This document shows positions 1 to 64,000 of a stretch of DNA of 64,000 bases, in pieces. The DNA lies in contig JACZKE010000016.1 of assembly GCA_014860225.1 (NCBI GenBank), forward strand, positions 1 through 64,000, given 5' to 3'. Below the pieces are notes generated by a model that did no database searches, was not told where the DNA came from, and saw only the letters and a program-made list of their open reading frames with translations. A program made the translations under genes and the position numbers. Numbering within the stretch: the stretch's first letter is position 1; every line of letters begins with the position of its first letter. This stretch comes from Desulfuromonadales bacterium. GTDB lineage: Bacteria; Desulfobacterota; Desulfuromonadia; Desulfuromonadales; BM103.

Positions 1-144
1 GCCGAAGCGAAAATTTGGATGTTTGAGAACAGATTTTAGCTCTTTTGCAGGTTCATAGCCGTAGCTATGGACCAAAAAGGAGCTGAAATATGGGCCAAAC
101 AGCCGGATTTGCAGCCGGCTCATGGATAGTCCGACAGGCTGTTA
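1..144 (-). repeat. Dispersed hairpin-rich repeat, copy A (cut by window edge)
   Basis: Read on the minus strand this matches 47977-48145 almost base for base; by hand I count about 11 differences over about 135 aligned positions. It contains nested inverted repeats: CATAGC/GCTATG around 54-69, a longer imperfect stem joining about 35-60 to 61-90, and AGCCGG/CCGGCT around 101-119. The end near 128-143 carries the terminal motif CCGACAGGCTG that also ends copy D and forms half of the palindrome at 4739. The other end lies beyond the window. It has no coding potential. Confidence 0.85.
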
Positions 145-166
145 AGTCGGCCGAAATATGATGTAA

Positions 167-195
167 TTGATTTGCACAATCCAAGGTGGTATTTT
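167..195 (+). promoter_or_regulatory. Weak sigma-70-like promoter upstream of phoH
   Basis: TTGATT at 167-172 and TATTTT at 190-195 are separated by 17 bases and lie about 110 bases before the phoH start. Each hexamer matches the consensus at only 4 of 6 positions, so this is tentative. Confidence 0.25.
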
Positions 196-302
196 AAAAA
201 GCTTGCGGGTCAATTGTCCGGGCACAGGCTATAACCATTAACGCAACAGCTTGGGCCCATTGTCAGCAATGAGCACACTTAATCAAAATAAAGGTTTCCT
301 GT

Positions 303-1268
303 TTGGACGATAACATACAGCGGCAAAGTTTTGAGCCGGCCGATCCCAAGCTGGCCCATGCTCTTTTCGGGCAGCAGAACCGGCATCTTCATCAGATCGA
401 ACGTCTCACCGGGGTACGTGTCAGTTCCAAAGGGACCACTGCCACGCTGGAGGGCACCAGTGAAATGCTGGTGCATTCGATACGCTTGCTGGAAGAACTG
501 ACCAGTTTGCTGAAAGCTGGTTTCCCTCTTCGGCCCTCAGATATTGAATATGCTGAACGTATTATGCGCATGGATCGTTCTGCAAAGCTCGCGGACATCT
601 TCCTGGATACCGTGACTGTTTCTTCGCGTAACAAAGCAATCGCACCTAAATCTCTTGCCCAGAAAGCATACCTCGATGCCATGCGTAGCAACGATGTGGT
701 CTTTGGCATCGGTCCGGCCGGGACCGGCAAGACTTATCTGGCGATGGCGATGGCTGTGGCCCTTTTGAAAAAGAAGGAGATCAGTCGGATCGTTCTGGTT
801 CGTCCGGCGGTAGAGGCTGGAGAAAAGCTGGGCTTTCTGCCGGGAGATATCGCCGAAAAAGTCAATCCTTACCTGCGACCGTTGTATGACGCGCTTTACG
901 ACCTGATGGATTTTGATCGTGGCCAGGCTCTGATTGAGCATGGTGTTATCGAAGTTGCTCCCCTGGCATTCATGCGCGGCAGAACGCTCAACGATGCTTT
1001 TGTGATTCTCGATGAGGCACAGAATACCACTACGGAACAGATGAAGATGTTTTTAACCCGGCTCGGCTTCGGTAGCCGTGCGGTGATTACCGGGGATGTG
1101 ACCCAGACCGATCTACCTGCCAGTCGTATCTCCGGACTGGTCCAGGCGATGGATGTGCTGCGCCGTGTCGATGGAATCAGTTTTGTCCGTTTTACTGATA
1201 TGGATGTGGTAAGACACCCGATTGTCCAGGCGATTGTCAGAGCCTACGATGCTTATAATCCCGGCTAG
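303..1268 (+). CDS. phoH: PhoH family ATPase (PhoH-like/YbeZ)
   Basis: This is a cytoplasmic P-loop ATPase of the PhoH/YbeZ family, linked in other bacteria to RNA and ribosome metabolism alongside the YbeY endonuclease, whose gene lies two genes downstream here. The 321-aa product has a KH-like N-terminal region (about 15-70), Walker A GPAGTGKT at 137-144 and Walker B FVILDEAQ at 233-240, followed by the typical GDVTQTD segment near 264-270. The start is TTG at 303, preceded by an AAAGG-type site at about 10 bases; no in-frame ATG gives the usual N-terminus. phoH, the HD gene and ybeY form the conserved order seen in many Gram-negative and Gram-positive genomes. Confidence 0.93.
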   Translation: MDDNIQRQSFEPADPKLAHALFGQQNRHLHQIERLTGVRVSSKGTTATLEGTSEMLVHSIRLLEELTSLLKAGFPLRPSDIEYAERIMRMDRSAKLADIFLDTVTVSSRNKAIAPKSLAQKAYLDAMRSNDVVFGIGPAGTGKTYLAMAMAVALLKKKEISRIVLVRPAVEAGEKLGFLPGDIAEKVNPYLRPLYDALYDLMDFDRGQALIEHGVIEVAPLAFMRGRTLNDAFVILDEAQNTTTEQMKMFLTRLGFGSRAVITGDVTQTDLPASRISGLVQAMDVLRRVDGISFVRFTDMDVVRHPIVQAIVRAYDAYNPG

Positions 1269-1297
1269 CCCGCTGGCCAGGACAACAGGATATATAA

Positions 1298-3676
1298 ATG
1301 CCTAAAAGTGAACATAAATCTGAAGCAGGTACAGCCAAAAAATCACAATCTCGCCTGACCAGGCAAGGCCAGAGAGGTGGTGATGAACGCTTCCAAAGAG
1401 CTTTGCTGCTCATTCTGTTGGTGGTATCGCTGACGTTTATCATTGTGCCGAAAGGCGCATTGACACCGACCGAGTTTGCCACAGGCGATATCGTGCCACG
1501 TGACATCAAGGCGCCGCGCGATATTCTGATCCCCGACGATGAATTGTCAGAACAAAAACGTAAAGATGCAGAAAAAGTGGTTCCTAATTTTTATGACTAC
1601 GACCTGACGACCGGAGCAGTGGTCTCTGATCAAGTGAGTCAGATCCTTGGCTCTCTGCGGGTCAGTCCTGCCGAGGAATTGACCGCAGAGCAGCAGATCT
1701 CCGATCTGGAATCAAGCTTTGGCGTGAAGACAGACAAGCAATCTTTCCTTGCGCTGAAGGAGCTTGCAGACCAGCCTGGTATCAAGGCGCGCGTGCAGAA
1801 CATCATGACGCAGCTTTACCGGCAGAAAATTGTCGGCAATCTCAAATTGTTCGAAGCTGATCGTCCTAAGGGAGTGGTTTTCCGCAGTCTCGATACGCAA
1901 GCAGAATTCTCTGACAGCGGTCAAGATGAGGTCATTGGCCTAGGACAGCTCCAGGATTCACTGAAAAAAGCTATAGGTGGAACAGAACTTTCGACCAGAC
2001 AACAAAACGCCTTACTAGAGTTGATTGTGCCGTTATTGCGGCCGAACATCACGTTTAATCAGAACGAAACCGAGGCGCGCAGGCAGATTGCCAGAGATGA
2101 AGTCAAACCGGTTCTCATCCAGGTCAAAAAAGGTGAGATGATTGCCCGGGAGGGCGATCGCATTACTCCTGACCAGATCAAGCGGCTTGGCGCTTTGAGT
2201 GAAGACAGCAGCACTGTGTCGTTGTGGCGCAATGCAATGGGCATGCTGCTCAGCTGTTTCCTGCTTGTTTATTTTGCCCACACATTTGCCCTTCGCAATA
2301 TTCGCAAATACCATCCTGAAAACCGCGATCTGATGTTTCTGGCGTTGGTCTTTCTCTTCCATGTCCTGGTTTTGAAGATTTGCATCTTTATCTCTGCGGC
2401 CCTGGGAAGTGCGTTCCCATATGTTGAGCAGAATGCCTATTATTACGTGTTCCCCTTTGCTGTTGGTACCATGCTGGTGCGCATCGTCCTGAATTCCGAG
2501 ATCTCCCTGGTATTTGCGGTTCTTGCCGCGATTGTGACCGGCGCTCTTTTTGGTAACAGTTTTGTTGTCATGGTCTTTGTTTTCTTGACCAGTCTTGCCG
2601 GTGCACACTGGGTCCGACATGTTACGGAACGCTCCTCTCTTTTTCGTGCAGGATTGCGTCTTGGCGTCTTTAATACCGTGCTGCTTTTTGCGCTGCACCT
2701 TATGACCAGCAGACCTTTCGATCTTCAGTTGATTTACAAATTGGGTTTTGGCTTTGCCGGAGGCCTGGTGGCAGCAGTCATCGTAACCGGGATCGTGCCA
2801 CTTGTGGAATCAATCTTTCGCTATACGACCAACATCAAGCTGCTCGAGCTGGCCAATATGAATAACCCGTTACTGCGTGATCTGATGGTACAGGCTCCGG
2901 GCACCTATCATCACTCCGTTATTGTCGGTAATCTGGCCGAAGCTGCTGCTGAAAACATCGGTGTGAATCCCCTGATGGTCAGGGTCGCCGCCTATTACCA
3001 TGATATCGGTAAAATCAAAAAGCCTCTCTATTTCATCGAAAATATCGGTGGACAGGAGAACCGACACGACAAACTCGCGCCTTCAATGAGTTCCCTGATT
3101 CTTATGGCGCATGTGAAAGACGGGGCAGAATTGGCACGTGAGAACAGACTCGGTAAAGCGCTCACTGACATTCTTCGTCAACATCATGGCACAAGCCTGA
3201 TGAAGTTCTTTTACGATCGGGCAAAAAGCAAGGCTGTTCCGGGAGTAGAGCAAATTGATGAGCGGGATTACCGCTATCCCGGACCCAAGCCGCAGACACG
3301 CGAAGCGGCTCTGATTATGTTGGCGGATGCAATTGAGGCCGCCAGTCGTACCTTGGTGGATCCGACCCCGGCTCGCATCCAGGGGATGGTGCAGAAGATC
3401 ATCAATAATATCTTTATTGATGGACAGCTTGATGAATGTGAGTTAACCCTCAAGGATATTCACAATATTGCGAAAAGTTTCAATATTGTGCTGCGCGGCA
3501 TTTTTCACTATCGAGTCGATTATCCGGAACCGGTCAGCAAAGAACGTGTCAATGAAAAAGGGGTAAGGAGTATTGATGAAGATCGCGATAGAAAATCGAC
3601 AGAGCAAACAGCAAATCAGGAAAGTCCCCCTAAGAAAGGCAGCACGGAAGATCTTAAGCGTCTCGGGATGTCCTGA
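1298..3676 (+). CDS. 7TM-HD membrane phosphohydrolase (PgpH/YqfF family)
   Basis: The 792-aa protein has one N-terminal membrane segment (about 31-50), a large extracytoplasmic domain (to about 305), a cluster of seven hydrophobic segments (about 310-510) and a cytoplasmic HD domain. HD ligands are visible in TYHHSV near 535 and AAYYHDIGK near 565. PgpH of Listeria, in this family, hydrolyses c-di-AMP; whether that holds here is inference, since c-di-AMP use in this lineage is not shown by the sequence. The last ~34 codons form a polar tail (KSTEQTANQESPPKKGS) that overlaps ybeY out of frame. Start ATG 1298 follows phoH by 29 bases. Confidence 0.9.
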   Translation: MPKSEHKSEAGTAKKSQSRLTRQGQRGGDERFQRALLLILLVVSLTFIIVPKGALTPTEFATGDIVPRDIKAPRDILIPDDELSEQKRKDAEKVVPNFYDYDLTTGAVVSDQVSQILGSLRVSPAEELTAEQQISDLESSFGVKTDKQSFLALKELADQPGIKARVQNIMTQLYRQKIVGNLKLFEADRPKGVVFRSLDTQAEFSDSGQDEVIGLGQLQDSLKKAIGGTELSTRQQNALLELIVPLLRPNITFNQNETEARRQIARDEVKPVLIQVKKGEMIAREGDRITPDQIKRLGALSEDSSTVSLWRNAMGMLLSCFLLVYFAHTFALRNIRKYHPENRDLMFLALVFLFHVLVLKICIFISAALGSAFPYVEQNAYYYVFPFAVGTMLVRIVLNSEISLVFAVLAAIVTGALFGNSFVVMVFVFLTSLAGAHWVRHVTERSSLFRAGLRLGVFNTVLLFALHLMTSRPFDLQLIYKLGFGFAGGLVAAVIVTGIVPLVESIFRYTTNIKLLELANMNNPLLRDLMVQAPGTYHHSVIVGNLAEAAAENIGVNPLMVRVAAYYHDIGKIKKPLYFIENIGGQENRHDKLAPSMSSLILMAHVKDGAELARENRLGKALTDILRQHHGTSLMKFFYDRAKSKAVPGVEQIDERDYRYPGPKPQTREAALIMLADAIEAASRTLVDPTPARIQGMVQKIINNIFIDGQLDECELTLKDIHNIAKSFNIVLRGIFHYRVDYPEPVSKERVNEKGVRSIDEDRDRKSTEQTANQESPPKKGSTEDLKRLGMS

Positions 3677-4031
3677 TGCCCAGCTTTCAATTCTGATTGT
3701 CGACGATGTTATGATTCAGGAGATCAATCGCGATTATTTGGGGAAAGACCGCCCGACCAACGTTATTTCTTTCGCCATGCAGGAAGGCGAGGGTGCCGGT
3801 GTACAACCGGATCTGCTTGGCGATGTGGTTATCTCTGCAGAAACAGCAGCGCGCGATGCCGGAGAGGCGAAGACCTCCTTTGAGAGTGAACTGTTTTTCC
3901 TGTTGCTGCATGGTATCCTCCACCTGCTTGGCTATGACCACGAACGCGGTACGCAAGCAGAGGCAAAACGCATGGAAGCCAGAGAACGCGAAATATTCTC
4001 TATGATCGGTGAGGAGTTTCTTGCCGGATGA
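3576..4031 (+). CDS. ybeY: Endoribonuclease YbeY
   Basis: This is a zinc-dependent metal hydrolase that acts in 16S rRNA maturation and ribosome quality control. The 151-aa product starts KIAIENRQ, the usual YbeY opening, and carries the metal motif HGILHLLGYDHE (H-x3-H-x5-H). I prefer ATG 3576 over the adjacent TTG 3573 because AAGGAG at 3565-3570 gives 5 bases of spacing instead of 2. The gene begins 101 bases before the end of the 7TM-HD gene in a different frame, an unusually long overlap. Confidence 0.95.
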   Translation: MKIAIENRQSKQQIRKVPLRKAARKILSVSGCPDAQLSILIVDDVMIQEINRDYLGKDRPTNVISFAMQEGEGAGVQPDLLGDVVISAETAARDAGEAKTSFESELFFLLLHGILHLLGYDHERGTQAEAKRMEAREREIFSMIGEEFLAG

Positions 4032-4741
4032 AAAATGAGCCAACCAGGCCTTGTGGATTTAACGGCAGTCTGAATTGTGCGATCGAGGGGATTCTCTGGG
4101 CGGTTAAAACCCAGAGTCACATGCTCTTCCATCTGGTCATGGCCATCCTGGTTCTGGTGGGGGCCCTGGTTCTGCGCCTTACACTGTCGGAATTTGCTCT
4201 GCTGGCCCTGGCAATTATCCTGGTTTTATTTGCCGAACTTGTGAATACTGCAATCGAAGTGACTGTTGACCTGGTGACTCCTGATTTTCATCCCCTTGCA
4301 CAACGTGCCAAAGATGTTGCCGCAGGAGCTGTGCTGCTTGCCAGCGTCGGTGCTTTGATTCTCGGTTATCTGGCATTGTCGAGATTCTTCTTTGCTTCCG
4401 AAGCAGATATGACTCATGATTTCATGAGAACAACCGGCAACCTTGCTATTCTCTCGGTAGTCATTGTTGTGGTTCTGGTGATTCTGGCCAAGGCCCGGAT
4501 TGGACAGGGCACGCCACTGCACGGTGGTATGCCAAGCGGTCACGCCGGAGTCGCATTTTCGATAGCAACCTCGCTAACGTTTGCCGAAGTCAGCATGGCG
4601 GTCATGCTGCTGTCCTGGCTATTGGCTGTCCTGGTGGCACAAAGCCGGGTCCTGCTCGGCATACACAGTTTCAGGGAAATAGTTGCCGGCAGTTCGCTTG
4701 GCATTTTGACAACAGTAGCCATGCACTTGGCATTTCACTAG
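4028..4741 (+). CDS. Diacylglycerol/undecaprenol kinase fused to PAP2-type phosphatase
   Basis: The 237-aa membrane protein joins two lipid enzymes. Residues 1-120 match the DgkA family (ELVNTAIEVTVDL is the conserved catalytic helix), which phosphorylates diacylglycerol or undecaprenol. The C-terminal part carries PAP2 phosphatase motifs: GGMPSGHAGVAF and SRVLLGIHSFREIVAGS. Together they could cycle a lipid between its alcohol and phosphate forms. The start overlaps the ybeY stop (ATGA). The TAG stop is the first three bases of the 24-bp palindrome at 4739-4762. Whether one or both domains are active cannot be told from sequence. Confidence 0.9.
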   Translation: MKNEPTRPCGFNGSLNCAIEGILWAVKTQSHMLFHLVMAILVLVGALVLRLTLSEFALLALAIILVLFAELVNTAIEVTVDLVTPDFHPLAQRAKDVAAGAVLLASVGALILGYLALSRFFFASEADMTHDFMRTTGNLAILSVVIVVVLVILAKARIGQGTPLHGGMPSGHAGVAFSIATSLTFAEVSMAVMLLSWLLAVLVAQSRVLLGIHSFREIVAGSSLGILTTVAMHLAFH

Positions 4742-4762
4742 CAGTCTGTCGACAGGCTGCTA
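4739..4762. repeat. 24-bp palindrome, fused ends of the dispersed repeat
   Basis: The sequence is symmetric around GTCGAC at all but one pair of positions, which would be a G-U pair in RNA. Its left half (GCAGTCTGTC) and right half (GACAGGCTGC) are close to the two ends of the 165-bp element at 47977-48145. It forms the stop codon of the upstream gene. It is not followed by a T-run, so I do not call it an intrinsic terminator. Confidence 0.75.
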
Positions 4763-4858
4763 AACATTGTGAATTAATTTTTCAGATCGAAGACAACATT
4801 TGTTGTGCCATCCGGGGATTCCGGATGGACCCTGACGCACAAAAAGGAGCCAATCTCG

Positions 4859-5710
4859 GTGGAAGATGGTAATACCCCCCCTCATAGCTCATGGATGTCG
4901 GCTTTAAGCCGCATCATGCGGGGAAGATCGCGCGCTTTGACGGAGAAAGAACTGCAGGAAGCAATTAACAGTTCGGAGGAGGAAGGCATTCTCAATGAGT
5001 CCGAAGGCGACATGTTGCAGTCGATCTTCGAATTCGGCGACACCATTGTCCGAGAAGTTATGGTGCCGCGCACCGATATGGTCTGTTCGCCCGCTGAGGC
5101 CTCACTCAGCGATTTCCTTGAATTGATAATACGTTCCGGCCATTCCCGGATTCCGCTTTATGAGGGTTCAATGGACCAGATCGTCGGTGTGGTTTATGCG
5201 AAAGACCTGTTGCGCAATTGGGGGGCAAACGATGAAACACTGAAGCTTACCGAGGTGATGCGCACTCCATACTTCATCCCCGAGACCAAACGCATCGAAA
5301 ACCTGCTGATGGATTTTCGTACCCGGCGGGTGCATATGGCGATTGCTGTCGATGAATATGGCGGGACCTCCGGCCTGATCACGATTGAAGACCTGCTTGA
5401 AGAGATTGTCGGTGATATCCAGGATGAATATGATCTTGAAGTTTCCTGGGTCCAACCCCAAGAGGATGGCTCGCTTCTGGTAGATGCCAGAGCCAATGTC
5501 GAGGAGCTGGAAGAGTATTACAATATTAATATCCCACAGGAGAAATTTGACACGGTCGGCGGTTATCTTTTTCACTTGCTGGGCAAGGTACCGAAGGCCG
5601 GTGAAAAAATCATCGACAACGGCCTGGTCTTGTTAGTTGAAGAGTCAGACGAACGCAAGATCGGTCAGGTCCGCGTCTGGCGAGACACCGAAACACCTCA
5701 AGACAAGTGA
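4859..5710 (+). CDS. corC: CorC/TlyC-type CBS-domain protein (HlyC/CorC family)
   Basis: The 283-aa soluble protein has a short N-terminal segment, two CBS domains (about 55-180; [54 protein letters not shown]) and a C-terminal CorC_HlyC domain from about 195. E. coli CorC is associated with Mg2+/Co2+ efflux, and the gene commonly sits immediately before lnt, as here. I chose GTG 4859 because AAGGAG at 4844-4849 lies 9 bases upstream; a longer in-frame reading from GTG 4805 has no ribosome site. Confidence 0.92.
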
Positions 5711-5711
5711 T

Positions 5712-7235
5712 ATGCGCCGGTTCCTTCCCGACAGAGTGACCTGTGCCAGCGCCTTGTCAGGCCTTCTTCTGGCATGCGCTTTTCCGCTCCCGGACTACAC
5801 CGTGCTGGCATGGCTCGGTCTTATCCCCCTGATTCTGGTCATGCAGCACCGCCCATTCAAGAGCGGGTTCATCGCCGGACTGGTCTTCTTTGCTGTGACC
5901 CTCTACTGGGTCAATATTGTCATGACCACTTATGGCCATCTGCAGCTGGCCATCTCGTTTCTGCTCTACCTGCTGCTTGCCGGATACCTGGCCCTGTTCT
6001 GGGGTACAGCGACCTGGGCTGCGTGTCGTCTCAAGGAGTTCAGAAACTATTCCTACGCATTAACCTTGCCGGTTCTCTGGGTCGCCCTGGAGTTCCTGCG
6101 TGAATTTCTGCTGACTGGTTTTCCGTGGGCGACACTCGGTTATTCGCAGCAGGCCTGGTTGACCATGATCCAGTCCGCCGATCTCTTCGGTGTTTATGGT
6201 TTGAGTTACCTGCTTATTTTATCTAACGCTGTTCTCGGCGAAAGCGCTCTGGCGCTGAGACGGAAACTTCCTCAAGAATTTCCTGCCAAGGCAATAACTG
6301 CCGCAGTCCTGTTGCTCTTGCTCAATTACGCTTATGGCTACTGGTCGCTGCAACAGGAGCTCGACGTCCGTGACGAGACTCTGCAGACAGCTGTTGTCCA
6401 GGGGAATATTCCGCAGGATCAGAAATGGCGCCCGGAAAACCAGATTAATACCGTAAAGACCTATCGGGGCCTGTCGCTGCAGGCCGAACGTACCGGTGCG
6501 CTCGATCTGATCATCTGGCCCGAAGCCGCCATGCCGTTTTATTTTCAGGACGGTGGCAGGCTGGTCAATACGATTGCTGAATTGCCCTTGGAAACGGGGG
6601 CCTCGCTGCTTTTCGGCAGTCCGGCATATCTCAGGGACCCGGGCGGGGTGCGCTATCTGAACAGCGCTTTTCTCCTGTCGTCAACAGCGCAACTACTCGG
6701 TCGCAGTGATAAGATTCATCTGGTTCCCTTCGGAGAATATGTACCGCTTGGTAGCTACCTGCCTTTCGTTAACAAGCTGGTGGCCGGTATTGGCGACTTC
6801 ACTCCCGGGGAGATCAACCCTCTGCCCCTGCAAGGACATCAGATAGGTGTTCTGATCTGTTATGAGGTCATCTTTCCTGAGCTGGCCCGCGAGTATGTCC
6901 GCCAGGGTAGCGACCTGCTGGTGAACATAACCAACGATGCCTGGTTCGGTAATTCGTCGGCACCCTGGCAGCATCTGGCGATGGCGCGTTTCCGTGCGAT
7001 AGAAAATCGCGTATGGCTGGCTCGCGCTGCCAATACCGGAGTTTCTGCCTTTATCACACCGTCTGGAAGGGTTATGGAACAAACCGGTCTTTTCGAGGCT
7101 GCATTTCTGACAGGAGAGGTCGGAATGGGCGCACGCCCAGGGCTTTATTCGCACATGGGTGATCTGGTTCCCGGTGCTTTTCTGTTGATCAGCCTGCTCT
7201 GGTTGCTGCAGACGCGTCGCCGATTCTTTGATTAA
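5712..7235 (+). CDS. lnt: Apolipoprotein N-acyltransferase
   Basis: Lnt transfers the third acyl chain to the N-terminal cysteine of lipoproteins at the periplasmic face of the inner membrane. The 507-aa protein has about six N-terminal hydrophobic helices and a periplasmic nitrilase domain. The Glu-Lys-Cys triad is visible in IWPEAAMPF, KIHLVPFGEYVP and LICYEVIFPE. Start ATG 5712 directly follows the corC stop (TGA, one base apart); an upstream extension inside corC is possible but lacks a ribosome site. The product supplies mature lipoproteins to the LolCD system encoded 3 kb downstream. Confidence 0.95.
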   Translation: MRRFLPDRVTCASALSGLLLACAFPLPDYTVLAWLGLIPLILVMQHRPFKSGFIAGLVFFAVTLYWVNIVMTTYGHLQLAISFLLYLLLAGYLALFWGTATWAACRLKEFRNYSYALTLPVLWVALEFLREFLLTGFPWATLGYSQQAWLTMIQSADLFGVYGLSYLLILSNAVLGESALALRRKLPQEFPAKAITAAVLLLLLNYAYGYWSLQQELDVRDETLQTAVVQGNIPQDQKWRPENQINTVKTYRGLSLQAERTGALDLIIWPEAAMPFYFQDGGRLVNTIAELPLETGASLLFGSPAYLRDPGGVRYLNSAFLLSSTAQLLGRSDKIHLVPFGEYVPLGSYLPFVNKLVAGIGDFTPGEINPLPLQGHQIGVLICYEVIFPELAREYVRQGSDLLVNITNDAWFGNSSAPWQHLAMARFRAIENRVWLARAANTGVSAFITPSGRVMEQTGLFEAAFLTGEVGMGARPGLYSHMGDLVPGAFLLISLLWLLQTRRRFFD

Positions 7236-7359
7236 TGGGCTTCGTATTGGTCGCAGGACAATTTCTCTCGATACAATTATCCGGTCTTTGCCTGTATTCC
7301 TGTTTTTTTTGAGTATATACGATAACTTCCAGGAAAATTCTGAAACCCGCGAAGTTTCC

Positions 7360-7388
7360 TTGTCCCTTTTATGGTCTGCGGTTATAAT
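7360..7388 (+). promoter_or_regulatory. Predicted sigma-70 promoter of prfB
   Basis: TTGTCC at 7360-7365 and a perfect TATAAT at 7383-7388 are separated by 17 bases, placing a start of transcription near 7395 and a leader of about 27 bases before the prfB ATG. The 186-base gap after lnt holds nothing else I can support. Confidence 0.6.
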
Positions 7389-7421
7389 CCCCAGTTCGAT
7401 TCTCGATTATAGGAGTATGTG

Positions 7422-8511
7422 ATGTTTCGTGAAGAGCTAGAGTTGCTGAAAAACCTCCAGGAAAAGCTCGATGAGCTGAGGAGGTACCTTTGACATCGAC
7501 AGCAAACGTGAGCGGGTTGCAGAGCTGGAAGCCGAAGTCGCCAGGCCGGATTTCTGGAATGATAATGAGCATGCCCAGGAGGTTCTGAAGGAAAGAACCC
7601 TGCTGCAGAAACTGGTTACCGACTGGGAGACGGTGCATCGCGAGCTGGAAGATATCCAGGTGTTGATCGAGCTGGGCGAGGAGGGTGAAGACGAGGAGAC
7701 CCTTTTGGAAATCCGCGGAATTCTGCCTGGCCTCGAAAAAAAGATCGGGCAGATGGAGTTTGCCCGCATGCTTTCCGGTGAGCATGATGCCAGCAGCGCC
7801 ATTGTCAGCATCAATGCCGGCGCCGGAGGCACGGAAGCCCAGGACTGGGCCGAAATTCTCCTGCGCATGTACTTGCGCTGGTGTGAACGCAAGGGCTTTA
7901 AGGCTGAAATAACCGATTATCAACCGGGTGATGAAGCCGGCGCCAAAGGCGTGACCTTTACGGTGTCAGGCGACTACGCATATGGTTATCTGAAGGCTGA
8001 AAAGGGTATCCACCGATTGGTGAGAATCTCGCCCTTCGATTCCAACGCCCGCCGCCATACATCGTTTTGCTCGGTCTTCGTTTTTCCCGAGCTGGCCGAC
8101 GATGTTGGCGTCGAAATCCTGGATAAAGATCTGAAGGTCGATACGTACCGGGCCAGCGGCGCCGGTGGCCAGCATATCAACAAAACCGATTCAGCGATCC
8201 GCATCACTCATCTTCCGTCCGGCGTTGTTGTTAACTGCCAGAACGAGCGATCCCAGCACAAGAACCGTGCTACAGCCATGAAACAATTGAAAGCGCGGCT
8301 CTATGAACTGGAGTTGGAAAAGAAGGAGAGCGAAGCCGAAGCTCTGGGTGGTGAAAAAAAGGGTATCGCCTGGGGAAGCCAGATCCGTTCTTATGTGCTT
8401 CATCCTTACCGTATGGTCAAGGACCATCGCACCGACTATGAGGTCGGTAATGCCGATGCCGTGCTGGATGGCGATATCGACGGATTCATAGAGGCTTATC
8501 TGCTGAAATGA
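7422..8511 (+). CDS. prfB: Peptide chain release factor 2, with programmed +1 frameshift
   Basis: RF2 reads UGA and UAA stop codons. Translation starts at ATG 7422 (AGGAG at 7411-7415), runs 23 codons, and meets in-frame TGA at 7491-7493. The site is the canonical one: an internal Shine-Dalgarno AGGAGG, then TAC CTT TGA C. A +1 slip at CTT (7488-7490) continues as GAC ATC GAC and gives a 362-aa protein, close to the 365 of E. coli. The SPF stop-recognition tripeptide (RISPFDSNARR) and the peptidyl-hydrolysis GGQ (SGAGGQHINK) are present. The frameshift autoregulates RF2: low RF2 slows termination at the UGA and favours slippage. Confidence 0.97.
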
Positions 8512-8551
8512 CGGTCTGGCAGGAAGCGGAAGATGTAACGCACAATTATTT

Positions 8552-8665
8552 TAACGCAAAGACGCAAAGGCTAAAATAAAGACGCAAAGGGTAAATCTTT
8601 AGGGTTTAAAACAAAAAACAGTTTTCTTTGCGTCTTGCTTGGACTTCCTTTGCGTCTTTGCGTTA
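8552..8665. repeat. Inverted repeat with 8-base tandem units (prfB-lysS gap)
   Basis: A perfect 19-base inverted repeat is formed by 8552-8570 and 8647-8665; each arm is two ACGCAAAG-type octamers. Second partial copies lie inside at about 8580-8590 and 8625-8636. The ~75 bases between carry no gene. The arm design resembles that around the GxxExxY gene at 41.1 kb, and I read this as a gene-less relative. The rest of the 202-base gap holds only the lysS ribosome site. Confidence 0.75.
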
Positions 8666-8713
8666 TTCTTTAAACTTTTTTTCTCAAGTTGTTAAAGTCG
8701 AAGGAAAAGATTA

Positions 8714-10204
8714 ATGTCTTTAGAAAACCACAATGAAATCGTCGATCAGCGTCGTGCCAAGCTGGATGACTTAAGGGCACAGGGGCTCAATCCGTTTGCC
8801 AACGGGTTTAAGGTCGATGCTACGGCAAATGCTGTACTGCTCGCGCATGCTGATCATGACGCTGCCGCTCTAGAGTCGATTGAGACGGTCTATCAGGTCG
8901 CCGGACGCATCATGGCGAAACGCGATTTCGGCAAAGCTGCGTTTGTGCAGATCCAGGATCGGACCGGGCGCCTCCAGGTCTATATTGCCAGGAATCTGGT
9001 GGGCGAAGAGAACTTTGACCTGTTCCGCAAGTTTGACCTCGGTGACATTGTCGGCCTGAAGGGACGACCGTTTCGAACCAAAACCGATGAATTGTCCTTG
9101 CGTGCCGAGTCGATTCAGTTGCTGACCAAGTCACTCCTGCCGCTGCCGGAAAAGTGGCATGGCTTGACCGATGTGGAAACCCGCTACCGGCAACGCTATC
9201 TCGACCTGATGGTCAACCCGGATGTGCGCGATGTTTTTCGCAAGCGCAGCCAGATCGTCTCCCTGATTCGCGAATACATGGTGGAGCGCGATTATCTTGA
9301 AGTGGAAACACCGATGATGCAGCCGATCGCCGGCGGGGCGACTGCCAAGCCGTTCATCACTCATCACAATACCTTGAAGATGGATCTGTTCTTGCGCATT
9401 GCTCCGGAGCTTTATCTCAAGCGTCTGGTCGTTGGCGGTTTCGAGCGGGTTTTCGAGATTAACCGCAATTTTCGCAACGAGGGTATTTCCATTCAGCATA
9501 ATCCTGAATTCACCATGATGGAATTCTACCAGGCATATGCAACCTATGATGATCTGATGGATCTCACTGAAGACCTGATCTGTCATGTGGCGGAACAGGT
9601 GGTCGGCAGCCTGCAGTTCAAGTATGGCGAACGTGATGTTGATTTGAGCCGGCCCTGGCAACGCTTGACTGTGCGTGAAGCGGTTCTTAAATATGGCGAG
9701 ATCAGCGAGGCCGACATCAGCGACCGTGATAAATTGCTGGCATATGCTAACAAGCTTGGCCTGGATGTCGACAAGCAGATCGGTTATGGCAAGCTGCTGA
9801 CGGAAGTTTTCGACGCCGTCGCAGAGCCGGAGCTGTGGCAGCCGACGTTTATCACTCAATACCCCACGGAAGTCTCTCCCTTGTCACGCAAAAACGATCA
9901 GGATCCGAGTGTTGTCGATCGTTTCGAGCTTTTCATCGTTGGTCGTGAACTGGCGAACGCCTTCTCCGAATTGAATGATCCCGACGACCAGCGCGAACGT
10001 TTCGTCAATCAACTGGTCGAGAAAGAAGCGGGTGATGAAGAGGCTCACGCCATGGACGAGGATTACGTCCGCGCTCTGGAATACGGGCTGCCGCCGACGG
10101 CAGGAGAGGGTATCGGTATCGACCGCCTGGTGATGCTGCTGACCAACTCCCAGTCGATTCGAGATGTTATTCTCTTCCCGCAACTGCGGCCGGAAAGCAA
10201 ATAA
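8714..10204 (+). CDS. lysS: Lysyl-tRNA synthetase, class II
   Basis: The 496-aa product charges tRNA-Lys. It has an N-terminal OB-fold anticodon domain (about 60-150, with [20 protein letters not shown]) and a class II catalytic core: motif 2 in [23 protein letters not shown] (split here by function, about 260-282) and motif 3 [13 protein letters not shown] near the C-terminus. Length matches bacterial LysRS (about 490-505). AAGGAA at 8701-8706 lies 7 bases before ATG 8714. The order prfB-lysS-lolC is conserved in related genomes to my knowledge. Confidence 0.97.
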
Positions 10205-10227
10205 GGAGTGATGTGTCAGGAGTCAGG

Positions 10228-10247
10228 GTGAGGGGGAGTTTCCTCAC
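10228..10247. repeat. Short hairpin between lysS and lolC
   Basis: GTGAGG at 10228-10233 pairs with CCTCAC at 10242-10247 around an 8-base loop. No T-run follows, so it may be an intergenic repeat remnant or a processing site rather than a terminator. Confidence 0.35.
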
Positions 10248-10269
10248 ACCTCATGCCTAACAGGATCTT

Positions 10270-11523
10270 ATGAACTACGAACTCTTTGTCAGCCTGCGTT
10301 ACCTTCGGGCCAAACGCAAACAGACGTTCATCTCGGTGATTTCGTTTATCTCCATTGCCGGAATCACTCTAGGTGTTGCTGCATTAATTGTCGTACTTGC
10401 TGTCATGAGCGGTTTCCACGACGGCGTCAGGCAACAGATACTCGGCAACGTTCCCCACGTCCTGGTGCAAAAGCTTGGCGAAGACCTGAATGATCCGGAT
10501 GCGGTTGTCGCAAATGTCATGGCTGTGTCTCCACATGTCTTGAATGCGTCGCCATTCGTCAGCAAGGAAGCGATGCTCCTTTCGCGGCGCAATGTGGCCG
10601 CGGTCAATGTCAAGGGCGTTGAGCGACAGAACAAGATCTTTCATCAGGATTTCCTGACAGAGGCAGGAACGGATGTTGAGGAGCTTTTGTACAATCCGGA
10701 ATCGACCACTCCCGGTATCCTGATCGGCCTTGACACTGCTACGACGCTGGGGGTCGCTGTAGGTGATTCTATCAATGTCATTCCGCCGATGTTTACGATT
10801 ACACCTTTCGGCATGATCCCGAAGATGAAGCCTTTCAAGATCGTCGGTATTTTCAAACATCGGGGCGGGTTTGTCGATTCCTACTTTGCTTATATTGACC
10901 TTAAACAGGCGCAGCATTTTTTTGATTTGGGTGACGGTGTCACCGGGGTTGAAGTAGAGGTTGACAGTTTCGATCAGGCCGCTCCGGTTGCGCAACTTTT
11001 ACGCCAGGATTACAGATTACCCTATGCTGTTCGCTCATGGGAGGATATGTTCGGATCCTTTTTGTCCGCACTTAAACTGGAGAAACTCGGGCTCTTTATC
11101 GTCCTCGGTATTATCGTTCTGGTTGCTGCCTTTAATATCGCCACGACGCTGATAATGGTGGTCATGGAAAAACATCGTGATATTGCCATCCTGCGTTCCA
11201 TGGGGGCGACCTCGCGCAGCATTCTGAAGATTTTTGTTTTTGAGGGGCTGATTGTCGGGACCCTTGGCACCCTGTTGGGAACAGGGCTCGGATTAGTCCT
11301 GGCCAAAAATGCAGACCCGCTCATCAAGGGTCTGGAGAAAATGTTCAACATCAAGATTTTTGATCAGAGTGTTTATGGCATGGAGCACTTTCCTTCGGTG
11401 GTTAATTCCTCCGATGTGATCGCTGTCGTTGTGGTCGCCATGTCCATCTCACTGCTGGCCACGGTTTATCCGGCATGGCGCGCGTCCAGGATGGACCCTG
11501 CTGAAGCTCTGCGTTATGAATAG
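10270..11523 (+). CDS. lolC: Lipoprotein-releasing ABC transporter permease (LolC/LolE)
   Basis: The 417-aa inner-membrane protein has one N-terminal transmembrane helix (about 20-45), a periplasmic domain (about 46-270) and three C-terminal helices in an FtsX-type permease domain (about 275-410). With LolD it extracts acylated lipoproteins from the inner membrane. Only one permease gene is present, so the transporter is probably a homodimeric LolF/LolC-type complex; that is inference. lolD follows after 9 bases. Confidence 0.93.
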   Translation: MNYELFVSLRYLRAKRKQTFISVISFISIAGITLGVAALIVVLAVMSGFHDGVRQQILGNVPHVLVQKLGEDLNDPDAVVANVMAVSPHVLNASPFVSKEAMLLSRRNVAAVNVKGVERQNKIFHQDFLTEAGTDVEELLYNPESTTPGILIGLDTATTLGVAVGDSINVIPPMFTITPFGMIPKMKPFKIVGIFKHRGGFVDSYFAYIDLKQAQHFFDLGDGVTGVEVEVDSFDQAAPVAQLLRQDYRLPYAVRSWEDMFGSFLSALKLEKLGLFIVLGIIVLVAAFNIATTLIMVVMEKHRDIAILRSMGATSRSILKIFVFEGLIVGTLGTLLGTGLGLVLAKNADPLIKGLEKMFNIKIFDQSVYGMEHFPSVVNSSDVIAVVVVAMSISLLATVYPAWRASRMDPAEALRYE

Positions 11524-11532
11524 GTCAACATC

Positions 11533-12198
11533 ATGATTACTGTGCGTGCATTATCAAAGAGTTTTATCACCGATCGCGGCAGGATCGAGGTCCTCAAGGA
11601 CGTTGATCTTGATATCCGTGCGGGTGAACGGATTGCTGTTGTGGGCGCTTCGGGTGCCGGCAAGACAACCTTGATGCATCTTCTCGGCGGCCTGGATCGG
11701 CCTTCCAGCGGCTCAGTGCACTTTGCAGATAAAAATATTTTCCGCTATTCAGCACAGGAATTGGATGCTTTTCGCAATCGTTCGATCGGCTTTGTTTTTC
11801 AATTTCACCAACTGCTTCCGGAGTTCAGTGCGCTGGAAAATGTCATGATGCCGGCATTGATTGGACGCTCAACTGCCAAACAAGCCGAGAGCAGGGCCAG
11901 TGAGATTCTGACTGCAGTCGGGCTGGGGCATCGCCTCGATCATAAACCCGGCCAGCTTTCGGGCGGTGAGCAGCAGCGAGTCGCTATTGCCCGCTCACTG
12001 ATCATGTCGCCGCAGCTGCTCCTGGCGGACGAACCGACCGGCAACCTTGACAGCACCACTTCAGATGAGATCCTCGCCCTGCTTGATCGTCTGCACGCTG
12101 AGCGGGATCTTACAATCATTGTTGTGACTCACAGCGAAAAAGTTGCCGGCCATATGGACCGGATTGTGCGGATGACGGACGGTTTTCTGGAAGGTTGA
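11533..12198 (+). CDS. lolD: Lipoprotein-releasing ABC transporter ATPase
   Basis: The 221-aa ATPase powers the permease encoded just upstream. Walker A is GASGAGKT (about 38-45), the signature is [14 protein letters not shown] (about 145-158) and Walker B is LLADEPTG (about 165-172). Its size and the [21 protein letters not shown] segment are typical of LolD. A GAGCCG/CGGCTC stem (12197-12227) starts at its stop codon. Confidence 0.94.
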
Positions 12199-12240
12199 GC
12201 CGCCCGCAAGCAGTCTGTCGACGGCTCCGCGAAACGGCTG
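12197..12240. repeat. Hairpin with a fragment of the dispersed repeat end
   Basis: The sequence GCAGTCTGTCGAC at 12210-12222 is identical to the left half of the 4739 palindrome, and GAGCCG (12197-12202) pairs with CGGCTC (12222-12227). The right half of the palindrome is not conserved. It may act as a 3' end hairpin for lolD, but there is no T-run. Confidence 0.45.
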
Positions 12241-12283
12241 GTTAATCCTGGATTTTTAAAGCCGTTATCTAACTTGTTTATGG

Positions 12284-12312
12284 TTTACCTGCAGCTGACG
12301 ATCCCCTATAAT
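12284..12312 (+). promoter_or_regulatory. Predicted sigma-70 promoter of bamA
   Basis: TTTACC at 12284-12289 and a perfect TATAAT at 12307-12312 are 17 bases apart. Transcription would start near 12319, inside a small palindrome (ACGATT TTT AATCGT, 12316-12330) that could be a leader hairpin or operator half-sites. It would drive bamA-skp-lpxD-fabZ-lpxA and beyond. Confidence 0.6.
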
Positions 12313-12355
12313 GACACGATTTTTAATCGTAAAATTGACTTGGAGTGATGCTGAT

Positions 12356-14617
12356 ATGTTTAAGAAGGTATTTTTACTGCTCATTTGTCTGTCACTGGCT
12401 TTTCCAGCATGGGCAGCCCAGGAATTCCTTCTTAATGATATTGTGATTGAAGGCAATAAGCGTGTGAACGCAGTGGATGTGCTGAATGCCATGAAGATCA
12501 AACCGGGGCAGACCGTCACCCCTGCAGACATCGATGCCGCCATGGCCGACGTTTATAGAATGGAGCGCTTCTCTGATATTGCCGCTGAAATTACAGAGGA
12601 CTCAGGCCTGACGGTTCTGACCTTAAAAGTTCAAGAGCGACCCCTGGTGCGTAATATCCGCTTTGAGGGCAACGATAAACTCTCCACTGAAAAGTTGCGT
12701 GAAGTTGTCACCGTTCGTGTCCCGGATATCTATGACCCTTTCGAGGTCGCCAAGAGTATTGACATGGTCAAGGCGGAGTACGTAAAGGAAGGGTATTACG
12801 CCGCGGTCGTTACGGCTGACAGCCATGATAACGAAAATAATGAAACGCTACTGACTTTCCGTATCAAGGAAGGTGATATCGTTCGCATCAAGGATATTCG
12901 CTTCGACGGTAACACGCTTTTTAGCGATGACAGGCTACAGAAGGCCATGGAGACCCGGGAGAAGTGGATCTTCTCCTGGATAACAGGTCGTGGCAACTAC
13001 AACGAGCCATTGTTGATGCAGGATCTTGATAGAATCGCCGACCTGTACTTTAATCATGGTCATGTGCGGGTGAAAGTGCGCCAACCCGTCATCTCTCTGA
13101 TTGATAACGGCAAGCATATGCTTGTGCTGATCAACATTGACGAAGGGCCCCAGTACAAGATCGGTAATATCGATGCCCAGGGTGACATGATTCAGGAGAA
13201 AGAGAAATTACTCGCCACGATAGGTCTTGCCTCCGGTGATGTCTTCTCCCGTGAGAAGCTGCGTCGCGGAGTCGATGCTGTGACCGATGTCTATGCTGAC
13301 CAGGGGTATGCATACGCCAACGTGGCACCCCTGACCCGCGCTGACGACGAGACCCGTCTGATTGACGTGATGCTCGATATTGAGCAGGGGCCTCAGGTCT
13401 CTGTGGAACGGATCAATATTACCGGAAATACCAAAACGCGCGACAAGGTTATCCGCCGTGAAATGAAACTGGTGGAAGGCGACCTGTTTAATGCGACCAA
13501 CCTGAAGAGGAGCAAGGCGCGCATTAACAACCTGGGTTTTTTTGAAGCCGTGGACATCAGTACTAACCCGGGAACCGATCAGGACCTTATGAATGTCGAT
13601 GTCAACGTCAAGGAACGTTCCACCGGAACATTCAGCGTCGGAGCCGGCTATTCTTCGGTTGAGGGTTTTATCGCCCAGGGTTCGATCACCCAGGAAAACT
13701 TTCTCGGCAGAGCCTGGAGGTTGAACCTTGCTGCCTCCCTTGGTGGAGATAGCACGACCTATCAGATCGGCCTTACCGACCCTTATTTTCTTGACACGCG
13801 ATGGACGCTGGGTGCTGAAATCTATCAAACACAACGTGAGTGGGATGATTTCAGCCGTGACGCCACCGGCTTTGCGCTCAAAGCCGGACATCCCGTCGGC
13901 GAGTATTCGAGGGTTCTTGTTACGTATCGCTTCGAGGACAAGGAGATCTACGATGTCAGCCCGTTTGCCTCAATCCAGATCCGTGAGCAGGAAGGCACAT
14001 CAACCCTCAGTTCCATTACTACCTCGTATATGTATAATACAACCAACAACCGTCTGGATCCCTCTGCTGGAACAGACATGAGTGCGACCTGGGAGTTTGC
14101 AGGCATTGGTGGCACGGAAAAGTTCAGTAAGTATATTCTTGATGCGCGTCACTATTGGCCCTGGAAATGGGGAACTGTTTTCTCCGCCCATGGTCAGCTT
14201 GGCTATGTGCATTCTTTGAGCAGTGGTGATGAAGTCCCCATCGATGAGCGGTTCTACCTTGGCGGTATCTATAACCTGCGCGGTTTTGAAAGCCGCGAAG
14301 TTGGGCCACGGGATTTTAATGGCGATTTTATTGGTGGTGACACAGAAGCGTACTTTAATTTTGAATATATTTTCCCGCTGTATAATGAACTCAACATCAA
14401 AGGTGTGACGTTCTTCGATGTTGGTAACACATGGAATGAAGATGATCATTGGGGATTAGACGACGTTGCCTTTGACTCCTGGCGCTACAGTGCCGGGGCC
14501 GGCATCCGTTGGTTGAGTCCTCTGGGGCCGATGCGCTTCGAATACGGGGTTAATCTTGATGCCAGGGATTACGAGCCGAACGGCAAGTTTGATTTCATGA
14601 TTGGTCGTTTCTTTTAA
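12356..14617 (+). CDS. bamA: Outer membrane protein assembly factor BamA
   Basis: BamA inserts beta-barrel proteins, including the LPS transport pore, into the outer membrane. The 753-aa precursor has a signal peptide (1-20, cleaved near FPAWA), five POTRA domains (about 22-420) and a C-terminal beta-barrel with the RGF motif (NLRGFESREVGP) and a terminal phenylalanine. I chose ATG 12356 because it gives a clean signal peptide and has TGGAG 10 bases upstream; the in-frame reading from 12311 adds 15 residues that would spoil it. skp follows, as in most Gram-negative genomes. Confidence 0.96.
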   Translation: MFKKVFLLLICLSLAFPAWAAQEFLLNDIVIEGNKRVNAVDVLNAMKIKPGQTVTPADIDAAMADVYRMERFSDIAAEITEDSGLTVLTLKVQERPLVRNIRFEGNDKLSTEKLREVVTVRVPDIYDPFEVAKSIDMVKAEYVKEGYYAAVVTADSHDNENNETLLTFRIKEGDIVRIKDIRFDGNTLFSDDRLQKAMETREKWIFSWITGRGNYNEPLLMQDLDRIADLYFNHGHVRVKVRQPVISLIDNGKHMLVLINIDEGPQYKIGNIDAQGDMIQEKEKLLATIGLASGDVFSREKLRRGVDAVTDVYADQGYAYANVAPLTRADDETRLIDVMLDIEQGPQVSVERINITGNTKTRDKVIRREMKLVEGDLFNATNLKRSKARINNLGFFEAVDISTNPGTDQDLMNVDVNVKERSTGTFSVGAGYSSVEGFIAQGSITQENFLGRAWRLNLAASLGGDSTTYQIGLTDPYFLDTRWTLGAEIYQTQREWDDFSRDATGFALKAGHPVGEYSRVLVTYRFEDKEIYDVSPFASIQIREQEGTSTLSSITTSYMYNTTNNRLDPSAGTDMSATWEFAGIGGTEKFSKYILDARHYWPWKWGTVFSAHGQLGYVHSLSSGDEVPIDERFYLGGIYNLRGFESREVGPRDFNGDFIGGDTEAYFNFEYIFPLYNELNIKGVTFFDVGNTWNEDDHWGLDDVAFDSWRYSAGAGIRWLSPLGPMRFEYGVNLDARDYEPNGKFDFMIGRFF

Positions 14618-14656
14618 GCACGCATAAAACAAGTATATTTTCTAAGGAGATTGTGT

Positions 14657-15172
14657 ATGAAGCGGTTTGTTGTTTTGTTGATGGTTTGCGTTGGTCTGGT
14701 AGCGTCTCCAGTCATGGCAGAGGTCCAGAAGATTGGTTATGTTGATCTGCAGAAGGCATTGAATCTGTCTGCTGCCGGCAAGGAAGCCAAGGAAAAGATC
14801 AAAGACAAGGTAAAGGGTTATGATACAGAAGTTCAGCAGCGTCAGGAAGAATTGAAAAAGCTTAAAGAAGATCTGGAAAAGCAGGCAATGCTGCTCTCGG
14901 AAGAGGCCCGTAATGCCAAGGAGCGTGATTATCAGCAAAAGGTTAAGGATTATCAGCGCTTCACCAAGGATATCCAGGAAAGCCTGCAACAGACTGACGC
15001 GGACCTGACCCGCAAGATTCTTGAGCGCCTTCTCAAGGTGGTTCAGGAGGTTGGCAAGAGCGAAGGCTATACAATCATTCTCGAAAAAACCGAGAGTTCC
15101 ATCGTCTATGCAGATGAAAGTATTGATATTTCAGACGAGGTTATCAAGGCTTTTGATAAGCAAGGGAAATAA
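14657..15172 (+). CDS. skp: Periplasmic chaperone Skp/OmpH
   Basis: The 171-aa precursor has a signal peptide (about 1-21, ending SPVMA) and a long charged, helix-forming region (about 35-130) rich in Lys, Glu and Gln, as in the coiled-coil tentacles of Skp. It would carry unfolded outer-membrane proteins to BamA. AAGGAG at 14644-14649 is 7 bases before ATG 14657. lpxD begins 5 bases after its stop. Confidence 0.92.
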   Translation: MKRFVVLLMVCVGLVASPVMAEVQKIGYVDLQKALNLSAAGKEAKEKIKDKVKGYDTEVQQRQEELKKLKEDLEKQAMLLSEEARNAKERDYQQKVKDYQRFTKDIQESLQQTDADLTRKILERLLKVVQEVGKSEGYTIILEKTESSIVYADESIDISDEVIKAFDKQGK

Positions 15173-15177
15173 TCGAC

Positions 15178-16239
15178 ATGCATGCTGAGCGGAGGGAAAG
15201 AACCTCCCTGGCTGTTCTGGCAGATCTGGTAGGGGGGTGCGTCTCTGGCGACCCCTCTATTGCTATCACCGGGGTTGCACCTCTCAATCTTGCCGGGCAA
15301 GATCAGATATCTTTTCTGGCGAATCCCAAAATGGCCAGAAACCTGGCCGATTGTCAGGCTGCAGCGATCATTGTTCATCCCTCACTGAAGGGATGCGTTC
15401 AGACCCCACTGCTGCTGGCCGAGAACCCTTATCTGGCTTTCGCGAAGATACTGACGTTTTTTGAAGTTCCGCCCCATGTCGGGCAGGGGGTCATGGCGGG
15501 GGCTCATGTCCACGCGGATGCCATTATCGGCGCTGATGTCACAATTGAACCGGGGTGTGTTGTTTGTGCCGGTGCAACTGTTGGCAAAGGAACCCATCTG
15601 CATCCCAATGTGGTGATTGGCGCAGACGCCATCATTGGTCATGATTGCCTGTTGCATGCAAACGTTACTGTGAGAGAAAAATCTGTTCTTGGCAACCGGG
15701 TGATAGTCCAGCCAGGGGCTGTGATTGGTGCCGATGGCTTTGGTTTCGCTCCGGATGGAGAGCACTACTGTAAAATTCCACAGGTTGGACACGTTGTCAT
15801 CGAAGACGATGTCGAGATCGGTGCCTGCAGCTGCATTGATCGCGGAACTTTGGGCGTGACCCGGCTGTCACGCGGCGTAAAAGTCGATAACCTTGTGCAG
15901 GTTGCACATAACGTTCAGGTCGGTGAAGATACCCTTCTGGTCTCCCAGGTCGGCATCGCCGGCAGCACAGTAATCGGCAAACATTGTATTTTTGGTGGCC
16001 AGTCCGCCGTTGCCGGGCATCTTAAGATCGGTGACAATGTCACGCTGGCCGGTCGTGGTGGTATTTCCCATAGTGTCGATGGCAACCAGTCTCTGGCCGG
16101 TCTCCCGGCCATGCCGCACCGTGAATGGCTTAAGGCTACAATGACAATGACACACTTGCCGGAAATGCGACGAGAGTTGAAACAGCTTAAAAAACAGGTG
16201 GATGAGTTGCAACGTAAGTTGGCGGAGGATGAAAATTGA
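15178..16239 (+). CDS. lpxD: UDP-3-O-acyl-glucosamine N-acyltransferase
   Basis: LpxD adds the second acyl chain to the lipid A sugar precursor. The 353-aa protein has an N-terminal uridine-binding domain (about 1-100), a left-handed parallel beta-helix of hexapeptide repeats (about 105-310; [20 protein letters not shown]) and a C-terminal helix ([19 protein letters not shown]). The conserved [17 protein letters not shown] holds the catalytic histidine. It overlaps fabZ by 4 bases if fabZ starts at TTG 16236. Confidence 0.95.
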
Positions 16240-16676
16240 TTATGGAACTGAACACTTTGGATATCATGAAGCTGCTGCCGCACCGTTTTCCCTTTCTGCT
16301 TGTGGACAGGGTCGTCGAATTTGAAGTGGGTCATCGGATAGTCGGCATAAAGAACGTTACGATTAATGAACCCTTTTTTCAAGGGCACTTCCCGAATCAT
16401 CCGATCATGCCCGGCGTTCTCATCCTGGAAGCCATGGCACAGGTTGGCGGTGTCTATGCAATCCTGTCCAAAGAGGTCGGAGAAAACCAGGTGCCCTATT
16501 TTGTCGGCATCGACAATGCGAAGTTTCGCAAGCCGGTTCTTCCTGGTGATGCCCTGCGACTGGAGTTGGAACTTACTAATAAGAGGCGGGGGATCTATCA
16601 TTTCAACGGCAAAGCTACAGTTGATGGCAAGCTTGTCGCCCAAGCTGAACTGAAAGCAACCTTTGCAGACAAATAA
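16236..16676 (+). CDS. fabZ: 3-hydroxyacyl-[acyl-carrier-protein] dehydratase
   Basis: FabZ dehydrates 3-hydroxyacyl-ACP in fatty acid elongation and competes with LpxA/LpxD for the same substrate pool, which explains its place between them. The catalytic pair is visible in [14 protein letters not shown] (His51) and LILEAMAQ (Glu65). Start is either TTG 16236 (GGAGG at 16224-16228 gives 7 bases) or ATG 16242; I favour TTG on spacing. Product 146 aa (144 from the ATG). Confidence 0.95.
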
Positions 16677-16685
16677 GGGGCGTTT

Positions 16686-17456
16686 ATGATTCACCCTGCA
16701 GCGATTATTCAGCCCGGGGCCAGACTTGCTGATAATGTCAGTGTCGGAGCGTATGCCGTGATCGGCGAGCATGTCGTTATCGGTTCCGGAACCACGGTTG
16801 CCAGTCATGTCGTTATTGAAGGCTGGACTGAAATCGGTTGCGATAACCGGATTTTTCAATTCTCTTCGATTGGCGCTGCGCCACAGGATCTTAAGTATGC
16901 CGGCCAGGAAACCTATCTCAAGGTAGGAGATCGTAACCTAATCAGGGAGTTTACCACGTTAAATAGGGGAACCGCAGAAGGTGGGGGAGTGACCAGGGTT
17001 GGAAATGACAACCTGTTTATGGCCTATTCGCACGTTGCTCACGATTGTGTTGTTCATGATCATGCAATCCTGGCGAACGGCGCCACCCTTGCCGGTCATG
17101 TTGAAGTCGAGTCTGCGGCCATCCTGGGCGGCCTGGCCGCGGTACATCAGTTCTGCCGTATCGGTTGCCAGTCGATGATCAGCGGTGGCGCCATGGTGAC
17201 ACAGGATATCCCCCCGTATACGGTCGCGCAGGGTGATCGCGCGAGAACTGTCGGATTGAATCTGATTGGACTTAAGAGGCGCGGTTTTCCCGAAGAAACA
17301 ATCCTCGGTATTAAAAAGGCTTACCGCTTGATTTTCCGCTCTGGCTTGCGCCTGGAAGAAGCTTTGCTGAAAATTTCCGAGGACATTCAACCCACGTCTG
17401 AACTGGAGCACTTCGTCAGCTTTATTAAGGAAAGCACCCGCGGCATCGCCCGATGA
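16686..17456 (+). CDS. lpxA: Acyl-ACP:UDP-sugar O/N-acyltransferase LpxA
   Basis: LpxA starts lipid A synthesis by acylating position 3 of the UDP-sugar. The 256-aa hexapeptide-repeat protein keeps the catalytic base in SHVAHD (His119, E. coli His125). At the acyl-chain ruler position it has Gly (MISGG, residue 167, matching E. coli Gly173), which in E. coli favours a 14-carbon chain; applying that here is inference. Because gnnA and gnnB follow directly, the acceptor may be UDP-GlcNAc3N, giving an amide rather than an ester at position 3. It overlaps gnnA by 4 bases. Confidence 0.95.
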   Translation: MIHPAAIIQPGARLADNVSVGAYAVIGEHVVIGSGTTVASHVVIEGWTEIGCDNRIFQFSSIGAAPQDLKYAGQETYLKVGDRNLIREFTTLNRGTAEGGGVTRVGNDNLFMAYSHVAHDCVVHDHAILANGATLAGHVEVESAAILGGLAAVHQFCRIGCQSMISGGAMVTQDIPPYTVAQGDRARTVGLNLIGLKRRGFPEETILGIKKAYRLIFRSGLRLEEALLKISEDIQPTSELEHFVSFIKESTRGIAR

Positions 17457-18418
17457 ACAAGTCAAAAAATGATAAATTACGTGCTGCGGTAGTCGGTGTC
17501 GGTTATCTGGGGCGTTTTCATGCTCAGAAATACAAGAACAACCCGGATGTGGATCTGGTCGGTATCGTAGATATAGATGCCGGGCGTGCTGAAGAAGTCG
17601 CTGCCGAAGTCGGCGCCCGGCCCTTTACGGATTACCGTGAGATCCTGCCATTGGTCGATATGGTCTCGATCGTTGTGCCGACGCGGTACCATTTTGCCGT
17701 CGCCAAAGATTGTTTCAGCGCCGGTTGCCATGTACTCCTGGAAAAACCGGTGACCAAGACGGTCGCCGAAGCGGAAGACCTGATCCAGCTTGCAGACAGC
17801 AAAGGTCTGGTGTTTCAGGTTGGCCACCTTGAGCGCTTTAACCCTGCAGTCTTGGCCCTCAAGGGTGTTTTGAAGAATCCGCAGTTTATCGAATCCCATC
17901 GCCTTGCACCTTTCAAGCCCCGTGGCACGGATGTCAACGTGGTGCTCGACCTGATGATCCATGATATAGATATCCTGCTCAGCCTGGTGATGCATCCGAT
18001 CAAGACGATTAACTCGGTCGGGGTGCCGGTACTCTCCGATGAGGTTGATATCGCCAACGCCCGCCTGCAGTTCGAGAATGGCTGCGTAGCTAATGTGACT
18101 GCCAGTCGTGCCAGTCGCGAGGCCATGCGCAAAATGCGCATCTTCCAGCAGGACGCATACATCTCCATCGATTTCCAGAGTCGTAAAATTGCCATTTATC
18201 GCAAAAAAACCGGCTTGAACCTGATTCCCGGTTTGCCTGGAGTCACCATCGAGGAGCGTACCTTTGACCAAGGTGATTCGCTACAGGATGAAATTAATGC
18301 TTTCGTCGCATCGGTTCGTGATGGTAACCCACCGGTTGTCAGCGGCGCCGATGGCAAACGGGCACTCGAAGTGGCTATGCAGATCACAGGAAAGCTCTGG
18401 CATGAAGTGAGCGCATAG
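17453..18418 (+). CDS. gnnA: Gfo/Idh/MocA oxidoreductase, probable GnnA
   Basis: The 321-aa NAD(P)-dependent dehydrogenase has a Rossmann start (VVGVGYLGRFHAQKY, about 13-27) and the family lysine motif LLEKPVTKT. Family membership alone is broad, but the order lpxA-oxidoreductase-transaminase-lpxB is that described for GnnA/GnnB in Acidithiobacillus and Leptospira, where GnnA oxidises the 3-hydroxyl of UDP-GlcNAc and GnnB aminates it. The start overlaps lpxA (ATGA), so the two are likely translated together. A 136-base gap to gnnB has no clear promoter. Confidence 0.85.
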   Translation: MNKSKNDKLRAAVVGVGYLGRFHAQKYKNNPDVDLVGIVDIDAGRAEEVAAEVGARPFTDYREILPLVDMVSIVVPTRYHFAVAKDCFSAGCHVLLEKPVTKTVAEAEDLIQLADSKGLVFQVGHLERFNPAVLALKGVLKNPQFIESHRLAPFKPRGTDVNVVLDLMIHDIDILLSLVMHPIKTINSVGVPVLSDEVDIANARLQFENGCVANVTASRASREAMRKMRIFQQDAYISIDFQSRKIAIYRKKTGLNLIPGLPGVTIEERTFDQGDSLQDEINAFVASVRDGNPPVVSGADGKRALEVAMQITGKLWHEVSA

Positions 18419-18554
18419 CGTTTTGCAGACATACAGATTTCAGGGCGAGGGGCAGACAGCCCGACTCGCCTGAATTGTTTCTGTCCACGATGTGTTCTCA
18501 ACGGGTATTGGATTGAGACCGGCGTATTCAACAGCCGCAGATAGAGGATTATTT

Positions 18555-19649
18555 ATGCAGATACCCATGGTGGATCTCGGTATTCAATACCGGCAGCTGC
18601 AAGTTGATATCGACCTGGCGATTGCCGGGGTTCTGGCATCCACCCAGTTTATTCTCGGTCCGCAAGGAAAGGCCTTTGAAGAGGAGATCGCCGAATACCT
18701 GGGTGTCAGACACGCCATCGGGGTCGCCTCCGGAACCGACGCCCTGCTCCTTGCTCTACGGGCCGCCGGGCTCGGAAAGGGCGATGAAATCATCACGACC
18801 GCGTTCACCTTCATCGCCACGGCCGAGGCGATCTCTGCTGTCGGCGCGACCCCGGTGTTCGTAGACATCGATGCACAGACCTTCAATATTGATGTGCAGG
18901 AGGTTGAACGGGCTATTACGTCGAAAACCAAAGCGATTCTGCCCGTGCATCTTTTTGGACAGCCGGCGGATTTAGCTCCCCTGAAGGCTCTGTGCGATTC
19001 CAGGGGTCTGCTCTTGATTGAGGACTGTGCCCAATCCTGCGGCGCCAGGTATGGTGACAGGATGACCGGCAGTTGGGGAGACCTCGGCTGCTTTTCGTTC
19101 TTTCCCAGCAAGAACCTTGGCTGCTTCGGTGACGGTGGCTTGATTGCAACGGATAACGATGCTTTTGCCGAGGAAATTCGGGTGTTGCGTAATCATGGCA
19201 GCAGAGAACGCTACCACCATCACGTCATCGGCGTGAACAGTCGCCTGGATGAGTTGCAGGCGGCGATTCTGCGGGTCAAACTGCAGCACCTTGACCGCTT
19301 CAATCAGCAGCGGTACGACAACGCACAGCTTTATTCGCGACTCCTGACTGCCCTGGGAATCGAGGTCCCCTTTGAAGACCGCAGGGGAATCCATGTCTAC
19401 CATCAATACACCTTGCTGACGGATCAGCGCGAGGTCGTGCAGAAGTCCCTGATGGCAGCAGGAATTGCCTCGGCAATCTATTATCCGATCCCCCTGCATC
19501 GACAGGAAGTCTTCCTCGACATATGCCAAGACGTGTCGCTGCCTATCAGCGAGCTGACCGCCACCCGCGTGATTTCCCTGCCGATTTACCCGGAACTGAC
19601 GCATACCCAGATCGAGCAGGTTGTGACGACTATTGCCGGATCTCTTTAA
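18555..19649 (+). CDS. gnnB: DegT/DnrJ/EryC1 aminotransferase, probable GnnB
   Basis: The 364-aa PLP-dependent sugar aminotransferase has the Schiff-base lysine in SFFPSKNLGCFGDGG (Lys186) and the PLP aspartate in LLIEDCAQS. In context it would transaminate the 3-keto product of GnnA to UDP-2-acetamido-3-amino-2,3-dideoxyglucose. ATG 18555 has AGAGG 7 bases upstream and gives the usual PMVDL opening; the upstream in-frame extension to 18492 has no support. A role in an O-antigen amino sugar is the alternative, but its position between lpxA and lpxB argues for lipid A. Confidence 0.87.
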   Translation: MQIPMVDLGIQYRQLQVDIDLAIAGVLASTQFILGPQGKAFEEEIAEYLGVRHAIGVASGTDALLLALRAAGLGKGDEIITTAFTFIATAEAISAVGATPVFVDIDAQTFNIDVQEVERAITSKTKAILPVHLFGQPADLAPLKALCDSRGLLLIEDCAQSCGARYGDRMTGSWGDLGCFSFFPSKNLGCFGDGGLIATDNDAFAEEIRVLRNHGSRERYHHHVIGVNSRLDELQAAILRVKLQHLDRFNQQRYDNAQLYSRLLTALGIEVPFEDRRGIHVYHQYTLLTDQREVVQKSLMAAGIASAIYYPIPLHRQEVFLDICQDVSLPISELTATRVISLPIYPELTHTQIEQVVTTIAGSL

Positions 19650-19658
19650 GGGCGCTGC

Positions 19659-20828
19659 TTGAACTTCTCCAAGACCAAACGCATTATGATTGTCACCGGA
19701 GAGGCTTCCGGAGACCTGCATGGGGCGAAACTGATTGCTGCCAGCAAGGCCTTGTCCCCCGGGACGACTTTCTTCGGCGTCGGTGGCAAGCGCATGGCCG
19801 CTGCCGGCTGTGATATCCTGATCCCTGGTGAAGATCTGGCTGTTATGGGTCTCGTAGAGGTCGTTGGCCACTTTCCGATGATCTGGCGCTCTTTCCAAAG
19901 GCTTAAAAAAGAGTTGAACGGCGCCCGGAAACCGGATGCCCTTGTATTGATTGATTTCCCGGAATTTAATTTGCGGTTGGCGCGGCAGGCCCATAAAGCC
20001 GGCGTCCCGGTGCTCTATTACGTCAGCCCCCAGGTCTGGGCCTGGCGCAAGGGCAGGGTGAAGAAAATTGCCGAAATCGTTGATTCATTAGCAGCAATTT
20101 TCCCTTTTGAACCGGTTCTTTATGCCGGACTGGATATTCATGTCAGGTATGTCGGTCATCCGTTGCTGGATGAATTCTCTGCGATTGGCGATTCTGTAGA
20201 TCTGCGTCAGGACCTGCAGATCCCGGCGTCGAAAAAAATTGTCGGACTGTTTCCGGGGAGCCGTCGGAATGAACTGCGTTACATGCTGGAAACACTTGTG
20301 GCCTCTGCGCAACTCATTCGTGCCGGATTGCCTGATGTCCACTTTCTGGTACCGATTGCAGATTCTCTGTCGATAGACGAGATTCAATCGCAATTTGCGC
20401 AGGATTTACCGGTGTCCTTTATTGAATCTGATTATACGACAATCTATGATATCGCCGGTCATTGCGATACCATACTGACGGTTTCGGGTACCGTCACTCT
20501 GCAGATCGCGCTGGCCGGAACGCCGATGGCGATTCTCTATAAAGCATCGCCGCTGACCTATGCGATTGGCAAGCGTCTGGTGCGTGTCGATCATTTTGGC
20601 CTGCCCAATATTGTTGCCGGTCGACGGGTTGTGCCAGAATTTCTCCAGGAAATGGCCACTCCGAAGGCGCTGGCAGATGAAGCTCTACATGTTCTGACCG
20701 ATGCCGGCTATGCTGAAACCCTAAAGGATGGCTTGCGCTCAGTGCATGCGAAGCTCGGTGAACCCGGCTGTTCGACCAGGGTCGCGGAGATGCTGTTTGG
20801 GATGATACAGAGGCATGAATCCGCTTAA
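19659..20828 (+). CDS. lpxB: Lipid A disaccharide synthase
   Basis: LpxB (GT19) joins UDP-2,3-diacyl-sugar and lipid X to form the lipid A disaccharide. The 389-aa product opens with MIVTGEASGDLHGA, the family hallmark, and has PQVWAWRKGRVKKI, LFPGSRRNEL and a C-terminal LTVSGTVTLQIALAGTP segment. Start TTG 19659 has AAGGG 6 bases upstream. Its end overlaps or nearly touches the msbA start region. Confidence 0.95.
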   Translation: MNFSKTKRIMIVTGEASGDLHGAKLIAASKALSPGTTFFGVGGKRMAAAGCDILIPGEDLAVMGLVEVVGHFPMIWRSFQRLKKELNGARKPDALVLIDFPEFNLRLARQAHKAGVPVLYYVSPQVWAWRKGRVKKIAEIVDSLAAIFPFEPVLYAGLDIHVRYVGHPLLDEFSAIGDSVDLRQDLQIPASKKIVGLFPGSRRNELRYMLETLVASAQLIRAGLPDVHFLVPIADSLSIDEIQSQFAQDLPVSFIESDYTTIYDIAGHCDTILTVSGTVTLQIALAGTPMAILYKASPLTYAIGKRLVRVDHFGLPNIVAGRRVVPEFLQEMATPKALADEALHVLTDAGYAETLKDGLRSVHAKLGEPGCSTRVAEMLFGMIQRHESA

Positions 20829-20841
20829 CGAGAAAATATTA

Positions 20842-22572
20842 ATGACCAACAAGCAGCTTTACATAAGATTGCTCGGCTATTCCAGACCTTATTTGTGGCG
20901 CATTGTCCTGTCCATGATTTTTTCCCTGGTCGTTGCCGGTTCCGACGTCGCTTACATCAACCTGATCGAACCTCTGGTCGACAATATCATTGCTGCCGGT
21001 AACCATGACCTGGTTTATCTCGTGCCGGTTGTTATCATCGGGCTGGCTATTTCCAAGGGAGTGGGTCGCTACCTGCAGGAGTATTACATCAAGACGGCAG
21101 GGCAACTGGTGATTCAGGACCTTCGCAACGATCTCTTTACGAAGATCATGCACCTGTCAATGGCTTTTCATGTCCGCCAATCATCCGGACAGCTCACTTC
21201 GAAAGTGCTTAACGACGTCGGTGTATTACAAAAGTCAGCGGCGGATGCTTTGGTGGACGGCCTGCGGGAGAGCTTCACTTTGGTGGGCTTGGTTGCCCTG
21301 GCTTTTTACAAGGACTGGAGGATGGCGGCAGTCGCATTCACCGTGCTGCCTTTCTGTGTGATCCCGGCAAGCCAGCTGGGCAGAAAGATCAAGATTAATA
21401 CCAGGCGCAGTCTGGGCAGGATCGGTTTTTTGACCGGCACTCTGCAGGAGTCTTTCAGCGGCATCAAGGTCGTCAAGGCGTTCGGTCGTGAAGAAACCCA
21501 GATTCAGCAGTTTAAAGATGAAAACAAACTGTATTACCGGTTCTTGAAAAAAGCGATCAAGTATACTTCGCTGACCGCTCCCGCAGTGGAAATCCTGGCC
21601 GCGCTTGGTGGCGCCGGTGTGGTCTGGTATGGCGTCAACCGTGTTCTTTCCGGGGATATGACCCAGGGACAGCTTTTCTCTATTGTTGCCGCAATCATGA
21701 TGATGTTCACCCCGGTGAAAAGGTTGACCAAGGTCAGCAATATGATCCAACAGTCAATCGGTGCGGCTGAAGGAGTCTTTAATCTTCTGGATGAGCCTCT
21801 CGATGTAGTAGATAAACCCGATGCCATTGCAATGCCGCGAGTGCGGGGGGATATCGCTTTTGAGCATATCGCCTTCAGTTATGGCGACGAGCCTATTTTG
21901 ACTGACGTCAGCTTCCACGCCAGTCCAGGTGAAGTCATTGCCCTGGTTGGCCCCAGCGGTGCAGGAAAATCGACAGCAGTAGGGTTGGTGGCCCGCTTCT
22001 ACGATCCGCAACAAGGCTCTGTCAGGATTGACGGTTACGACATACGCGATATTTCCCTGGACAGTCTGAAGAAAAACCTTGCCTTCGTTGACCAGGAAAC
22101 ATTTCTTTTTAATGGTTCGATCAAAGACAACATACGTTACGGCATGCTGGATGCTGACGATCAGGCCGTTGTCGAAGCAGCCCGACAGGCATATGCCGAT
22201 GAATTCATAGCAAAGCTTCCCCAGGGTTATGATACGTCGATAGGTGATCGCGGAGTACGCCTTTCCGGAGGCCAGCGGCAACGTCTTTGCGTCGCACGTG
22301 CACTTCTAAAAGATGCTCCCATCCTGATCCTTGACGAAGCAACCAGCGCCCTGGATACGGAAAGCGAAGCCATGGTGCAAAAAGCTTTGGTGAATTTGAT
22401 GGAAAATCGCACAACGCTGGTGATCGCTCACAGGTTGTCGACAATTATGCATGCCGACAGGATTGTTGTTTTAGACCAGGGAAGAGTGGCTGAAGTCGGC
22501 AGCCATCAGGAACTCCTTGAACTTGGCGGACTCTACCGAAACCTTTACGACATGCAGTTCAGGGAAGCCTGA
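20842..22572 (+). CDS. msbA: Lipid A export ABC transporter MsbA
   Basis: MsbA flips the lipid A-core across the inner membrane. The 576-aa half-transporter has six transmembrane helices (about 15-310) and an ATPase domain with Walker A GPSGAGKST (about 370), signature LSGGQRQRLCVARALL and Walker B ILILDEATSALD. Two in-frame starts are possible: ATG 20815, overlapping lpxB but with no suitable ribosome site, and ATG 20842, which I use; neither has a strong site. Confidence 0.93.
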   Translation: MTNKQLYIRLLGYSRPYLWRIVLSMIFSLVVAGSDVAYINLIEPLVDNIIAAGNHDLVYLVPVVIIGLAISKGVGRYLQEYYIKTAGQLVIQDLRNDLFTKIMHLSMAFHVRQSSGQLTSKVLNDVGVLQKSAADALVDGLRESFTLVGLVALAFYKDWRMAAVAFTVLPFCVIPASQLGRKIKINTRRSLGRIGFLTGTLQESFSGIKVVKAFGREETQIQQFKDENKLYYRFLKKAIKYTSLTAPAVEILAALGGAGVVWYGVNRVLSGDMTQGQLFSIVAAIMMMFTPVKRLTKVSNMIQQSIGAAEGVFNLLDEPLDVVDKPDAIAMPRVRGDIAFEHIAFSYGDEPILTDVSFHASPGEVIALVGPSGAGKSTAVGLVARFYDPQQGSVRIDGYDIRDISLDSLKKNLAFVDQETFLFNGSIKDNIRYGMLDADDQAVVEAARQAYADEFIAKLPQGYDTSIGDRGVRLSGGQRQRLCVARALLKDAPILILDEATSALDTESEAMVQKALVNLMENRTTLVIAHRLSTIMHADRIVVLDQGRVAEVGSHQELLELGGLYRNLYDMQFREA

Positions 22573-23240
22573 TGCCGTCTCTCGGCAATAAAGTTCTCCT
22601 TGGCACTGCCCCCTGGCTGGCGGCGAAGATCATCGGCTGCTTGCATTGGATGCTGAAACCCGAGATTATAGGTGATCATAGTCTCAGGCGACTCTGGGCT
22701 GATGGCAAGCCGGTTATCCTCGCGTTCTGGCATGATCAACTGCTTCTGATGGTTAAAGGGTATACAGGACAAGGTGCCAGGGTTCTGATCAGCGCTTCAA
22801 ATGATGGCGAACTGATTGCTCGCACTGTAGCCTTTTTTGGTATAGGGTCGGTGCGTGGTTCATCCACTCGCGGCGGACGCGCTGCCGTCAAGGAGATGAT
22901 GGCTCTGTCCAGAGAACCACTGGACCTGGTGTTCACGCCGGACGGCCCTAAAGGGCCCAGGCACATGGCTAAACCAGGGGTAGCCCTGTTGGCCAGGGTC
23001 TCTGGGCGTCCGGTGGTGCCGATGGCTTTTGCTTGCAGTCATGGTCACCGTTTTCAATCCTGGGATCGTTTCCTCCTGCCATATCCCCGGGGACGTGCCG
23101 TTTACAGTTTTGGAGAACCGCTTGTTTTTGAGAAGGATGAAACCGTTGAATCTTTCCTGTCCCGGCTGCAGGTTGCCATGGATGACAATAACCGCCGTGC
23201 CGGAGAACATTTGAATCAATATGGTTTATCTGCTGTATGA
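22572..23240 (+). CDS. lpxJ: DUF374 acyltransferase, LpxJ-type lipid A late acyltransferase
   Basis: The 222-aa protein belongs to the DUF374 family: VILAFWHDQLLLM (acyltransferase H-x4-D-like motif), SASNDGELIAR, GIGSVRGSSTRGG and FTPDGPKGPRHMAKPG. Members from Helicobacter and Campylobacter (LpxJ) add a secondary acyl chain to lipid A. Its location between msbA and waaA, and the absence of lpxL/lpxM in the window, support that role here; direct evidence is lacking. It begins on the last base of msbA and overlaps waaA by 20 bases. Confidence 0.82.
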   Translation: MPSLGNKVLLGTAPWLAAKIIGCLHWMLKPEIIGDHSLRRLWADGKPVILAFWHDQLLLMVKGYTGQGARVLISASNDGELIARTVAFFGIGSVRGSSTRGGRAAVKEMMALSREPLDLVFTPDGPKGPRHMAKPGVALLARVSGRPVVPMAFACSHGHRFQSWDRFLLPYPRGRAVYSFGEPLVFEKDETVESFLSRLQVAMDDNNRRAGEHLNQYGLSAV

Positions 23241-24516
23241 TCTGACCCTTTATGCGTCGGCATTGTTCCTGGTGCCATATTATCTTTATCGTGGTCTGCG
23301 ATACGGTAAAGCCAGGCATGGACTCCGGGAACGACTCGGTATTTACGCACAGGATTTTCGTCAGTTGCTGCACGGCCGTAAGGTCATATGGATTCATGCC
23401 GTATCCGTTGGTGAAACCCGCGCGGCGATACCGCTGCTGAAGGCGATGCGGGAACGTTACCCTGATGCACTCCTGCTGCTGTCGAATGTTACCGAAACCG
23501 GACGGGAGATTGCGATCGGTGTGACCGAGATCGATCACTACATTTTTTTCCCGTTTGATCTGCGCTGGATTGTCCGCAAAGCCCTCAATCTCATCCGGCC
23601 GGATATTATCATTATCGTAGAAACAGAGATCTGGCCAAATTTTGTGATGGAGGCCAGGCGGCTGAAAATCCCGGTTGTCCTGGTCAACGGCCGGATCTCG
23701 GACCGTTCTTTCCCACGTTATCGCATGGCAGGTAAAGTGCTTTTACCTATATTGGACAGCATTGCCGACTTCTGTATGCAGTCAGAACAGGATTCCAGAC
23801 GTATTCGTCATCTAGGCGCACATGCAGGGCGTGTCCGGGTGACCGGCAACCTCAAGTTTGACATGCAGCCGCCGCAGATAAAACATGTCGATCTCGAGAC
23901 GTTGAAAAATGAACTCAAGTTGCCTGAGAACGGTCGCATCTGGGTTGCCGGAAGTACTCACGATGGTGAAGAAACACAATTGGTCAACGTTTACCTGGAG
24001 TTGCGCAAGATCTGCCCGGAGTTGTTCCTGGTGCTGGTGCCGCGACATCCTGAACGCTGTCGCCAAGTCCAGGAAGAACTTGGAAAACTGGAGATTGCTG
24101 CGACATTGCGCAGTATGCTTCCCCAATTGAACCGGACCTTGCAAGCCGGTGAAGTCATGATTGTCGACACTCTCGGCGAAATGTTGACGCTTTATGCACT
24201 GGCCGATCTGGTGTTTGTCGGAGGCAGCCTGGTGAATATCGGCGGTCATAATATCCTTGAAGCCGCTTTGTTGAAAAAGCCTGTCCTGTACGGAAGTTAT
24301 ATGCAGAACTTCAAGGAAATTGGCCGCCTGGTTCGTGCCGCACATGCCGGTCTTCAGGTCAAAGATTCTGATGACCTGTATCGACAAATGCGCATTTTGC
24401 TGGAAAACCCGTGCGAAGCCCGGCGTATCGGCGAAAACGGATATCATCTGCTCGAAGAGAACCGCGGCGCGACGCAAAAGACTCTTGAGGTGATTGATCA
24501 GCGGATTCTCCCATAA
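23221..24516 (+). CDS. waaA: 3-deoxy-D-manno-octulosonic acid transferase
   Basis: WaaA/KdtA (GT30) transfers Kdo from CMP-Kdo to lipid IVA. The 431-aa protein has an N-terminal membrane anchor (about 5-25), the catalytic glutamate in HAVSVGETRAA (Glu65) and the C-terminal GGSLVNIGGHNILEAA segment. How many Kdo units it adds cannot be read from sequence. It overlaps lpxJ by 20 bases and lpxK by 1. Confidence 0.95.
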   Translation: MVYLLYDLTLYASALFLVPYYLYRGLRYGKARHGLRERLGIYAQDFRQLLHGRKVIWIHAVSVGETRAAIPLLKAMRERYPDALLLLSNVTETGREIAIGVTEIDHYIFFPFDLRWIVRKALNLIRPDIIIIVETEIWPNFVMEARRLKIPVVLVNGRISDRSFPRYRMAGKVLLPILDSIADFCMQSEQDSRRIRHLGAHAGRVRVTGNLKFDMQPPQIKHVDLETLKNELKLPENGRIWVAGSTHDGEETQLVNVYLELRKICPELFLVLVPRHPERCRQVQEELGKLEIAATLRSMLPQLNRTLQAGEVMIVDTLGEMLTLYALADLVFVGGSLVNIGGHNILEAALLKKPVLYGSYMQNFKEIGRLVRAAHAGLQVKDSDDLYRQMRILLENPCEARRIGENGYHLLEENRGATQKTLEVIDQRILP

Positions 24517-25589
24517 TGAGTGGCTGGCGATCTGAATATTTGCGCATGACTGTAAATGGTCCGCAATCCGTTCGTAGTTTTATTATCTTCTGGGGGCTCA
24601 GCCCCTTAAGTTTTTTGTATGGCCTGGCTATGCGCATTCGCAGCGGTCTCTATCGTGCCGGGCTGAAAAAGTCTTATCGTGCTGCAGTGCCGGTGGTCTC
24701 TGTCGGCAACCTGGCGACCGGCGGCACTGGTAAAACCCCGATGATCGACTTTCTAGTCAAATACCTGAGAGGCCGTGCTGTCAAGTGCGCCATTGTAAGC
24801 CGCGGGTATGGCGGGAGTTACCGTCAGGCTGTCGGTCGGGTCGCTGATGCACATGGTAACTTGCTGATGACACCGCAAGAGTGTGGTGACGAGCCCTACC
24901 TTCTGGCGGTCCGCAATCCGGGTGTGCCGGTTTATGTCGCCAGGCAAAGAATGCTCGGCGTTCAGGCGGCAGAACAGGAAGGAGCTCGGCTGCTGTTGCT
25001 GGACGACGGCTTTCAGCACCTGGCGGTAAAAAGGGATTTGGACATTGTCTTGCTGGATGCACAACGTCCCGTCGGCAACGGGCGCGTGCTGCCTGCGGGG
25101 ATGCTGCGTGAACCGATCTCTGCTTTACAACGCGCCGATCTGATTGTCATGACACGCTCTGATGCGGAGATGAACAAAACTCTGCCGGTCAGCGCCCCGG
25201 TCATACATGGTCGTCATCAGCTCAACAAAAGATTGACAACCCTGAGCGGCAAGGACGTCTCGGAAAGGGATTACGCAGGCAAACGTTGTCTTGCTTTTGC
25301 AGGCATCGCCAGGCCTGGTGAGTTTTTCAGGTCTTTGCGTGATTTTGACTTTTCCTGTGCAGAGGAAGTCGCCCTGGCCGATCATCAGGAATATACTCCG
25401 GAAATCTTGAACCGCCTGCTTGGATCATGTCATAATTATGATTTTATGGTGACAACGGAAAAAGACGCAGTCAAGTTGGCGTCAGTGAATTTCCCGGTAC
25501 CTTGTTACCAGGTTGGAGTCGACCTGGCTTTTGATGATATCGCCCCCCTGGCCGGGATGCTTGAGAGAATCATAGAGCAGTGCGCATAA
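24516..25589 (+). CDS. lpxK: Tetraacyldisaccharide 4'-kinase
   Basis: LpxK phosphorylates the 4' position of the lipid A disaccharide. The 357-aa protein has an N-terminal membrane segment (about 22-40), Walker A GNLATGGTGKTP (64-75), the conserved LLLDDGFQHLAVKRDLDIVLLD and a C-terminal VTTEKDAVKL. It starts on the last base of waaA (TAATG) and is followed one base later by waaF. Confidence 0.95.
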   Translation: MSGWRSEYLRMTVNGPQSVRSFIIFWGLSPLSFLYGLAMRIRSGLYRAGLKKSYRAAVPVVSVGNLATGGTGKTPMIDFLVKYLRGRAVKCAIVSRGYGGSYRQAVGRVADAHGNLLMTPQECGDEPYLLAVRNPGVPVYVARQRMLGVQAAEQEGARLLLLDDGFQHLAVKRDLDIVLLDAQRPVGNGRVLPAGMLREPISALQRADLIVMTRSDAEMNKTLPVSAPVIHGRHQLNKRLTTLSGKDVSERDYAGKRCLAFAGIARPGEFFRSLRDFDFSCAEEVALADHQEYTPEILNRLLGSCHNYDFMVTTEKDAVKLASVNFPVPCYQVGVDLAFDDIAPLAGMLERIIEQCA

Positions 25590-25590
25590 T

Positions 25591-26622
25591 TTGAAAGACC
25601 TTACCCGTCAAAATACGCAACGCATCCTGGTGCGAACAACCAACTGGATCGGTGATGCCGTCATGACGACTCCCGCTCTCAAGGCGGTCCGAGAGACGTT
25701 TCCTGATGCACATATCGTGGTTGTGGCGAATCCGTTGGTGGCACAGCTGTTTGATTATCATCCTGACTGCAATGAAGTCATTGTCTTCGATAAAAACGGC
25801 GAGCATGCCGGCATCTTGGGCCTTTTGCGCTTTGTCGCCAAGCTGCGCCGGGAGAAGTTTGATTGCGCCATCCTGTTTCAAAATGCCGTCGAAGCCGCCA
25901 TAATGGCCTTTCTCGCCGGCATACCCAGGCGGGCGGGCTACGTCACGGACGGTCGGCGCATGCTCCTGACCCATCCGGTTGCGGTCGGCGATGAAGAACG
26001 TGCCCTGCATCACACCGACTACTACCTGCACATGCTTGCAGAGTGCGGCGTCACGACCACAGCCAAGCTGCAGCGTCTGGCTCTCAGGGACGAGGAGATC
26101 CAGTGGGCGGCGCAACATATGCCGCAGGGACACTTTGCCGTGATTAATCCGGGGGCTGCTTACGGCTCGGCCAAACGCTGGATTCCCGAACGTTTTGCCG
26201 CGGTCGCCGATGAACTGGTCGTCAGGTACGGTCTGTCGATCATCTTGTCCGGTGGTCCGGCCGAAAGTGAAGTTGGCCGGGATATCGCCAAAGCCATGCG
26301 ACAACCGCAACAGAACTTTATCGGCCGGACCAATGTTCGCCAGATGATGGCCCTGCTGGCGGCCAGCAGCCTGATGATCACCAATGATTCCGGACCTATG
26401 CATGTCGCGGCCGCTTTCGGTGTGCCCATGGTCGCTATTTTCGGGCCGACCGATCACACGACGACCTCTCCCTGGGGAACGCGGGCGCAGATTGTCCGCC
26501 ATGCCGTCGAGTGCTCGCCCTGCCTGCTGCGCCAGTGCCCTATCGATCACCGCTGCATGCAACGGGTAACGGTTGATAACGTTCTGACGGCGGCTGCCGA
26601 GGTGCTTGGAGAGGGCCCATGA
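25591..26622 (+). CDS. waaF: ADP-heptose:LPS heptosyltransferase II
   Basis: This GT9 enzyme adds the second heptose of the inner core. The 343-aa protein shows VRTTNWIGDAVMTTPAL near the N-terminus, NPGAAYGSAKRWIPERFA (donor pocket) and NDSGPMHVAAAFGVPMVAIFGPTDHTTTSPWG, all WaaF-like. Start is TTG 25591. It overlaps waaC by 4 bases. Confidence 0.92.
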   Translation: MKDLTRQNTQRILVRTTNWIGDAVMTTPALKAVRETFPDAHIVVVANPLVAQLFDYHPDCNEVIVFDKNGEHAGILGLLRFVAKLRREKFDCAILFQNAVEAAIMAFLAGIPRRAGYVTDGRRMLLTHPVAVGDEERALHHTDYYLHMLAECGVTTTAKLQRLALRDEEIQWAAQHMPQGHFAVINPGAAYGSAKRWIPERFAAVADELVVRYGLSIILSGGPAESEVGRDIAKAMRQPQQNFIGRTNVRQMMALLAASSLMITNDSGPMHVAAAFGVPMVAIFGPTDHTTTSPWGTRAQIVRHAVECSPCLLRQCPIDHRCMQRVTVDNVLTAAAEVLGEGP

Positions 26623-27668
26623 AAGTGCTGATTGTCAAGGTCAGCGCGCTCGGTGATATTGTACATGCGCTGCCGGTGCTGGCCCATCTGCATGCTGCCG
26701 CTCCTGATGTTATCGTTGACTGGCTGGTTGAAGAGTCTTTTGCACCGCTGCTGGAGGGTCACCCGCTGCTTCACAAGATCGTTCGTCTGGATACGCGGAG
26801 GTGGCGCAAACAGGGGACTTTTCCGGCTGTACGCGGTTCACTGGGTGTGATCCGACAACTGCGACGTGAGCATTACGATATCGTTCTCGATCTGCAGGGC
26901 AACAGCAAAAGCGGAATCTTTACCCGGCTCAGCGGAGCCGCGGAGCGATTTGGCTTCGATGGCAGCCAGGCCAGGGAGTGGCCCAACCTGCTGGCGACCA
27001 ATCGTAAGGTGAAAATCTCTGCAGAAAACCATCATATTTCCAGTCGCTATCTGCAGATCGCCCGTGCAGCGTTGCCGGGCGCGACCAATGTTTCTCTATG
27101 TGGACCCCTGCCTGTAAAGGCCGATGCTGCAAAAACCATTGCCACGCTGCTCGATGAATTCGGTTTGACGCGTGGCAACTTTCTGGTGGCGCACTACGGG
27201 ACAACCTGGGAAACAAAGTTGTGGCCGCTTGACCACTGGATTGAACTGGTCAGAACACTGGTGATTGAGAGCGGCAAACAGGTTGTGTTGACCTGGGGGA
27301 ACGCTAAGGAAAAGCATGCAGCGGAACGCATGGCGGAGGCGTGTGAGGGCAGGGCTGTTCTCTGGCCGCGAGGATCCCTGCAGGAGCTGGTTGCCCTGTT
27401 GGCTGCAGCACGTCTGGTGATCGGTGCCGACACCGGTCCGGTGCATATCGCCGCAGCGGTTGGTACGGCGACGGTTTCGATCTTCCGTGTGACAGACAGC
27501 CGGCGCAATGGGCCGCCCGGAGATGAACACATTCGATTGCAGGCCCCCATGGAATGCTCGCCTTGCCTGAGCAAAAGCTGCGAACGTGATGGCGAGTGCG
27601 GGGCAAGCATCAGCGTTGCCGAGGTTTTGGATGCCGTTATTCGCCTTTTGCAGGGGGCGCAGTCATAA
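26619..27668 (+). CDS. waaC: ADP-heptose:LPS heptosyltransferase I
   Basis: A second GT9 enzyme, which would add the first heptose to Kdo. The 349-aa product opens MKVLIVKVSALGDIVHALPVL and contains the WaaC-type HYGTTWETKLWP donor segment and GADTGPVHIAAAVGTATVSIF. A C-terminal ECSPCLSKSCERDGEC is cysteine-rich, as in waaF next door. It shares one base with the following kinase gene (TAATG). Confidence 0.92.
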   Translation: MKVLIVKVSALGDIVHALPVLAHLHAAAPDVIVDWLVEESFAPLLEGHPLLHKIVRLDTRRWRKQGTFPAVRGSLGVIRQLRREHYDIVLDLQGNSKSGIFTRLSGAAERFGFDGSQAREWPNLLATNRKVKISAENHHISSRYLQIARAALPGATNVSLCGPLPVKADAAKTIATLLDEFGLTRGNFLVAHYGTTWETKLWPLDHWIELVRTLVIESGKQVVLTWGNAKEKHAAERMAEACEGRAVLWPRGSLQELVALLAAARLVIGADTGPVHIAAAVGTATVSIFRVTDSRRNGPPGDEHIRLQAPMECSPCLSKSCERDGECGASISVAEVLDAVIRLLQGAQS

Positions 27669-28495
27669 TGGAGTTTGTCGAGCGTGACGGAGTCTTGTGT
27701 GCCACTGATGCATTTCAGGACATGCAACAAGCGGGACTGGTCCACTTCAGTGATTTTATGGAATTTCCTGGAGGAGCCCGCATCGTACATAAACGGGGCC
27801 GTTCGGTGTTTCGTTTTGAGATTGGTGACCGAGCCTTTTATCTCAAGCGCAATCGATTACATCGAACCGAATTATTCAAACAATTGTCTCGAGGCAAGCT
27901 GCCACCGCGCAGTGCCCGCCAGGAGTGGACATCCATCCAGGCGGTGAGTCAGGCCGGCATTCCCACAGTGAAACCGGTCGCATTTGGCGAACGTATTTTT
28001 TTCGGGATTGAGACAGCATCATTCACCGTGACCGAAGAGCTTTATGGAGCACACCCTCTGGATGAGCTGGTGTACGACAAATTCAATGGACCCGAGAAAT
28101 TCCATGAAAAACGTGCGTTAATCAGGCAACTTGCGGGCCTTGCCCGTCATTTACATGGTGCGGGGATGAACCACCAGGATTTTTACCTGAATCATTTTTT
28201 TCTTGGTGAAGACAACGAGTTGTTTTTGCTTGATCTGCAGAGGGTGCAGAGACGCGCTTGCACCCCCGAATATTCCATTATCAAGGACCTTGCACAGCTT
28301 GCCTTTTCGGCCAGACGTTTCCCTTTCATCACCCGCAGTGACCATTTGCGATTTCTCCTGGCTTATCTTGGGGAATCCCGGTTGAGCCGGGGGAGTCGCC
28401 GGCTGTTGACTAGAGTGGGCCGCAAGGCTGAACGTATTGCCCGCCATGATATTAAATTAACAGCCCGGCGCCGGGCTCGCGGCGAGATGAAATGA
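27668..28495 (+). CDS. waaP: LPS core heptose kinase (WaaP/RfaP family)
   Basis: The 275-aa kinase would phosphorylate inner-core heptose. It has a P-loop-like beta region, the ATP lysine in FYLKRNR (Lys60), the catalytic loop MNHQDFYLNHFFL (Asp171; the family has HRDFYLCHF) and LLDLQRVQ (Asp189, metal binding). Position directly after waaF-waaC supports heptose as substrate. ATG 27668 overlaps the waaC stop. It is the first of four kinase-like genes in this locus. Confidence 0.9.
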   Translation: MEFVERDGVLCATDAFQDMQQAGLVHFSDFMEFPGGARIVHKRGRSVFRFEIGDRAFYLKRNRLHRTELFKQLSRGKLPPRSARQEWTSIQAVSQAGIPTVKPVAFGERIFFGIETASFTVTEELYGAHPLDELVYDKFNGPEKFHEKRALIRQLAGLARHLHGAGMNHQDFYLNHFFLGEDNELFLLDLQRVQRRACTPEYSIIKDLAQLAFSARRFPFITRSDHLRFLLAYLGESRLSRGSRRLLTRVGRKAERIARHDIKLTARRRARGEMK

Positions 28496-28540
28496 GTCGA
28501 TGTTGATGAAGTCTTGTGCAGCAGGGAGCCTGAACGCCAC

Positions 28541-29689
28541 ATGATCAACGTGCTGTTGCTGATAAAACGCTACTCGGGTAATTATCCTCTGCTCAATGAG
28601 ATGGTCAAGCTCGATACGCAGCGCTTCCGGGTGGTGGTCTGCTACCTGAATGGTCGCAATGACGGTGAGAACGAGCTTGAAAGACTGGTTAGCAGATGCG
28701 ACTACCTCGAGACGCCGAGTCGCCGGATACGGCCAGCCAACTTGATTTTGCTGAAGCAATTACGGGCGATTATCGATCAGGAGAAGATCGACGTGATCAA
28801 CTGTCATCTGCAAAGGTCCATCGCCGTTGGTGTTCTGGCTGCCCGTCTGGCCGAATGCAGGCCACGGGTCGTCGCTACCCTGCACGGTCTCGACAGCGCC
28901 AAAACCTGGAAACGCCAAATCGGCAACCGCATCTGGTATCGATTCCTTGACAAATTGATCGGGGTGTCGAATGCGGTCGCTGCAGACCTGCGCCAAACAA
29001 ACTCTTTTTTCCCCTCTGCGCGGATCGTGACGGTACGCAATGGGCTCAACCTCGAGCACATGCGACTGGATGACTCACCGCAACAGCTTCGTGAAAAGAT
29101 TCTCCCCGGTCACACGAATGAATTCTGGTTCGGCACCCTGGGGCGCCTGAGCGCAGTCAAGAATCAGGAATGCCTGATCCGTGCCTTCGCCCGTGTCGCT
29201 GCCGAAGATGCCCGGGTCCGATTGTTACTGGCAGGACGCGGGGAATTGGAGGAACATCTAAAAACCCTGACTCAGGAGCTGGGCATCTCAGAACATGTGA
29301 CCTTTCTCGGTTTCCGCCGTGACGTTCCCCAGATACTTAACGCTCTGGATGTGTTTCTACTCCCCTCTCTGCGTGAGGGATTGCCCCTGTCACTGCTCGA
29401 GGCAATGGCTGCCGGGCGACCGGTAATCGCCTCGCGGGTCGGGGGAATCCCGGAAATTTTCGACGCGACGGAGATGGGATGTCTGGTTGAACCAGCATCA
29501 GTAGACGACTTGACGGCTGCAATGCTATCAATTGCAAGGGTCAGCAATGAGGAACGCATGCGTTTGGGCGCCAACGCCCGTGCGCGCGCCCTTGATACGT
29601 TCTCTGCGCGTCAGATGATAACTGGATATGAAGATGTCTATGCCGAAGTCGTTGAAAAGTTTGGAGCGACTGCCCGGGGGATGATTTGA
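28541..29689 (+). CDS. GT4-family core glycosyltransferase
   Basis: A 382-aa GT-B enzyme with the GT4 donor site: GTLGRLSAVKNQECLIRAF (about 196-214), FLGFRRDVPQILNALDVFLLPS and REGLPLSLLEAMAAGRPVIAS. It probably adds an outer-core sugar; donor and acceptor cannot be assigned. I use ATG 28541 (GGGAG 12 bases upstream) over an in-frame TTG at 28514. It overlaps the next gene by 4 bases. Confidence 0.88.
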   Translation: MINVLLLIKRYSGNYPLLNEMVKLDTQRFRVVVCYLNGRNDGENELERLVSRCDYLETPSRRIRPANLILLKQLRAIIDQEKIDVINCHLQRSIAVGVLAARLAECRPRVVATLHGLDSAKTWKRQIGNRIWYRFLDKLIGVSNAVAADLRQTNSFFPSARIVTVRNGLNLEHMRLDDSPQQLREKILPGHTNEFWFGTLGRLSAVKNQECLIRAFARVAAEDARVRLLLAGRGELEEHLKTLTQELGISEHVTFLGFRRDVPQILNALDVFLLPSLREGLPLSLLEAMAAGRPVIASRVGGIPEIFDATEMGCLVEPASVDDLTAAMLSIARVSNEERMRLGANARARALDTFSARQMITGYEDVYAEVVEKFGATARGMI

Positions 29690-30702
29690 ACTACCAACTT
29701 GAGTCCGTGTCCTGTGGATTGTGTGGATCGTCCGAACATCACATCGTCTTGCGTCGTGCCAAGGAGCTTTACAATGGCCTGGATGCCCACTTCGACGTGG
29801 TGAAATGCGTCACTTGTGGTTTCGTATTCACCAATCCTCGCCCTACGGCTGAGAGTCTCGGCTGTTTCTATCCCGACTCAGCTCGTTATTACCAACCGAA
29901 CAAGAAACGAATTTTGGATGAAACGGGATTCAAGCCTGGATGGCGGGGGCGCTTGCGGCAATCACTGCTGGCAAACTATTTTGGCTACGAACTTCCGGCC
30001 TTCCCCAGGCTGTGCGACGCTCTGGTCTGGAGGCTTCTCCGCTCCAAGTTGTATACCAGTCATTTGCCGCGTTGGGTTCCGGGTGGGCGGTTGCTCGATG
30101 TCGGTTGTGCCTGGGGCGGTTATCTGTGGCGCATGCAGCAGCTGGGGTGGGAGGTTCATGGCGTTGAACTGAATGCACGGGCTGCTGCCTTTGCACAGCA
30201 GGAGCTTGGCCTGACTTCAGTCCGCGCGGGAAGCATTAACAATCTCGATTATCCAGAAGATTTTTTCGACGTCGTCCACCTGAGCATGGTTCTGGAACAT
30301 GTGCCTGACCCACTCAAGACCTTGAGCAAGCTCGGCAGGTTATTGAAGGACAACGGCCAGCTGATCCTGTCGGTCCCCGATATTGAAGGTATCGAAGCAC
30401 GCTTGTTCCGGGAAAGGTCTTATACACTTCAGGTTCCACAGCATCTCAGTCATTTTTCTCCCGCCACTATCCGGGCTTGTCTTGAATCGGCCGGGTTTGT
30501 TGTTGAGCGCATTGTCCATCAACGGACCAAGAGCGATTTCATTAAATCTGCTGGTTACCTGGACCACAGCTGGCTCAAACGGCTCTTGCTTTGCGTTCCG
30601 GTCCGCAGACTGTGTCTTGGTCCTCTCGTCTCTTTGTTGGCGATGATGGGTCGCACCAGCCGTATGAGTGTTTACGCCGTAAAGCGAACTGCGATGAGAT
30701 GA
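29686..30702 (+). CDS. SAM-dependent methyltransferase with zinc-ribbon N-terminus
   Basis: The 338-aa protein has a C-x2-C (CGLC, near residue 10) and second C-x2-C (CVTC) ribbon followed by the motif FTNPRPT, then a Rossmann methyltransferase domain (LLDVGCAWGGYLWRMQ, near 133-148; LSMVLEHVPDP). This architecture is common in sugar or lipid methyltransferases of surface-glycan clusters. The same ribbon-plus-methyltransferase layout opens the 1057-aa protein at 48182. Start TTG 29686, overlapping the upstream gene; substrate unknown. Confidence 0.83.
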   Translation: MNYQLESVSCGLCGSSEHHIVLRRAKELYNGLDAHFDVVKCVTCGFVFTNPRPTAESLGCFYPDSARYYQPNKKRILDETGFKPGWRGRLRQSLLANYFGYELPAFPRLCDALVWRLLRSKLYTSHLPRWVPGGRLLDVGCAWGGYLWRMQQLGWEVHGVELNARAAAFAQQELGLTSVRAGSINNLDYPEDFFDVVHLSMVLEHVPDPLKTLSKLGRLLKDNGQLILSVPDIEGIEARLFRERSYTLQVPQHLSHFSPATIRACLESAGFVVERIVHQRTKSDFIKSAGYLDHSWLKRLLLCVPVRRLCLGPLVSLLAMMGRTSRMSVYAVKRTAMR

Positions 30703-31715
30703 AAAATAACTTGAAGGCTGTTTTTTTAGTTCCCCGCCTCGACAAGGCCAGCACCCGCTTCCGGGTATTGCAGTACCTGCCCTTTCTGGAGCAGGCCGGC
30801 TGGGACTGTTCGGTCAAGCCCCTGTCACGTTCGGCGCGAAACTGGCCGGCTCTCCTTGGCCAACTGCGCAACGCGGATGTCGTGGTGATCCAGAAGAAGC
30901 TCTTTGCCGCACCGGAGCTATGGCTGGTCCGTCGCGCAGCGCGTAGGCTGATCTACGATTTCGATGATGCAGTGATGGTGAAGGAGGGCGATCGGCACCA
31001 AGGCATCCATCCACGGCAGTTGCGTCGTTTTATGCGCACCCTGCGTCGGGTCGACCAGGTTGTAGCCGGTAACCGTTTCCTGGCAGAGCAGGCATGTCGT
31101 TACCATGACCATGTGGCGGTCGTGCCGACGCCGGTTGATATCGAACACTATCTCCCCGCTGTTGATCCGCCGGTGCGGGATGAGGTTGTGATTGGCTGGA
31201 TCGGCAGCCGCGGAACTCTTAAGTATCTCAAGGTAATTGCTCCTGCCTTTGAGCGCCTGGCCAGAATCTGCCCGCAGGTCCGATTGAAGATCGTTGCCGA
31301 CGATTTCTTTGCACTGGAGCAAATGCCGGTCATCAGAAAATCATGGTCCCAAGCCGACGAAGTGGCGGATCTGCAGTCCTTCGATATCGGTGTTATGCCT
31401 CTTGTCGATGATTTGTGGACCCGGGGCAAATGCGGGTTCAAACTTTTGCAGTGTATGGCAACAGGTCTGCCTGTGGTCTGCTCGCCGGTTGGGGGTAACA
31501 CTGAAATTGTCACCGATGGAAAGGAAGGATTCTGGGCAGAAAACGAAGAGGACTGGGTTGAACGGCTGCGAACACTGGTCAAAGACGCCAGCCTGCGTCG
31601 ACAGATGGGTGACCAGGCGCGCCTCACGGTAGCGCAGAACTATTCACTGCAGGTCTGTGCCCCTCGAATCGAGATGCTGTTGCGACAAGTTGCAGGGAAT
31701 ATGGAGTTGCGATGA
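30699..31715 (+). CDS. Glycosyltransferase, GT4-like
   Basis: A 338-aa GT-B protein: FLVPRLDKASTRFRVLQYLPFLEQAG at the N-terminus (read as two blocks), YDFDDAVMV, a GWIGSRGTLKYL linker to the donor domain and CGFKLLQCMATGLPVVCSPVGGN. YDFDDA is typical of a group of GT4 enzymes in LPS and capsule loci. ATG 30699 overlaps the methyltransferase stop. Product linkage unknown. Confidence 0.83.
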   Translation: MKNNLKAVFLVPRLDKASTRFRVLQYLPFLEQAGWDCSVKPLSRSARNWPALLGQLRNADVVVIQKKLFAAPELWLVRRAARRLIYDFDDAVMVKEGDRHQGIHPRQLRRFMRTLRRVDQVVAGNRFLAEQACRYHDHVAVVPTPVDIEHYLPAVDPPVRDEVVIGWIGSRGTLKYLKVIAPAFERLARICPQVRLKIVADDFFALEQMPVIRKSWSQADEVADLQSFDIGVMPLVDDLWTRGKCGFKLLQCMATGLPVVCSPVGGNTEIVTDGKEGFWAENEEDWVERLRTLVKDASLRRQMGDQARLTVAQNYSLQVCAPRIEMLLRQVAGNMELR

Positions 31716-32848
31716 AGATTGCCCTGGTCAACCACACCTTTTCGCTCTCACACGGGGGACTGGAACGTTTTTCTGTCAACCTGGCCACTGCCCTGCATCA
31801 CGAGGGGCATACGGTTTGCGTTTTTGCCCATCGCTGGCAGGATTTACCGGAGGGAATCCAGATCTGCTTTGTTCCCATGGCAAAGCGGCCGGGTTTCTGG
31901 CGGGTGTTGAGTTTTGCTATCAATGCTCGCTCCCTTGTTACCCGTGAGACATTTGACGTGGTTTACGGTCTGACACGCTGCTTCGGCCTCAATCTTTATC
32001 GCTTGGGAGATGGTGTTCAGCGGCACTGGATGCGTTTGAACTATCCTTTTGCTCCATGGCGTTGGCTTAACTACATGGTCAATCCGGTTCAATGGGCCAA
32101 CTTGTATCTCGAGCGCACCATTCTTGGCCCGGGCGGACCTTGGATAATCACCAACTCGAAGTTGGTGCAGAGGCATGTGCAGCGTTACTATGGCAGTGAC
32201 CCCAAACAGGTCCACGTGATTTACAATGGCGTCGAACCTTCCCGATTTAACCCTCAGCAGGTTCGCGTTAACCGGGATAGGGTCCGCAGTACACTCGGGC
32301 TCAAATCGACTGACAAGGCACTGCTCTACGTTTCAAACAACTGGAAGCGCAAAGGGCTGTCAGTGCTCTTGCGCGCTGTAGCGGATCTCGGTGATGTCGG
32401 CAATATGGTTCATGTGCTGGTGGTTGGGCGGGGTAAACCGGCTCACTTTCTACGACTATCCGAGCGCCTCGGCATCGCCACAAGGGTCCATCTTATCGGT
32501 GCTACGGACCAGGTAGAAAACTATTATGGTGCCGCAGACCTGGCAGTTCTGCCCACCATGTACGACCCCTTCTCCAATGTCTGTCTGGAGGCCATGGCCT
32601 GCGGACTGCCGGTGATAACCACTGCCGAGAATGGTGCGTCGGAACTGATCTGTCCAGGTGAGAACGGCTTTATCCAGAGCAACCCGCGGAGTTGGCAGGA
32701 ACTTTCTGCGTTGTTGCGTAACGGCCTGAAGTCTGATCTGACGGCCATGGGAGAGGCTGCCCGCACGCGTGTAGCAGGGATGACACGGCAACAAAACATG
32801 CGAGAAACCTTGGACGTGATCCGCAAGTGGACGGAGGCTTCCAGATGA
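31712..32848 (+). CDS. GT4 glycosyltransferase, WaaG-like
   Basis: A 378-aa GT-B enzyme resembling WaaG (LPS core glucosyltransferase I): LSHGGLERFSVNLATALHHEG near the start and PTMYDPFSNVCLEAMACGLPVITT in the donor domain. WaaG acts on heptose II, which would fit its place after the heptosyltransferases and kinase. It overlaps its neighbours by 4 bases on each side, so it is translated as part of the core operon. Confidence 0.86.
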   Translation: MKIALVNHTFSLSHGGLERFSVNLATALHHEGHTVCVFAHRWQDLPEGIQICFVPMAKRPGFWRVLSFAINARSLVTRETFDVVYGLTRCFGLNLYRLGDGVQRHWMRLNYPFAPWRWLNYMVNPVQWANLYLERTILGPGGPWIITNSKLVQRHVQRYYGSDPKQVHVIYNGVEPSRFNPQQVRVNRDRVRSTLGLKSTDKALLYVSNNWKRKGLSVLLRAVADLGDVGNMVHVLVVGRGKPAHFLRLSERLGIATRVHLIGATDQVENYYGAADLAVLPTMYDPFSNVCLEAMACGLPVITTAENGASELICPGENGFIQSNPRSWQELSALLRNGLKSDLTAMGEAARTRVAGMTRQQNMRETLDVIRKWTEASR

Positions 32849-33993
32849 GTCAAGCCCCTTGTTCTGCTGCTTTGGTGACCGTTGCCAAATTCTGGACTGA
32901 AGATTACCCGAGTCTGTCGGCACGTGACAAGCGCATGTTGATTCGACGTTATGCGCTGTTTCTGAGCGAGATAATACAGGCCGAGCCCGATCTGGCACTA
33001 CCATTACCCTCCGACTGTTGTCTGACCGAAAACCAAAACGGTGTCACTTTTGCCTGTACCGTCGGACTGGGCAGGATTCGCGCAAATCAGCAACCATTGT
33101 CAACGCTGCTAGCCTGGTTCTGGTTGACCAGCTCACGCTCCGAACGGTTCCGATTCCTTCTGGTCTTCGGTGGTCCTGACAAATCTCTGCGCTCCTGGGA
33201 TTTGGCAGAGATCGAGAAAAGGGCCTTAATCACGCTACAGGAGATTTGGAAGCGAAAAGTGAGTGAGGTTCATCGTGGCGGTGCAGGGTTCCGGGTTGAA
33301 CGACAGTCCGGCTTTCGCATCTGGCGGCGGGACGATACCACGACTGCTTCGGTACTTGTCGACATGATGCCGGATCCTGACCAGGCCTTTGAAGGCGCCC
33401 GTATCTGCAAGCCAGGGTCGCGCAATCACACAGGACAGGTGGAGCTGGCAGGAGGCTGTTACCTGCTTAAACGCTACAACTGTCGCGGCTGGATCTACAG
33501 ATTCCAAAATTCTATGCGGCCATCACGAGCAGTGAAGAACTGGGATCTGATGCATCACTTCTTGGTGCGTGGTATTCCCGTGCCTGATCCTTATCTGTGT
33601 CTCGAGGAGCGATGCTGCCGTCTGCTTGGGCGTTCTTACATCCTCATGAAATTCTTTTCTGGCGAGACTCTGCGTCAGTTGTGGCCAAAGCTGGATGAAC
33701 GAGGCTGTATCGACCTCGTCGCTTCACTTGCGAATCTGTTGGGGCGCATGCATCGTTTTGGTCTGCTGCATGGTGATCTCAAATGGGACAACATAATGGT
33801 GCAGCGGGACTCGAGGTCTATGTATATCCAATTAATTGACTTTGACGGTGCCAGACAGGTGAGCTATCCTACCCGCAAAAAGGCTGACCATGATCTGCGT
33901 CGGTTCCTATATGATCTTCGTGGTAACGACCCGACCGGTCTTTGGGAGTCTCGATTTATGCGCGGTTGGTCTACCTGGCTGGCTCATTTATGA
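32845..33993 (+). CDS. LPS kinase-like protein with extra N-terminal domain
   Basis: The 382-aa protein has an uncharacterised N-terminal region (about 1-165) and a C-terminal Kdo/WaaP-type kinase domain: ATP lysine in YLLKRYNC (Lys209), catalytic loop LLHGDLKWDNIMV (Asp311, Asn316) and LIDFDGARQ (Asp332). Its kinase half is clearly paralogous to the next gene (both have KRYNC, YR, N, RPSRA and W at the same spacing). GGAGG at 32833-32837 is 7 bases before ATG 32845. Substrate unknown; a core sugar is likely. Confidence 0.85.
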   Translation: MSQAPCSAALVTVAKFWTEDYPSLSARDKRMLIRRYALFLSEIIQAEPDLALPLPSDCCLTENQNGVTFACTVGLGRIRANQQPLSTLLAWFWLTSSRSERFRFLLVFGGPDKSLRSWDLAEIEKRALITLQEIWKRKVSEVHRGGAGFRVERQSGFRIWRRDDTTTASVLVDMMPDPDQAFEGARICKPGSRNHTGQVELAGGCYLLKRYNCRGWIYRFQNSMRPSRAVKNWDLMHHFLVRGIPVPDPYLCLEERCCRLLGRSYILMKFFSGETLRQLWPKLDERGCIDLVASLANLLGRMHRFGLLHGDLKWDNIMVQRDSRSMYIQLIDFDGARQVSYPTRKKADHDLRRFLYDLRGNDPTGLWESRFMRGWSTWLAHL

Positions 33994-34751
33994 CGGTTCA
34001 AAGTTCAGAGATAAGTTTCGATACGCAACAAGGGGGTAGCATTCTGAAGCTCAAGTCGGGGCAGTTTTCCGGCTTTTGTGAAAATACACCGTCCGCGCGA
34101 GCTTTGGCCGCATCATTGCTGCCTGACCCTGACCACTCGTTCGCAGCCGGGGATCCGATTTGTTCTCCCTGGCACTCTGCTGCCACCGATAAAGCCCTGA
34201 TACGGCTGGATGGATATAGTTATTTTGTCAAGCGTTACAACTGTCAGGGCTTTGGTTATCGGCTTAGGAATCTACTGCGGCCCTCCCGGGCTCTGCGCTC
34301 TTGGCACAACGGTGTCAGCTTTCAGCGGGCTCAGGTTCCCACTGTGCCTCCCATCCTTTGCCTGGAAGAGCGTTTTTTAGGTCTTCTGGGTCGCTCCTAC
34401 GTGGTCTTTCCGCATCTGACAGATGCTGCATGCCTGCTCAATGTTTGGCAAATTCTGAGCCCCCAGGAGCAGAGGGAGGCGCTTTTGACCTTGGCCGAAA
34501 CATTTGGTTGCATGCACCGCAAGGGGATCTTTCACGGCGATCTGAACTGGCGCAATATCTTGGTGCGGAAGGATGAGAGGTTGCAATTTTTCCTGGTCGA
34601 CTTGGATGGCTGCCTCTATCGGCGAGGGTGCCATGAGAAACTTGCCAGCCGTGACCTGGAACATTTCTATCGTGATATGAGTCGCGCTGCGGTGACAGAC
34701 GAATTGACTCGGTATTTTCGCAAGAATTGGCAGGAGATTGTCATGGATTGA
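33990..34751 (+). CDS. LPS kinase-like protein (WaaP/Kdo kinase family)
   Basis: The 253-aa kinase shares blocks with its upstream neighbour and so probably arose by tandem duplication. It has YFVKRYNCQG (Lys81), IFHGDLNWRNILV (Asp184, Asn189) and FLVDLDGC (Asp204). It lacks the long N-terminal domain of the neighbour. ATG 33990 overlaps the neighbour's stop codon. It ends the core operon; the following 119 bases hold an AGTAT/ATACT hairpin at about 34809-34822 and no clear promoter. Confidence 0.85.
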   Translation: MTVQSSEISFDTQQGGSILKLKSGQFSGFCENTPSARALAASLLPDPDHSFAAGDPICSPWHSAATDKALIRLDGYSYFVKRYNCQGFGYRLRNLLRPSRALRSWHNGVSFQRAQVPTVPPILCLEERFLGLLGRSYVVFPHLTDAACLLNVWQILSPQEQREALLTLAETFGCMHRKGIFHGDLNWRNILVRKDERLQFFLVDLDGCLYRRGCHEKLASRDLEHFYRDMSRAAVTDELTRYFRKNWQEIVMD

Positions 34752-34870
34752 TAGTTGCGTGGTCTATACACGAAGGCCGCTTCGTACCTATCATGAAAGA
34801 CACGTCTTTAGTATTCGCATACTTTGCGATCTTGTAAAATAGAAATTTGCTGTTTCTCTGGATTAGGCCG

Positions 34871-35806
34871 ATGAGCGAGCTGATAAGTACCTGTCCACAT
34901 CCCTTGGTTTCAATCGTCACGCCTGTTTACAATGCCGCCCAATATTTAGCGGCCATGTTGGAGAGTGCGCAGGCTCAAACTTGGGACTTCTATGAGCATT
35001 TGATCATCGACGATTGTTCTACAGATAATTCACGGGAAATTGTTAGACATTATCAACAAGAGGATTCCAAAATCAAGCTATTGTCTCAAGTTGCTAATGG
35101 CGGACCGGCGCTTGCACGCAACCGGGGTATTAATGAAGCGAATGGGGACTTCATTGCTTTTCTTGATGCTGATGACATTTGGATGCCAGAAAAACTGGAG
35201 CATCAAATGGCTGTTTTCAGGGACCATCCAAAGATTGGTCTAGTGGGAACAAACTGGTCAGTGATTGGTGCAAATGGCAAGTACCTGGATGAGAAAAGAG
35301 ATAAGAATAAGCGTTGTTGGGGAAAAGTTGGCGTAGCGGAGTTTCTGTTGGATAGAATCCCCCTGGTAACCTCTTCAGTCATGGTGCGAAAAAAGTGCCT
35401 GGAAAAGTGTGGGGTATTTAATGAAGATTATCCACCTTGTGAAGATTTCGACCTCTGGTTAAGAATCGTACAGCAATTTGAGGTTGGAATTCTTGAAGAC
35501 GTGTTGGTTAGTTACCGATCGCATTGTGATGGGATATCAAGAAACACAATGAAAAGCAGGATCAGTAAAATAAAAATTTTCGAAAATGAAGTCTTGCCAC
35601 GAATAGAAGTTCTCGGCCCTAGACGCGATGAATTCCTCTTAACCTTACAAAAAAAATATGTTTCACTTGGAAGAATGTTGATGACGAAAGGCCTCCAAAA
35701 AGATGCAGCACTCTATTTTGATAAGGCAATCAAATTAGAATGTCAAAGTCAAATTGTCAGAATGAAGGCACACTTATACAGTGTTATAAATAGGCGAAGA
35801 CTTTGA
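34871..35806 (+). CDS. GT2-family glycosyltransferase
   Basis: A 311-aa GT-A enzyme: VSIVTPVYNAAQYLAAMLES, DDCSTDNS, ANGGPALARNRGI and the metal motif FLDADDIW, with PPCEDFDLWLRI for acceptor-side catalysis. The C-terminal 60 residues are lysine-rich and helical. Base composition turns AT-rich from here to 37.0 kb, unlike the flanks. ATG 34871 is preferred over an upstream in-frame start at 34847. It overlaps the ligase gene by 4 bases. Confidence 0.88.
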   Translation: MSELISTCPHPLVSIVTPVYNAAQYLAAMLESAQAQTWDFYEHLIIDDCSTDNSREIVRHYQQEDSKIKLLSQVANGGPALARNRGINEANGDFIAFLDADDIWMPEKLEHQMAVFRDHPKIGLVGTNWSVIGANGKYLDEKRDKNKRCWGKVGVAEFLLDRIPLVTSSVMVRKKCLEKCGVFNEDYPPCEDFDLWLRIVQQFEVGILEDVLVSYRSHCDGISRNTMKSRISKIKIFENEVLPRIEVLGPRRDEFLLTLQKKYVSLGRMLMTKGLQKDAALYFDKAIKLECQSQIVRMKAHLYSVINRRRL

Positions 35807-37029
35807 AGCTTCTACCTTTATTCAAAATTGATTGCAAATATAATAGAAAACAATATTTTATAGAAAAATATCTATATATATTTTTTCTTGTTTTTATCGC
35901 ACTGTTATTTTCCGTCAAGAGAGGTATAGCAACAAAAGAATTCTATATTGTAAGCATACTTTTCATAATTTATTTTAGATATAATTTACACGCACTTAAA
36001 AAGCTATATTCAAATAAAGTTTATTTATTAAGTATGATTTTGATTTTATACTCAGTTATATCATCAATTGTTGTCGGCAGTATCGAGTTGGACTATATAA
36101 AAGCCGGTTTTAGGCTTATAGTTTTTCTGACAATCATGTTGTTTTTTTTGACGCAAAAATGTGAAATTTTCACCTTGTTCAAAATCATAGTGGTAGCAAC
36201 TATCGTTGGCAGTGGATATGATCTGTTTAACTATGTCGTTTCAGGTAGTTACCAACGTTCCTTACCATTTGGAATGGGTACAAAATTCCTGTGGCACATC
36301 TATGCCGGTGGGGTCTACTCGATTGTCGCCATTATTTCGACACATCTGGCGTTCATGAGTAGAAATCGGATTGAAAAAATACTGTATTCGCTGAGTTGTG
36401 TGTATTTGAGCGTTCTTGTATATCTATCGCAAAGTCGTGCAGCCATCCTCTGCTATCTCCTGTCAATCATGATTTATCTATTGTTAAGCAAGAGAGCAAA
36501 TATTAAATACGGCCTCATTACATTGTTAACGTTCTCTCTCATCGTTGGAGTTGTTAATAGCCATATCTACAAATTCGCGAGTTTGCTGGCAAGGAAGGAC
36601 GCGTGGCGTCTGGAAATATGGAGTCTTTCTCTTGACATTCTAAAAGATAAAATTTTGTTTGGTCATGGTCTTGGCGAAAATTTTCTTCTGAAGGCCAGTT
36701 TTGGGAGTTATACCGAGCCGCATAACTTATATCTATACGCAATATTTTCCGGCGGGATGGTTTGTTTTTTACTTTTGTTGATTTTGTACTGGGTGGCAAT
36801 CAGAGCTATTTTCCATAATTGGTGCCCAGATCTGGGGCCATTTATGGCGGCAATTCTGTTGTTCATCATTACATTCAACTTCTTTGATTCGAGAATGGTT
36901 GTCGATGATATTGGCGTCGGTTGGCATCTCTTCTGGTTTCCGATTGGATTGATCGCTGTTTTTGCGTCATTACAGGGTCCTGTAAAGGACGAAGCGTCGG
37001 TCGATACCCCGTGTAATTCGAAAGGTTAG
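35803..37029 (+). CDS. O-antigen ligase/polymerase family membrane protein (WaaL-like)
   Basis: A 408-aa protein with about 11-12 hydrophobic segments and the Wzy_C-type periplasmic motifs: LSQSRAAILCYLL and GHGLGENFLLKASFGSYTEP followed by HNLYLYAIFSGG. WaaL joins finished O-antigen to the lipid A-core in the periplasm; with a Wzm/Wzt exporter downstream, ligase is more likely than polymerase. The gene is markedly AT-rich and starts at TTG 35803. The 182-base gap after it holds only the gmhA ribosome site. Confidence 0.83.
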   Translation: MKLLPLFKIDCKYNRKQYFIEKYLYIFFLVFIALLFSVKRGIATKEFYIVSILFIIYFRYNLHALKKLYSNKVYLLSMILILYSVISSIVVGSIELDYIKAGFRLIVFLTIMLFFLTQKCEIFTLFKIIVVATIVGSGYDLFNYVVSGSYQRSLPFGMGTKFLWHIYAGGVYSIVAIISTHLAFMSRNRIEKILYSLSCVYLSVLVYLSQSRAAILCYLLSIMIYLLLSKRANIKYGLITLLTFSLIVGVVNSHIYKFASLLARKDAWRLEIWSLSLDILKDKILFGHGLGENFLLKASFGSYTEPHNLYLYAIFSGGMVCFLLLLILYWVAIRAIFHNWCPDLGPFMAAILLFIITFNFFDSRMVVDDIGVGWHLFWFPIGLIAVFASLQGPVKDEASVDTPCNSKG

Positions 37030-37211
37030 TAACCTCGTTCGTTGGCAATAAATCAATAGGTTATATTTTTTCAGGGATGTACAGGATAATCCATCTTGTG
37101 AATTCTGATGGTTTCACCGATGATTGAAAATGGGCGTTGTGTTGATCCCGGGTGTTTTGATTCACGTCACCGATGGGTTCACTGCTAGCAGTAACAAGTT
37201 GAGAGGATAAA

Positions 37212-37802
37212 ATGAGCTGTATTGAGATTGTTCGGCAAATGGATAATCACCTGCGGGTGATCGAGGAAGTCAAAGAGACTCTGGCCGGGCCGATCATCGA
37301 GATTGTAGCGAAGTTGGTCGGCGTACTAAGCTCTGGTGGCAAACTTCTGGTGATGGGTAATGGCGGCTCCGCTGCCGATGCCCAGCATCTGGCGGCGGAA
37401 CTGGTCGGCCGCTTTTTGATGGAGCGCAGGGCCCTGCCGGTCATCGCCCTGACCACCGATACATCGATCCTGACTGCAGTCGGCAATGATTACGGTTTTG
37501 ACCAAGTGTTCAGCCGGCAGGTCGAAGCGCTTGCCACACCCGGAGACATGGTGTTCGGCATCTCGACCAGTGGTAATTCACGGAATGTGATCAACGGCCT
37601 GACTGTGGCAAGGGAAAAGGGTTGCTCGACCGTCGGTCTGTTGGGTCGGGATGGCGGCGCAATTGCCGGGATGGTCGATATCAGCCTGACAATCTCATCA
37701 CCCGATACCCCCCGAATCCAGGAGGCCCATCAATTGATCATCCATATCATTTGTGACCTCGTTGAGAAGCAGCTGTTTGGCTCCCGGGAGGAACAGCGAT
37801 GA
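37212..37802 (+). CDS. gmhA: Sedoheptulose 7-phosphate isomerase
   Basis: GmhA begins ADP-heptose synthesis by isomerising sedoheptulose 7-phosphate. The 196-aa SIS-domain protein has MGNGGSAADAQHLAAELVGRF and ISTSGNSRNVINGL, with LTTDTSILTAVGND between, as in the family. ATG 37212 has AGAGGA upstream. It overlaps the next, unassigned gene (ATGA), which suggests a functional link. Confidence 0.95.
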   Translation: MSCIEIVRQMDNHLRVIEEVKETLAGPIIEIVAKLVGVLSSGGKLLVMGNGGSAADAQHLAAELVGRFLMERRALPVIALTTDTSILTAVGNDYGFDQVFSRQVEALATPGDMVFGISTSGNSRNVINGLTVAREKGCSTVGLLGRDGGAIAGMVDISLTISSPDTPRIQEAHQLIIHIICDLVEKQLFGSREEQR

Positions 37803-38764
37803 GCAAATATCAGCCGATCCATATGGACAAGGTCAAAACCTATTCGATCACCACCCGCGACAACAAGGTCAACGTCCGTGATCATTTTGCCTGTTCTCCG
37901 GAGCATGGCATGACCCTCGCGAGCTTTATCGATCGTCTCCCCCGCCTGCTGGGCGCTGACTCACTGCGAGATGTTGTCGATGCCATCGTGCGGGCCAGGC
38001 AGGAGGGGCGGCCTGTGGTGCTGGCAATGGGCGGACACGTCATCAAATGCGGTTTGCAACCGGTGCTCAAGGCTCTGATTGAAGCCGATGTCATCACCGC
38101 CGTGGCCATGAACGGTTCGGCGGCGATCCACGATTTCGAAGTGTCGCTGATCGGCGCCACCTCCGAGGATGTCGGCGCCGTGCTGCATGCCGGCGATTTC
38201 GGCTTCTCCGAGGAAACCGGCGGCGGCATCAATCGCGCCCTCAAGGCGGCCCTGCCTGAAGGGATCGGCTTCGGCGAGGCGATCGGCCGCTGCATTCTCG
38301 ACAAGCAACACCCGTACGGGGAATACAGCCTGCTGGCCGCTTGTGTTGCACACGATATTCCGGTGACTGCCCATGTGGCGATCGGCACCGATATCATCCA
38401 TCAGCACCCCGAGTTCGACGGCGCCGTGACCGGCGAGATGTCGGCGCGTGACTTCCGCTTACTGACGTCGGTAGTGGCCGACCTGAACGGCGGGGTCTGG
38501 CTGAACGTCGGTTCGGCGGTGATTATGCCGGAGGTCTTCCTCAAGGCGATCTCCATCGTCCAGAACCTCGGCTATCATGTCGCCGACTTCACGACCGCCA
38601 ACTTCGACATGAACCAGCATTACCGACCCTTGCAGAACGTGGTCAGGCGGCCGACCTCCGGCAGCGGCAGGGGGTATTCGATTACCGGTCATCACGAGAT
38701 CAACATCCCACTGATGGCGGCGGCCGTTCTCGACGGTCTGCACGCCACAGCGTCCAGCGCATAA
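37799..38764 (+). CDS. Conserved protein, deoxyhypusine synthase-like fold; function unknown
   Basis: A 321-aa soluble protein. I see weak, ordered similarity to the NAD-binding deoxyhypusine synthase fold (LAMGGHVIKCGL; AVAMNGSAAIHDFEV at 102-115; IPVTAHVAIGTDIIHQHPEFDGA; LNVGSAVIMPEVFLKA; a closing SGRGYSITGHHEINIP), but not the SWGKI lysine region of true enzymes. Bacteria lack eIF5A, so hypusine formation is unlikely. It is translationally coupled to gmhA and precedes a kinase and hldE, so a role in heptose or core sugar metabolism is the best guess. Certainty is low beyond 'real, conserved-looking gene'. Confidence 0.75.
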   Translation: MSKYQPIHMDKVKTYSITTRDNKVNVRDHFACSPEHGMTLASFIDRLPRLLGADSLRDVVDAIVRARQEGRPVVLAMGGHVIKCGLQPVLKALIEADVITAVAMNGSAAIHDFEVSLIGATSEDVGAVLHAGDFGFSEETGGGINRALKAALPEGIGFGEAIGRCILDKQHPYGEYSLLAACVAHDIPVTAHVAIGTDIIHQHPEFDGAVTGEMSARDFRLLTSVVADLNGGVWLNVGSAVIMPEVFLKAISIVQNLGYHVADFTTANFDMNQHYRPLQNVVRRPTSGSGRGYSITGHHEINIPLMAAAVLDGLHATASSA

Positions 38765-38784
38765 GCTGAACCGGATTGCCTGCC

Positions 38785-39444
38785 ATGAAACGCATCGATC
38801 ATCCCCGCTACATGGAATTGCTGGCCAGTTCCACTGTGCTAGAACGTGACGGCTATGGTGAAAAAGTACTTGAGCGGCCGGACGGCACTCTGGTGAAGAT
38901 TTTTCGCCGCAAGCGCTGGCTGTCGACTGCTTTGCTTTTTCCGTATGCTCACCGGTTCGTGCGCAACAGCCGCCGCCTTGCCGAGCGTGGAATCCTCTCA
39001 GTGCGCGTCGTCGATACAGCTTACTGCCACGCTGTTGGCCGTCATCTGGTGACCTATCAGCCGCTGCCCGGCACCACATTGAGGCAGGCTCTCAGAGACT
39101 ATGAATCACAACGTTGCAACTTGCTCACCGGCTTCGCGCATTATGTTGCCGGCCTGCACCAGAAAGGTATCTATTTCCGATCCTTGCATTTCGGCAACAT
39201 CATCGTCTCGCACGACGGGGCGAAAATAGGGCTGATCGATGTAGCTGATTTGAGCCTGCACGCCGGACCTTTGTCAACGCGTCGGCGCATTCGTAATTTT
39301 AGTTACATGCTGCGTTACAAGGAAGACCGGGCGGCCCTGCGCGATTGTGGCTGGCTGGATTTCCTCAGCAACTATCTGGCTGCTGCGCCGTTATCGCCAC
39401 GCGCTGTGCAGACCCTGCGGAAAAGTCTTAACGAGATTCTCTGA
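38785..39444 (+). CDS. Kinase-like protein of LPS kinase (InaA/toluene-tolerance) type
   Basis: The 219-aa protein has a kinase-fold layout: VKIFRRKRW (Lys38 as possible ATP lysine), a catalytic-loop position reading YFRSLHFGNII, and LIDVADLSL (Asp152). The usual HxD of the catalytic loop is replaced by FRS, so it either uses a different base or is a pseudokinase; I believe related proteins share this. It sits between the heptose genes gmhA and hldE. ATG 38785 is used over TTG 38776. The following 185-base gap shows no clear feature. Confidence 0.75.
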   Translation: MKRIDHPRYMELLASSTVLERDGYGEKVLERPDGTLVKIFRRKRWLSTALLFPYAHRFVRNSRRLAERGILSVRVVDTAYCHAVGRHLVTYQPLPGTTLRQALRDYESQRCNLLTGFAHYVAGLHQKGIYFRSLHFGNIIVSHDGAKIGLIDVADLSLHAGPLSTRRRIRNFSYMLRYKEDRAALRDCGWLDFLSNYLAAAPLSPRAVQTLRKSLNEIL

Positions 39445-39629
39445 TGTTTCCACTTAAGCCCTTGGAAGAGGGTTGAATTGAAAATCCTCGCATCTTTAAA
39501 GGGCACGCGTGAGTTGTGTTGAGCGAATTGTGTCGCCAGCAGGCAAAAGAATACTTCCAAGTGCAACGTTTCATGGCTATTATTGGCCGCAGAGCATGAG
39601 TTAAATTTGCTGTTTAACAGGATGTTTCC

Positions 39630-41099
39630 ATGGATCGTCTGAAAGTTGAGCGATTTTTAGCCAGTCTGAGCGACCTTCGCGTCTTGGTCGTCGGTGATCT
39701 GATGTTGGACGAGTATGTCTGGGGCAAAGTCGAGCGCATATCTCCTGAAGCTCCGGTGCAGGTGGTCGAGGTTTACAACGACGATCTGCGCCTGGGTGGC
39801 GCGGGTAATGTGATCAATAACCTGGTCACCCTCGGCGTTTCTGTCTCTGTCGCCAGCGTATTGGGCGATGATGCCGATGGCTGCCTGCTGCAACAGAAGC
39901 TTGAACGGCTCGGAGTCGATACAGGCGGAGTGGTTTGTGATGCCGGCCGCACGACCAGTCGTAAAACCCGGGTGATGGCCAATAACCAGCAGATCGTTCG
40001 TATCGACCGTGAGACCCGACTTGAAATAACCACAGAACACGTAGAGCAGCTGACCAGCTCCGTGCGTGCAGCGATGCCGACCTGTCAGGTGATTCTGGTT
40101 TCCGATTATCTCAAAGGGGTTCTTCCGGAAAGCTTTCTTCAGGCAATTATGGCCGCCGGGCGTGAGGCCGGGGTGCCGGTGGTTGTCGACCCGAAGGGCA
40201 GCGATTTCCACAAGTATCGTGGCGCGACCGTGCTGACACCGAATCGCAAAGAAGCCCAGACCGCCTCGGGGGTCGCCATCGTCGACGAAGCGAGTCTGCA
40301 CAAGGCCGGACACAGCCTGTGCGACGCGCTCGCACTGGAGACGCTGGTGCTGACCCGCAGTGAAGAGGGGATGAGCCTGTTCTTCCGTGACGGCCGTGAC
40401 GAGCATATGCCCACGGAAGCTCGCGAGGTGTTTGATGTCTCCGGTGCTGGCGATACTGTGCTTGCCCTCATCGGCGTCGGCCTTGCAGCCGGTCTGTCAA
40501 TGCAGGAAGCGGCTTGGGTTTCCAACGTCGCAGCGGGAATCGTCGTTGGCAAAATAGGGACCTCAACCGTTTCACCTGATGAGATTCTTAACACGATAGC
40601 GCGTCAGCATAAAGACAGTGACTTGAAAATTCACGATTGCAGGGAGCTGTCCAGGCTGTTGGATAAACGCCGCACCCAGGGCGACAAGATCGTTTTCACC
40701 AATGGTTGCTTCGATTTGATGCATGTCGGCCATGTCAAGTATCTGCAGGCGGCCCGCAAGCTAGGTGATCTGTTGGTGCTGGGTCTGAACTCTGATGATT
40801 CCATCCGTCGCCTGAAGGGGGAAAAGCGTCCCCTGATCGGCGAGTCCGAACGGGCGCATATTATGGCCGCCCTGAATTGCGTCGATTATGTGGTGATCTT
40901 CAACGAAGACACGCCCCTGGAATTAATCAGTGCACTCAAACCGGACATCCTGGTCAAAGGCGGTGATTATGACCTGGATGGAGTTGTCGGCCGCGATCTG
41001 GTAGAAAGTTACGGCGGACGAGTCGAACTGATCCAGTTTGTCGAAGGTCGTTCCACGACTGCTATAATTGAGAAAATTCTTCAAGCCTATCAGGAATAA
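39630..41099 (+). CDS. hldE: Bifunctional heptose 7-phosphate kinase / heptose 1-phosphate adenylyltransferase
   Basis: HldE performs the second and fourth steps of ADP-heptose synthesis. The 489-aa fusion has a PfkB-type kinase domain (about 1-320; GGAGNVINNL, DPKGSDFHKYRGATVLTPNRKEA in two blocks, DVSGAGDTVLALIG) and a nucleotidyltransferase domain (about 340-489; FTNGCFDLMHVGHVKYL with the HxGH motif, LKGEKRP). Both halves look intact. Its last codons carry the AGGA (41092-41095) used by the next gene. Confidence 0.96.
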   Translation: MDRLKVERFLASLSDLRVLVVGDLMLDEYVWGKVERISPEAPVQVVEVYNDDLRLGGAGNVINNLVTLGVSVSVASVLGDDADGCLLQQKLERLGVDTGGVVCDAGRTTSRKTRVMANNQQIVRIDRETRLEITTEHVEQLTSSVRAAMPTCQVILVSDYLKGVLPESFLQAIMAAGREAGVPVVVDPKGSDFHKYRGATVLTPNRKEAQTASGVAIVDEASLHKAGHSLCDALALETLVLTRSEEGMSLFFRDGRDEHMPTEAREVFDVSGAGDTVLALIGVGLAAGLSMQEAAWVSNVAAGIVVGKIGTSTVSPDEILNTIARQHKDSDLKIHDCRELSRLLDKRRTQGDKIVFTNGCFDLMHVGHVKYLQAARKLGDLLVLGLNSDDSIRRLKGEKRPLIGESERAHIMAALNCVDYVVIFNEDTPLELISALKPDILVKGGDYDLDGVVGRDLVESYGGRVELIQFVEGRSTTAIIEKILQAYQE

Positions 41100-41103
41100 A
41101 TCA

Positions 41104-41517
41104 TTGAATCACCAAGGCACCAAGACACCAAGAGAACCTATTCCCTTTGAGATAGACAAAATCGCCAGTCAAGTCGTTGATGCAGCTTTTTCCGTTCATT
41201 CAAAACTTGGTCCAGGCTTATTGGAAAGTGTCTATGAAACGTGTTTGGCTTATGAATTGTCAAAAAGACAGATCAAGACTGAACGTCAAAAGCATTTACC
41301 TGTTATTTACGATGAATTACATTTAGACGCTGGCTTGCGATTGGATATGCTGGTTGGTGACAGTGTTGTCGTCGAACTGAAAGCTGTCGAAAAAGTCCTC
41401 CCTGTTCACTTTTCTCAGCTATTGACCTATCTCAAGCTTTCCGGACACAGGCTCGGCCTGCTCATTAATTTTAACTCCCCTTTGATCAAGGATGGTATCA
41501 CCAGATTGGCTGTTTAG
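41104..41517 (+). CDS. GxxExxY family protein (PD-(D/E)XK nuclease-like)
   Basis: The 137-aa protein has the name-giving motif in KLGPGLLESVYETCL and a PD-(D/E)XK-like core: LRLDMLV, then VVVELKAVE and QLLTYLKLSG. The family (TIGR04256/PF13366) has no settled function. I place the start at TTG 41104, 8 bases after AGGA; there is no ATG. Residues 2-10 are encoded by the left arm of the flanking inverted repeat (CACCAAGR units), so repeat and gene behave as one unit. It interrupts the hldE-gmhB pair. Confidence 0.85.
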   Translation: MNHQGTKTPREPIPFEIDKIASQVVDAAFSVHSKLGPGLLESVYETCLAYELSKRQIKTERQKHLPVIYDELHLDAGLRLDMLVGDSVVVELKAVEKVLPVHFSQLLTYLKLSGHRLGLLINFNSPLIKDGITRLAV

Positions 41518-41548
41518 CCTTTCTTCGTGATCTTGGTGACTTGGTGAT
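41108..41548 (+). mobile_element. Putative GxxExxY mobile unit with inverted octamer-repeat arms
   Basis: ATCACCAAGGCACCAAG at 41108-41124 is matched in inverted orientation by 41532-41548 with one difference in 17. The left arm continues with a third CACCAAGA unit. The unit encloses exactly one gene and lies between two genes of the same pathway. I see no transposase motif other than the nuclease-like protein and no clear target duplication. Mobility is inference. Confidence 0.6.
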
Positions 41549-41558
41549 GGATAAAACT

Positions 41559-42131
41559 ATGCCTTTAAACCGAGCTATATTCCTCGACCGCGATGGCACC
41601 ATCAACGTCGAGAAGGACTACCTGCACAAGGTCGAGGATTTCGAGTTTCTCCCCGGCACGCCGCAGGCAATCAAGCGCCTCAAGGATGGCGGCTTCCTGG
41701 TGATAGTGGTCAGCAACCAGTCAGGAATCGGCCGCGGTTACTTCGATGAACAGGCGGTCGAGACACTGCATGAGCATATTCAGGCAGAGTTGGCCGCGTA
41801 TGGCACCTCGATTGATGCCTTCTACTTCTGTCCCCATCATCCCGAACATGGCCTCGATCATTACAAGGTTGACTGTGACTGTCGCAAAGGCGCGCCGGGG
41901 ATGCTGCTGCAGGCTGCTGAGGATTACAATATTGATCTGCCGCGCTCATTCATGATCGGCGACAAGCTTGCTGATATTGAAGCGGGGGAGCGGGCCGGCT
42001 GTACGCCGATCCTGGTTTTGACAGGCTATGGCAAGGTTGCTCAGCGGCAGCAGGAGTTTGCAACGGTGGAAAAGTGTCGTGATCTGGATTGTGCTGCCAC
42101 TTTCATACTTAGCCAACTGGCTGAAAAATAA
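41559..42131 (+). CDS. gmhB: D-glycero-beta-D-manno-heptose 1,7-bisphosphate 7-phosphatase
   Basis: GmhB removes the 7-phosphate in ADP-heptose synthesis. The 190-aa HAD phosphatase has the nucleophile motif FLDRDGTIN, SNQSGIGRGYFDE, the zinc loop CPHHPEHGLDHYKVDCDCRKG and MIGDKLADIEAGERAG. ATG 41559 puts seven residues before FLDRDG, as in E. coli; ATG 41547 is also in frame but lies inside the right arm of the GxxExxY unit. The native ribosome site was probably displaced by that insertion. Confidence 0.93.
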   Translation: MPLNRAIFLDRDGTINVEKDYLHKVEDFEFLPGTPQAIKRLKDGGFLVIVVSNQSGIGRGYFDEQAVETLHEHIQAELAAYGTSIDAFYFCPHHPEHGLDHYKVDCDCRKGAPGMLLQAAEDYNIDLPRSFMIGDKLADIEAGERAGCTPILVLTGYGKVAQRQQEFATVEKCRDLDCAATFILSQLAEK

Positions 42132-42169
42132 CAATAACGCTTGGTTGACGATTGATCATGAATGGTGTT

Positions 42170-42245
42170 AAGTTAGCCACGTTTTGGGGTGCTAACTTGG
42201 GCTTATCTGTGACAGCTTCGATCTTTGCCGATCGGGTTTTTTTTT
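42170..42245 (+). promoter_or_regulatory. Structured leader of rfbB: hairpin plus intrinsic terminator
   Basis: AAGTTAGC at 42170-42177 pairs perfectly with GCTAACTT at 42191-42198. Forty bases later CGATC (42219-42223) pairs with GATCG (42230-42234), extended by two G-U pairs, followed by nine T (42237-42245). This is a good intrinsic terminator 21 bases before the rfbB ATG. It may close the heptose operon or attenuate rfbBDAC. Confidence 0.6.
42219..42245 (+). terminator. Intrinsic terminator between gmhB and rfbB
   Basis: A 5-7 bp stem (CGATC/GATCG plus G-U pairs, loop TTTGCC) runs directly into a T9 tract. It is the clearest intrinsic terminator I find in the window. Confidence 0.65.
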
Positions 42246-42266
42246 GTTTAAGAGAGGTTTGTTTAT

Positions 42267-43376
42267 ATGCGGAAGATCCTTGTTACCGGCGGCTGCGGCT
42301 TTATCGGCTCGAACTTTGTGCGGCTCGCTCTTCATCAGCTCCCAGAAGTGCGCATCATCAATCTCGACAAGCTAACCTATGCCGGCAACCCCGCTAACCT
42401 CCAGGATGTCGAAAATAATCCTCATTACAGGTTCGTTCATGGCGACATCTGTGACCCGGTACTGCTGGAAAAGTTGTTTGCCGAAGAGCAGATCGACACG
42501 GTCGTCCACTTCGCCGCCGAATCCCATGTCGACCGCAGCATTGATGGGCCAGCCGAATTCATTCAGACAAATATCCTCGGCACCTTCACCCTGCTCGAAA
42601 CTGCCCGTAAGGCATGGGAGCCGTTACAAAAAAGCCGTGATGATAAAACCGTTAGGGATTTTTCGTCACGCGTTACGGATTCATCACCACGGTTCCTGCA
42701 CGTAAGTACCGATGAGGTCTACGGCTCCCTCGGCGATACCGGCCTGTTCACAGAAACGACCCCCTACGACCCACGATCCCCTTATTCGGCAAGCAAGGCG
42801 TCCTCCGATCATCTGGTCAGCGCGTATCACCACACCTACAACCTGCCGACGCTGATGACCAACTGCTCCAACAATTACGGCCCCTACCACTTCCCGGAAA
42901 AGTTGATCCCGCTGATTATCAACAATGCCCTGAACGGCAAAGAGCTGCCGGTATATGGTGACGGTAAGAACGTGCGCGACTGGCTGTATGTGGTCGATCA
43001 CTGTGCGGCGATTTTGACGGTGCTGCAAAAGGGCCGGGTAGGGGAGACCTACAATGTCGGCGGCAACAGCGAGAAGCAGAATATCGAGGTGGTGCAGACG
43101 GTTTGCGACATCCTTGACGAGAAAACGGCGCCTCTCGCAAGTGGCCAGCCACGCCGCTCATTGATCAAGTTCGTGAAAGATCGCGCTGGTCATGACAGAA
43201 GGTACGCCATTGATGCTTCTAAACTAAAGCAGGAACTGGGCTGGGAGCCGAGTGTTAATTTTGATGATGGAATCCGTATAACGGTGGAGTGGTATCTTGA
43301 CAACCCGAAGTGGGTCGAATCGGTTCTGGACGGATCCTACCAGGAATATTATGAAAAAATGTATGGCGGCAGGTAA
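42267..43376 (+). CDS. rfbB: dTDP-glucose 4,6-dehydratase
   Basis: RfbB makes dTDP-4-keto-6-deoxyglucose from dTDP-glucose. The 369-aa SDR protein has [32 protein letters not shown] and the catalytic YSASK. Between KAWE (115-118) and RFLHVSTDE it carries a segment about 13 residues longer than in E. coli (roughly 121-142), encoded by DNA with inverted repeats at its ends (42635-42692). The reading frame is open, so it is probably functional. Start ATG 42267 follows AGAGAGG. Confidence 0.94.
42635..42692. repeat. Inverted-repeat insertion inside rfbB, in frame
   Basis: CCGTGATGA at 42635-42643 is mirrored by TCATCAC(CA)CGG at 42681-42692. The segment encodes [17 protein letters not shown]-like polar residues not expected at this place in RfbB. 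Confidence 0.5.
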
Positions 43377-43382
43377 GGTAAT

Positions 43383-43478
43383 CTCACGCAGAGAACACAG
43401 GGATCACAGGGAGAAAAAATATATAACCCTTTTGATTCTCTCTGCGTCCTCAAGTGAACGCAGCAAACAAGCGAGAGG
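43383..43478 (+). repeat. Gene-less octamer/nonamer repeat, copy upstream of rfbD
   Basis: The left arm is CGCAGAGAA, CACAGGGAT, CACAGGGAG (three 9-base units); TCTCTGCGT at 43439-43447 is the inverted match to ACGCAGAGA at 43386-43394. The right end, CTCAAGTGAACGCAGCAAAC onward, is nearly the same as at 44462-44490. Its last bases GAGAGG (43473-43478) are the ribosome site of rfbD. Confidence 0.7.
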
Positions 43479-43487
43479 TGTTTTTTA

Positions 43488-44399
43488 GTGGAAAAGGCAC
43501 AACCCAAAATTGCCTTGCTGGGCGCGTCAGGAATGCTGGCACGCAAAGTTCGTGAGAAGGCACTCGCTACGGGTTATATTGTAACCCTGTATGACCTTCC
43601 GGATTTCGACATGACCGATCGAGCAAAGGTGCTGCAGGAGCTGACCCGATTGCAGCCTGATGTGATCATCAACTGTGCGGCGTTCACCAATGTCGATGGT
43701 GCCGAGACGCAGCAGGATTTGGCGATGGTCGTCAATGGCACTGCGGTTGGTTACCTGACTGAGGCTGCTTTAGCCGTTGATGCGATCCTGGTTCATGTTT
43801 CGACCGACTACGTCTTCGACGGACAAAAGAAGTCACCGTATGTTGAGGGTGATGCGCCGAACCCTAAGTCGGCCTATGGCCGCACGAAACTGGCTGGCGA
43901 ACAGGCCATTATACAGAGCGGTCTTGATAAGTACTTTATCGTCAGGACCAGTTGGTTGTATGGTCCAGGCGGCAATAATTTTGTTGAAACGATTCTGCGT
44001 TTGGCTGCGGAACGCGAAGAACTGCGCATCATCCACGATCAGGTCGGTAGTCCAACATTTACCGGAGATCTGGCTGACGCCATTTTTTCTCTGCTCGAAT
44101 CCGTTACAAGCCCCCAGCCCCCAGGACCCAGCCTCTATGGTACATACCACTTCGCCAACGAGGGCAGCTGCAGTTGGTACGAATTCGCCTGTGAGATTGT
44201 CACTCTGGCGAAGAAACAAGCTTTACCGATCAAGTCACAAAGGCTTTTGCCGATCCGGACAGAAGAATATCCTTTGCCGGCACCCAGGCCGGCGTATTCG
44301 GTTTTTTCTAAAGAAAAATATCTGGTGGCAACCGGTGCGGAAATCCCCGGCTGGAAAGACAGTCTGGTCAACTACTTGAAGAGCAGGAATAATCTCTAA
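43488..44399 (+). CDS. rfbD: dTDP-4-dehydrorhamnose reductase
   Basis: RfbD performs the last step to dTDP-L-rhamnose. The 303-aa SDR protein has [34 protein letters not shown] and [12 protein letters not shown] (Tyr-x3-Lys). Start is GTG 43488 with GAGAGG 9 bases upstream, contributed by the preceding repeat. Residues 205-215 ([11 protein letters not shown]) are encoded by a heptamer repeat (44106-44133) inserted in frame between LLE and LYGTYHFAN. Confidence 0.93.
44106..44133. repeat. AGCCCCC heptamer repeat inside rfbD, in frame
   Basis: Units AGCCCCC, AGCCCCC, AGGACCC and AGCC run in tandem and encode a proline-rich loop. Such CCCCCAG runs are usually intergenic in related genomes, to my knowledge. 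Confidence 0.55.
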
Positions 44400-44404
44400 A
44401 ACGT

Positions 44405-44492
44405 CGCACTCAGAGTACACAGCGGAAAAAATAAAAAACGGGTTATGGTTTTCTTTGTGTTCTCAAGTGAGCGCAGCGAACGGGCGAGAGAA
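44405..44492 (+). repeat. Gene-less octamer/nonamer repeat, copy upstream of rfbA
   Basis: The left arm CTCAGAGTA, CACAGCGGA and the right end (44462-44490, CTCAAGTGAGCGCAGCGAAC then GGGCGAGAG) align with the copy before rfbD in the same orientation. The two copies bracket rfbD about 1 kb apart. The end AAAGG (44491-44495) serves as the rfbA ribosome site. Confidence 0.7.
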
Positions 44493-44502
44493 AGGTGTGA
44501 TG

Positions 44503-45387
44503 ATGTCTGGTATTAAAAAAGGAATTGTCCTCGCGGGCGGGGCGGGTACGCGGCTTTACCCACTAACACTGGTGGCCAGCAAGCAGCTGCAGCCTGTCTA
44601 CGACAAACCGATGATCTACTATCCGCTCTCCACCCTCATGCGCGCTGGAGTGCAGGATATCCTGATTATTTCGACTCCCCAGGACACCCCGCGTTTTGAA
44701 GCGCTTCTCGGCGATGGCTCCCGTTTCGGGATTCGGCTGAGTTATGCAGTCCAGGAGGAACCAAAAGGGATCGCACAGGCCTTCCTGGTTGGCGAGGAAT
44801 TTATCGGCGATGATGCTGTTAGCCTGATTCTCGGTGACAATATTTTTTACGGTAAGATGGGGCTGACAAAGATTTTTTCCGAGTTTACCAGTGGCGCTAA
44901 AGTCTTCGGTTATCCGGTGCATGATCCCGAGCGTTATGGTGTGGTTGAGTTCGACAAGGGCGGCAGGGCCATCGATATTCAAGAAAAGCCAGTTAAACCC
45001 AAGTCGCATTACGCAGTGCCCGGGCTTTACCTGTATGACAACAAGGTCATCGAAATCACCAGGCAGATGAAACCCTCGGCACGTGGCGAACTGGAGATCA
45101 CCGATGTGAATGTCGAGTATCTCACGCGTGGAGAACTCAGAGTTGAAAAACTGGACCGCGGCATTGCCTGGCTCGATACCGGTACGCATCTTAGCCTGCT
45201 TGAAGCGAGCCACTTTATTGGTACACTTGAGGCCCGGCAGGGGTTGAAAATCGCCTGTCTGGAAGAGGTCGCATTTCGAAAAGGCTACTTGACCAGAGAT
45301 GACATGGAGAAAGTCGTTGCAGATACACCCAAGTCCAGTTATCGAGAGTATCTTGAGATGGTTTTGAATGATGGAGTCTCATTGTGA
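44503..45387 (+). CDS. rfbA: Glucose-1-phosphate thymidylyltransferase
   Basis: RfbA makes dTDP-glucose, the first step of the rhamnose pathway. The 294-aa product has [43 protein letters not shown] and [16 protein letters not shown]. Two ATGs stand in tandem (44500, 44503); the second has AAAGG at 7 bases. It overlaps rfbC by 4 bases. Confidence 0.96.
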
Positions 45388-45938
45388 AGGTGATCCATAC
45401 TGAGATTCCTGATGTGCTGATCATTGAACCGAAGGTTTTTGGTGATGATCGGGGGTTTTTTTACGAAAGCTACAACGAAAAGTCCTGGCGAGAAGCCACA
45501 GGAATTGCTCCTTACTTTGTTCAGGATAATCACTCAAGGTCGGCAAAAGGGGTGCTGCGAGGTTTGCATTACCAGCTGCCGCCCATGTCTCAGGGAAAGC
45601 TTGTCCGCTGCGTTGTCGGTGAGGTTTATGATGTGGCCGTAGACATTAGGAGAATTTCGCCAACCTTTGGGCAATGGGTTGGATCCTTCTTGTCGGCTGA
45701 GAATAAACGACAAATGTGGATTCCGGAAGGTTTTGCGCATGGTTTTTTGGTCTTAAGTGAGGCCACTGAATTCCTTTACAAAACAACAAATTATTATTCA
45801 CCGGAACATGAAAGATCTATTCGTTGGGATGACTCAGCACTGGGTATTAAGTGGCCTGGTGGTTTAACACCGGTGTTATCCCCCAAGGATGCGATTGCCC
45901 CTATCTTTTCTGAATCTGATTACTTTGAACAAATCTAG
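45384..45938 (+). CDS. rfbC: dTDP-4-dehydrorhamnose 3,5-epimerase
   Basis: RfbC epimerises dTDP-4-keto-6-deoxyglucose at C3 and C5. The 184-aa cupin-type protein has [20 protein letters not shown] with the catalytic histidine, [16 protein letters not shown] and [20 protein letters not shown]. Start GTG 45384 overlaps rfbA. With rfbB, rfbD and rfbA it completes dTDP-L-rhamnose synthesis. Confidence 0.96.
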
Positions 45939-45950
45939 AGACTGAGCGCA

Positions 45951-46754
45951 GTGATTAGGCATTTTCTGAATTTTCTACTGAATTTATTTCACAACCGTGC
46001 GCTTATCCTGCAATTGACGATCCGTGATTTCAGGACGCGCTATCTGGGTTCATACCTGGGGCTGTTGTGGGCTTTTATTCAGCCAATCATTACGATCATA
46101 ATTTTCTGGTTTGTTTTTGAACTTGGTTTCAAGTCTGCTCCGGTTGGAAATTTTCCATTTGTCCTCTGGTTGATCACCGGCATTATTCCCTGGTTCTTTA
46201 TTGCCGATACCCTGTCCAGTGCAACCGGATCCATTGTGGAGAACAGCTTCTTGGTGAAGAAGGTGGTTTTCAGAGTCAGCATGCTGCCAATTGTCAAGTT
46301 GTTGTCGGCACTGATGATTCATCTGTTTTTTGTGGGTGTCATTTTTCTGTTTTTTACTGTTTACGGTATTTATCCAACCATATATTCTTTTCAAGTCGTT
46401 TATTACCTCTTTGCCATGATTGTCATGCTGTTAGGACTTTCCTGGCTTACCTCTGCTCTGGTGATATTCCTTAAAGATATCGGACAGATCGTTGCCATGA
46501 TTCTTCAGTTTGGCTTCTGGGGAACGCCTATCTTTTGGTCACTGAATATCATTCCGGAAAAGTACCATTTATATCTAAAACTAAATCCGACCTATTATGT
46601 CATTCAAGGTTACCGCGACAGCTTCATCAATAACGTCTGGTTTTGGGAACACCCAATTTACGGACTTTACTACTGGTTTTGGGCCGGATTAATTTTTGTT
46701 TCCGGCGCTGTTGTATTTAATAGATTGCGTCCTCATTTTGCGGATGTTTTGTAG
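45951..46754 (+). CDS. wzm: O-antigen ABC exporter permease Wzm
   Basis: The 267-aa ABC-2 type permease has an N-terminal amphipathic stretch, the LTIRDFRTRYLGSYLGLLWAF motif region and six hydrophobic segments. Such permeases export lipid-linked O-polysaccharide or teichoic acid across the inner membrane. Start GTG 45951. The ATPase gene begins on the next base after its stop. Confidence 0.92.
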   Translation: MIRHFLNFLLNLFHNRALILQLTIRDFRTRYLGSYLGLLWAFIQPIITIIIFWFVFELGFKSAPVGNFPFVLWLITGIIPWFFIADTLSSATGSIVENSFLVKKVVFRVSMLPIVKLLSALMIHLFFVGVIFLFFTVYGIYPTIYSFQVVYYLFAMIVMLLGLSWLTSALVIFLKDIGQIVAMILQFGFWGTPIFWSLNIIPEKYHLYLKLNPTYYVIQGYRDSFINNVWFWEHPIYGLYYWFWAGLIFVSGAVVFNRLRPHFADVL

Positions 46755-47951
46755 ATGACTGATATCGCCATAAAAGTCACAAATATATCAAAGGTTTATC
46801 ATCTGTATGATGATCCCGTTGATCGCTTGAAAGAAGCGCTTCATCCGATGAGAAAAAAATACCACCGGGATTTTTATGCTTTAAGCGATCTGTCTTTTGA
46901 GGTGAATAAGGGTGAGATTGTTGGCGTTGTCGGAAAAAACGGCTCAGGAAAATCAACCCTCCTGAAAATTCTGACCGGAGTTTTGACACCCACCAAGGGG
47001 AGTTTTGTAACAAACGGCAGGGTGCTCGCTCTGCTTGAACTCGGTGCCGGGTTTAACCCAGATCTTACTGGAATTGAAAATATCTATTTTAATGCTACCT
47101 TGTTGGGGGCAACGAAGGAAGAAATCGACAGTAAACTGAACGCAATCCTTGAATTTGCAGATATTGGCGAATTTGTCCACCAGGCGGTCAAAACCTATTC
47201 AAGTGGAATGTATGTGCGGCTTGCTTTTGCCATTGTTGCTAATATGGATGCAGATTTGCTTATTGTTGATGAGGCACTCAGTGTCGGTGACGTGGCTTTC
47301 AGAAACAAATGTATGAAATCTATCAAACAGTTGCGTGATCATGGTGCAACAATTTTATTTGTGTCTCACGATTTGAGTACCCTCCAGATGATTTGTAATA
47401 GAGCAATATGGCTGGATAGGGGTGAAGTTAAGGGTGACGGAGACCCAGTTAATATCTGTCAGGACTATCATTCTTATATGACAGGCGAGATTTTAACCTC
47501 AAAAGGCAGCCTAGTTCCACAGCAAACCACCGGAATGGCCAAGTTCGAAAAGTTTTATTTTGATTGGAACGATGATAAGAAACCCATGTATAAAACCGGA
47601 CAGGATATCAGGTTCAGGTTTTCCTTAAAGGCATTGAAACCGATTGAAAAACAGATGCTGGGAATAAGTGTTTATCGTTCAGACGGAGACTGGTTAATCG
47701 GAGAAGCAAGTTCAAAAGTAGGGTTTTTCTTTTCCCCGATGTCTGAAGGTGAGTTGCAAGAAGGATTCTGTGAGCTCGTTGAAAATTGTTTGGCCCCTGG
47801 TGACTATCTGGCTGCCATCGCTGCCTGGTCGGAAGATCTTTCTATATGTTATGCTTGTACAGAAGTTTCGCTACCCTTCTCAGTGCGTACCGATTTCCCC
47901 TCTTGGGGAAAGTTTGCGCATCCTTGTCGGTGGGGATTGGGTAAGGCGTAA
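46755..47951 (+). CDS. wzt: O-antigen ABC exporter ATPase Wzt with C-terminal glycan-binding domain
   Basis: The 398-aa protein has an ATPase domain (Walker A GKNGSGKST about 67-75, signature YSSGMYVRLAFAI, Walker B DLLIVDEALSVGD) and a C-terminal extension from about 250 that fits the Wzt_C beta-sandwich. In E. coli O8/O9a this domain recognises the chemical cap on the non-reducing end of the finished polymer. Its presence predicts a capping enzyme encoded nearby; the 1057-aa protein that follows is the obvious candidate. Confidence 0.92.
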   Translation: MTDIAIKVTNISKVYHLYDDPVDRLKEALHPMRKKYHRDFYALSDLSFEVNKGEIVGVVGKNGSGKSTLLKILTGVLTPTKGSFVTNGRVLALLELGAGFNPDLTGIENIYFNATLLGATKEEIDSKLNAILEFADIGEFVHQAVKTYSSGMYVRLAFAIVANMDADLLIVDEALSVGDVAFRNKCMKSIKQLRDHGATILFVSHDLSTLQMICNRAIWLDRGEVKGDGDPVNICQDYHSYMTGEILTSKGSLVPQQTTGMAKFEKFYFDWNDDKKPMYKTGQDIRFRFSLKALKPIEKQMLGISVYRSDGDWLIGEASSKVGFFFSPMSEGELQEGFCELVENCLAPGDYLAAIAAWSEDLSICYACTEVSLPFSVRTDFPSWGKFAHPCRWGLGKA

Positions 47952-47976
47952 TTTAGTCGGTCCCCCATTTCGATTG

Positions 47977-48145
47977 CTGGGAGTTTGTCGGACTATCCAT
48001 GAGCCAGCTGCAAATCCGGCTGTTTGGCCCATATTCCAGCTCTTTTTTGGACCATAGCTACGCCTATGAGCCTGCAAACGAGCTAAAATCTGTTCTCAAA
48101 CATCCAGATTTTCGCTTCGTCCCGTATAGCCCGACAGGCTCCTGG
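47977..48145 (+). repeat. Dispersed hairpin-rich repeat, copy D (complete)
   Basis: The left end GGGAGTTTGTCGG (47980-47992) and the right end CCCGACAGGCTCC (48130-48142) are imperfect inverted copies. The interior matches the reverse complement of 1-137. Inside are CATAGC/GCCTATG and AGCTGCAAATCCGGCT-type stems. It fills most of the 230-base gap between wzt and the next gene. Confidence 0.85.
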
Positions 48146-48181
48146 AAAAGTAAGAGATAATTAAAACAAAGTTGACAATTT

Positions 48182-51100
48182 ATGGAGACCAATCCGTTGC
48201 TGAATTCCAAGCCTACGCGTGCGTCTAGAGCTATAACTGAAGCAAAGCCAACCTGTATAATATGTCAAGGTACAGAAATTACGACTCACTGTAATAGTGA
48301 TGGCCGCACAGTTTTTTCCTGCCATACTTGTTCCACTGATTTCGTTTGGCCAATGCCGGAACAGCAAGGCTTTAAAGACCGATATGAACACAAGGGATGG
48401 TTTGATGGAGGGGAGATAGGCTTTTGTGCTGATTGTGATGAGCAAAGCGAAAGCCTTCCACAATATCTGGAAGAATGCTTTGCAGTGATTGAGGCGGAAG
48501 ACAGGCCTAGGAAGGTTTTGGATATTGGTTGTGGATACGGAACGCATCTTGCTGTCGCTGTTGAAAAAGGCTGGGAATGTTTCGGGGTTGAAGGATCTGA
48601 GCATGCTCGTAAAATCGCCAAAAAAAGACACGGTGACAGTCTTTATCTGGTGGAGCGGGTCGATGATTTGCCACCCTGTCAATTTGATCTGATCTTATTA
48701 CTAGATATTATTGAACACTTAGCCGATCCATATGTTCTATTTTACAATCTCTTTACTAAGGGCGTCATCGGACCACGGACGCGAATTGTTATAACAACGC
48801 CTAATGCAAAATCCCTTGAAGCTGTTGCCGATCCAGTCAAGTGGGCGAATCGACATCATCCTTCCCATCTTGTTTATTATTCGCCCCAGTCGCTAAACAC
48901 TCTTTTAAACCAATTAAAATGGAGTGCGGTTGAGATCACTGGGCAATACCCGGTACCTGGTTTCTCAGCGAAATCAGACAATGAAGCCTCAGGGCTTAAC
49001 GAAAAGCTTTCAGGGTATAATGGGCTTCTTTGCACGGCTACAGGGAGTGATTTTTCAGAGTTTATGCACGAACGCTATGTGCCAGGGACTTGGAACAAAA
49101 TTGCAGAGTACGAACATCTACCACGTTATGTGATGGCACAAAAAATGGCTTCGGGCTTAAGAGTGCTGGATTTCGGTTGCGGAACCGGATACGGATCTGC
49201 CTTGCTTGCCAAAGATGCCGAGGCTGTAGTCGGTGTGGATATCTCTGAAGAAGCTCTGCGGTGGGCAATGCAGCATCAACACAACCCGTGTCTTCGTTTT
49301 GAGCGGCGAGATGATCTCGGAGCAGGGTTGCCTGCGTCCAGTTTCGACCTGGTTACATGCTTCGAGATGATTGAACATGTGTCTGCTGAGACACAGGAGC
49401 TGGTTATAAAGAACTTTCGGAAGATCTTAAGGGCCGAGGGTAAGCTGGTTATTTCAACGCCGAACCCTCAGGTGACCGAGAACTATGGCGAGAATCCCTA
49501 TCATCTGCATGAGATGAGTGAAAAAGAGTTCGTCACACTTCTAAAACATCATTTCAAGTATGTGCAGATATTCAGGCAGTGGATTCGCCCAAGCGTGCTG
49601 ATTGCGCAGCATCCGCTTCCCTCTGTTGGTGAAGGAGTGCAAGCTTACTCCATGGCTGTCGATGGGGCGTCATTTGATCTGCCGGCAGTTGCTTATGTTG
49701 CAGTTTGTTCTGATATACCCATTGGGGAGGTTGAAGGGGTCTGTAATTTTGATTCTTCGTTTGATTATGTCGAAAAGTCGATTTCTGACATAAATGTTTT
49801 AAATCATGAGCGCTTGGATAAATATTTTTATTTCTTAAGATCCCGAAATAATGAACGAGTATTAGAATTCTTTAAAGAAAAAGAAGAGAAGTTTTACGAG
49901 GCCTATTCAGAAAAAGAAGCTGCTATAAAAAGCATGCACGAAATGATAGTGGGAAAAGAAGCCACAATTCAGGCTATACAGGAATCCTTTAAAGAAAAAG
50001 AAGGGAAATTTTACGAGGCCTATTCAGAAAAAGAAGCTGCTATAAAAAGCATGCACGAAATGATAGTGGGACATGAATCTACTATAAAAAGCATACACGA
50101 AATGGTAGTGGAAAAAGAAACAATGCTTGAAACTTTCAGGATCTCAGGGCTTACGGAGCTTCTTGCAGTGTTTCAAAGCGAGAGACGAGGACTTAAGAAA
50201 GTTTTCATAAGTACTAAGTATTTCGTAAGGGCATTATTGAAAAATTATATACAAAAGAAAAATCAGGCAGCAAAATCCTCGTTCACAGTTTTGGAGCCTT
50301 ATCACGTCCACACTTTTTATCCTCCTCATGCAGGTCGCCCAAAAGTTATTCACGCTCTCGCAAATTTTATGACTGGTGGGTCTTCACGATTGGTTGTCGA
50401 TTTATTTGAACGTCTAGGGCATTGTTACGAGCAGGAAGTAGTCACCAGCTACAACCCTGACCCACCATCTTTTACTGGATTGCCAATTCACGAATTTCCC
50501 AACAGGACGAATCCGGATGATATCCTGAATTATTTTGAGAAGGTTCAGCCTGATTTGATTCATGTCCATTACTGGGGGGACTGCGACAAGCCTTGGTATG
50601 AGCAGGTATTTGACGCAACGAAAAAATATGGCTGCAAGGTTATCGAAAACATAAATACACCTGTGGAGCCATTTTTTGCCGACCACATTGATCGTTATAC
50701 CTATGTCAGTGATTATGTTTTTCATCAATTCGGAAAATCTGACAAAAAAAGTCTTACCATTTACCCCGGCAGTAATTTTGATATCTTTAAAAGGGATTCT
50801 ATAAATGAGGTGCCAAATGACTGTATTGGAATGGTATACCGCCTTGAGCCGGACAAACTCGAAGAACATGCGATAGATGTCTTTATCAAAGTTGTTCAGA
50901 GCAGGCCTGAAACCAAAGTGCTGATTGTTGGAGGCGGTACTTTTCTTGAGTCCTACAAAAAAACTGTGTGTAATGCTGGCGTCCTTGACTCTTTCAATTT
51001 CACCGGATACATCTCATACAAAGATTTGCCGGCACTCTACAACCAGATGAGTCTCTTTGTTGCACCGGTTTGGAAGGAGAGTTTCGGGCAAGTCAGTCCC

Positions 51101-51355
51101 TTTGCGATGAGTACCGGTATCCCAGTTGTGGGATATGATATCGGTGCTTTGTCAGAAATCATAGGAGACAAGAGTCTGCTGGCTCCTCCAGGCGACAGTT
51201 GTCGCCTGGCTGAGATCATTATCGACCTCTTGAATAATAGGGAGCGTCGCATTGAGATAGGCAGGCAAAACCGTGAACGTGCTCATGAAAAGTTTTCAGT
51301 GGAGGCAATGATCGAAGGCTATAAATCTCTATATGTCGAGTTGCTAGGTAGATAG
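48182..51355 (+). CDS. Modular methyltransferase-methyltransferase-coiled coil-glycosyltransferase
   Basis: The 1057-aa soluble protein has a zinc ribbon (CIIC 25-28, CHTC 47-50), methyltransferase 1 (VLDIGCGYG 112-120), methyltransferase 2 (VLDFGCGTGYG 328-338, FEMIEHV), a charged helical region (about 545-652) with two 39-residue repeats (564-602, 603-641), and a GT4-type domain (about 717-1057; LVVDLFERLG, PVWKESFGQVSPFAMSTG). Beside wzt it resembles in layout WbdD/WbbB-type terminators, where a coiled coil sets O-antigen length and the enzyme caps the chain. Homology to those proteins is not visible; the role is inference. A start site is weak, but ATG 48182 is the only sensible one. Confidence 0.85.
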   Translation: METNPLLNSKPTRASRAITEAKPTCIICQGTEITTHCNSDGRTVFSCHTCSTDFVWPMPEQQGFKDRYEHKGWFDGGEIGFCADCDEQSESLPQYLEECFAVIEAEDRPRKVLDIGCGYGTHLAVAVEKGWECFGVEGSEHARKIAKKRHGDSLYLVERVDDLPPCQFDLILLLDIIEHLADPYVLFYNLFTKGVIGPRTRIVITTPNAKSLEAVADPVKWANRHHPSHLVYYSPQSLNTLLNQLKWSAVEITGQYPVPGFSAKSDNEASGLNEKLSGYNGLLCTATGSDFSEFMHERYVPGTWNKIAEYEHLPRYVMAQKMASGLRVLDFGCGTGYGSALLAKDAEAVVGVDISEEALRWAMQHQHNPCLRFERRDDLGAGLPASSFDLVTCFEMIEHVSAETQELVIKNFRKILRAEGKLVISTPNPQVTENYGENPYHLHEMSEKEFVTLLKHHFKYVQIFRQWIRPSVLIAQHPLPSVGEGVQAYSMAVDGASFDLPAVAYVAVCSDIPIGEVEGVCNFDSSFDYVEKSISDINVLNHERLDKYFYFLRSRNNERVLEFFKEKEEKFYEAYSEKEAAIKSMHEMIVGKEATIQAIQESFKEKEGKFYEAYSEKEAAIKSMHEMIVGHESTIKSIHEMVVEKETMLETFRISGLTELLAVFQSERRGLKKVFISTKYFVRALLKNYIQKKNQAAKSSFTVLEPYHVHTFYPPHAGRPKVIHALANFMTGGSSRLVVDLFERLGHCYEQEVVTSYNPDPPSFTGLPIHEFPNRTNPDDILNYFEKVQPDLIHVHYWGDCDKPWYEQVFDATKKYGCKVIENINTPVEPFFADHIDRYTYVSDYVFHQFGKSDKKSLTIYPGSNFDIFKRDSINEVPNDCIGMVYRLEPDKLEEHAIDVFIKVVQSRPETKVLIVGGGTFLESYKKTVCNAGVLDSFNFTGYISYKDLPALYNQMSLFVAPVWKESFGQVSPFAMSTGIPVVGYDIGALSEIIGDKSLLAPPGDSCRLAEIIIDLLNNRERRIEIGRQNRERAHEKFSVEAMIEGYKSLYVELLGR
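49871..50104 (+). repeat. Two tandem 117-bp copies within the coiled coil
   Basis: Copies at 49871-49987 and 49988-50104 are almost identical for the first ~85 bases and diverge toward the end. The period is 39 codons, so the frame is kept. A further partial unit (IKSIHEMVVEKE) follows. Confidence 0.9.
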
Positions 51356-51357
51356 AA

Positions 51358-52701
51358 ATGAAAATAGCCCTGTTCGTCCACTGCTTTTTCCCGGACCACT
51401 TTTATGGAACGGAGACTTATACATACAGTATTGCGAAGAATCTACAAGCAATGGGCCACGACCCTGTTGTTGTCTCTGCAGTTTTCCCAGGTGAACCCAA
51501 AAAAGATACTGTTGTTTCAAAGTATGAATATGATGGCATCCCTGTGGTCTGTATTGACAAGAACTACCTTCCTAATACCCGTGTGAAGGATACTTATTAT
51601 CAGCCCGAGATGAGATCCTTGCTCAGGGACATGTTGACGGAAATCAAGCCGGATATTATCCATATCACCCATCTGATAAACCACACAGCTGTACTGCTTG
51701 AAGTGGCAGAGTCTCTCGGCATCAAGGCTGTCGCGACCTTGACGGATTTTTTCGGTTTTTGTTTCAACAACAAACTTGAAGCGGCTGATGGTACCCTCTG
51801 CAGTGGACCAAATCAGCAGCGCACAAATTGTCTCGCATGTTATCTGAAAGCCAACAGTAAACATCCTGGGGCGTCACTATTAGAACGTCTCGCTGAAAAA
51901 GCATCTTGGGCACGTCCGTTAGCTTTATTTCTCAATGTTTTGATTAAGCTCCCGGGGGCAAGGAAGGGCGCACTTGCCGGAACTGTACTCGACATAACTA
52001 TGCGGCCAGACATTCTTGAGACTCTATACAAGAACTATAAGGCTGTTATCGCTCCGACCCGATTCCTGAAAAGAGCGTATTTGCAGAATGGCTTGTCCGC
52101 CCCTGTCTACGATATTCGGTTTGGAGTGGATCTGAAGCGAAAACCAAAGGATCTTCGCACCAAAGGGGCCTCGTTGAAAATTGGTTATATCGGACAGATT
52201 GCAGCCCACAAAGGCACCGATATTCTCATCGATGCTTTTCGACAGCTGCCGCGGGGCTATGCGGAGCTGCACATTTTCGGCCCCGCAGACCAGGACCCCG
52301 GGTATATGGAGCAACTGACCTTGAGGGCTCGTGGCTACGACGTCTATTTCCGCGGCACTTTCCCCAAGGAGGAGATTGGCAACGTATTCTCGGAGCTGGA
52401 TTATTTTGTGATCCCGTCGACATGGTACGAGAACAGCCCCCTGGTCCTGCTGGATGCCTTGGCGAGCCATACCCCTGTCATTGTCTCGGATGTCGAAGGA
52501 CTGACGGAGTTTGTCGAAGAAGGGCAAAACGGATATGTGTTCAAACGGGGCAGTGTATCAGATTTGCTAAGGGTTTTGACGGGCATCGTTGCCGATCCGG
52601 TCAAAGCACGCGAGTTGTCAGATTCTACCGAATATGCTCGAACGACGAGGATGATGACTGAAGAAGCCTTGGCCGTTTATGCCAAGGTTCTTGTAGATTG
52701 A
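51358..52701 (+). CDS. GT4 glycosyltransferase (cysteine-motif subgroup, paralog 1)
   Basis: A 447-aa GT-B enzyme opening MKIALFVHCFFPDHFYGTET. The donor domain shows IGYIGQIAAHKGTDILIDAF and PSTWYENSPLVLLDALASHTPVIVSD. A segment CSGPNQQRTNCLACYL (about 142-157) between the domains has clustered cysteines and recurs as CKGPDSSRINCL in the next gene. Acceptor and donor unknown; O-antigen assembly is likely from context. Confidence 0.87.
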   Translation: MKIALFVHCFFPDHFYGTETYTYSIAKNLQAMGHDPVVVSAVFPGEPKKDTVVSKYEYDGIPVVCIDKNYLPNTRVKDTYYQPEMRSLLRDMLTEIKPDIIHITHLINHTAVLLEVAESLGIKAVATLTDFFGFCFNNKLEAADGTLCSGPNQQRTNCLACYLKANSKHPGASLLERLAEKASWARPLALFLNVLIKLPGARKGALAGTVLDITMRPDILETLYKNYKAVIAPTRFLKRAYLQNGLSAPVYDIRFGVDLKRKPKDLRTKGASLKIGYIGQIAAHKGTDILIDAFRQLPRGYAELHIFGPADQDPGYMEQLTLRARGYDVYFRGTFPKEEIGNVFSELDYFVIPSTWYENSPLVLLDALASHTPVIVSDVEGLTEFVEEGQNGYVFKRGSVSDLLRVLTGIVADPVKARELSDSTEYARTTRMMTEEALAVYAKVLVD

Positions 52702-52752
52702 TTTGATTGCTATGGGATGCAATTGTTTACTTAACAGATCAGGGCCTTTGTT

Positions 52753-54117
52753 TTGAAAATCCTTCTGACCACACATCAGTTCCTGCCGGACCACTGTTCC
52801 GGGACAGAAGTTCTCACTTTTGAAACCGCCAAGGTGCTGCAAAGGCTCGGTCATGAGGTGTTGGTCTTTACCGGTTACCCTGCCAGGAAGGACCTTGATG
52901 ACAATGAACGCTTTGACAGCTATTGGTATGAAGGGGTCTTCGTTACCAGATTCCACCATGGAAGGGTCCCCATGGGGGGACAGTCCAATATCGTTGAAGC
53001 TGAATACAATAACCAATTGTTTGCATCCTTTTTTCGGACTTACCTGAAAGAACAGATGCCTGACCTGGTTCACTTTTTTCACTTACATAGGTTGTCTGCG
53101 TCAGCGATTGAGGTTTGTCATGAATATGATATTCCCATGGTGATGACCCCCACTGATTTTTGGCTAGTCTGTCCGATGAGTCAGTTGCGGTTAACAGATA
53201 ATTCCCTATGCAAGGGCCCTGATTCATCTCGGATAAACTGTTTGCGCCATGTCGTTGCTTTGTCTCAGCCAGAGAAGACCTCCCGGCGATTGAGTAAATT
53301 ACCGGACTGTATGCTCAGGAGTATGATCTGGGGGATCAACAAGGGGATGTATGCAAGTCATTGGTTTGCACCGCTGGTAAAAGCATTATATGCAAGGCCA
53401 GCCTTTCTTGAGAAACAAATGAATCGTCTTGACAGGATGATCGTTCCGTCGCTGTTAATGCAGCGAATCCTTCTTGAACATGGGCTCAACGAGGACAAGG
53501 TCGTTTCATGCCCTTTTGGCATAAACTTTGTCCCGGCCGACAAAATGCCTCCTTCCCAGGTGGCTGTGCCATTGAGAATCGGCTTTGTCGGCACTCTCGC
53601 AGAGCATAAAGGGGCTCACGTGCTGGTCGAAGCGGTCCGCCAGATTCCACGAGAACGCGCCATTGAAGTCTTGTTATATGGTAATCTCGAAAGTTATCCA
53701 AGCTATGCGGAGAGACTGAAAGCTGCTGCCGGTGATGACCCCAGGGTCAAGTTTTGCGGCACCTTTCCCAATAGCGAGATCGGCAGAGTCTTCGCCAACC
53801 TTGACGTCCTTGTAGTGCCCTCCGTCTGGCATGAGAACACCCCCCTGATTATCTATACGGCACAAGCGGCCAGGTGCCCTGTGATTGCATCCGACCATGA
53901 GGGGATCTCAGAGATTGTGCATCACGGTAAAAATGGGCTTTTATTCCCTGCTGGCGATGCTCTCGTTTTAGCGCGCTTGATAGAGTCGTTATACCAGGAT
54001 CCATGTATATTGAAGAAGTTGGCTGCCAATTCGGAGCCGCCAAAGACGATTGATGCGTATGTCTGTGATCTCGAGCAGATTTACCAAGAGGTTCTCTCGG
54101 AAAGGTGTAATAAATGA
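52753..54117 (+). CDS. GT4 glycosyltransferase (cysteine-motif subgroup, paralog 2)
   Basis: A 454-aa paralog of the preceding gene, with MKILLTTHQFLPDHCSGTEV, the inter-domain CKGPDSSRINCLRHV, RIGFVGTLAEHKGAHVLVEA and PSVWHENTPLIIYTAQAARCPVIASD. The matched blocks in the same order suggest tandem duplication followed by divergence. Start TTG 52753. It overlaps the epimerase gene by 4 bases. Confidence 0.87.
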   Translation: MKILLTTHQFLPDHCSGTEVLTFETAKVLQRLGHEVLVFTGYPARKDLDDNERFDSYWYEGVFVTRFHHGRVPMGGQSNIVEAEYNNQLFASFFRTYLKEQMPDLVHFFHLHRLSASAIEVCHEYDIPMVMTPTDFWLVCPMSQLRLTDNSLCKGPDSSRINCLRHVVALSQPEKTSRRLSKLPDCMLRSMIWGINKGMYASHWFAPLVKALYARPAFLEKQMNRLDRMIVPSLLMQRILLEHGLNEDKVVSCPFGINFVPADKMPPSQVAVPLRIGFVGTLAEHKGAHVLVEAVRQIPRERAIEVLLYGNLESYPSYAERLKAAAGDDPRVKFCGTFPNSEIGRVFANLDVLVVPSVWHENTPLIIYTAQAARCPVIASDHEGISEIVHHGKNGLLFPAGDALVLARLIESLYQDPCILKKLAANSEPPKTIDAYVCDLEQIYQEVLSERCNK

Positions 54118-55046
54118 AATGTCTGATCCTTGGCGGAGGAGGGTTTTTGGGGTCGCATTTGTGCGAGGCACTCCTGGCTGAAGGCCATTCAGTCAAGATC
54201 TTTGATCGCCCCAATCTGAAAAGATTTCGAGAATTTTCAGCTGATGAGCAAGTGGAGTGGGTGGAAGGTGATTTTGCCAACCAGTCTGACGTCAACTTGG
54301 CAGTTCCTGATTGTGACGTAATCTATCATCTCGTTTCAACGACTTTGCCAAAATCATCGAATGACAACCCTGTCTACGATGTTGAAACCAATATCGTCGG
54401 TACATTACATCTGCTTGAGGTAGCGCGTAAATCAAGCGTACGAAAAATCATATTTATTTCTTCCGGGGGGACGGTCTACGGAATCCCCAACTGCACCCCG
54501 ATCAATGAAGAACACCCGACCAACCCAATCTGTTCGTATGGCATCAGTAAGTTAACAATTGAAAAATACCTGAATCTTTATTACACCCTGTATGGTCTTG
54601 ATTACTGCGTGTTGCGGTTGGCAAATCCTTATGGCGAGCGTCAAAGGGTAACTGCTACTCAAGGCGCCGTTGGTGTCTTCCTATATAAAGCGCTGAGAAA
54701 GGAACTGATCGAAGTCTGGGGTGATGGTTCGGTTATTCGAGACTATATTTACGTCGGTGATGCGATTAGCGCCATGGTCGCGGCGCTTTCATCTAATGGC
54801 AATCAAGGAATATTCAACATAGGCAGCGGTCATGGACAAAGTCTGAATAATATTTTGGAAGTAATTGAGAGTGTTTTGGGTCGACCTGTCTCTCGCATTT
54901 ATGTAGAAGGCCGTGCCCTCGATGTGCCTGTCAGTGTGCTTGACATCGAAAAAGCCAAGAACAGTTTGCAATGGAAGCCAAAAGTTGATTTCCGGGATGG
55001 ATTGGAACGCACTGCCCTCTGGATGAAAAGCGAAAGAAACAATTAA
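54114..55046 (+). CDS. NAD-dependent sugar epimerase/dehydratase
   Basis: A 310-aa SDR protein with GGGGFLGSHLCEALL, YHLVSTTLPKSS, ISSGGTVYG and the catalytic YGISK, plus a C-terminal RDYIYVGDAISAMVAAL. It resembles UDP-glucose/UDP-GlcNAc 4-epimerases and could supply a galacto-configured sugar for the O-antigen. Exact substrate unknown. It starts within the stop of the upstream gene (ATGA). Confidence 0.88.
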   Translation: MKCLILGGGGFLGSHLCEALLAEGHSVKIFDRPNLKRFREFSADEQVEWVEGDFANQSDVNLAVPDCDVIYHLVSTTLPKSSNDNPVYDVETNIVGTLHLLEVARKSSVRKIIFISSGGTVYGIPNCTPINEEHPTNPICSYGISKLTIEKYLNLYYTLYGLDYCVLRLANPYGERQRVTATQGAVGVFLYKALRKELIEVWGDGSVIRDYIYVGDAISAMVAALSSNGNQGIFNIGSGHGQSLNNILEVIESVLGRPVSRIYVEGRALDVPVSVLDIEKAKNSLQWKPKVDFRDGLERTALWMKSERNN

Positions 55047-55094
55047 GGCATTGTGAAATAACGTAGGTCGCGAAGAAGGGCTGTTTGTAAAAAA

Positions 55095-57116
55095 ATGGTA
55101 AGTGGAAGCCAACCCATAAAAAGCCGGTACTTTTTGATTTGTTGTTTACTCCTTGCATTTCTGAAAGTCACCCTCGTCGGGGGAGAGGAAGTTGTCGCGA
55201 GATTTCAGCCGTTGGATGATTTTTGGCAAATTACTGCGGCAAGCCGTGGTTATTGGTTCGGTTCAGGATACGATTGGACGATGTATGTCCATCTCCCTGT
55301 CTATTCGTTTTGGCTTGGAATTGTACATATAACAGGGCTTCCGCTAAGAATTGCGACAGAATTAATTTACCTTATCTCGGGTTTTTTCTTTGTTATTTCG
55401 CTTAGAAAGGTTGGGATTTCAGCTGTTGCTGCGTTTTTTTCTTATGTTTTGATTGTCTTCCATCCAGCAAGTTTCGAATCTTTTAACTACGTTTTGCCCG
55501 GAACCCTTTATGCGCCGATATTTTTGCTGGCTTTGGCATCCGTTCTGCTTTTGTGGGCCAACCGAGACAATGCAAAGCAAATCAGATGTTCCATTATCGT
55601 TGGGGTTAGTTTTGCTTTACTGTGGCACATCAGAAAAGAAAACATTCTGCTCGTGGCAATATTGGTTATCGTTTTTTTCTTCTTGTGTGTTGATTTCTGG
55701 CGCGAGAAGAGGCCTGCTCGTCAGGCTATTTATAAGGCAAGTCTTGTTGTCCTTATCCCCGTCTTGATTATTTTGAGTTCATCGATATTGGTCAAAACCG
55801 CCAATCTGGCGAAATTCGGCCTGTTTGTTGCGACGGAAATGGATTCGCCCGGGTATAAGGCAGCATACAAAGCTTTGCTGCGTATCAAGCCAGACAAACC
55901 TATTCGTTTTGTCCCTGTTCCCAAGGATGTGAGATTTAAAGCTTATTCCGTGAGCCCTGCTTTTAAAGAGTTGGAACCTTTTTTTGAAGGAGATTTTGGT
56001 GTTGCGGCCGCTTCAGAAACCCGCAAATGGATGGGGATTGAAAATGAGATTGCTGCGGGGTGGTTCTATTGGGCACTCAAAAATGCTGCAGTGTTGGCTG
56101 ACCATCATGATTCGGCCGTGGCGGCAGATGATTATTTCCAGCAAATTGCCGTTGAGATTAACCGGGCACTTGACAACAAGGAATTGGAGAGTCGGTTTGT
56201 GCTGTTCAGCTTCCTCGATCCCGAGACATCCAACTGGTTGCCATATCTGCCGGCTTCCATAAAAAAAATCAGAGCACGATTTATTTCCACGAACGAACCA
56301 CCCGCGGAGCGTGATAGTCCAGGTCTGCATGATTCTGTCCGACGAGCTTTTGACATTGCCGCTAATCGACGAATTGCACTATTGCAAGGCCCTCCAGTGA
56401 TTATCAATGGTTGGGTTTTTGCCAAGAATGATGATGTTACCATGGTGGAAATCCAGACTGATACTGGAATTGTCCTCGGGTCGACCTATAAATTTATCAG
56501 CAGACCAGATGTTGCTAGCAGTTATTCTGGCCCAGCTTATGGAAATGTCGCGGAACGCTCGGGCATTAAAATATTACTAAATGCGCTGCCGGAGCAGCTT
56601 TCTAATGCGCACTTTGTTGTGCATACGGGCCACGGAGGGCTCTTCGATATCCCATTGGTAAGTATAGATAAGGGAAGACCTTACGATATTGAAGACGCAA
56701 CTGCACGTAAGATCATCTACGCTTTTGACGAGATATCAATACCCGATAATCCAGGAAATGTTCAGAAAGCCGTTAAAAGCTTTATTTGGGGAAGTTATGG
56801 CAAATTATTAGTACTACTTGAATGGGCAGGGTTGTTAGGAATAATCCTATTGGCGGTTTATCCAAAAAGAATAAATTTAACCACCTTATTTCTTTATGTA
56901 TTGCTGGGCTCGTCAATAGTTTTGAGAGGAGGCTTATTCTCATTAATTGATGCATCTTCATGGCCAGGAGATCAGCCAAGATACCTTTTTCCTGCAATGC
57001 AAATATATGGAGTGTTCCTTTTGATGTTGATAGCAGGTAAAGCTAATATTGTTTTAGATGTGAAATTATTAAAATATCTTAAGCGAAACATCTCGTCCTT
57101 TAGGGATGTTCAGTAG
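55095..57116 (+). CDS. Large membrane protein of unknown function
   Basis: A 673-aa protein I do not recognise. It has a first helix (about 11-27), about five more hydrophobic segments to 215, a soluble middle region (about 225-555) and a C-terminal helix group (about 575-660). The middle ends in a beta-rich part (INGWVFAKNDDVTMVEIQTD, LPLVSIDKG) that looks like a small sandwich domain found in glycan proteins. A GT-C-like transferase is possible (an early DDFW at about 37-40), but no catalytic motif is certain. AT-richer than its neighbours. It overlaps the next gene by 11 bases. Confidence 0.75.
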   Translation: MVSGSQPIKSRYFLICCLLLAFLKVTLVGGEEVVARFQPLDDFWQITAASRGYWFGSGYDWTMYVHLPVYSFWLGIVHITGLPLRIATELIYLISGFFFVISLRKVGISAVAAFFSYVLIVFHPASFESFNYVLPGTLYAPIFLLALASVLLLWANRDNAKQIRCSIIVGVSFALLWHIRKENILLVAILVIVFFFLCVDFWREKRPARQAIYKASLVVLIPVLIILSSSILVKTANLAKFGLFVATEMDSPGYKAAYKALLRIKPDKPIRFVPVPKDVRFKAYSVSPAFKELEPFFEGDFGVAAASETRKWMGIENEIAAGWFYWALKNAAVLADHHDSAVAADDYFQQIAVEINRALDNKELESRFVLFSFLDPETSNWLPYLPASIKKIRARFISTNEPPAERDSPGLHDSVRRAFDIAANRRIALLQGPPVIINGWVFAKNDDVTMVEIQTDTGIVLGSTYKFISRPDVASSYSGPAYGNVAERSGIKILLNALPEQLSNAHFVVHTGHGGLFDIPLVSIDKGRPYDIEDATARKIIYAFDEISIPDNPGNVQKAVKSFIWGSYGKLLVLLEWAGLLGIILLAVYPKRINLTTLFLYVLLGSSIVLRGGLFSLIDASSWPGDQPRYLFPAMQIYGVFLLMLIAGKANIVLDVKLLKYLKRNISSFRDVQ

Positions 57117-59364
57117 CCTGATGTTATTAAAGAATAAATTTTCAAATATTTCTCAGGCTCTTAATAAATTGCAGGTTGCAGATTCCCGTGCAGCATGTGT
57201 ACTAATTATTGCTGGAGTCTGTGTAGGCCTTGTATCTTTCCTCAACGCAACACTTGTTTATGATGATATTGCTTTCCCTACAAAATTCAGTACTTTAGTT
57301 AACGAAGGAGGTTGGCCTGGAGCATTAATTCATCTTTTTTTTGGTTTTGATCTGCCAAATGAGTACAGGACCTATGGGGTCTCTCGCACAATTCAATTTT
57401 TTCTTTGGTCTCTAGGTGGTGATTCTGCGTCAGTATATTCAGTATTTATTTCCACATCTCATGTAATATATGTTTTGGTCCTCTATGTATTGTTGATCAA
57501 ACTGAAAATACATAGGGCTTTTGCACTCTCAGTAGGCCTGATCTGGTTATTCTCTCCATTCATTTGGACATCCTGTTTTCATCATTATTCCTATTTGATA
57601 TTGCCCGCTCAGTTAACTGTTATTGGCGCGTATCTTTTAGTTAAAGTCGAAAATTTTAAGAGCTTATATTTTATTGCTGCCTTGCTGGGATTCTTATTGG
57701 CTCTTACCGGAGAGTTTCATCTTGTTGCTGCTCCATCAATATTAATTATAGTCTCTCTCGCTTCTGGTCAGAGATCTGCGTTACGCGGTGCTATTTTGAC
57801 CACAGTTTCGATGTGTTGTGTGATTATTGCTCATCATCAAATTTGGAAATCGTTCGCCGCAACAAACGATCAGCATCACCGTTTTGTTTTAAGCATTTCC
57901 CATGATTTGAACTATTGGAGTCATCGTATAGATGTTGCTTTGAAAGGCGTTGGTTTATCGGCGATTCAGCAAGTTAACGAAATCATAGGCCATGAATATG
58001 CTTTGTTTTTAACCAATTCAATTATTTTCAGTCTCGTAATATATGTTTGTTATCAATGGGTTCTTGGTAAACAAAACAAAAATAGTCCTCGGGAAAATAT
58101 GTTTGATCGTTCGAAACTAATTTTTTCCGGTATTTTATTATTAATATCTGTTTTATATTTGGCAGTGTTTCTGATCGTTACAGTTCTAACTGATAGTGTC
58201 CCACAGATTATGTATAGACGATATGGGTATATACCATTAACAATATTATTAACATCAGTAATTATTGTAGTCCCAGCATTTACTTATCACAGGTTTAAAA
58301 AAATAATTCTACTCAGCATTATGACAAGCTTAGTTATTGCGCTATTTGTTCATCATCAAGGATTTGTTCTCCCCATTACAAGAGTGGCGGATACCAGGTT
58401 GACTGAAATGTTTAGCAGTGTTTTAGAAGTTTATCGAAATAAACCCATTTTATTTTTTAATACTTCTGAAAAAATCTTTCCAGTTACTCTTGATGCAGCT
58501 ACGCCTGGACCTGCTATGAGAGACTTAATTAGTGCAGAAATTTCTCAGGCAAAGTATGGAACATATTGGCCGGCACAACAAAACCTCACTCAAGTTTTGG
58601 GGGCACCTTATGTCTGTGAAATAGGGACAGTGCGTGCAGATGGTAAGCTAACTCTGACATGTCCGCCCTGGCAGTCAAACCCTGGAATTGTCGATGGCTC
58701 AAAAGTAATCATTATCGCAAATTTGGGGTTTGAAGAACATGATCCGTATGGAAAATATGTTCGGGTTTTTCGAGATTTCAGTGAATTCGAACCTTATTTC
58801 TTCTCACGTCACATCGTGCGTGGTATCGATTGGTCAGAGTCCTTAGTAAGTGACGTGGTTGCACTTGATCTTGGTACATATATTACAAAAGATAGTCGCG
58901 ATCTTCTTCCAGATAAACATTTCAACACTCCTTTGCAACCACCTTCTAATAGTTGGCTGACAGATTATGGTTGGATATCAGGTGAGGATAGAATTTACTC
59001 ACATCCGAGTGTTTCAATCAACTCAGATTATTACCGTTCGAACAGAAATGGCAATTTTGAATATTCATTAAAGTTTTATAAAGCTAATGTTGTCGTCGAT
59101 TTGGATTTTTGGGAGTTATGGGGCGTTAAGCCCGGCCAACGACGATTTGATATTCATGTGAAATGGAATGAAACTGATTGGGTATCTTTAGGTGAGTTTG
59201 ATCCAGCATCTATTAATGGGGATAAACCATTTTCAATCAGATTATCACGTCAAAACGCAGATTCATTTTCATTTAGATTGACATCTTCTGATGGGTCAGC
59301 AGATATCCCTTTTATACAAGGTCTCCGATTATCTATGCAAAATTCTGCCCGCGTAGCGTGGTAA
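57106..59364 (+). CDS. Large membrane protein with malectin-like C-terminus
   Basis: A 752-aa protein I do not recognise. About ten hydrophobic segments fill residues 25-440, with a periplasmic-looking loop carrying YDDIAFPTKF (near 50), an acidic pair as seen in GT-C enzymes. The C-terminal ~110 residues (VVVDLDFWELWGVKPGQRRF, DIHVKWNET) read like a malectin-type carbohydrate-binding fold. Strongly AT-rich. ATG 57106 lies inside the upstream gene; ATG 57121 is the alternative. A membrane glycosyltransferase is my best guess, with low certainty. Confidence 0.75.
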   Translation: MFSSLMLLKNKFSNISQALNKLQVADSRAACVLIIAGVCVGLVSFLNATLVYDDIAFPTKFSTLVNEGGWPGALIHLFFGFDLPNEYRTYGVSRTIQFFLWSLGGDSASVYSVFISTSHVIYVLVLYVLLIKLKIHRAFALSVGLIWLFSPFIWTSCFHHYSYLILPAQLTVIGAYLLVKVENFKSLYFIAALLGFLLALTGEFHLVAAPSILIIVSLASGQRSALRGAILTTVSMCCVIIAHHQIWKSFAATNDQHHRFVLSISHDLNYWSHRIDVALKGVGLSAIQQVNEIIGHEYALFLTNSIIFSLVIYVCYQWVLGKQNKNSPRENMFDRSKLIFSGILLLISVLYLAVFLIVTVLTDSVPQIMYRRYGYIPLTILLTSVIIVVPAFTYHRFKKIILLSIMTSLVIALFVHHQGFVLPITRVADTRLTEMFSSVLEVYRNKPILFFNTSEKIFPVTLDAATPGPAMRDLISAEISQAKYGTYWPAQQNLTQVLGAPYVCEIGTVRADGKLTLTCPPWQSNPGIVDGSKVIIIANLGFEEHDPYGKYVRVFRDFSEFEPYFFSRHIVRGIDWSESLVSDVVALDLGTYITKDSRDLLPDKHFNTPLQPPSNSWLTDYGWISGEDRIYSHPSVSINSDYYRSNRNGNFEYSLKFYKANVVVDLDFWELWGVKPGQRRFDIHVKWNETDWVSLGEFDPASINGDKPFSIRLSRQNADSFSFRLTSSDGSADIPFIQGLRLSMQNSARVAW

Positions 59365-59393
59365 TTACATTGTAAGTTGTGCAAGGAGCATAA

Positions 59394-60611
59394 ATGAAAG
59401 CCAATAAAAAAATTGTAATCCTTGGCGCCGGTCCAAGCGGTCTAACTCTTGCTCACGCCTTGCTGGATGCCGGTTGCACGCTCGACGACATTGTTGTGCT
59501 TGAAAAGCAACCGTCCGCTGGAGGTCTGTGTCGCTCTGAAATGGTGGATGGGGCTCCGTTAGATATCGGTGGCGGGCACTTTCTCGATTTAAAGCGTAAG
59601 GAAGTTCTGGAGTTCCTGTTTCGCTTCATGCCGCGGGATGAGTGGGACCTGTATGACCGCGTCTCAAAAATTCGTATCCGCGGGTTGGAGATAGATCACC
59701 CGCTTGAAGCCAACCTTTGGCAGCTGCCGAACGAAGTTCAGGTCGATTACCTTGAATCGATTGCGCAAGCAGGATGTGTACGCGGCGAGGCAATGCCAGA
59801 ATCATTCGCGGCCTGGGTTAAGTGGAAGCTAGGTGATGTCATTACCCGGGAATACATGCTGCCATACAATCGCAAGATTTGGTCTATGGACCCTGACCTG
59901 CTCGGCACTTATTGGCTGCATAAACTACCGAATGTCTCCTTTCGAGAAACTCTGTTGAGCTGTCTGGAAGGGAAGCCGATGGGTGCTTTACCCGCACACG
60001 GAACCTTCCTGTACCCGAAAGAATTCGGTTATGGTGAGGTGTGGCGTCGAATGGGCGAGGCTCTTGGCGATTCACTCGTTACCAGCTGTCCTGTTGAATA
60101 CATCGATTTGACTGCGCGTACAGTGAATGGCCGTTGGCAGGCACAGACGATCATTTCTACGATTCCATGGGCTTTGTGGCCAGGCTTTTGCGATTTGCCA
60201 ACAGAAATTTTGACATCAATTGCAAGCCTGAAAAATGCTGCTATCGACGTCGATTACCACCCGGAAACTTTGAGCAGTAGTGCCCATTGGGTTTATGAAC
60301 CAGACGAGTCGATTGCCTATCACCGTCTTCTGCTCCGGTCGAATTTTGTCCCTGGTGCTCGTGGGCATTGGACAGAGACTAATGCCGCGCGATCTTTGCC
60401 ATCAGATAAAATCCGCTTTCATAATGAATACGCTTACCCAATCAACACTCTGGGTAAACCGGAAGCTGTTCAGGAAATCCTCGCATGGGGGAGAAATAGA
60501 GGCGTTGTCGGGCTCGGGCGTTGGGGGCGTTGGGAGCATTTGAATTCGGACGTGGCGGTTGCTGAAGCTCTGCAAATGGCAAGTGTATTATGTCCTGTGG
60601 GGGTTGAATGA
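59394..60611 (+). CDS. FAD-dependent oxidoreductase (amine oxidase/UDP-galactopyranose mutase-like)
   Basis: A 405-aa flavoprotein with the dinucleotide-binding VILGAGPSGLTLAHALL, EKQPSAGGLCRSE and DIGGGHFLDL, as in protoporphyrinogen oxidase/UGM-like proteins of glycan clusters. YNRKIWSMDPDLLGTYWLHKLP is also typical. It may remodel a sugar nucleotide, but residues specific for UDP-galactopyranose mutase are not evident. AAGGAG precedes ATG 59394 by 7 bases. GC content returns to normal here. It overlaps the next gene by 4 bases. Confidence 0.82.
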   Translation: MKANKKIVILGAGPSGLTLAHALLDAGCTLDDIVVLEKQPSAGGLCRSEMVDGAPLDIGGGHFLDLKRKEVLEFLFRFMPRDEWDLYDRVSKIRIRGLEIDHPLEANLWQLPNEVQVDYLESIAQAGCVRGEAMPESFAAWVKWKLGDVITREYMLPYNRKIWSMDPDLLGTYWLHKLPNVSFRETLLSCLEGKPMGALPAHGTFLYPKEFGYGEVWRRMGEALGDSLVTSCPVEYIDLTARTVNGRWQAQTIISTIPWALWPGFCDLPTEILTSIASLKNAAIDVDYHPETLSSSAHWVYEPDESIAYHRLLLRSNFVPGARGHWTETNAARSLPSDKIRFHNEYAYPINTLGKPEAVQEILAWGRNRGVVGLGRWGRWEHLNSDVAVAEALQMASVLCPVGVE

Positions 60612-61294
60612 AAGTTTCGTTATGTTTGATTGTCTGGAATGAACTTCAGGGTTGCCAGGAAGATGTGCCGAAGCTGCCGCTTGATGCATTTGATGAGGTT
60701 TTTGCTGTCGATGGTGGGAGCACTGATGGCACGGTTGAATATCTCGAAAGCCAGGGGATTCCCGTTCACCTTCAGCCTAAAAGGGGTTTGAACGCTGCTT
60801 ACGTGCATGCAAATGACGTCGCAACAGGTGATGCTGTCGTTGTTTTTTTCGCTAAAGGGACGTTGCCGACAGAAGATTTGCGCAAGTTCAGACCTCTATT
60901 TGAACAGGGAAACGAATTGGTCATCGCCAGCCGGCAGCTGCCTGGCTCTGTTAACGAAGAAGATGCCCATTTTTTCCGCCCCCGTAAATGGGCCGTACTT
61001 TGTTTGGCGGCCGCAGCCGCACTTGTCTGGCGTCGGGAAGGTCCCTGGGTGCGCGATGTGCTGCATGGATTCAAGGGTTGGAAGCGCTCGGCGTTCACTA
61101 AAATGAAAGTGCTCGATGTAGGGTTGTCGATTGACATCGAAATGGTTGTGCGAGCATATAAATTGCGGATTCCGAGAATTGAGATTCCTACCATAGAATC
61201 AGCACGTGATTACGGCGAGACTCATTTTAAGATCTGGCCGACAGGTAAGCGTTTGCTTGCATACTTGTGGTTTGAGTTGAACAGGCGCGATTGA
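60608..61294 (+). CDS. GT2 glycosyltransferase (polyprenyl-phosphate sugar synthase-like)
   Basis: A 228-aa GT-A protein with LIVWNELQGCQEDVP, FAVDGGSTDGTVEYL, KRGLNAAYVHANDVATGD and a short C-terminus lacking membrane helices. It is shaped like dolichyl/undecaprenyl-phosphate sugar synthases, although the usual DxD reads VFFAKGT here. With a flippase-like gene directly downstream (ATGA overlap), it may load a sugar onto a lipid carrier. Confidence 0.83.
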   Translation: MKVSLCLIVWNELQGCQEDVPKLPLDAFDEVFAVDGGSTDGTVEYLESQGIPVHLQPKRGLNAAYVHANDVATGDAVVVFFAKGTLPTEDLRKFRPLFEQGNELVIASRQLPGSVNEEDAHFFRPRKWAVLCLAAAAALVWRREGPWVRDVLHGFKGWKRSAFTKMKVLDVGLSIDIEMVVRAYKLRIPRIEIPTIESARDYGETHFKIWPTGKRLLAYLWFELNRRD

Positions 61295-62328
61295 TGAGAG
61301 ATATAAAAAAACCGTTAAGCTGGTTGCGTCGCATAGTAACGTCGGTTTGGTTTAAATTGGCGGTCGCTGTCTGCATCCTCTGGCTGTTATATTATTTTAA
61401 CCGCATTGACTTTACGATTTTGTCCTCACTTGCCGATACTTGGCCGTGGCTGTTGGCTGCGTTTTTGCTCACACTCCCTCCTTTCTGTATTGTCTCTTAT
61501 CGATTTAAAGTCATCCTGTCCAGCCAGGGGATTGAGGTTCCCTTTCGTCAAGCGTTGCGCTGGACCATGATTGGGTCTTTCTTCGACCTTGCTATGCCTA
61601 GCTCAAATGGCGGCGATTTTGTTAAAGCCGGCTATGTGGTTGCACATGCAGGGGCAGGGCTACGGACAAGGGCAGTAATGGCGGTTGCCTTTGACAGGAT
61701 CATTGGACTCTTAGGTTTGTTCCTGCTCGCCACACTGGCCTGTCTCGTTGGCTGGAACTTTTTAGAAAATTTGCCCGCACGCCATGTCCTTCTTGCCATG
61801 ACGCTTTCCGCCAGTGTCGGGCCTTTGATTGCCTTTCGCATTGCCGGTTCGCGGCGCCTTTATAATAATACTAAGATTAACAATTGGCTTTTGGCGAAAG
61901 CTTGGGGGCAACGCTTAAAGCAGATGATCGGGGCCTTTAATGCCCTGCGCGAGAATCCAAAGGTCCTCTGTACCACTTTAGGCTTGTCTATTTTGAATCA
62001 TATCTTTTGGTGTACGTCATTACTGCTCATATCCATAGCTGTTGGTAATGCTGTTTCACCACTTAAAGGGCTTATTGTGTTCCCCTTGGCGATATTTGGT
62101 GGTGTCTTTGGCGTGGCGGGGGGGTTTGGTCTCGGGACAGCGGCATTTGACTTTTTGCTCTCCCATCTGCTGTTAATTCAGAATGGAGCCCTGATTGGTC
62201 TGTTGTTTCAAATCGCTGGTGCATTATCTCGAATGTTAGGCTTGCCTTTTTATCTGGGGGCAAGGCATGGTTCGCATGACGTGAACGATTTAACTTCTTC
62301 CCCAGTAAATAATTGTGATGTTAAATGA
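61291..62328 (+). CDS. Flippase-like membrane protein (UPF0104/LPG_synthase_TM family)
   Basis: A 345-aa protein with about eight hydrophobic segments and family motifs MPSSNGGDFVKAGYV, VAFDRIIGLLGLFLLA and FGVAGGFGLGTAAFDFLL. Members include the transmembrane part of lysylphosphatidylglycerol synthase and AglD-like proteins; free-standing ones are often beside glycosyltransferases and are thought to move lipid-linked sugars. It closes a three-gene operon. The 97-base gap after it has no clear promoter. Confidence 0.85.
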   Translation: MMRDIKKPLSWLRRIVTSVWFKLAVAVCILWLLYYFNRIDFTILSSLADTWPWLLAAFLLTLPPFCIVSYRFKVILSSQGIEVPFRQALRWTMIGSFFDLAMPSSNGGDFVKAGYVVAHAGAGLRTRAVMAVAFDRIIGLLGLFLLATLACLVGWNFLENLPARHVLLAMTLSASVGPLIAFRIAGSRRLYNNTKINNWLLAKAWGQRLKQMIGAFNALRENPKVLCTTLGLSILNHIFWCTSLLLISIAVGNAVSPLKGLIVFPLAIFGGVFGVAGGFGLGTAAFDFLLSHLLLIQNGALIGLLFQIAGALSRMLGLPFYLGARHGSHDVNDLTSSPVNNCDVK

Positions 62329-62425
62329 TGGGCTAGCTTCGAAAATTTGTAAAGCTCTGATAGCTAATAGATCAAACGCAATGACTGTTAAATTACCTGT
62401 TTGAATATAAGCCTTGAGGTTTCAT

Positions 62426-63160
62426 ATGGTTTCAGTTTGCATGGCAGTGTTTAATGGTGATCAGTTCCTTAAACGACAACTGGATTCCATATTGGTACAA
62501 CTTTCGGAAAATGATGAAATTGTCATTGTTGATGATGCTTCCAATGATGAGACCATTGCCGTTGTCGAGTCGTTTCATGACTCCAGAATTCACGTAATGC
62601 GAAATGCAATCAATATTGGCCCCTTAAAATCGTTTGAAAGAGCACTGGCAGAAGCTAAGGGCGATTACATTTTTTTTGCTGATCAGGACGATTACTGGTT
62701 GCCAAACAAAGTGGAAACGGTCGTTGCGTCTTTCGTGAACTCAAAAGCTTTGGCAATTGTCACGGATGCCAAGGTGGTGAATAGTAGAGAAGACTTGGTC
62801 TATGAGTCTTATTCCCAGTGGCGGAACAGTGGCCCGGGGTTATTGAAAAATTTTTACAAAAATACTTTTTTAGGCTGCTGCATGGCGATTCGGAAGGAGT
62901 GCAAAGAGTTCCTTTTGCCTTTTCCGCCGTTTGCTTATATGCATGATCGTTGGATCGGTTTAGCTTGTACAGCAGTGGGGACGGTCTCCTTCCTTCCTCA
63001 GCAGCTTTTGATTTACCACCGTCATGAGAAGACCGTAACGAAAATGCAACGCTCCGGAGTAGGGCAAATTATCAAGCTGAGATTTTTTTTGTTTTTGTCT
63101 CTGCTGAGTGCTTCCCCACGGTTGCTGTACTGGAGAAAAAAGTATTCTGCGGCGGCATAA
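62426..63160 (+). CDS. GT2 glycosyltransferase (rhamnosyltransferase-like)
   Basis: A 244-aa GT-A enzyme: VSVCMAVFNGDQFLKRQLDS, VDDASNDET, NIGPLKSFERAL and the metal motif FFADQDDYW, which is frequent in O-antigen rhamnosyltransferases. YMHDRWIGLAC matches the acceptor-side region of that group. With the rfb genes upstream, rhamnose transfer is plausible. ATG 62426 is preferred (GAGG 6 bases before); an in-frame TTG at 62414 overlaps that site. Confidence 0.87.
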   Translation: MVSVCMAVFNGDQFLKRQLDSILVQLSENDEIVIVDDASNDETIAVVESFHDSRIHVMRNAINIGPLKSFERALAEAKGDYIFFADQDDYWLPNKVETVVASFVNSKALAIVTDAKVVNSREDLVYESYSQWRNSGPGLLKNFYKNTFLGCCMAIRKECKEFLLPFPPFAYMHDRWIGLACTAVGTVSFLPQQLLIYHRHEKTVTKMQRSGVGQIIKLRFFLFLSLLSASPRLLYWRKKYSAAA

Positions 63161-63203
63161 TCGCCATAAACTCATTCTAGCCAGGTAGATTAAAATCCCT
63201 ACA

Positions 63204-64000
63204 ATGCGTGTACTTATGATCGTTGAGGCCGGAGGGGGGGTGGCCAGACATGTGGTCGACCTGTGCTCCGGACTCTGTGCCAAAGGTGTGGATGTCCATC
63301 TGATTTATTCTCCCAAAAGGATGGATCCGGTATTAGCGGAAGGTCTCAGCAGCCTTTCCCGCCTCCCGGTTAAAATTTGCCCGGTCCCCATGGCACATAA
63401 ACCTGCTTTCTCAGATTTCAGTGCTTTAGTGAAGATCCGCAAATATGCAATCAATATGGGACCGTTTGATATTGTGCACGGGCATAGTTCCAAAGGCGGT
63501 GGATTGGCGAGGCTCTTGTTTTGTGCCGGGATTCAGGTAAAGTGCTATTCTGCTCACGCTTTTATCACTATGAAGCCTGGTATTAGTTGGTTAGAGCGTA
63601 CTTTCTATAGAATGGCTGAACGCTTTCTTGCGTATTTTGGAAATGCCGTTATCGCAACCTCTACCGCTGAAAAGGAGCATGCTGAAGGCTATCTGGGGAT
63701 CGCATCTGAGAAGGTTTTTTTAATACCAAACGGCATTAACAAGGCCATTGAAGATACACAGAATCTCAGGGGTAATCTGCGTCATGCTTGGGGAGTGTCT
63801 GACGAAGAGGTATTGGTGGGCACAGTTGTACGTTTTGTAGAGCAAAAGGCCCCTGATGTGTTAATGAAGGCCTTTGCAAAAGTCGCTCAACGTTTTGATC
63901 ATGTTCGCCTTGTCATGGTTGGTGATGGCACCATGAAGCAACAACTTATGAAGGTTGCAGAGAAATTGGAGATAACACACCTTGTTGTGTGGCCTGGATA
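63204..64000 (+). CDS. GT4 glycosyltransferase, 3' end beyond the window
   Basis: An open frame from ATG 63204 to the window edge (265 codons, no stop) encodes MRVLMIVEAGGGVARHVVDL, IVHGHSSKGGGLARLL, NAVIATSTAEKEHA, IPNGINKAI and VGTVVRFVEQKAPDVLMKAF, the ordered blocks of a GT4 enzyme like EpsF/WbpX-type transferases. The donor-site E-x7-E region lies beyond the window. No strong ribosome site is visible. Confidence 0.87.
   Translation, partial: MRVLMIVEAGGGVARHVVDLCSGLCAKGVDVHLIYSPKRMDPVLAEGLSSLSRLPVKICPVPMAHKPAFSDFSALVKIRKYAINMGPFDIVHGHSSKGGGLARLLFCAGIQVKCYSAHAFITMKPGISWLERTFYRMAERFLAYFGNAVIATSTAEKEHAEGYLGIASEKVFLIPNGINKAIEDTQNLRGNLRHAWGVSDEEVLVGTVVRFVEQKAPDVLMKAFAKVAQRFDHVRLVMVGDGTMKQQLMKVAEKLEITHLVVWPG

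What the first reader, a model, noticed from the sequence alone, without database searches (positions are those of the whole stretch)
48182..51355. Candidate O-antigen chain terminator with built-in molecular ruler
Seen: zinc ribbon, two methyltransferase domains, a coiled-coil-like region and a GT4 domain in one 1057-aa protein, directly after wzm and a wzt with a C-terminal extension. Known: in E. coli O8/O9a, WbdD (methyltransferase/kinase plus coiled coil) caps the chain, the coil length sets chain length, and Wzt's C-terminal domain reads the cap; in Raoultella/Klebsiella WbbB a glycosyltransferase caps. Inference: this protein merges both strategies (methyl and sugar cap) in a domain order I do not know from the described systems.
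Basis: partly seen in the sequence, partly recalled or inferred. Interest (0 to 1): 0.87.

Follow-up and report, generated by a model that had tools for sequence, protein, structure and literature searches.

The report
Double-methyltransferase cap-and-measure protein for O-antigen
This large gene most likely makes a protein that ends growing surface-sugar chains by adding methyl groups, holds a chain-building enzyme at a set distance, and works with an export pump that recognises the methylated end; it is an unusual two-methyltransferase version of a known kind of system.

Summary
The ORF at 48182-51355 encodes 1057 aa: Cys pairs, two methyltransferase domains (MT1, MT2), a helical linker with a 39-aa tandem duplication, and a complete GT4. 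It follows wzm and a wzt with a Wzt_C domain, in an LPS locus.

24 relatives share MT1-MT2 and a linker; what follows varies: the same GT4, another GT4, a GT2, or nothing. 20 of the 24 loci hold a wzt, always with the window's Wzt_C subtype; 0 of 29 wzt genes in loci with MT2-like but no MT1 domains have it. Among 73 genomes of one family MT1-MT2 occurs in 13, all among the 14 with that subtype, three times on another contig. One locus (L016) has the same GT4 beside a wzt of another subtype, without MT1-MT2.

So the Wzt reader tracks the methyltransferases, not the GT4. Best reading: a methyl-cap terminator beyond a coil, with GT4 as a chain-building module, laid out like Klebsiella O7 and WsaE; not a methyl-plus-sugar cap. 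The window's own coil is only borderline by heptad scoring, and I found no activity or glycan data. A new variant of a known kind.

The parts
48182..51355 (+). Whole ORF, 1057 aa: Cys pairs - MT1 - MT2 - helical linker - GT4
48254..48331 (+). Cys pairs CxxC (25-28) and CxxC (47-50), possible zinc ribbon
   Evidence: sequence; no Pfam match; Cys not conserved in all relatives
48494..48952 (+). MT1, SAM-binding motif VLDIGCGYG at residue 112
   Evidence: shortened in L037, L041, L046
49052..49606 (+). MT2, SAM-binding motif VLDFGCGTGYG at residue 328; holds most of the invariant columns of the family alignment
49766..50140 (+). Helical linker, residues 529-653 (two long helices in the model; coil-like, borderline score)
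49865..50098 (+). Tandem in-frame duplication of 117 nt (39 aa)
50183..50236 (+). Basic amphipathic helix candidate, residues 668-685: hydrophobic moment 0.62 (99th percentile of the protein 0.55), net charge +6; possible membrane anchor
   Evidence: function inferred
50330..51352 (+). GT4 glycosyltransferase, complete GT-B fold, motif ESFGQVSPF at residue 966
45951..46754 (+). wzm, ABC transporter permease
46755..47951 (+). wzt, ABC ATPase with C-terminal cap-binding-type domain
47490..47948 (+). Wzt C-terminal domain, the subtype co-inherited with MT1-MT2; beta-sandwich like the cap-binding domains of characterised Wzt proteins
51358..52701 (+). GT4-type glycosyltransferase; its homologue follows the GT4 module in L016-L020
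52753..54117 (+). GT4-type glycosyltransferase of the same cassette
54114..55046 (+). NAD-dependent sugar epimerase/dehydratase of the same cassette
42267..45938 (+). rmlB, rmlD, rmlA, rmlC: dTDP-L-rhamnose synthesis
   Evidence: each over its TIGR cut-off
35803..37029 (+). Wzy_C / O-antigen ligase family protein
   Evidence: 54.5 bits, cut-off 31.7

Best explanation
The protein is the chain terminator and assembly scaffold of an ABC-transporter-exported O-antigen. SHOWN: domain anatomy, LPS/rhamnose gene setting, a neighbouring Wzt with a cap-binding-type C domain, close co-inheritance of MT1-MT2 with that Wzt_C subtype, and an exchangeable C-terminal module. INFERRED: MT2, with MT1 helping or adding a second methyl group, O-methylates the non-reducing terminal sugar of the growing chain. 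This stops extension and creates the mark that the Wzt C domain binds for export. The helical linker holds the methyltransferases away from the membrane-proximal polymerase, so only chains that reach past it are capped, which sets chain length. The GT4 at the membrane end adds backbone sugars together with the GT4 enzymes encoded next to it; it is not a cap.
For: 1) Wzt reader tracks the methyltransferases. With the window's own Wzt C domain as BLAST query, all 20 wzt genes found in 24 MT1-MT2 loci match (E 1e-28 to 1e-49), and 0 of 29 wzt genes found in 56 control loci (MT2-like, no MT1) match at E 1e-4, although ATPase-domain identities overlap (38-60% in controls, 52-61% in the family). A profile built from the family scores 217-247 bits there and at most 17.7 in controls. 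Fisher p 1e-12 for 20/20 against 0/23 controls of at least 380 aa. 2) Three of the four MT1-MT2 genomes without a wzt in the fetched stretch carry the subtype elsewhere. 3) 73 genomes of one family: subtype (E 1e-10) in 14, MT1-MT2 (E 1e-60) in 13, all 13 within the 14, 59 with neither (Fisher p 2e-13; not corrected for ancestry, and rows of both profiles come from this family). 4) The Wzt_C model matches best the Aquifex Wzt domain bound to 3-O-methyl-mannose (Z 14.8, rmsd 2.6, 127 aligned); that domain binds the methylated and not the plain sugar (PMC9445017, passages read). 6) Published rule: terminator beyond the coil, polymerase GTs at the other end (PMC11231755, Discussion part 1). 7) In 3 of 13 genomes the MT1-MT2 profile matches only from position 72, 211 or 216 of 510, that is, with MT1 reduced and MT2 kept.
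Against: I found no activity, glycan structure or chain-length datum for this family. The window's own coil score is borderline and the Fourier test is negative. Co-inheritance could partly be whole-operon inheritance: in 10 of the 13 genomes the two genes share a contig, and the three that do not are drafts. One genome (L034 = G444) has MT1-MT2 without the subtype, one (G855) the subtype without MT1-MT2. The fold match does not single out a methyl cap: the Kdo-binding O12 Wzt domain also scores Z 13.7 (rmsd 2.7, 134 aligned). The Trp that stacks on the methyl group in Aquifex Wzt is not conserved in this subtype (my reading). L016, without MT1-MT2, has a separate unrelated methyltransferase gene, so a methyl cap is not excluded there either. 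The substrate of either methyltransferase cannot be read from sequence.
Confidence: 0.72

Rival explanations
1. Sugar-plus-methyl cap: the GT4 adds one special terminal sugar, which MT1 and/or MT2 then methylate; Wzt_C reads the methylated special sugar.
For: GT4 and the methyltransferases are fused in the window and in 6 of 24 relatives, on both main branches of the MT1-MT2 tree.
Against: 18 of 24 relatives lack the fusion; 17 have this GT4 neither fused nor as a separate gene in the fetched stretch (L037 has it as a neighbouring gene; the stretches of L029 and L032 end soon after the gene), yet the Wzt_C subtype is kept wherever a wzt was found. The GT4 occurs without MT1-MT2 in the fetched stretches of L016 and of the GT2-linker-GT4 proteins L017-L020. 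Known terminators sit at the opposite end of the coil from such a GT (PMC11231755).
Confidence: 0.1
2. Ordinary decoration: MT1 and MT2 methylate internal sugars of the repeat unit, and the linker only tethers enzymes in a complex; chain length is set otherwise.
For: O-methylated repeat units exist (recalled). The coil of the window is weak by two tests.
Against: It does not explain why the Wzt C-terminal domain, of a known cap-reader fold, follows MT1-MT2 so closely.
Confidence: 0.13
3. Whole-operon inheritance without functional link: wzt and the methyltransferase gene simply travel together, so the association says nothing about cap reading.
For: In 20 of 24 loci the genes are close, nearly touching or overlapping in most.
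Against: The wzt ATPase domains are about as similar in many control loci, yet their C domains do not match. Three genomes keep both genes on different contigs; in L045 no wzt was seen in 9 kb upstream.
Confidence: 0.1

Closest known systems
Klebsiella O7 ORF6 (methyltransferase-kinase-CBM-coil-GT2-GT2)
   Same: N-terminal methyl-transferring terminator, coil, C-terminal GT modules, in a cluster with wzm, wzt and rml genes (PMC11231755: abstract, passages and Discussion part 1 read)
   Different: Here two methyltransferases and no kinase match, and one GT4 instead of two GT2. No sequence comparison was made.
WsaE of Geobacillus stearothermophilus (methyltransferase plus two rhamnosyltransferases)
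   Same: Methyltransferase at the N-terminus, GTs in the same protein, gene next to wzm/wzt; the methyltransferase is held to make the 2-O-methyl cap (PMC2943079, passages read)
   Different: One methyltransferase and two GTs there; two methyltransferases, a helical linker and one GT here. The WsaE sequence was not compared.
WbdD of E. coli O9a / Klebsiella O3 and O5
   Same: Cap enzyme, coil, membrane-proximal end that recruits the polymerase (PMC11231755 passages; PMC3482155 seen in a search listing only)
   Different: O9a/O3 WbdD has a kinase and no GT; here no kinase match and a fused GT4.
WbbB of Klebsiella O12 (Kdo cap)
   Same: Terminator and polymerase modules in one protein (PMC11231755 passages)
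   Different: The cap there is a sugar added by the N-terminal GT; here the N-terminal enzymes are methyltransferases.
Aquifex aeolicus Wzt carbohydrate-binding domain (8dky)
   Same: Same beta-sandwich, Z 14.8, rmsd 2.6, 127 aligned; binds a 3-O-methyl cap (PMC9445017, passages read)
   Different: 13% identity over the structural alignment; the methyl-stacking Trp is not conserved here (my reading)

Membership tests
Coiled-coil chain terminators of capped, ABC-exported glycans | Terminating enzyme N-terminal to the coil | tested here: met
   MT1 and MT2 precede the linker in the window and in 24 of 24 relatives, MT1 shortened in three. Layout only; that they terminate chains was not tested.
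Coiled-coil chain terminators of capped, ABC-exported glycans | Extended coiled coil | tested here: inconclusive
   Window best score 1.31, under the 0.5 line; Fourier test p 0.55; two long model helices; 18 of 24 relatives positive at this site
Coiled-coil chain terminators of capped, ABC-exported glycans | Polymerase GT fused to, or recruited by, the membrane-proximal end | tested here: inconclusive
   A complete GT4 lies there behind a basic amphipathic stretch; that it polymerises is not tested
Coiled-coil chain terminators of capped, ABC-exported glycans | Companion Wzm/Wzt with cap-binding-type domain | tested here: met
Coiled-coil chain terminators of capped, ABC-exported glycans | Coil length sets glycan length; glycan carries the cap | not testable with these tools
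   needs LPS gels and NMR
WbdD (O9a type) | Kinase domain | tested here: not met
   No kinase family among the 19 Pfam matches at E 0.001
WbbB (O12) sugar-cap terminator | Terminating GT at the N-terminus | tested here: not met
   N-terminal half is two methyltransferases; the only GT match is C-terminal
WsaE | One methyltransferase plus two GT domains | tested here: not met
   two methyltransferases plus one GT; WsaE sequence not compared
Wzt_C (PF14524) | Pfam cut-off and fold | tested here: met
   32.7 bits against 30.4; Z 14.8 (rmsd 2.6, 127 aligned) to 8dky and Z 13.4 (rmsd 3.1, 140 aligned) to 2r5o

The most novel reading that the evidence does not exclude
A multi-mark export code: MT1 and MT2 (and, in 8 of 24 relatives, a third methyltransferase gene directly upstream) place two or three methyl groups on the chain end, and this Wzt_C subtype, without the methyl-stacking Trp of Aquifex, reads the multiply methylated end as one combined signal. 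Chain length would be tuned in evolution by in-frame duplication of coil units such as the 39-aa repeat here.
Probability: 0.28. Interest if true: 0.68.

Novelty: new variant of a known kind. Interest (0 to 1): 0.52.

Why it matters
It gives a matched pair, the MT1-MT2 terminator and one Wzt_C subtype, that is found together in distant bacteria while the module behind the linker is exchanged. That makes the question of how an exporter knows a chain is finished testable by swapping parts. It also predicts an O-methylated chain end in organisms whose O-antigen structure I did not find described.

Tried and rejected
Full-length search: P0001 as query found no relative in genome contigs; one GT4-part hit besides the own genome among 58 genomes, own included (E 1e-20); 10 partial hits besides the own among 395, own included (E 1e-25, two candidates scored per genome); 5 partial hits in plasmids. 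Rejected: that the architecture is unique. An MT2 alignment then found 303 relatives, of which the tool kept 80. That scan starts from two peptide patterns, so it favours proteins with those motifs.

Rejected: that MT2 alone predicts this Wzt_C subtype.

Coil tests: the Fourier heptad/hendecad test was negative for 24 of 25 proteins at p 0.05 (L037 p 0.02) and stays as evidence against. The COILS-type score used a table and Gaussian parameters recalled from memory, so its probabilities are rough; controls.

WbdD, WbbB and WsaE did not appear by name in the rows shown of the PDB sequence searches (60 of 152, 60 of 143). The fold search of the full model listed only the GT4 part, so the folds of MT1, MT2 and linker were not compared. 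Oligomeric state (trimer) could not be modelled with the monomer tool.

Literature: searches listed no paper that I recognised as describing a tandem-methyltransferase terminator; a Rhizobium etli search returned nothing. Only PMC11231755, PMC2943079 and PMC9445017 were opened, in parts.
Full report
WHAT IS THERE. The ORF at 48182-51355 is intact and reads 1057 aa. Pfam places methyltransferase domains around residues 105-205 and 320-446 and Glycos_transf_1 at 880-1032. SAM motifs are at residues 112 and 328. The model (24 sequences, mean pLDDT 77.6) has the alternating strands and helices of MT1 and MT2, helices 529-596 and 610-653, weak helices to 695, and a GT domain, which matches solved GT4-type enzymes over 717-1057 (Z 30.9, rmsd 2.9, 327 aligned, to 7mi0). 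The N-terminal Cys pairs look like a zinc ribbon but have no Pfam match and are partly lost in relatives. The linker holds a 117-nt tandem duplication at 49865-50098: 102 of 117 nt and 32 of 39 aa identical. By eye the 39 residues read as units of 11, 14 and 14.

SETTING. Upstream lie rmlB, rmlD, rmlA and rmlC, each over its curated cut-off, then wzm and wzt. wzt carries Wzt_C at 32.7 bits, cut-off 30.4. Further upstream are a heptosyltransferase-family protein, three Kdo/WaaP-family kinases, an O-antigen-ligase-family protein and HldE, so an LPS O-antigen is likely. Downstream are two GT4-type genes and an epimerase.

RELATIVES. The full protein has no full-length match among 58 near genomes (own included), 395 genomes of the phylum (own included), the plasmid set or genome contigs as searched. 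Its halves have separate kin. The GT4 half (43-66% identity) occurs as a separate 387-aa gene in L016 and behind a GT2 and a linker in L017-L020; a homologue of the 51358 gene follows in all five (in L018 after one other gene). An MT2 alignment searched in genome contigs gave 303 relatives, the best 80 kept. The first 24 (L026-L049, 46-55% identity) have MT1 and MT2 fused, MT1 shortened in three. All 24 have a linker after MT2. Behind it 6 have this GT4, 2 another GT4, 3 a GT2, and 13 end there. On the MT1-MT2 tree of 25 rows (quick method, 6 of 22 inner branches open) this takes at least 4 changes.

COIL. A COILS-type score with a table from memory is positive in 18 of 24 relatives, only in the linker; in 14 of these 18 at most 10 of 200 shuffles of the segment reach it. 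The window protein reaches only 1.31, under the 0.5 line. A Fourier test was negative for the window and for 23 of 24 relatives. Controls for the score: 32 of 34 MT2-like proteins of 500 aa or more without MT1, and 5 of 203 other ORFs, are positive. I therefore call the coil likely in the family and unproven in this copy. Behind it in the window is a basic amphipathic stretch, residues 668-685; WbdD has a membrane-associated amphipathic helix C-terminal to its coil (PMC11231755, passages).

In 20 of the 24 loci a wzt lies in the fetched stretch, and all 20 have a C-terminal domain related to the window's (E 1e-28 to 1e-49). Among 56 control loci (L050-L105, no MT1 match), 29 have a wzt and none matches; 23 of the 29 are at least 380 aa long, and the best profile score is 17.7 bits against 217-247 for the family, whose rows built the profile. 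ATPase-domain identity overlaps between the two sets. Fisher p for 20/20 against 0/23 is 1e-12. Three of the four loci without wzt belong to genomes that hold the same Wzt_C subtype on another contig (190-206 bits); the fourth, L034, has none. In the 73 genomes of one family that were searched, the subtype (E 1e-10) is in 14 and MT1-MT2 (E 1e-60) in 13, all 13 among the 14; p 2e-13, uncorrected for ancestry, and the profiles were built partly from this family. In 399 genomes of the order of L026's genome only that genome has the subtype, and in 297 of the window's phylum only the window's own. By contrast L016 has the GT4 cassette and a wzt whose C domain scores 13.7 bits, with no MT1-MT2 in its 20 kb, though with an unrelated methyltransferase gene.

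WHAT IT BINDS. The Wzt_C model (21 sequences, pLDDT 88.6) best matches the Aquifex Wzt domain bound to 3-O-methyl-mannose (Z 14.8, rmsd 2.6, 127 aligned), then the Kdo-binding O12 Wzt (Z 13.7, rmsd 2.7, 134 aligned) and 2r5o (Z 13.4, rmsd 3.1, 140 aligned). The fold alone thus does not tell a methyl cap from a Kdo cap. The Aquifex domain binds methylated but not plain mannose, with Trp362 on the methyl group (PMC9445017, passages read). My reading of the alignments is that this Trp is not conserved here, so the cap or its placement may differ.

MECHANISM. Published systems put the terminator beyond the coil and the polymerase GTs at the other end (PMC11231755, Discussion part 1 read). Klebsiella O7 ORF6 and WsaE (PMC2943079, passages read) join a methyltransferase with GTs. 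The window protein fits this rule: MT1/MT2 cap by methylation, the linker spaces, the GT4 builds. No kinase was found, so a methyl rather than methyl-phosphate cap is expected. MT2 looks central, because in 3 of 13 genomes the profile matches only from position 72, 211 or 216 of 510. Eight of 24 relatives carry a further methyltransferase gene directly upstream of the MT1-MT2 gene (L028, L030, L032, L033, L038, L043, L045, L048), which suggests more than one methyl mark. Activity, cap structure and length control are inferred.

JUDGEMENT. Its double-cap idea is not supported; its terminator and Wzt_C ideas are. I file it as a new variant of a known kind. The searches, in an open-licence library only, listed no paper that I recognised as describing a tandem-methyltransferase terminator.

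Noticed in passing
L016:7129-9171 and 11129-11992: A GT2 - coil-like (by eye) - NKWYS (PF10364, putative capsular polysaccharide synthesis) protein of 680 aa and a Sulfotransfer_1 gene in a wzm/wzt locus with the same GT4 cassette. By position this could be a differently capped system; a sulfate cap is a guess.
   Followed up: partly
window 51077-51103 (residues 966-974): The GT4 module and all 12 distinct relatives listed (17 rows) have ESFG followed by F (once L) at the place where GT4 enzymes usually have the second Glu of EX7E (recalled). Possibly tied to the donor sugar nucleotide.
   Followed up: partly
L050-L105: MT2-like proteins of 500 aa or more without MT1 nearly always score as coil (32 of 34). 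Of 8 scanned, all 8 have a GT2 and 6 also a GT1/GT4-type match. Some come from Pseudonocardiales with no wzt seen in the fetched stretch.
   Followed up: partly
L023:8403-10934 and L098:9051-10940: Other proteins with two methyltransferase-like parts (L098 by Pfam; L023 by eye) and a coil-like stretch, beside wzt genes whose C domain is not of the window's subtype. Tandem methyltransferases may have arisen more than once.
   Followed up: partly
L042:9098-11353 and L038:4386-7622: The linkers hold internal repeats visible by eye, so length change by repeat duplication may be common in this family.
   Followed up: no
window 47952-48181: A 230-nt gap, with stops in all three forward frames, separates wzt from the gene, where most relatives overlap, nearly touch or hold a third methyltransferase gene.
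   Followed up: partly
window 27596-28495, 32827-33993, 33942-34751: Three Kdo/WaaP-family kinase genes in one LPS region.
   Followed up: no
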